DNA of 22,336 nucleotides, from IMG/VR virus record IMGVR_UViG_3300032285_002672, positions 1-22,336 of that record; one strand, written 5' to 3'. The number at the start of each line of letters is the position of its first letter. The first letter of the stretch is position 1. Source of the stretch: a virus. Both the position numbers and the translations under genes were made by a program. The notes under the pieces were generated by a model that saw nothing but the letters and a program-made list of their open reading frames with translations, made no database searches and was not told the DNA's origin. Shown here one piece after another: positions 1 through 22,336 of this stretch.

Positions 1-3000
1 GATACTAGTTTAGTAACACCTCGTTGGATGATCCAAGGGCATGATGGCAGCCAAGTTCTTGCCTATGGCAATTATGATGATAACGGAACAGCTGATTATA
101 GAGATAGTTTAATACTTGAATTAGAAAAAAGAATTTTTAATAATATTAAAGTTAAGTATGATCCTGCAATCTTTGATATTTCAGATATTATACCTAGCTA
201 TAACAGGACTAACGACTATACCTTAGATGAATTTAATCAAGTACTAGCACCAAGTTTTTATAAATGGACATCTTTATCAGGCAGAGATTTTACAAAACCT
301 CTTAGTTATGATATTAATAATTCGTTTACATATAATTATTCTAGTAATGTGGCACCTAATGGTTTACCAGTCCCAGGTTACTGGAGAGGAATTTATCGAT
401 GGATCCTAGATACCGATAGGCCAAATTTATGCCCATGGGAAATGTTAGGGTTTAATATTCAACCTAAATGGTGGGTCGGCGTATATGGCCCAGCACCTTA
501 TACTCAAGACAATTTGCCCATGTGGCAAGATATTAGTGACGGTATGGTTCGCGAGCCAGGAGTCCCAGCAGTTAAAATTAGCAAATATGCAAAATCATTT
601 TTAATAAATCACATTCCTGTTGATAGCAGTGGAAATTTATTAAGCCCTATTGCTTGCGGTCTGGCTGTAGGAACAATCACGCCAAATACTGATAGCAATT
701 TTGTGTTCGGAGATGTTAGCCCAGTTGAAGCCGCATGGCGTAGAAGTAGCCACTATCCTTTTAGTGTAATACTTGCAAGCATATTATTAACTCCTGCAAA
801 AACATTTGGTTTATTGTTAGATAGGAGTAGGATTGTTAGAAATCTTGCAGGCCAGCTAGTATATGCAGACACTATGTTGCGTGTCCGTCCGGCAGATATT
901 TCTATACCGTCGATATACTCAGGAAACACTAGAGTACAAACTGCTGGTATTGTAAATTATATTGTTTCTTATATTCTTAACTATGTTTTTAGTAATAATA
1001 CAAAATCTTATTTAAAATATAAAACTGATTTGCAAACAATGGTTCCTCAGTTATCTTATAGAGTTGGAGCTTTTACTGGAAAAAATCAATTCAATCTATT
1101 ACTAGATTCTAAGACACCGTTAAGTACTGGTAGTGTATTCATACCACAAGAAAATTTTAAAATTATTTTAAATAGCTCAAGCCCAACACAGCGAATAACA
1201 TACAGTGGTGTGATAATAACAAAATTACAAACTGGTTATGAAGTTAAAGGTTACAGTAGAACACAACCTTATTTTGTTTATTATCCACACACGCAATCTG
1301 GTAGTGCAATTAATATTGGCGGAATAAGCGAATCATTTAGTACATGGACTCCTGGACAACAATATGCTGTAGGATCTGTAGTACAGTATAATAATGCATT
1401 TTATCGTGCTACAACACTGGTCGAACCATCTAGTACATTTAATACTTTAATTTTTTCAAAATTATCAACATTGCCTGTAACTGGCGGCGTAACTGCTATT
1501 TTAAGAAAGCGTTGGGACACATCTAGTCCTGTTGTAGTTCCGTACGGAACTGAATTTTATAAAATACAAGATGTGGTTGATTTCTTGCAAGGATACGGCG
1601 AATACTTAAAAAATCAAGGATTTGTATTTGATGATTTTAATTCAAATTTAAAATCAATTTCAAATTGGGATTCAAGTGTTAGAGAATTTATGTTTTGGAC
1701 AACCCAAAACTGGAGTGCCGGACAAGAAAAATGGAGTGATTGGAAACCAGGAGTCCTAGTAGAATATGGATCTGTTGTCAGATACAACGGAGATTACTAT
1801 AGTGCTTTATTTAATTTAGCCGCAACAGATATATTTGATGATACAAAATACAGCAAATTAGATGGGTTAAGCAATGTCGGTAGTAGTGTTATCAGCTTGA
1901 GCCCGAGCGCAAATAAATTAACCTTTCAAACAACTTTAGCAGTAGTTGACGATATTACAAATCAATTTTATGATTATGAAATATCTAAAGTCGACGGCAC
2001 TCCTTTAAGCCCTCAATTCTTGGATTCTTATAGAGAAGGGAATACTGTTAGTTATAGTCCTAGGACCGGTGACGGAATATATGGTGCAACTTTTTATCTA
2101 GTACAACACGAGCAAGTTATTATATTAAACAATTCTACAATTTTTAATGATTTAATTTATAATCCTGAAAGTGGTTATAGACAAGAGCGTTTAAAAGTAT
2201 CGGCCCATGTTAGCTCAAACTGGTATGGCGGATTTGATATACCTGGATTTATTTTCGACCAGGCAAATATACAACAGTGGCAACCTTGGCAAGACTATGC
2301 ACTAGGCGATATTGTTACGTATCAGGGATATTATTATAGCGCACTTACAGCATTACACGGTACACTGGAATTTGATCCAGTATCTTGGACTCGCTTGTTA
2401 TCAAAACCTGTGCCACAACTACTTCCAAATTGGACGTATAAAGCAAGTCAGTTCACAGATTTCTATGAATTAAATGGTGATAATTTCGATACTGGTCAAC
2501 AAACGATGGCACAACATTTAATTGGTTATCAGAAACGCCAATATCTTAGCAATATTATTCAAGATGAAACAAGCGAATTTAAATTTTACCAAGGAATGAT
2601 TCGAGAAAAAGGAACATTAAATGTTCTTAATAAATTGTTTAATGTTTTAAGTAGTGAAAATAAAGAAAGTTTAATATTTTATGAAGAGTGGGCAATTAGA
2701 AGTGGCCGATACGGTGCAACTAATGCATTTGAAAATATTGAATTTATATTAGATGAATCGCAATTTAGAATTAATCCCCAAGGATTTAATTTAACAAATA
2801 TAGTCAATCCTGGATTAAATTTTATTATCCAACAGACTCCTAATGACATTTATCTTAAGCCGTTGGGGTATAATTCGGCACCTTGGCCTGCTTTATCTAA
2901 GTATAATCCTTTTTTACGTAGTGCGGGATATGTGAACACTTCTGATGTATCTTTAGTTTTATCAAAAATAGATGATATTATAAATTCAACAATAGTATTA

Positions 3001-6000
3001 ACAGAAGGGTCGTATGTTTGGGTAACTTTTGATGGTCCTAGCTGGAATGTTTATAGATTCACTAACATGCACATTAGCATTATATCGGCATCTTTGATGG
3101 CAGGTATGTTAACTCTTGAATCCGATAAACCTATCACACTTAATGCCGGCAATTGGATTTATATTTCTCGCCTACCTGTAATAGATGGTTATTATAAAGT
3201 TGTATCAGTGTCGTTAAATAGTTTTGTAGTATCAACTTCGTTGAAATCATTACCAAAACCGTTTAATAATGTTGGCGATGCTATTATACATTCTTTTATA
3301 ACACAAAAAACATCATCGATTGATAATTTAGATATTGTTTTAACACCTAAATTAAATTTAAAAGAATTAATTTGGACTGATGATAGTGGAACTGGATCAT
3401 GGGCAGTTTGGCAATATAATCCAGCTTACAATATTGTACCAATAGGAAATACTCTTCCTAGAGAAAATCTACAGTTTGGTATAGTAATAGGTATGAGTGC
3501 TGACGGCACTATTGCCGCAGTGGCTTCTGGTTATTCGTTTGGCGAGATTATCATTTATGATAAAGTTGGAATTCGTTTAAACTGGACACAGCGACAAGTA
3601 ATTCAAAAAACACAAGGAATTATAACAAACAGGATTTCTGTAGCAAATGATGGTAGTTATATATTACTGTGTAACTGTCTAGATCAAGGTACAGCATTAT
3701 TGTATAAAAAGGATCTTAATAATAATTTTTCTTTCACAGAAGAATTAATAAATCCTGATGCGCAATCGGGCGATGAGTTTGGTTATAGTTCTGCTTTTGG
3801 AAAAGATTATGATGGTAATTTAGTTGTTTATATTTCTGCACCCGGTATTAATACTGTTTACGCTTTTAAATATAATAGAACTGTACAAGCAACATCTGCT
3901 TATAATCCTATAGGAAGTCTCGAATCGATTTTAGCAGTAGAGTCAACAGTCGGTGTCGAAGTCGGCATGGTAGTTTCTGGGATAGGCTTTACAAGTAATC
4001 AAATTGTTACCGAAATAATTAATAGTAAAACTTTACAACTAAGCGGATTACCAGACAGTATTCCTGCCGGTGTAATTAGTTTTTCAACTTTAGGATGGAC
4101 TGAAGATCAGTCATTAAGATTTACATTCCCGTCCGGAATTACAAATTTTGGTAGAAACATATCTTTAAGTGGTGACGGTAATACTATTGCTATAACTGGA
4201 ATCAATAATGCAACTTCTAAAAACGAAGTATTCTTGTTCAAATATACAAGTAACGGATTTGTTTTAATACAAGATCCTATCCTTGGCCCTACAAGCGACA
4301 TTGATTTTGGAAATGTTGTTACTATATCCAATGACGGTACTTATATAGCAATATCTGATGATACTTTAACAGTTGACGGAGTAAATCAAAGAGGCGGCGT
4401 AACTGTTTATGAACTAACAAATAATATATATTCTGTTAATCAAGTATTAACCCCTCACAATCCGGAAACTAATGGTCATTTTGGAAATAAGATTTCTTTT
4501 ATGAACGACTCACAAACACTTGTAGTTTATAGCCAATTTGGAGATAGTTACATTACTACAACGTTTGATTCGGGTGCTACTATTTTTGATAACGGCGATA
4601 CAACATTAACAGTTACACAGCTCAATAGCGGCCGAGTTGATATCTACGATAAGTATGCTAACAAATGGGTATATAGCGAAAGTCTTGCTAAAGTTAATCC
4701 TGTAATCCATGCTGGCAAATTTACAATAGGCGATGTTTATGTAATACTTACGGTAGGTACTACAGATTTTACACTAGTAGGCGCATCTAATAACAAAGTT
4801 GGTGTTTCTTTTACAGCTACAGGAGTTGGTAGTGGAACAGGTACAGCATCTGTTTCTTCTTTGTTATCCTTGGACGGGTATGGTATAGGTTTTGCAGTTG
4901 GCAATAATCAAATATTAATTGGGTCACCCTTTGCAATTGATCAAGGAAAAACAAGCGGTAGTATTTACAACTATGCTAAAGATCCTGATACATTTACTTG
5001 GACAAAATTACACACCGACATAACTAAACCGGATATTAGTAAAATTAAAAAAGCATTTTTATATAATAAATCAACTGGTAATTTAATAACATATCTAGAT
5101 ACAATCGATCCCTTGCAAGGAAAAGTTGCGGGGCCGGCCGAAGAAGAAATTAAATTTAAGGCATTTTATGATCCTGCTATTTACTCTATCGGCGACAGTA
5201 ATATTGTAAATGTAAATGAAGGAACTGCATGGACAAAAGACCAAATTGGTATGCTTTGGTGGGATCTTCGAACTGCAAAATTCATAAATGCATATGAAAA
5301 TGATACATCCTACAGAAATACCAATTGGAATACACTAGCTGTTGGCGCAAGTATTGATATTTATGAATGGGTATCTACAAAATTAAAACCAAGCCAGTGG
5401 GATTTGCAAGCGGATACAACTGCTGGAAATGCGTTAGGCATCAGCGGAAAAACTTTGTATGGTGATACTTCATATTCTACTAGTAAAAAATATAATAACA
5501 TAACAAAAACATATACGACTACATATTATTTCTGGGTTAAAAATAAGAAATTTATTCCTAATATTGCTGGAAGAAATATGTCTGCTCAAGATGTATCAAG
5601 TTTAATAGCAAATCCTCGAGGACAAGGATATACATATCTAGCATTAACTGGTTTAGATTCTTTTAGTTTAGTAAATTCAAAACCTCATCTTAAAGGTACA
5701 GATGCTGTATTAAGTGTTGAATACTGGACAGGTGATCGAATTGACCAGAATGTACACTCGCACTGGAGTATTATTAGCGATGATCCAACAACATATATCC
5801 CTAAAGAAATTGAACAAAAGTGGATTGACAGCTTATGTGGTAGTGATATTGCTGGCCGCCCAGTTCCAGATCCATCATTGCCTCCAAAAATTCGCTACGG
5901 TATTGAAAATAGGCCTCGCCAGGGAATGTTTGTTAATCGATTCGAAGCATTGAAAGAGTTTGTAGAATTAGCAAATCAAATTTTAGCAAAGACGCAAGTA

Positions 6001-9000
6001 GTTGAAACATATGATATTTCAGCACTAGAATCATACGATGCATATCCGGATGCAATTTCTGGATTATATGATGTAACATTTGACACTGATGTTGAATTGT
6101 CATACGCAAACGTTGCAACAGTTTCAAGACCTGTTATTGTTCCAATACCACCGTCAACAACTAACGGAAAGATTGCTGGGGGGATTATTCGTTCTTCTGG
6201 TAAGGGATATACTGTAGCACCATATATTACTGTAACTGGTATCGGTTTTGGAGCAGTAGTTAGAACAATAATCAACTCTAAAGGTCAGATTACTGGAATA
6301 AATGTCATATCTGAAGGAGAAGGATATGATGATACAACAACTTTTTCTATCAGAGACTATAGTGCATTGGTAAAGAGCGATAGTCAGGATGCTGGAACTT
6401 GGAGTATATATTCTTATGATCCAGTACAACAAACATGGTATAGATCTCGTAATCAAGCATACGATGTTAGAAACTACTGGAATTATATTGATTGGTATGC
6501 AACTGGATACAATCAATTTACTGTAGCCGATTTTTCTATTAGTACATTTGCCGACTTAAATTCTATTCAATCGAAAATAGGAGAAGTAGTTAAAGTTAGA
6601 ACAGTTAATACCGGTGGCTGGATGCTTTTATACAAGTATTCAAATTCAACTAGTGTAGATTGGACACAAGTTTATAATGTTGTAGGTATACAAAACGGAA
6701 CAATACAAATAAAATCTACAGTATATCAGCCTACAAATACAACATTGGGATTTGATAATAACATTTTTGATAGTGCAGGGTTTGACCTTGTAGCTGAAGC
6801 AGAACTTAGAATTATTTTAAATTGTTTAAAAAATAATATTTTTATTAATGATTTAAACAGTTCGTACTCTGATTTATTTTTTGCAAGTGTAAGGTATGTT
6901 TATAGTGAACAACCATACGTTGATTGGATATTTAAAACAAGTTTTGTAAAGGCCCAACACAATGTTGGAGCATTAGATCAACCAGTAACATATAAACCAG
7001 ATAACTTATCAAATTTTGAAGATTATGTCAACGAAGTTAAACCTTACAAGACTAAGGTTAGAGAATATGTAAGCAATTACGATAGCATGGAAGTTGCTCA
7101 ATTGCCTATTACTGACTTTGATCTTCAACCGATATATAAAAATAATCAACTTCAAATTTTAAATACATTTGTATCTGACGGAAAAATAAAATCTTATGAT
7201 TCGGGTATATCTGTATATCCTTGGAAGTTTTGGTTAGACAATGTAGGTTTTGAAATCACTGAAATTAATCTAATTGATGGAGGTAGCGGATATTTAACTG
7301 CTCCTGAAGTTGTTATATCAAGCATTAGCGGCTCAGGTGCAACTGCAAGAGCATTTGTTGTAAATGGTTCAGTTAGCAGAATTGTATTATTAACATCTGG
7401 GTCGGGGTATTTAGAAGCTCCTACGATAATATTCAATGGCGGGCTAAAAGCTACAAACGGAGTTACCGCAAGGGCAAGCTCGGTAATTGGTAATAGTGTA
7501 GTAAGAACTAATCTTATTGGAATAAAATTTGATAGGGTTGATCAAAAATATTATATTACACAGTTAACACAAACACAAACTTTTGTAGGATCTGGATCTA
7601 AAGTTCAGTTCCCGTTAACATGGGCACCTGATGGCAAAATTGGAAAAAGTTCTGTAGCAATTAATGGAATTCCTGTATTAAGAGATAGTTACACACTGAA
7701 CGTTGTTAGTAATATGTCCAAAGGTTATACAACATATTCTGGAAACATAACATTTAAATCTCCTCCTACTAAAAATTCTACAATAGTAGTTAATTATAAT
7801 GTCGACCCATCTGTGTTAGGAGCAACAGATAGAATACAATATTATTATAACCCAACAACTGGCCAACTTGGAAAAGATTTAGCACAGCTAATGACAGGAG
7901 TAGATTACGGCGGTGTAATTGTCAACGGTTTAGGATTCCAAATATCTAATGGATGGGATAGTGTTCCGTATTATTCTGACAGATGGGATTCTGGAGATAG
8001 CAATTTCACAGATAATTTATTAGTTGTTGGTCAAAATCCACTTGGCAACCATTCATTAACTTTAAATTATACCCCTAATACTGGTATTCAACTTAACTTG
8101 TATAAAGTTGTATCTGGAACAACTACAATTAGATTAGATGATCCTAATTTTATAGTAAGACAGTTTATAACAAAACTTATCAATGCGTTAACATATGATT
8201 CAGTCTTTGGTACAAATTATCAAAGTATACAAGTAGCCAGAAGTATTTTTAATTTAGTTGTTTCTAACGGATTTAAATCCTCTGAAGCTATTTGGTCAGT
8301 TAATAGTATTAGGTTAGCAATTAAATCAATACCAAGTATTGCATCAAATAATTCGTTAGTTTCTCAAATAACTAATAATACATTGATTATAACAAACATT
8401 ATTGGTGGCGGCCCAGTAATAGCACCTAATTTTGTTAGTGTTCCTGGAAATTCTAACGGAATGATACATGCCGGAACATTATTATTTGATAATATTTCTT
8501 TTATACAAGCTGAAATGATATCATATATCACAGCAACATATCCCAATGCTAATTACAATCATACAGTTTATCAAACAGATGTGCAATATGTGGTGTACAG
8601 TTTAATTTACGATATAATGTACGGTGGCAATAGTCAAACCACTCAAACTGGTTTACAATATTGGTCAACAAATAGTACTTTAAGAACTAGCCTTGCAACT
8701 AAATGGACAAGCATTTATAATCGGTTAACTACGTTAGTTCAAAATGTTGCATCAAATGTTCATGTTACTCCGTTACAAAATACTATAGCACAATATACTA
8801 GCAATGGGTTAACCGGTGGTTCTACAGTTAGTACTAAATTAGGACAATTAACAACAATATTGAAAAACATTGTTAATGCAAGTTCAATCCCTGCTCCAAC
8901 AGCTACGGCTCCTACAACTACTAATTTAACTACGACTCTTCAAAATGCAGTATCTGCAATTTTAGGACAACTTAATCAGTTAACACCACCTAGCAATACA

Positions 9001-11433
9001 TCTGCAATTGTTAATACCTTTTTAGCAGACGGGGTTACTAAAACATTTAATATACCAGTATCTTATACTGTAAATAATAATGATAAATTTATAATTCGAC
9101 AAACAACAAGTGACGGATCAGTTGCTCCGTTGGATGCTGATTACGATACAAGTTTATCAGGCGGAACACTTAACGGTGCTTATGCTACCGCTACTGGTTT
9201 GTTGGCAGAAGATATTATTGTCGACGGCGATGATTTAATCACGCCAGAAACAAGTCCTGCAACAGAAGAAGTTGTACCTGGTCAAGTAGTTGACGCAGTT
9301 GCTATTAAAGTATTCGATAAACCCAACAAAGGGTCTGCATCAATTAAAGTTGATAATTATAATGCCGACGGTACTAATAGAATATTTGCAATAACACAGC
9401 GACCAAACGGAAAAGGTGCAGTAATTTTAAAAGTTGACGGTTTGATTAAAACTTTAGGAGTTGATTATGATGTTGATTATGCAAATAACAATATAGTTTT
9501 TGGAACAGCTCCTTTAGTAAATCAAGAAGTAAGCATATTCAGTATAGGTTTTAACGGTAGCAATATACTCGACATTGATTATTTTGTCGGAGACGGTGTT
9601 ACAACAGAATTTGTAACCGGCGCATTGTGGCAAACCCCGGTTACATCGTTAGTTTATCTAAACGGAACAGTAGTTAATCCGCTATTGTTTAAAACAGATT
9701 CAACTTATGAATTATCAAATGCTATTGGTTTACGATTTGCTATAGCGCCAGTAGCTGGTTCAATAATTAATTTTATTATTGTATCCGGAGAAGATCAAAC
9801 ATTTAGTATTACTAAAGTTGAAACAGTTTTAACTAACGGTAATCATACATATACACTGAATAACTATATCGGAGATAGCTTACCAAGCGAGTCTAACATG
9901 ATAGTAAGGGTAGATCAAAATATTCTGCCAGGGCCATCGAATGTTTATTTTACAATTGGGTCAAATAGATTAACTTATACAATTGATCCTACAAAGATTT
10001 CTCCGTATTCTGTTGCTAATACTAGTATAGTAGTGCTAGTTGGTAATACTGTATTAAAACAAGGTTCAGATTACATTCTTGATTTAAGCGGAGTATCTGT
10101 TAAAATATCGAGAAGAATTTATAATACATATAAAGGACAAAATTTAATAGTTAGTATTATTGTTGGGGAAGGATACACATATAATCATTTAACAAGACAA
10201 ATTACATTTACTACAGCATACGATAGTTCACATTTAGTTCAAGTTATCAGTAACTATCAACATGACATATTGGATATACAGCGCACAACTATAAATGTTA
10301 CAAGTACTGCGCAACTTACTACCAATTCTGCCGAGTACTATTATTATAATAATATAGCCGGAGGAATAATTCCGCTAGATAGACCTGTTATCGGTGATTC
10401 ATACGTATGGGTGATTAAAAATACAACTCTACTTACTCCTATTGTTGATTATACATTGGCAGAAGATCATCAAAGTATTAAGTTATCAGTACCTGTTAGT
10501 TTATCTGATAGTTTTACATTAATTACATTTAGTAGTAATATACTAACTCCAGGGATTGCTTATATGCAATTCAAAGATATGCTGAATCGTGTATCTTACA
10601 AACGTCTAAGTTTAGATAAACAAACAACACTTGCACAAGATTTACACTGGAATGATGTGAATATTGTACTAGCTGATGCTTCAAATTTTGAAATTCCAAA
10701 TGCTTCTGCTAATAGACCCGGTATTATTGAAATCAGAGGAGAGAGAATTGAGTATTTTTCTAAAAATGGAAATATTTTAAGTAGACTCCGAAGAGGTACA
10801 TTAGGTACAGGTGTATACAATTTAAGTATTGCAGGTACTACTGTACAGGATATTGGGTATGGATCGACAATACCGTATACCGATACACAACATGTACAAC
10901 AAATTATAAGCGATGGAAGTCATATTGTGACACTAGATACAGTACCTAGTACAATAAACGACATTGAAATTTTTGTTGGCGGATATAATGATGGTGCAAT
11001 CTGGGAAACTGGAGTATCGTATGCTATTGGGACCATTGTAAATATCGGTAGTTATACCTATAGATGCGTAACAGCTCACACAAGTAGTGATGCATTTAGT
11101 AAGGACATAGGAAATTGGCAATTCTTCATAGGCAATAGAAGATTGAAAAAGACAAATTATAGTGTATTTAATATCAATAATGCACCTACCAGCCCAGAAG
11201 GAGATGTTAATTTTATTTCAGATTTTTCATTAGTACTAGATATTCATGGAAAACCAACTAATCAAATAAGACTAACAAACTTGTTAAATGTTGGTACACA
11301 AATAACTGTAATTAAAAATACAGGCAATCCGTGGGACGGAAAGTACGGAACTACGAATATCTTGTATGACACTGGTAAAATTGGCGGATTCTTAAAAGCC
11401 GTGCCTGGAATTTGGTATAAAGAATACCGATAA
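1..11433 (+). CDS. Giant modular phage virion protein (5'-partial)
   Basis: The frame is open from base 1 with no stop before the first ATG at 28, so the true start lies upstream; residues here are counted from that ATG. About 3,800 codons run without interruption to TAA at 11431-11433. Visible parts in order: a Trp-rich N-terminal region (DTDRP, PWEMLGF, WW, near 129-150); three W-G-Y carbohydrate-binding-like modules (near 440, 572, 751); an FG-GAP-like propeller (about 1149-1661) with two inserted modules; a WWDLRTAKF segment (near 1740) resembling large marine-phage structural proteins; GSGY-type beta repeats (2046-2109, 2408-2492); a segment with NEVKPYKTKVREY (near 2340); a helical stretch with FIQAE and YGGNS (about 2812-2985); serial beta modules with 'DGvTtxF' motifs; an ERIEY...RRGTLGTG module (near 3575); and a fourth W-Y module (near 3659). 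No signal peptide, membrane segment or enzyme active site was recognised. Its place before the fibre genes suggests a tail, baseplate or fibre component; this is inference. Virion protein is likely, exact role unknown. Confidence 0.85.
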   Translation, partial: DTSLVTPRWMIQGHDGSQVLAYGNYDDNGTADYRDSLILELEKRIFNNIKVKYDPAIFDISDIIPSYNRTNDYTLDEFNQVLAPSFYKWTSLSGRDFTKPLSYDINNSFTYNYSSNVAPNGLPVPGYWRGIYRWILDTDRPNLCPWEMLGFNIQPKWWVGVYGPAPYTQDNLPMWQDISDGMVREPGVPAVKISKYAKSFLINHIPVDSSGNLLSPIACGLAVGTITPNTDSNFVFGDVSPVEAAWRRSSHYPFSVILASILLTPAKTFGLLLDRSRIVRNLAGQLVYADTMLRVRPADISIPSIYSGNTRVQTAGIVNYIVSYILNYVFSNNTKSYLKYKTDLQTMVPQLSYRVGAFTGKNQFNLLLDSKTPLSTGSVFIPQENFKIILNSSSPTQRITYSGVIITKLQTGYEVKGYSRTQPYFVYYPHTQSGSAINIGGISESFSTWTPGQQYAVGSVVQYNNAFYRATTLVEPSSTFNTLIFSKLSTLPVTGGVTAILRKRWDTSSPVVVPYGTEFYKIQDVVDFLQGYGEYLKNQGFVFDDFNSNLKSISNWDSSVREFMFWTTQNWSAGQEKWSDWKPGVLVEYGSVVRYNGDYYSALFNLAATDIFDDTKYSKLDGLSNVGSSVISLSPSANKLTFQTTLAVVDDITNQFYDYEISKVDGTPLSPQFLDSYREGNTVSYSPRTGDGIYGATFYLVQHEQVIILNNSTIFNDLIYNPESGYRQERLKVSAHVSSNWYGGFDIPGFIFDQANIQQWQPWQDYALGDIVTYQGYYYSALTALHGTLEFDPVSWTRLLSKPVPQLLPNWTYKASQFTDFYELNGDNFDTGQQTMAQHLIGYQKRQYLSNIIQDETSEFKFYQGMIREKGTLNVLNKLFNVLSSENKESLIFYEEWAIRSGRYGATNAFENIEFILDESQFRINPQGFNLTNIVNPGLNFIIQQTPNDIYLKPLGYNSAPWPALSKYNPFLRSAGYVNTSDVSLVLSKIDDIINSTIVLTEGSYVWVTFDGPSWNVYRFTNMHISIISASLMAGMLTLESDKPITLNAGNWIYISRLPVIDGYYKVVSVSLNSFVVSTSLKSLPKPFNNVGDAIIHSFITQKTSSIDNLDIVLTPKLNLKELIWTDDSGTGSWAVWQYNPAYNIVPIGNTLPRENLQFGIVIGMSADGTIAAVASGYSFGEIIIYDKVGIRLNWTQRQVIQKTQGIITNRISVANDGSYILLCNCLDQGTALLYKKDLNNNFSFTEELINPDAQSGDEFGYSSAFGKDYDGNLVVYISAPGINTVYAFKYNRTVQATSAYNPIGSLESILAVESTVGVEVGMVVSGIGFTSNQIVTEIINSKTLQLSGLPDSIPAGVISFSTLGWTEDQSLRFTFPSGITNFGRNISLSGDGNTIAITGINNATSKNEVFLFKYTSNGFVLIQDPILGPTSDIDFGNVVTISNDGTYIAISDDTLTVDGVNQRGGVTVYELTNNIYSVNQVLTPHNPETNGHFGNKISFMNDSQTLVVYSQFGDSYITTTFDSGATIFDNGDTTLTVTQLNSGRVDIYDKYANKWVYSESLAKVNPVIHAGKFTIGDVYVILTVGTTDFTLVGASNNKVGVSFTATGVGSGTGTASVSSLLSLDGYGIGFAVGNNQILIGSPFAIDQGKTSGSIYNYAKDPDTFTWTKLHTDITKPDISKIKKAFLYNKSTGNLITYLDTIDPLQGKVAGPAEEEIKFKAFYDPAIYSIGDSNIVNVNEGTAWTKDQIGMLWWDLRTAKFINAYENDTSYRNTNWNTLAVGASIDIYEWVSTKLKPSQWDLQADTTAGNALGISGKTLYGDTSYSTSKKYNNITKTYTTTYYFWVKNKKFIPNIAGRNMSAQDVSSLIANPRGQGYTYLALTGLDSFSLVNSKPHLKGTDAVLSVEYWTGDRIDQNVHSHWSIISDDPTTYIPKEIEQKWIDSLCGSDIAGRPVPDPSLPPKIRYGIENRPRQGMFVNRFEALKEFVELANQILAKTQVVETYDISALESYDAYPDAISGLYDVTFDTDVELSYANVATVSRPVIVPIPPSTTNGKIAGGIIRSSGKGYTVAPYITVTGIGFGAVVRTIINSKGQITGINVISEGEGYDDTTTFSIRDYSALVKSDSQDAGTWSIYSYDPVQQTWYRSRNQAYDVRNYWNYIDWYATGYNQFTVADFSISTFADLNSIQSKIGEVVKVRTVNTGGWMLLYKYSNSTSVDWTQVYNVVGIQNGTIQIKSTVYQPTNTTLGFDNNIFDSAGFDLVAEAELRIILNCLKNNIFINDLNSSYSDLFFASVRYVYSEQPYVDWIFKTSFVKAQHNVGALDQPVTYKPDNLSNFEDYVNEVKPYKTKVREYVSNYDSMEVAQLPITDFDLQPIYKNNQLQILNTFVSDGKIKSYDSGISVYPWKFWLDNVGFEITEINLIDGGSGYLTAPEVVISSISGSGATARAFVVNGSVSRIVLLTSGSGYLEAPTIIFNGGLKATNGVTARASSVIGNSVVRTNLIGIKFDRVDQKYYITQLTQTQTFVGSGSKVQFPLTWAPDGKIGKSSVAINGIPVLRDSYTLNVVSNMSKGYTTYSGNITFKSPPTKNSTIVVNYNVDPSVLGATDRIQYYYNPTTGQLGKDLAQLMTGVDYGGVIVNGLGFQISNGWDSVPYYSDRWDSGDSNFTDNLLVVGQNPLGNHSLTLNYTPNTGIQLNLYKVVSGTTTIRLDDPNFIVRQFITKLINALTYDSVFGTNYQSIQVARSIFNLVVSNGFKSSEAIWSVNSIRLAIKSIPSIASNNSLVSQITNNTLIITNIIGGGPVIAPNFVSVPGNSNGMIHAGTLLFDNISFIQAEMISYITATYPNANYNHTVYQTDVQYVVYSLIYDIMYGGNSQTTQTGLQYWSTNSTLRTSLATKWTSIYNRLTTLVQNVASNVHVTPLQNTIAQYTSNGLTGGSTVSTKLGQLTTILKNIVNASSIPAPTATAPTTTNLTTTLQNAVSAILGQLNQLTPPSNTSAIVNTFLADGVTKTFNIPVSYTVNNNDKFIIRQTTSDGSVAPLDADYDTSLSGGTLNGAYATATGLLAEDIIVDGDDLITPETSPATEEVVPGQVVDAVAIKVFDKPNKGSASIKVDNYNADGTNRIFAITQRPNGKGAVILKVDGLIKTLGVDYDVDYANNNIVFGTAPLVNQEVSIFSIGFNGSNILDIDYFVGDGVTTEFVTGALWQTPVTSLVYLNGTVVNPLLFKTDSTYELSNAIGLRFAIAPVAGSIINFIIVSGEDQTFSITKVETVLTNGNHTYTLNNYIGDSLPSESNMIVRVDQNILPGPSNVYFTIGSNRLTYTIDPTKISPYSVANTSIVVLVGNTVLKQGSDYILDLSGVSVKISRRIYNTYKGQNLIVSIIVGEGYTYNHLTRQITFTTAYDSSHLVQVISNYQHDILDIQRTTINVTSTAQLTTNSAEYYYYNNIAGGIIPLDRPVIGDSYVWVIKNTTLLTPIVDYTLAEDHQSIKLSVPVSLSDSFTLITFSSNILTPGIAYMQFKDMLNRVSYKRLSLDKQTTLAQDLHWNDVNIVLADASNFEIPNASANRPGIIEIRGERIEYFSKNGNILSRLRRGTLGTGVYNLSIAGTTVQDIGYGSTIPYTDTQHVQQIISDGSHIVTLDTVPSTINDIEIFVGGYNDGAIWETGVSYAIGTIVNIGSYTYRCVTAHTSSDAFSKDIGNWQFFIGNRRLKKTNYSVFNINNAPTSPEGDVNFISDFSLVLDIHGKPTNQIRLTNLLNVGTQITVIKNTGNPWDGKYGTTNILYDTGKIGGFLKAVPGIWYKEYR
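1339..2400 (+). repeat. Three CBM5/12-like (chitin-binding type 3-like) modules in the giant protein
   Basis: Three copies of a roughly 45-residue pattern W-x-x-G/W-x-x-Y/V-x-x-G-x-x-V-x-Y-x-x-x-x-Y occur at about 1339-1464 (WTPGQQYAVGSVVQYNN), 1729-1863 (WKPGVLVEYGSVVRYNG) and 2269-2400 (WQPWQDYALGDIVTYQG). Each ends with a F/Y/W-[ST]-[KR]-L segment. The spacing of the aromatic residues matches small carbohydrate-binding modules of the CBM5/12 type. The copies differ greatly at DNA level, so they are old protein repeats rather than recent duplications. Sugar binding is inferred from the pattern only. Confidence 0.6.
3472..5010 (+). repeat. FG-GAP-like seven-bladed beta-propeller with two inserted modules
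   Basis: Seven degenerate copies of an F-G-x-x-[IV]-x-x-x-x-[DN]-G motif followed by beta strands begin near 3472 (FGIVIGMSADG), 3619 (ITNRISVANDG), 3772 (EFGYSSAFGKDYDG), 4144 (NFGRNISLSGDG), 4303 (DFGNVVTISNDG), 4477 (HFGNKISFMNDS) and 4873 (DGYGIGFAVGNN). Most blades also carry a strand of the type VxxFKY, VTVYEL or VDIYDK. Two modules interrupt the series: 3952-4086 (VGMVVSGIGF type) and 4711-4857 (TVGTTDFTLVGA, ending GVGSGTGTA). Both types are familiar to me as portable modules of marine-phage structural proteins. The blade count is by eye. Confidence 0.55.
6163..6354 (+). repeat. First GSGY-type beta-repeat pair
   Basis: The giant protein here reads IIRSSGKGYTVAPYITVTG, then a GFGAVVRTII strand, then ITGINVISEGEGYDDTTTF. 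This is two copies of the repeat 'I-x-x-x-G-x-GY-x-x-x-P/T-x-[IV]' separated by a strand of the 'G[AS]GA-x-A/V' type. Such pairs are common in large phage surface proteins and probably form a beta-solenoid-like fold. The fold assignment is inference. Confidence 0.5.
7249..7503 (+). repeat. Second GSGY-type beta-repeat pair
   Basis: The protein reads ITEINLIDGGSGYLTAPEVV, then SGSGATARAFVVNG, then VSRIVLLTSGSGYLEAPTII followed by GVTARASSV. The two copies align closely with each other (GGSGYLTAPEV and SGSGYLEAPTI) and with the more divergent pair about 900 bases upstream. Together the four copies suggest an expandable repeat family within this gene. Confidence 0.6.
10993..11127 (+). repeat. 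Fourth W/Y carbohydrate-binding-like module near the giant protein C-terminus
   Basis: The segment IWETGVSYAIGTIVNIGSYT, followed by YRCVTAHTSS and ending GNWQFF, repeats the W-x-x-G-x-x-Y-x-x-G-x-x-V-x-x-x-x-x-Y pattern of the three modules near the N-terminus, more than 2,900 residues away. The final W-x-F takes the place of the F/Y/W-[ST]-[KR]-L ending. It lies shortly before the extreme C-terminus (VPGIWYKEYR). Confidence 0.6.
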
Positions 11434-11461
11434 AATTATTAAAACAGTAGATTATTACACT

Positions 11462-11470
11462 TGATAAATA
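11462..11470 (+). promoter_or_regulatory. Putative T4-type late promoter, TGATAAATA
   Basis: TGATAAATA lies in the 57-base gap after the giant gene, and its last base is 20 bases before the ATG at 11491. T4 late promoters consist mainly of a TATAAATA element at -10, read by the gp55 sigma factor, with no -35 box. This element differs at one of those eight positions. An identical 9-mer stands before the gene at 15491, and I saw no other copy of GATAAATA when scanning the plus strand. A purine-rich ribosome-binding stretch (AAGAGAG, 11479-11485) follows. Confidence 0.6.
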
Positions 11471-11490
11471 TTAGATAAAGAGAGATTGAA

Positions 11491-12099
11491 ATGCAGACTA
11501 AAGACGTAACCGGGATTCATATAGAAGGTCATATTAAAATTTATGACCCTATCTCACAAGAAATTTACATTAATAAACGTAATGCCATACACTATGAGAA
11601 TATAAGTGTAGCATTGGCTGAAAGTTTAGCAAATAGTTCTAACGGATTTGTGTATGAAATGGGCTTCGGTAATGGGGGTACAAGTATAGATCCGACAGGT
11701 ATTATTACATATCTTACTCCTAATACAAGTGGAACTAATGCAAGTTTATATAATGAAACCTATGTTAAAGTAGTTAATCAAAATTCAAGTAATAATTTAG
11801 ATCCTACAAGAAATTTTATTGAAACTAGACACGTTACTGGTACAAACTATACTGATTTATTTGTTACTTGCTTACTGGATTACGGTGAACCTGGTGGACA
11901 AAGTGCATACGATACTGCAAATAACGGAGAAAGCTCATATGTGTTTGATGAATTAGGATTAAAAGGGTACAATTCAACTGGTTCTAGCTTACTATTAACA
12001 CATGTTGTTTTCCATCCAGTATTGAAAAGTCTTAATAGATTAATTCAAATTGATTATACTGTAAGAATACAAAGTCTTACTGGTTTGGTAGGAGTTTAA
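11491..12099 (+). CDS. Probable phage virion protein, function unknown (202 aa)
   Basis: A 202-residue soluble protein starting MQTKDVTGIHIEGHIKIYD, with no signal peptide or membrane segment. It is rich in Thr, Asn, Ser and Gly, as expected of a phage structural protein, and ends in a probable beta region (QIDYTVRIQSL). I recognise this type as a conserved hypothetical next to fibre genes in aquatic T4-like phages, but cannot name its function. It follows a putative late promoter and is followed after only 3 bases by the first fibre gene, so the two are probably cotranscribed and coupled in translation. A role in attaching or assembling the fibres is inference from position only. Confidence 0.75.
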   Translation: MQTKDVTGIHIEGHIKIYDPISQEIYINKRNAIHYENISVALAESLANSSNGFVYEMGFGNGGTSIDPTGIITYLTPNTSGTNASLYNETYVKVVNQNSSNNLDPTRNFIETRHVTGTNYTDLFVTCLLDYGEPGGQSAYDTANNGESSYVFDELGLKGYNSTGSSLLLTHVVFHPVLKSLNRLIQIDYTVRIQSLTGLVGV

Positions 12100-12102
12100 T
12101 CG

Positions 12103-14388
12103 ATGTCTTATCAGATTCAATTTACTGAAACTAATAATCCAGATAAAGTTGCTATACTAGTACCCGACGGTACTATTAACGAAACTACTAGTTTACAATT
12201 TGTTGGAAAAAATTATTCAGGTTATGCACCCATTATTGCAACTAATTTTTTACATTTATTAGAAAATTTTGCATCTCCTGGAAGTACACTTAATATTCCT
12301 AGTAGCACAGAATTAAGCAATCCTGTTCAAGGCCAATTGTGGTACAATACAACTACAAGTACCTTAAATGTATACGATGGAACTAATTGGACTCCAGCAG
12401 GAAGTCTAAAAAAAGGAAGCGCATTCCCGTCAGTTGCAACCGCAGGAGACTTGTTTGTTAATACAACTACCAGTCAGTTATATCTTTACTCTGGTTCGAG
12501 CTATGTTTTAGTTGGACCTCAATTTAGTTCAGGACTACAAACCGGCCCAATAGTTGAATCTATTGTCGATACTGTAAATGTCACTCATAATATTGTTACA
12601 TTTTATGCATCTAGTAGTTCTGATTCAACTACTGGTTATAGAATAGCTATAATCAGCAAGGATTCATTTACACCAAAATCTGTTATTCCTGGATTTCAAA
12701 TAATAAATGAAGGAATAAATTTAAGTACTGTTGATTCAACATTATCAGCATCCAACACTACACCTACAAGACTATGGGGTACCGCACAGCAAGCAGATGC
12801 TTTATTAGTTGGAACAACTACAGTTTCCGCATCCAATTTTTTAAGAACAGATATTGCCAGTACCACAAACTATGCTCTTAATGTCAGATCCGATGATGGA
12901 TTGACTGTTGGAAATTCTTTGGGATTTAATTTAGGAGTTAACGGAAGTAATACTGTTCTAACTTCTAGAAATAGCGGCGGATCTGTAAGCATTTCTACAA
13001 ATAATGAAAGTACTTTTATTACTGGATTTACATATACATCAGATGCAAAACTTGGATTGGGACAAGGTAACACAAGTCCGATGTCAACATTAGATGTTGC
13101 CGGCCAGCTAACAATTAATGATGATACAGTTAATGCTATACCTGGCAGACTAGTTGTAAATGGAACTAGTGACGTTGGCGATACAAGTACAGGATCCGGA
13201 GATCTCGGTGGCCCAAGTTTACAAACATTGGGTGGCTTAGGGGTAGCTAAAAAGTCTACATTCGGTGATGATATTACAACATATGGTCAAACGTACATTA
13301 ATTATTTAGATGGTAATAATACACCAATTGCTGCCTCGGTTATTTTGCCAGGATACTCAAAAAATTCTTCAGAAGCAACATCATTGAACATCCCGTTAGT
13401 AACATCTGGAAAATATGATATTGGTTCCTTAACAAGACCTTTTAGAAATATTTTTGCTGAAAATTTTAGCGGTAATTTTAGTGGAACTGTAGTTGGTGCA
13501 AATCTTTCAGGTAGTATAGGTATTGCCGCCGAAGCTACTAAATTACATTCTACAACAAATTTTTTATTATCTGGGGATGTTTCAGCTCCAGCTATTCCTT
13601 TTAACGGACAAACTCTTACAGGAACTGTAAATCTTGTTACTACAATTAACGGTGGTATTATATCTACAAAGACTCCAGCTTTAGATTCTGCATTAAACGA
13701 TCAATTTTTAGTTTATCAAGCCAACAGTTCTAGCCTAGTTAGCATGACTAAGTCAGTATTGTTTAATCATGTTGCAACAGTACCAATCGGATCAATCATG
13801 CCATATGCAGGATTGGCAAGTAATTTACCTAACGGGTATTTGTTATGTGACGGCAGCGAATTAAAAATTTCAGATTATCCTTCGCTTTTCGCAGTTCTAC
13901 AATATCTTTATAAACCATCAAGTCAGCTAATTGGGTTAAGTACATTTGCATTACCAGATTTAAGAGGAAGATTTCCGTTAGGCGCAGATAATATGAAGAA
14001 CAATTTGACTGTTCCTAGCAAAGACGGATCGGGCACATTAATTGATGCCGGAGGCGGTACAGCAAATAATGTGTCTAATGTCACAGCAGATGTAGTTGGA
14101 GCAAGTTCTGGAAGTCAGAATATAACACTAACTACATCAAACTTACCAGATCATACACATAATCTTAATGATGGTTCTGCGCAATATTATGCAGTTGGTG
14201 CTCCAAACTCGTCTTTTGATGTTGCCGCAACACCCGGAGTAGGACTGACACAGCAAGGACAAACTGATCAAGGGTACGGACTTTCAGATAGTGGTAGTGT
14301 AAGTAATAGCGAAGCAACATCTACACCGGTTACAATAATGAACCCATACACTACAATCAATTACATAATTTTTACTGGTGTATTATAA
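12103..14388 (+). CDS. Tail fibre protein with C-terminal phage tail-collar domain (761 aa)
   Basis: Residues 1-240 are a module shared with the next two fibre genes: FVGKNYSGYAPI, LLENFASP, GQLWYNTTTSTLNVYDGTNW, then AGDLFVNTTTSQLYLY, SKDSFTP and LWGTAQQADALLVG. The middle is repetitive and beta-rich, with STLDVAGQLTI near 328, a motif common in trimeric fibre shafts, and LTRPFRNIFAENFSG near 445. Residues about 560-635 form a phage tail-collar domain (Pfam PF07484 type): PIGSIMPYAG, PNGYLLCDGSELKISDYPSL, FALPDLRGRFPLGAD. Near 683 comes LPDHTHNLNDG and the chain ends IMNPYTTINYIIFTGVL, the usual end of T4 gp12-like and collar fibres. TAGGAG at 12089-12094 supports the start. It would be a trimeric fibre recognising the cell surface. 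The stop overlaps the next start (TAATG). Confidence 0.88.
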   Translation: MSYQIQFTETNNPDKVAILVPDGTINETTSLQFVGKNYSGYAPIIATNFLHLLENFASPGSTLNIPSSTELSNPVQGQLWYNTTTSTLNVYDGTNWTPAGSLKKGSAFPSVATAGDLFVNTTTSQLYLYSGSSYVLVGPQFSSGLQTGPIVESIVDTVNVTHNIVTFYASSSSDSTTGYRIAIISKDSFTPKSVIPGFQIINEGINLSTVDSTLSASNTTPTRLWGTAQQADALLVGTTTVSASNFLRTDIASTTNYALNVRSDDGLTVGNSLGFNLGVNGSNTVLTSRNSGGSVSISTNNESTFITGFTYTSDAKLGLGQGNTSPMSTLDVAGQLTINDDTVNAIPGRLVVNGTSDVGDTSTGSGDLGGPSLQTLGGLGVAKKSTFGDDITTYGQTYINYLDGNNTPIAASVILPGYSKNSSEATSLNIPLVTSGKYDIGSLTRPFRNIFAENFSGNFSGTVVGANLSGSIGIAAEATKLHSTTNFLLSGDVSAPAIPFNGQTLTGTVNLVTTINGGIISTKTPALDSALNDQFLVYQANSSSLVSMTKSVLFNHVATVPIGSIMPYAGLASNLPNGYLLCDGSELKISDYPSLFAVLQYLYKPSSQLIGLSTFALPDLRGRFPLGADNMKNNLTVPSKDGSGTLIDAGGGTANNVSNVTADVVGASSGSQNITLTTSNLPDHTHNLNDGSAQYYAVGAPNSSFDVAATPGVGLTQQGQTDQGYGLSDSGSVSNSEATSTPVTIMNPYTTINYIIFTGVL

Positions 14389-15452
14389 TGAGTTATACGA
14401 TAAATTTAACAGACGGAACGGTATTAACACAAGTTGTCGACGGCCAAATAGACCAAACATCCACAGATTTAACATTAATTGGTAAAAATGCTACCGGTTA
14501 CGGCATATATTTTAATGACAATTTTGTTCATCTACTAGAAAATTTTGCCAATACTACGCAACCATCAAATCCAATAACTGGTCAACTATGGTTCGATACT
14601 ACACAAAATAGATTAAAAGTGTATAACGGCAGTCAATTTGTAGTGAGCGGTGGCACACTAACAGGTTCTACTGTTCCAAGTAGCCTGACAATAGGCGATA
14701 TTTGGATCAATACAGCAACTAGTCAATTATTTTTTAATGATGGAATTTCTAATAAAGTTGCAGGACCAATTTATACAAAAAATCAGGGGCAAAGTGGGTT
14801 TATTGTAGACGATGTAGTTGATGTTAATAATATTAATCACACAATTGTACTTTTAAAAGTTGGCGGCAAGTTATTAGGAATTTTTAGTAAAGATGCTTTT
14901 ACACCTAAAGATCTTGTAGATGCAGATTATACAGGTGATATAAGTATTGGGTTTAATGTTAGTACACTATTGGGTGTAAAATTTAATGTGCCTGTTATTA
15001 CTGCCAGTAAACTAATAGGAGTAGATGGTACATTATATACTCCTAACGATTTTGTATCAACTACTACTAATTCTGCAATTACCGGAACATTATCAATACA
15101 AGATCCTAATCCATTAATTTTGGGTGCAACATCGTCTAATCAAATAAATGCTAGCCCAAATATGTTTGAAATAGCATCCACCGCTCCTAATCAAAATTTT
15201 AAAATTTCTGTCTTGAGCGGTTCAACAACATACTCTGCTCTTTATATAAATTCAAGTAGTAGACGTGTTGGAATATTCCAGCCAAGCCCACAAGCTACAT
15301 TGGATGTAAACGGCACTTTTAGGCTATCGAGTTCTGCGCCAACAACAGCTTCTAGTCCAGGTGTTGCAGGGCAAATTGCATGGGATTCGACTCATTTTTA
15401 TGTTTGTGTTGCTACAAATTCGTGGGTTAGAACTACGCTTGCAAGTTGGTAA
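14388..15452 (+). CDS. Short tail fibre paralog (354 aa)
   Basis: The N-terminal half repeats the module of its neighbours: LIGKNATGYGIYFNDNFVHL, LLENFAN, GQLWFDTTQNRLKVYNGSQF, IGDIWINTATSQLFFNDG and FSKDAFTP. After about residue 230 it has a short beta region, then SPQATLDVNGTFRLSS near 302, and ends with GQIAWDSTHFYVCVATNSWV and RTTLASW, a short terminal motif often seen in phage fibres. It lacks both the tail-collar domain of the upstream paralog and the Peptidase_G2-like domain of the downstream one. Its ATG shares one base with the preceding stop and no strong ribosome-binding site is visible, so translation is probably coupled. It may be an accessory or alternative fibre; the receptor is unknown. 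Confidence 0.82.
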   Translation: MSYTINLTDGTVLTQVVDGQIDQTSTDLTLIGKNATGYGIYFNDNFVHLLENFANTTQPSNPITGQLWFDTTQNRLKVYNGSQFVVSGGTLTGSTVPSSLTIGDIWINTATSQLFFNDGISNKVAGPIYTKNQGQSGFIVDDVVDVNNINHTIVLLKVGGKLLGIFSKDAFTPKDLVDADYTGDISIGFNVSTLLGVKFNVPVITASKLIGVDGTLYTPNDFVSTTTNSAITGTLSIQDPNPLILGATSSNQINASPNMFEIASTAPNQNFKISVLSGSTTYSALYINSSSRRVGIFQPSPQATLDVNGTFRLSSSAPTTASSPGVAGQIAWDSTHFYVCVATNSWVRTTLASW

Positions 15453-15457
15453 ACCAA

Positions 15458-15466
15458 TGATAAATA
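15458..15466 (+). promoter_or_regulatory. Putative T4-type late promoter, TGATAAATA
   Basis: TGATAAATA lies in the 38-base gap between the 354-aa and 498-aa fibre genes, with its last base 24 bases before the ATG at 15491. It is identical over nine bases to the element at 11462-11470 and close to the T4 late -10 consensus TATAAATA. It is followed by a Shine-Dalgarno sequence AAGGA at 15476-15480. It would give the third fibre and the 306-aa gene their own late transcript. Confidence 0.6.
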
Positions 15467-15490
15467 CTAAAGAATAAGGAAACAGGGGCG

Positions 15491-16987
15491 ATGGCATATA
15501 CGATCAATCATTATAATAATTCGTTGATTACAACGGTTGCAGACGGTACAGTCGATGCAACCCTTGATATCAAATTAATTGGAAAAAATTACGCAGGTTA
15601 CGGCTTAATTCAGAACGAAAATTTTGTTTATTTGTTGGAAAATTTTGCATCTTCAACGGGCCCTGCACATCCAGTTGCCGGTCAAGTCTGGTTTGATAGC
15701 GGTAATAGAAAATTAAAATTTTGGGATGGTAGTAGATATCGTAGCACAGGAGGTGCTGAAATTGCCCCTACTAATAGTGCTCCATCCGGCTTAACACAAG
15801 GCGATCTTTGGTTCAACCCAGATACAAATCAAATCTCTGTTTGGAACGGTACAAGTTATACATTAGTTGGTCCGCAAGCTGTTAAAGGTTCTGGGTTAAC
15901 TGAAATGTTAAGTACTAGCGTACTTGATACACAATCTCAACCGCATACAATTATTGAAGCAGTTGATAACGGTCAGGTAGTGTTTATTGTTAGTCCTGAT
16001 TCGGAATTTACACTTGATTCTACATCAAATGCATCTTTAGTATCTTCTGGATTTAACAAAATTCACCAAGGAGTTACACTTGCATATACTAATAATAGTG
16101 CGCAACCTGGACAAACTCAAAACGGTTTTAGATTCTGGGGAACAGCAAGTAATTCAGATAGATTAGGCGGTTTCAATGCTGATCAATTTGTTAAAGTAGG
16201 TAATGCAAGTTTTAGTACAGCAGTAAATTTTGCAGATGTTGGTTATACTGTTGGTAACCCAACTGCTAAATTAGCAGTTTATAATGATTTTAATACAACG
16301 CCGACTATTGAAAATATATATAACAATACAATTGTTTTCAAAACTACAGTAGGCGGTGTTACAGTAACTCCTATGAAAATCGTAGGACAAGATGTGCTTC
16401 CAGGTGTTACAACTGCAAGTAATTTAGGAAATTCTAGTTATCAGTGGGCAAATGTCTGGGCAACTACATTTAATGGTACTGCAACATCTGCTAGTACACT
16501 AATATATAATAATAGTTCAGTTAGCCCAACAATATCGGCCACAGCTAATACTGTTGCAATTCGTGATACCAGCGGTAATCTAAATGCTGTTACTTTTAAT
16601 GGTGCTAGTACTTCGAGCTATTATGCTGACTTGGCAGAAAAATATCTTGCAGATAAAGAATATCCAGTTGGAACTGTTGTTTCAGTGGGCGGTGAAAAAG
16701 AAATTACAGCAAGTACAAAAGGCAATAAAGCTATAGGTGTTATAAGCGGAAACCCAGCTTATATGATGAATAGCGAGTTAGCAGGCGGCATATATGTTGC
16801 TTTAAAAGGTCGTGTTCCGGTATTTATTGATGGTACAGTTGTTAAAGGAGATAAAATTATTCCTGAATCCAACGGCGTAGGTATGGTATTAAATCCTTTA
16901 ACTGACGACGTTGCATTTGTATTTGCCATTGCATTAGAAAGCAACAATCAACCAGGTGTTAAACTTGTAGAATGTGTTGTGCTTTAA
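15491..16987 (+). CDS. Tail fibre protein with Peptidase_G2-like C-terminal domain (498 aa)
   Basis: Residues 1-240 are the shared fibre module: LIGKNYAGYGLIQNENF, LLENFASS, GQVWFDSGNRKLKFWDGSRY, QGDLWFNPDTNQISVWNG and FRFWGTASNSDRLGGFNADQ. The middle has a shaft-like region with LGNSSYQWANVWATTFNG near 313. From about residue 375 comes a distinct end domain: YYADLAEKYLADKEYPVGTV, IGVISGNPAYMMNSE, GGIYVALKGRVPVF, VVKGDKIIPE, ending LVECVVL. This resembles the C-terminal Peptidase_G2 / intramolecular-chaperone autocleavage family of phage appendages (GADYAE...IGIVSxNP type), which helps trimerise the fibre and may cut itself off. I cannot assign the cleavage residues, so self-processing is unproven. 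It has its own putative late promoter. Confidence 0.85.
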   Translation: MAYTINHYNNSLITTVADGTVDATLDIKLIGKNYAGYGLIQNENFVYLLENFASSTGPAHPVAGQVWFDSGNRKLKFWDGSRYRSTGGAEIAPTNSAPSGLTQGDLWFNPDTNQISVWNGTSYTLVGPQAVKGSGLTEMLSTSVLDTQSQPHTIIEAVDNGQVVFIVSPDSEFTLDSTSNASLVSSGFNKIHQGVTLAYTNNSAQPGQTQNGFRFWGTASNSDRLGGFNADQFVKVGNASFSTAVNFADVGYTVGNPTAKLAVYNDFNTTPTIENIYNNTIVFKTTVGGVTVTPMKIVGQDVLPGVTTASNLGNSSYQWANVWATTFNGTATSASTLIYNNSSVSPTISATANTVAIRDTSGNLNAVTFNGASTSSYYADLAEKYLADKEYPVGTVVSVGGEKEITASTKGNKAIGVISGNPAYMMNSELAGGIYVALKGRVPVFIDGTVVKGDKIIPESNGVGMVLNPLTDDVAFVFAIALESNNQPGVKLVECVVL

Positions 16988-17013
16988 AAAGACGTTATAT
17001 TAAAGGATAAAAA

Positions 17014-17934
17014 ATGGCTGGACAAGGCACGAAGATTCTCGCTAGTGATTTTAATCAAATTCAAACAATTGCCGCTAACGTGTTAGGCACCGGGTCGGGC
17101 CAGCTTGGTTACGGACAGCCTCTTACCAGCAACCAAGTATCAATCGGAACAAAAATCACTGCATTGGGTTGGCAACATTTAAAGAATGATTTAATTAAAG
17201 CTCGGCAACATCAAACTGGCGCAGACGAAAGTGCAAGTATACCAGATATAACTACTAGCAACATTGTTGCAGAAAATGATAGATCTTCGTATCTAACTTT
17301 TGCAAATCTAGTTCAAACATATGCTCTTAATGTAGATCCTACACAAACATCTTTACGTACACTAAGTAGCCCTACTAGAAGTACCCCATGGTCAGGAACA
17401 CTTACGCATCAGGTTATATTGACATTTAGTAGTGCAAATGCGGCAAGATACTATTTTAATTCAGGCGGCACAATCTTGTTTACTGCAAGTTTAGATAATA
17501 CAAATACTCAATTAAATACTGATTGGTATAATTTATTAGGAGCTATTGGTATTATTTCTATGAATTATAATAGTACTACACAAGTTGCAAACTCCGCATC
17601 GTATCCAAGTGCCGGATCGACTCCTACAGGCTCGCCTGCTGGCGGCCTTGGGTTTTATCAACTTAATAGTACACCTCAAACAATTTTTACAAAAAATGCA
17701 AGTACTTATTCGGGCGACCAATATCGAATATTAGCTAGTATAGATGCTACTCGTAGTATACTTACATTTAGAATCCAATTCCAAGCAACTGCTCCTGGCC
17801 CAGGCGGCGGCCAGGTTGAACAAGTCACTGGAACTTTGGCCAGTACAGTACAGGCTAATCATGCATCTGGTTCGAACGTATCGATGCTATCTCCTACTAA
17901 TTACATTCCTGCGGTAACTAGCTCAGGACCGTAA
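17014..17934 (+). CDS. Probable phage virion protein, function unknown (306 aa)
   Basis: A 306-residue protein beginning MAGQGTKILASDFNQIQTIA and rich in Ser, Thr, Asn, Gly and Gln, with no signal peptide or membrane segment. The first 110 residues look partly helical (WQHLKNDLIKARQH). The rest is beta-like, with many aromatic and Thr strands, a glycine/proline-rich turn GPGGGQVEQVTG near 267, and a low-complexity tail PTNYIPAVTSSGP. I know similar proteins only as conserved hypotheticals beside fibre genes of aquatic phages. An AAAGGA ribosome-binding site (17002-17007) with a 6-base spacer supports the start. It sits 26 bases after the third fibre gene and probably shares its late transcript, so a structural role is likely but inferred. 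Confidence 0.75.
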   Translation: MAGQGTKILASDFNQIQTIAANVLGTGSGQLGYGQPLTSNQVSIGTKITALGWQHLKNDLIKARQHQTGADESASIPDITTSNIVAENDRSSYLTFANLVQTYALNVDPTQTSLRTLSSPTRSTPWSGTLTHQVILTFSSANAARYYFNSGGTILFTASLDNTNTQLNTDWYNLLGAIGIISMNYNSTTQVANSASYPSAGSTPTGSPAGGLGFYQLNSTPQTIFTKNASTYSGDQYRILASIDATRSILTFRIQFQATAPGPGGGQVEQVTGTLASTVQANHASGSNVSMLSPTNYIPAVTSSGP

Positions 17935-17962
17935 ACTATTTTTCGATATTAAGATAATTATA

Positions 17963-17984
17963 GTAGTGTATTATGATACATTAC
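17963..17984 (+). other. Hairpin in the leader of the glycosyltransferase cassette
   Basis: GTAGTGTAT (17963-17971) pairs with ATACATTAC (17976-17984) around a TATG loop, giving 9 base pairs including one G-U. The Shine-Dalgarno GGAG (17985-17988) starts at the next base and the ATG follows at 17995. There is no T-run after it, so it does not look like an intrinsic terminator. It may influence initiation at 17995, protect an RNA end or mark a processing site; its function is inferred. Confidence 0.45.
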
Positions 17985-17994
17985 GGAGTTATCT

Positions 17995-18345
17995 ATGGAC
18001 GAAAAAGTTGAAAAAGCGTTTGCAGTTGCAAACTATATGGCTACGTTGTCTAATCAACGCAGAATTATTTTAGAAGAATACAATCAAAGTTTATTATACT
18101 ATAAACATGGAGCAACTTTTAAAGTAACTCCTGAATTGATTAGTCTGGCTAAAATTTGTTTAGACATGGAAAAAACTACTGATGTTGTATTTGTAGATTT
18201 AAATAACCTTCCAGTTATTGTACCTTCTGTACAAGAATTTTTTAATGATATAGTTGATTTATATTTTATAGCAACATCGGAATACTCAGAAAAATATAAA
18301 AGTATTAAGTCAAAACGTAAAATTGCAGATATTTTTGATCTATGA
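17995..18345 (+). CDS. Small conserved-type phage protein, function unknown (116 aa)
   Basis: A 116-residue, mostly helical, charged protein beginning MDEKVEKAFAVANYMATLSN, followed by QRRIILEEYNQSLLYY, and ending in a basic stretch KSIKSKRKIADIFDL. No catalytic motif, membrane segment or DNA-binding motif is evident. I recall similar small proteins in marine T4-like phages, also of unknown function. GGAG at 17985-17988 supports the start and a hairpin lies directly upstream. Its stop overlaps the next ATG by four bases (ATGA), so it is translationally coupled to the first glycosyltransferase-like gene. A helper or regulatory role in that cassette is speculation. Confidence 0.75.
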   Translation: MDEKVEKAFAVANYMATLSNQRRIILEEYNQSLLYYKHGATFKVTPELISLAKICLDMEKTTDVVFVDLNNLPVIVPSVQEFFNDIVDLYFIATSEYSEKYKSIKSKRKIADIFDL

Positions 18346-19187
18346 ATGGTGCTGTAATATTTGCTCAAAACAATGCAAGATTTGACTATGTTAAACTTGC
18401 AATATTTTCAGCCAAACAAATAAAACAATATTTAGACATTCCTGTTAGTATAATAACAGATAGCAAAGACTGGCTAGAAAAAATGTACCCCGACCATCCA
18501 TTTGATAAAATTATCAATGTCGAATCTTCTTCAAATCAGCAATTAAAAAATGTTAATGACGGATCTTTATATAAAACAAAAATAGATTGGAAAAATAAAG
18601 AACGCACTAGCATCTATCAATTATCGCCGTACGATAAAACTTTAGTAATAGATAGCGATTATATTTTAAATTCTAGTATACTTAAATCGGCGTTTGATAA
18701 TGATTACGATTTACAAATTTATCGTAATAGTTTAGATTTAGCGGGTTGGAGAGATACTAGCGAGTTTTCCAGAATTAATCTTTATTCTATTCCATTTTAC
18801 TGGGCAACAGTATTTGTATTTCAAAAAAATACAGTAATGGAAAAATTCTTTGATTTAGTTGAGTTTATTAAAACTAATTGGGATTATTTTAAATTATTGT
18901 ATAATATCAGGTCTGACACATATAGAAATGATTTTTCTTTTAGTATTGCTATTCATATTTTAAATGGAAAAACAGAAAATAATTTTGCTGTAGAACTTCC
19001 TGGAAAGATGACCTATATTTTAGATAGAGATTTCTTAGTAAATGCCAAACATAATGTAATGAATTTTTTAGTAGAAAAAGAAAAATATCTCGGCGAATAT
19101 ACTTTAGTAAAAACAACCGGACTAGACATTCATGTTATGAATAAATCTAGTTTAAGTAGATTTATCGATGGAGGGTCAGGTGTCTAA
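18342..19187 (+). CDS. Glycosyltransferase-like protein, GT-A fold, GT8-like (281 aa)
   Basis: The N-terminus GAVIFAQNNARFDYVKLAIF and the strand VSIITDS (near 35-41) look like the nucleotide-sugar half of a GT-A Rossmann-like fold. LSPYDKTLVIDSDYIL places a D-x-D motif at D104-S105-D106, the site that binds the metal and UDP-sugar phosphates in such enzymes. FSFSIAIHIL near 200 and a late His (DIHVMNKSSL) are further matches to the next gene. That gene is a clear paralog: FAQN, SPYxxTxVxDxD, and the pattern E/V-F-x-x-x-N-W are shared in the same order. It would transfer a sugar in the cytoplasm. Donor and acceptor are unknown; modification of virion protein, DNA or host surface glycan are all possible. 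No strong ribosome-binding site is seen, so initiation probably depends on the ATGA overlap. Confidence 0.7.
   Translation: MNGAVIFAQNNARFDYVKLAIFSAKQIKQYLDIPVSIITDSKDWLEKMYPDHPFDKIINVESSSNQQLKNVNDGSLYKTKIDWKNKERTSIYQLSPYDKTLVIDSDYILNSSILKSAFDNDYDLQIYRNSLDLAGWRDTSEFSRINLYSIPFYWATVFVFQKNTVMEKFFDLVEFIKTNWDYFKLLYNIRSDTYRNDFSFSIAIHILNGKTENNFAVELPGKMTYILDRDFLVNAKHNVMNFLVEKEKYLGEYTLVKTTGLDIHVMNKSSLSRFIDGGSGV
19170..19175 (+). promoter_or_regulatory. Ribosome-binding site GGAGGG favouring a GTG start at 19180
   Basis: GGAGGG lies four bases before GTG (19180-19182) and overlaps the in-frame ATG at 19168, where it cannot act as that ATG's own site. The GTG start also gives an N-terminus (MSKGFIVFAQN) that lines up with the upstream paralog (MNGAVIFAQN). 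I therefore place the start at GTG, four residues shorter than the longest frame. Confidence 0.65.
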
Positions 19188-20019
19188 AGGATTTATAGTT
19201 TTTGCTCAAAATACTGATAGTGTTGATTATATTCAGCAAGCCTACGCATTGGCATTAAGTATTAAATTTACACAATTGGAAGTTACCAATATTAGTATAG
19301 TTACTAGTGATAGTGTACCTGAAGAATATCAGCATGCATTTGATCAAATAATTCCTATTCCGTGGCTTGATGAAAAATCATCAAGTAAGTTTGCCGCAGA
19401 ACATCGATGGAAATTATATCATGCTAGTCCGTATCATGAAACTATAGTATTAGATACCGATATGCTTTTATTAGAAGATATTAGTTCTTGGTGGAAATAT
19501 TGTAGTAATTATAATATTAGATTTTGTAATAATATTTTAAATTATAAACTAGAACATGTTTCTGATATTGTCCATCGAAAAGTGTTTATATCTAACAAAT
19601 TAACCAACCCTTATTTTGCTTTGCACTATTTTAAAAAATCTGAAACATCTTTAGAATTTTATCGTGTATTAGAATTTGTTGTTAATAATTGGGAACTATG
19701 CTGGGATAAATTTGCATCGTCTAATTATCAAAAATGGTTAAGTATGGATTTAGCAGTAGCCGTGGCAACAGAGCTATCTTTAATGCATGACGAAGTAATG
19801 GATAATACCGGTATTTTGAAATTTGTTCATATGAAAACACCAATTCAAGGATGGGATAGCTCTTATGAAAAATGGACAGATGCTGTTTCTTACGTATTAA
19901 ATTCTCGAGGAGAATTTTTAGTGAATAATATAAAACAACCTGCATTATTTCATTATGTAGAAAAAGATTTTATAACGCCTAAAATGCTTAATAAGCTCGA
20001 GGAGTTATGCAATGGCTAA
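19180..20019 (+). CDS. Glycosyltransferase-like protein, GT-A fold, paralog of the preceding gene (279 aa)
   Basis: From the GTG start the protein reads MSKGFIVFAQNTDSVDYIQQ and then ISIVTSD. RWKLYHASPYHETIVLDTDM places the D-x-D motif at D92-T93-D94. WLSMDLAVAVATEL near 192-205 corresponds to the FSFSIAIHIL region of the upstream paralog, and FHYVEKDF provides the C-terminal His. It is better preserved as a GT-A enzyme than its neighbour, with an acidic run LLLEDISSWW after the D-x-D. It overlaps the upstream stop by 8 bases and the next gene by 8 bases, indicating a coupled operon. Sugar transfer is inferred from fold motifs; donor and acceptor are unknown. An ATG at 19168 is the alternative start. 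Confidence 0.72.
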   Translation: MSKGFIVFAQNTDSVDYIQQAYALALSIKFTQLEVTNISIVTSDSVPEEYQHAFDQIIPIPWLDEKSSSKFAAEHRWKLYHASPYHETIVLDTDMLLLEDISSWWKYCSNYNIRFCNNILNYKLEHVSDIVHRKVFISNKLTNPYFALHYFKKSETSLEFYRVLEFVVNNWELCWDKFASSNYQKWLSMDLAVAVATELSLMHDEVMDNTGILKFVHMKTPIQGWDSSYEKWTDAVSYVLNSRGEFLVNNIKQPALFHYVEKDFITPKMLNKLEELCNG

Positions 20020-20533
20020 AAAGAAAAAAATACTACCCCCTCCTGCATTGCTCCCGTCTAAATTTTATGTTGAATACGATGAATTTGGAAACATAGTATC
20101 GGTGTTAAATGAAACTATAGAAACAACTATGAGTTTGTTAGAAATTACGTTTGAAACATATCAAAAGTTTGTACAACATAAAAATAAATTTTCAGATTTT
20201 AAAATAGACAACGGGGAATTAATTTGTATCAGATCTGACAATATAATTACAACAAGTATATTTCTATACGAAACAGCTTCTAGCAGGACAGCTGATTTAG
20301 AAATTTATCACAACGATTTGTGGACATTTATTTTAGCAACCCCAGTTAAGGCTAATGTAACATTTTTTCTTACATTAGAAGCAGATAGAAATTGTTTGAT
20401 TAGGACATTTAATTTAAATTTTAAAGATTTGTCTGTAAACAAAATTGTTTTTCCTTATGAAACTGAAATGGAACGACAGACTAATTTTTTATTTTTAACT
20501 GATTCTAAGTTATCATTTAAATATATAGATTAA
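20012..20533 (+). CDS. Hypothetical protein within the glycosyltransferase cassette (173 aa)
   Basis: The protein begins with a lysine run and a proline stretch (MAKKKKILPPPALLPSKFYV), then a short helical segment and a mainly beta C-terminal part (TTSIFLYETASS, ADLEIYHNDLWTFIL, NVTFFLTLEADRN, FLTDSKLSFKYID). I do not recognise the family. No membrane helix or catalytic motif is apparent. GAGGAG at 20000-20005 supports the ATG, which overlaps the preceding stop by 8 bases. The beta-rich composition would suit a small virion or binding protein; being embedded between glycosyltransferase-like genes, it might also be their acceptor or partner. Both are guesses. Confidence 0.72.
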   Translation: MAKKKKILPPPALLPSKFYVEYDEFGNIVSVLNETIETTMSLLEITFETYQKFVQHKNKFSDFKIDNGELICIRSDNIITTSIFLYETASSRTADLEIYHNDLWTFILATPVKANVTFFLTLEADRNCLIRTFNLNFKDLSVNKIVFPYETEMERQTNFLFLTDSKLSFKYID

Positions 20534-20543
20534 AGGATTTTAA

Positions 20544-21446
20544 ATGAGTAATACAATAAAAGTAATTGAGCAAGATATTATTTTTCTTAGCTATAACGAG
20601 CCAAACGCTGAAAAAAACTATGCAGATTTGTTAACTAAAGTGCCATGGGCTAAACGTGTACACGGAGTTAAAGGATCAGACGCGGCACATAAAGCGTGTG
20701 CGGCACAATGCGAAACGGAATATTTTGTCACAGTGGACGGAGACAATATTATAGATCCAAAATTTCTTGAAGTAGAAATTGACTTAGATAAATTAGGATT
20801 AACTAAAGATCATGTATTCAGTTGGTGCGGCAAAGTTCATGTTAACGGGCTTATGTACGGCAATGGCGGCCTTAAAATGTGGACTCCTGACTTTGTTAAT
20901 AATATGCGAACACATGAAAACAGTGACCCTACTGATACTAAAGGATTAGTTGAATTTTGTTTTGATGACAAATATTATCAGTTTACAGAAAATTATAGTG
21001 AAAGTTTTACTAACGGTACGCCCGAACAAGCATGGCGGGCAGGATTCCGTGAAGGTGTAAAGATGAGTCTAGATCAAGGTGCTAAAGTTGGGGATCTTAA
21101 AAAAACTCACTGGCAAAACTATCAAAGATTACTAATATGGTCAAGCGTTGGTGCTGATGTTGAAAACGGTATTTGGAGTGTGCTAGGTGCAAGAGAAGGG
21201 TGCTATCTTACTAATTGCACTGATTGGGACTATTCAAATGTCCGTGATTTTGACTACCTTGCAAATCATTGGCAAACAAAACATGAAGGAAAAGATCCTA
21301 GTATAACATCTTCTTATATTAATTTTCTAGGAAAAAAATTAATAGACGAATGCGGATTAGAGATTGCTAATTTAGATCCTGCCGGAAGTGTATTACTTAA
21401 AACAGTTTATAGTAATGCTCCAAGGAGAGTTCATCCGCATGTATGA
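20544..21446 (+). CDS. Glycosyltransferase-like protein with DGD motif (300 aa)
   Basis: The N-terminus DIIFLSYNEPNAEKNYADLL is typical of a GT-A nucleotide-sugar-binding strand and loop. RVHGVKGSDAAHKACAAQ is followed by YFVTVDGDNII with a D-x-D at D65-G66-D67. GLMYGNGGLKMWTPDFV and TPEQAWRAGFREGVKMS are later landmarks, all conserved in order in the next gene, which is a paralog. I recognise this type from aquatic T4-like phages, where it stays poorly annotated. The reaction would be cytoplasmic sugar transfer; donor and acceptor cannot be read. AAAGGA just before the ATG (spacer about 6 bases) is a good ribosome-binding site. The stop lies 8 bases inside the start of the next gene. Confidence 0.7.
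   Translation: MSNTIKVIEQDIIFLSYNEPNAEKNYADLLTKVPWAKRVHGVKGSDAAHKACAAQCETEYFVTVDGDNIIDPKFLEVEIDLDKLGLTKDHVFSWCGKVHVNGLMYGNGGLKMWTPDFVNNMRTHENSDPTDTKGLVEFCFDDKYYQFTENYSESFTNGTPEQAWRAGFREGVKMSLDQGAKVGDLKKTHWQNYQRLLIWSSVGADVENGIWSVLGAREGCYLTNCTDWDYSNVRDFDYLANHWQTKHEGKDPSITSSYINFLGKKLIDECGLEIANLDPAGSVLLKTVYSNAPRRVHPHV
21422..21427 (+). promoter_or_regulatory. Ribosome-binding site AAGGAG deciding the start at 21439
   Basis: AAGGAG stands 11 bases before ATG 21439. The frame stays open upstream to a GTG at 21388, but that start has no comparable site and would add 17 residues running deep into the previous gene. The ATG start gives MYDIVFISYNEP, which aligns with DIIFLSYNEP of the upstream paralog. 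Confidence 0.7.
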
Positions 21447-22158
21447 TATAGTTTTTATATCTTATAATGAACCAAAAGCTAGCATAAAGTTTTTAGAACT
21501 AGTAAGCAATCCATTTTTAGTAAACCGTAGTATTATACATGTACACGGAGTTACCGGAATACAACATGCACACGTTGCGGCAGCTAAACAAGTTTCTACA
21601 AAAATGTTTTATGTAGTAGATTCTGATGCTGAAATATTGCCAAATTTTCGATTTAATTTAAAATTAGACCCAAGCGAAGAAGATATTGTACATGTTTGGC
21701 AAAGTCGCAATCCTATTAATGGACTAGTGTATGGATACGGAGGAGTTAAATTACTCCCTCGAGAGTTAACTTTGAATATGGATTTAAATAGCCACGATAT
21801 GACTACAAGTATTTCTAGTAGATTTAAAGTAATTCCTAAAACAAGTAACATAACAGCATTTAATACAGATCCGTTAAGCACATGGCGCAGTAGTTTTAGG
21901 GAATGTGCAAAATTGGCAAGTAAAATTATTATTGGACAGAATGATCAAGAATCTGAAAACAGATTAAATGTATGGAGATTTAATCAAAGTAACGCACCGT
22001 TTGCTGAATATTCTAGAAGCGGTGCAAGTGCAGGCCACTGGTATGGAACAACTTATAAAGATAACCCAAGGGCGTTATCTAAAATAAATGATTATAATTG
22101 GTTAGAATCGGAATATTACGGACATATCCAGGCATTCCCTCCAGAGTCTTTTAAATAA
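21439..22158 (+). CDS. Glycosyltransferase-like protein, shorter paralog of the preceding gene (239 aa)
   Basis: MYDIVFISYNEPKASIKFLE, then IIHVHGVTGIQHAHVAAAKQ, then MFYVVDSDAEI with D-x-D at D61-S62-D63. GLVYGYGGVKLLPRE, DPLSTWRSSFRECAKLA and NRLNVWRFNQSN follow in the same order as in the 300-aa gene upstream. It is about 60 residues shorter, mainly by lacking the upstream gene's C-terminal segment after the FDYLANHW region. The two probably arose by tandem duplication and then diverged widely. The 8-base overlap with the upstream gene implies coupled translation. Its stop overlaps the stop of the convergent thymidylate synthase by 8 bases. The function as a sugar transferase is inferred; a degenerate or binding-only role is possible. 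Confidence 0.7.
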   Translation: MYDIVFISYNEPKASIKFLELVSNPFLVNRSIIHVHGVTGIQHAHVAAAKQVSTKMFYVVDSDAEILPNFRFNLKLDPSEEDIVHVWQSRNPINGLVYGYGGVKLLPRELTLNMDLNSHDMTTSISSRFKVIPKTSNITAFNTDPLSTWRSSFRECAKLASKIIIGQNDQESENRLNVWRFNQSNAPFAEYSRSGASAGHWYGTTYKDNPRALSKINDYNWLESEYYGHIQAFPPESFK

Positions 22159-22162
22159 GACT
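22145..22162. other. Inverted repeat spanning the overlapping convergent stop codons
   Basis: AGTCTT (22145-22150) is the reverse complement of AAGACT (22157-22162), with the six bases TTAAAT between, extendable by one G-U pair. It lies exactly over the overlapping stops of the plus-strand gene and the minus-strand thyX. No T-run follows on either strand, so it is at best a weak bidirectional terminator. Confidence 0.35.
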
Positions 22163-22336
22163 TGTAGTTAATGGAAAAATTTCGGCAATTACTTTGGCAC
22201 AAGCAATAGCAACTTCTTGATGTTCTTTTTGTGTACCATTAGCACTACGTAACTCGATAAAGTGAATCCAACTACGTAATGTGCCATTCATATATAAACG
22301 ACTTTCGATAAGCCCTTCCGGCAATACAGCTCGAGC
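22151..22336 (-). CDS. thyX: Flavin-dependent thymidylate synthase, C-terminal part (ThyX, truncated by window edge)
   Basis: The minus strand encodes 61 residues to a TAA (22153-22151), starting ARAVLPEGLIESRLYMNGTL, then RSWIHFIELRSANGTQKEHQ and ending IFPLTTSLI. The AR-x-VLP-x-G motif followed by a helix, N-G-T-LRSWIHFI-x-LR and Q-x-E-H are diagnostic of the C-terminal half of ThyX. In this family that Arg-rich LRS...LR region binds dUMP and FAD across the tetramer. The enzyme makes dTMP from dUMP using methylene-tetrahydrofolate and FAD/NADPH, supplying thymidine for an AT-rich phage genome. The N-terminal part, including the RHRxxS signature, lies beyond the right edge. It belongs to a separate, oppositely oriented unit, probably nucleotide metabolism. 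Confidence 0.93.
   Translation of the reverse strand, partial: ARAVLPEGLIESRLYMNGTLRSWIHFIELRSANGTQKEHQEVAIACAKVIAEIFPLTTSLI

Follow-up and report, generated by a model that had tools for sequence, protein, structure and literature searches.

T4-like aquatic phages are known to encode glycosyltransferases, including GT8 enzymes, beside the tail fibers in the host recognition cluster of pelagimyophages and cyanomyophages, which in pelagimyophages lies between vrlC and gp14 (PMC7029224). Another large aquatic lineage, the Moraphages, has four core glycosyltransferases, and in mycobacteriophages phage-encoded glycosyltransferases add sugars to virion proteins, the acceptors being capsid and tail tube (both from PMC12619734, the latter citing Freeman 2023). 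We analyzed a window, the whole 22,336-nucleotide stretch at positions 1 to 22,336 of IMG/VR record IMGVR_UViG_3300032285_002672, in which six ORFs, s-A1-A2-t-B1-B2, run in a single direction at 17995 to 22158 (Table 1). As an earlier note on this DNA had supposed, no system with exactly this layout was found in open-licence PMC papers; the general kind, GT8 genes beside fibers, was already in print (PMC7029224). The cassette resembles the cluster described there in combining GT8-like genes with fibers and, in some phages, radical SAM cassettes. That cluster is, however, a hypervariable island, whereas the cassette keeps a fixed six-gene order (complete in 73 of the 82 distinct loci with enough flank) and has a GT-A family lacking a Pfam model, its own promoter, and a leader hairpin. 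Mycobacteriophages, in contrast, are unrelated phages, and the link of the cassette to the fiber region is putative. We read the cassette, as our best explanation, as a module with which large T4-like aquatic phages carry out glycosylation autonomously.

Table 1. Features of the cassette and its borders in the window
Feature	Position	Strand	Description
F4	17014..17934	+	306-aa fiber-region protein directly 5' of cassette
Promoter region	17946..17974	+	-10-like TATTAT at 17969-17974
Leader hairpin	17952..17994	+	Two nested stems extending to ATG of s; Shine-Dalgarno GGAG partly covered
s	17995..18345	+	116-aa partner protein of no known family
A1	18342..19187	+	Predicted GT8-like GT-A glycosyltransferase; D104-S-D106
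A2	19180..20019	+	Predicted GT8-like GT-A glycosyltransferase; D92-T-D94, invariant D190 and H258
t	20012..20533	+	173-aa partner protein, fast-evolving
B1	20544..21446	+	Undescribed GT-A family: SYNEP ... VDGD ... NGLxYGNGGLK ... WRAGFREG
B2	21439..22158	+	Second member of the GT-A family of B1, without extra half-domain repeats
thyX, C-terminal part	22154..22336	-	Convergent; Thy1 E 1.7e-12; cassette boundary

The genes are tightly packed: successive genes overlap by 4, 8, 8, and 8 bases, and a single gap of 10 bases separates t from B1. The gap had been noted correctly, but the earlier statement that overlaps join five of the six genes was loose, as four of the five junctions overlap. A2 starts with GTG preceded by GGAGG, while an alternative ATG at 19168 has no ribosome site. 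Against Pfam and PHROG, the six proteins showed nothing beyond weak, unrelated matches. In tblastn searches of 50,697 phage records, s, A1, A2, B1, and B2 were unmatched (cut-offs of E 1e-5 for P0005 and P0003, 1e-3 for P0006 and a marine B1, and 1e-2 for P0002 and P0001). Gtr-type O-antigen seroconversion modules consist of a polytopic flippase and membrane glucosyltransferases; no membrane segment was found in the six cassette proteins (highest 19-residue mean hydropathy, 1.24), which rules out a Gtr-type flippase route, and this module was rejected as a candidate.

The cassette is inherited as a unit. Loci were counted as distinct by non-identical cassette proteins, leaving 143, and were drawn from the closest 80 per bait, so that co-occurrence holds for near relatives. 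Among loci with sufficient flank, the cassette was complete in 31/31, 20/20, and 22/31 for the three baits, nine of the 31 in the more distant B2-bait set lacking one or more genes; all 51 s-bait loci with downstream room were also complete, although these were not made distinct from earlier contigs. In 76 of 80 loci the gene immediately 5' of s is F4, s was present in all 88 loci holding both F4 and A1, and of the 124 loci that contain A2 and B1, 123 had a positional homologue of t that was recognized by profile. The window figures once in the counts by bait and in those of t, F4 position, D-x-D conservation, promoter types before s, and leader folds. Recurrence of the same gene content and order indicates that the arrangement is not due to chance, and the scattered distribution that the earlier note had named as evidence against a shared pathway was not observed. 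We term these phages T4-like because Gp23 occurs in 9 of the 18 records of large relatives; the absence of Phage_sheath_1 from all 18 speaks against the label.

Both suspected pairs of related enzymes are borne out by homology. A1 and A2 share 26% identity across 186 columns (BLASTP E 1e-9) and lie each on one side of a single branch in a quick tree of family A. The AlphaFold2 model of A2 (pLDDT 95.1) aligns over its whole length (residues 1 to 279) with glycogenin (Z 15.7, rmsd 4.0, 210 residues aligned) and also matches LgtC (Z 14.3), and the family A profile finds glycogenin-2 at E 6.7e-6 with the D-x-D aligned. D92, D94, D190, and H258 are unchanged in 118/118 family A rows, and a Lys follows four residues after the invariant His in 111 of them. 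GT8 enzymes have a metal-binding D-x-D and a C-terminal HxxGxxKPW; the full C-terminal motif is absent as such from family A, and none of the 118 members matches Pfam GT8 at E 0.05. Family A resembles glycogenin, LgtC, and GlyE in its whole-length GT-A fold, D-x-D, C-terminal His, and near-invariant Lys, but differs from them in its low identity (∼12%) and in the missing Pfam match. A1 and A2 are predicted to be GT8-like GT-A proteins, which may perform the retaining transfer from a UDP-sugar that marks GT8.

B1 and B2 are 34% identical across 169 columns (BLASTP E 5e-22), and their D-x-D is nearly invariant (D65 in 70/70 rows, D67 in 69/70); each of the four glycosyltransferase-like genes has this motif, as the earlier note had read it. 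For family B, nothing matched in Pfam, in PHROG, among PDB sequences, or in sequenced phages, and PDB sequence profiles were unconvincing. P0005 reaches 12.5 bits against Glycos_transf_2, below the curated Pfam cut-off of 23.3, and six of the 70 members match that model at E ≤0.05 (best, 7.1e-5). A GT-A fold is present in predicted structures for family B as well as family A; the other outcome that the earlier note had named as refuting, absence of this fold, did not arise. The model of L173, a relative of B2 rather than a window protein (pLDDT 93.5), has this fold and is closest to B4GALNT1 (Z 12.1, rmsd 2.7, 141 aligned). B1 and B2 are therefore predicted members of a new GT-A family with an intact D-x-D. 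SunS/ThuS, which are glycocin transferases, are among the Foldseek matches. Bacterial chromosomal genes are among the nearest relatives of B1 and group with B1 apart from B2, in a tree with long branches and composition warnings, which indicates an old split rather than local duplication; of the two duplicated pairs proposed earlier, only A1/A2 is compatible with that description. Neighbors of the cellular homologues include Glyco_trans_1_4 in 12 and Glycos_transf_2 in 4 of 113 frames, and in one locus (L255) a cellular B domain and a GT1-type enzyme form a single fusion protein, next to a C39 peptidase transporter.

Four fiber-region genes precede the cassette, three of them with tail or fiber matches (Collar domain, E 6e-16; PHROG tail families). 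The nearest, F4, lacks a convincing database match and counts as a fiber gene through its position only, so the claim that the cassette lies directly behind fiber genes holds for the three genes further upstream and is positional for F4, a candidate acceptor or co-inherited adhesin. Ser plus Thr makes up 19 to 25% of the fiber proteins versus 12 to 16% of the six cassette proteins, a comparison confined to these two sets. On the other side, the cassette borders on a gene for thymidylate synthase, which is thyX and in one case thyA, and in the window and its freshwater relatives the six genes stand alone between the fibers and thyX. PDB sequence profiles of s and t gave nothing convincing. The radical SAM/SPASM class often modifies proteins, and in L137 a distant t-like domain is fused to such an enzyme (E 6.5e-6).

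Expression signals set the cassette apart from the fibers. Most relatives have TTGACA ahead of the -10-like element, usually with a 17-base spacer; in the window the -35 position (17946 to 17951) is a degenerate ATATTA. A sigma-70-type promoter precedes s in 60 of 88 relatives (background, 1.1%) and none of 195 fiber-region genes, that region carrying T4-late-type promoters; the cassette is consequently not simply part of a fiber operon. In a few relatives of marine type (6/88), the promoter preceding s is T4-late-like. A promoter of the sigma-70 type points to early expression, separate from the late fibers. The leader of the window folds at −15.4 kcal/mol (z −4.05), and z was below −2 in 80 of 89 relatives versus 1 to 3 of 40 controls, folding being done on single sequences with shuffles. 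RNAalifold on a MAFFT alignment of the leaders returned zero pairs, probably owing to differing loop lengths. The clearest compensatory case is in the outer stem (CCTCAG/CTGAGG in L063 versus AGATAA/TTATCT); pair types were registered from the loop and are not strictly homologous, and for that reason they were not used as a covariation test. A match to Rfam RF02711 (24.7 bits versus 55 required) was dismissed as chance. In T4, gene e, soc, 49, and I-TevI have leader hairpins over the ribosome site (PMC3014915). The leader of s is similar in its hairpin over the ribosome site and in having a promoter within the hairpin region; in contrast to the T4 genes, its promoter is mostly sigma-70-like, read-through would come from late genes, and inhibition is predicted only. 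Computed Shine-Dalgarno pairing falls from 0.58 in the read-through transcript to 0.41 in the own-promoter transcript, and by that measure the proposed switch is weak.

We propose that the four enzymes, working one after another from nucleotide sugars, assemble a short glycan. A1/A2 would perform one class of step and B1/B2 another, while s and t may bind or present the acceptor. The first candidates for this acceptor are F4 and its partners; adhesins would then be sugar-coated when they leave the cell. The leader could give the module its own schedule: the hairpin would hamper translation of transcripts read in from the fiber genes, as in T4 gene e, and own-promoter transcripts would lack its 5' arm.

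A virion protein of the tail-fiber region is our tentative choice of acceptor, a preference short of even probability that we place slightly ahead of the host envelope. The cassette might instead redecorate the LOS/LPS core or another surface glycan and mask the fiber receptor, after which neither the infected cell nor its debris would adsorb phage; we regard this as quite possible, if less probable. GT8 enzymes also build lipopolysaccharide, and the LgtC match is a point against the virion reading. Early expression apart from the late fibers means that a host-directed role fits at least as well. The glycosyltransferase genes of GT-B/GT4/GT2 type adjoining cellular B homologues, and the sugar dehydrogenases and DegT aminotransferases near the cassette in large marine relatives (3/144 neighboring proteins each), point the same way. 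Against it, the cassette has no polytopic or flippase gene, the T4-late-like promoters of a few relatives would act too late for receptor masking, and we know of no counterpart of s or t in known seroconversion modules. A change of the host O-chain was favored for pelagimyophage GT8s that occupy this place in the genome (PMC7029224), and cyanophage P-SSM2 has LPS genes for which a comparable role was proposed (PMC2984593). With the virion as target, abundant freshwater phages would possess a multistep protein glycosylation pathway of their own, with a glycosyltransferase family outside Pfam and PHROGs; with the host as target, a receptor-masking module would be permanently tied to a receptor-reading fiber. 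In both cases, a single expression construct could test the question, since the cassette comprises a promoter, a hairpin, and a fixed set of six genes.

Other targets fit less well. Joint action of the cassette and radical SAM enzymes to tailor a ribosomal peptide or small molecule made during infection would account for the neighbors in large marine relatives (45 of 144 proteins are radical SAM enzymes, 8 SPASM), the SunS/ThuS matches, and the L255 fusion, but is improbable given that the window and freshwater relatives hold the six genes alone; nor was a precursor peptide gene noticed in passing. That the proteins are fiber assembly factors with a noncatalytic GT-A fold is still harder to accept: their invariable place behind F4 and the half-domains without D-x-D in B2 relatives would suit such a role, whereas the conservation of the D-x-D in both families and of D190 and H258 in family A speaks against it. 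T-even DNA glucosylation is accompanied by a pyrimidine hydroxymethylase in the same genome, and PF00303 is the thymidylate synthase/hydroxymethylase family. Glycosylation of phage DNA in this style is the least probable reading, despite the adjoining thyX or thyA: PF00303 occurs in only 3 of the 18 (fragmentary) records of large relatives, the one such protein that was examined most resembles the thymidylate synthase of E. coli, and family A resembles glycogenin. Phage glycosyltransferases are capable of DNA glycosylation (PMC12619734), but modified nucleotides are not known in cyanomyoviruses (PMC2984593).

Returning to a protein acceptor, a more elaborate version, which we consider doubtful, is a self-timed protein glycosylation operon in which dead half-enzymes of B2 relatives grip or measure the acceptor on behalf of a single live domain, and t-type domains recruit either kind of enzyme, glycosyltransferase or radical SAM, to one shared adhesin. 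If true, these arrays of half domains would represent a new kind of repeat protein, and a new way for enzymes to become such proteins. Extra half-GT-A repeats occur in 30 of 134 relatives (a set in which the window is present twice), in tandem, degenerate, and with the D-x-D lost. The B core shares its fold with GT2/GT12-type GT-A enzymes and the lysyl hydroxylase LH3, which pairs a GT-A domain with an inactive GT-like domain, and for LH3, VIA aligns the entire repeat-plus-core model (Z 9.8, rmsd 11.1). Unlike in these enzymes, to which the sequence match is not significant, the repeats of B2 relatives are tandem half domains, numbering up to six.

The six cassette genes of the window, a virus record of 22,336 bases, encode two small partner proteins (s and t), two GT8-like GT-A proteins (A1 and A2) and two members of a GT-A family without a Pfam or PHROG match (B1 and B2). 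Joined by 4-, 8-, 8- and 8-base overlaps plus one 10-base gap, they make up a fixed set, four GT-A proteins and two partners, that in most relatives has a separate promoter. Upstream, the window encodes a large virion protein (3,801 aa) that carries CBM5/12 domains, a protein of 202 aa and the products of the four fibre-region genes F1 to F4; a convergent thyX (Thy1, E 1.7e-12) follows immediately after B2. In 70/97 loci of relatives the gene that follows B2 runs on the minus strand, and in most of the 45 loci listed the following gene was judged by eye to be thyX. F1 to F3 are successive fibre genes with a similar N terminus, each matching both PHROG 15511 and PHROG 14394, which would fit one shared anchor bearing different tips.

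Coordinates of features in the window and in relatives (L, locus of a relative)
Feature	Position	Strand	Remark
Virion protein, 3,801 aa	window 28-11433		three CBM5/12 matches close to C terminus
F1, F2, F3	window 12103, 14388, 15491		similar N terminus
Promoter and hairpin region before s	window 17946-17994		same place in relatives
Six-gene cassette s, A1, A2, t, B1, B2	window 17995-22158	+	consecutive ORFs
N-half arrays (examples)	L136:2985-5609, L187:5541-7844, L119:6690-8687		plus 27 more B2 relatives
GT1-type and B domain fusion	L255:6750-10235		Paraburkholderia MAG
SPASM/radical SAM protein	L137:1167-2729		fused t-like N-terminal domain
Long t protein	L234:6670-8001		marine phage

The earlier note had described the six genes as a coupled cassette, and co-occurrence bears this out. 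IMG/VR scans with three baits (B1, 258 relatives; B2, at least 592; A2, 158; best 80 each fetched) left 143 loci after removal of those sharing identical cassette proteins. All six genes were present in 31/31, 22/31 and 20/20 flank-sufficient loci for the B1, B2 and A2 baits, respectively (73/82 in total). The fast-evolving t was found by profile in 123 of the 124 loci with A2 and B1. With s as bait, the order s A A t B B held in 51/51 loci with ≥4.3 kb downstream, a set that was not deduplicated against the contigs fetched before. With F4 as bait, s A A lay behind F4 in 12 of 14 newly fetched loci, F4 standing alone in L318 and in L320, which stops inside the gene; among 80 loci whose upstream sequence reached 1.5 kb, F4 directly preceded s in 76. 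Among 18 large relatives' records, nine had a T4-type Gp23 capsid protein and none matched Phage_sheath_1. A genome scan found 110 B relatives and returned 77 loci, in 13 of which B is accompanied by s and/or A genes (s A A in 12); these look like phage contigs that were binned into bacterial genomes.

The earlier note had also claimed two duplicated pairs. Homology within each pair stands (A1 and A2, E 1e-9; B1 and B2, E 5e-22), but B1/B2 does not look like a fresh duplication. A quick-method tree of the 118 A proteins puts the A1 and A2 groups on opposite sides of one branch (SH-aLRT 100), so their split predates the sampled phages. In the tree of 69 B domains, which carries long-branch and composition warnings, one branch sets off B1 (support 99) and another B2 (97). 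Sixteen cellular genes (Rhodobacteraceae, Bdellovibrionia and others) group with B1 across a branch of support 99, and actinobacterial and Dyadobacter genes are placed with B2, though with weak support; on this evidence B1 and B2 appear to be two ancient subfamilies.

The A profile (118 rows) found glycogenin in the PDB (E 6.7e-6, D-x-D aligned). The AlphaFold2 model of A2 (pLDDT 95.1) matched glycogenin with 210 aligned residues spanning positions 1-279 (Z 15.7, rmsd 4.0), followed by LARGE1 (Z 15.4), GlyE (15.3) and LgtC (14.3). D92, D94, D190 and H258 are invariant (118/118) and K262 is kept in 111/118. For family B, the 70-row profile gave no match to the PDB by sequence, and Glycos_transf_2 touched 6/70 members (best, 7.1e-5). 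The protein modeled was that of the relative L173, which has one extra half-domain (model pLDDT 93.5). Its core matched B4GALNT1 (Z 12.1, rmsd 2.7, 141 residues) and many other GT-A enzymes; the modeled fold is clear, but the exact family is not singled out because nucleotidyltransferases, which share this fold class, reach scores of 10 to 11. Its two closest BFVD matches are uncharacterised uncultured-phage proteins (E 6e-26 and 2e-25). Of the D-x-D, D65 is kept in 70/70 and D67 in 69/70.

Thirty of 134 B2 relatives have N-terminal extensions of 117 to 651 residues, comprising one to six copies of the domain's first half as estimated from extension length; first copies matched the B profile with E down to 2.7e-18. 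Both D-x-D aspartates are kept in only 1 of 59 such repeats scored at both positions, in contrast to every core domain. In the L173 model the repeat is a separate unit whose initial strand/helix order resembles that of the core. Second-half copies behind the core occur instead in L047, L094, L096 and L099, and in two phage-like contigs (L239 and L240) a single protein contains two full B domains. The window B2 has no repeats, extensions or doubled domains.

In most relatives the set has its own predicted promoter, of sigma-70 type. In the 80 bases upstream of s, TTGAC-N-N15-19-TAnnnT was present in 60 of 88 distinct leaders (random windows, 1.1%), and before the 202-aa gene and F1 to F4 in 0/195; the -35 is missing in the window and its closest relatives. 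The spacing was 17 bases in 46 of 74 scored. The T4-late-like [TGC]ATAAATA preceded the 202-aa gene in 4/4, F3 in 41/52, F4 in 19/99 and s in 6/88 (background, 0.4%). For cyanomyoviruses, the excerpted text of PMC2984593 describes both late promoters (NATAAATA) and early promoters that are sigma-70-like. In marine-type L112, L117, L120, L123, L126 and L138 a late-type promoter precedes s instead, mostly inside the dyad. The promoter stretch also folds into a conserved hairpin that covers the ribosome site and ends at the s start codon (-15.4 kcal/mol and z -4.05 in the window); z fell below -2 in 80/89 s leaders compared with 1, 2, 3 and 2 of 40 each for F3, F4, B1 and A2. Because the -10 is located in and beside the hairpin loop, transcripts from the s promoter would lack the 5' arm, as for T4 gene e, whose promoter lies within a hairpin (PMC3014915, in excerpt). 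Computed ribosome-site pairing decreases from 0.58 in read-through to 0.41 in the gene's own transcript, and a leader switch stays a proposal because this drop is small.

Cellular B homologues adjoin glycosyltransferases (Glyco_trans_1_4 in 12/113 and Glycos_transf_2 in 4/113 frames, 28 loci) and are fused to a GT1-type enzyme in L255 and a Glyco_tranf_2_4 domain in L274. This supports B as a probable sugar enzyme without naming its acceptor. The four enzymes would glycosylate one acceptor in sequence. As acceptor we tentatively place the virion fibre region first, on the strength of F4 as the invariable neighbour, the partner proteins, the fusion of a t-like domain to a radical SAM protein in L137 and the lack of membrane segments found in the six cassette proteins. 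Alteration of the host envelope is only a little less probable, favored by the early type of the s promoter, the kinship of GT8 to LPS enzymes and a proposal for pelagimyophages in the excerpted text of PMC7029224; glycosylation of DNA by these enzymes is very improbable. Glycosyltransferases adjoining fibres are already known in T4-like aquatic phages (PMC7029224, same excerpt). As far as our searches of open-licence PMC literature show, a conserved six-gene unit that combines this GT-A family, a regulated leader of its own and repeats of half domains has not been described.

B1 and B2 are separated by other genes in six viral loci, and 144 neighbouring proteins from loci with such inserts included Radical_SAM (45), SPASM (8), sugar dehydrogenases (3), DegT aminotransferases (3) and carbamoyltransferases (2). 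The large phage contigs L107, L108, L113, L130, L144 and L153 carry many radical SAM enzymes around B1/B2, together with SGNH-like proteins, sugar dehydrogenases, tryptophan halogenase and cytidylyltransferase. The L255 fusion lies next to a gene for a C39 peptidase exporter, and the locus may specify a glycosylated bacteriocin. Lone B1-like genes in the Rhodobacteraceae contigs L243, L249, L253, L257 and L260 lie behind a GT-B glycosyltransferase, near caspase-domain proteins. The long t protein of L234 includes a stretch weakly resembling CBM5/12 (E 0.009, which misses the cut-off).
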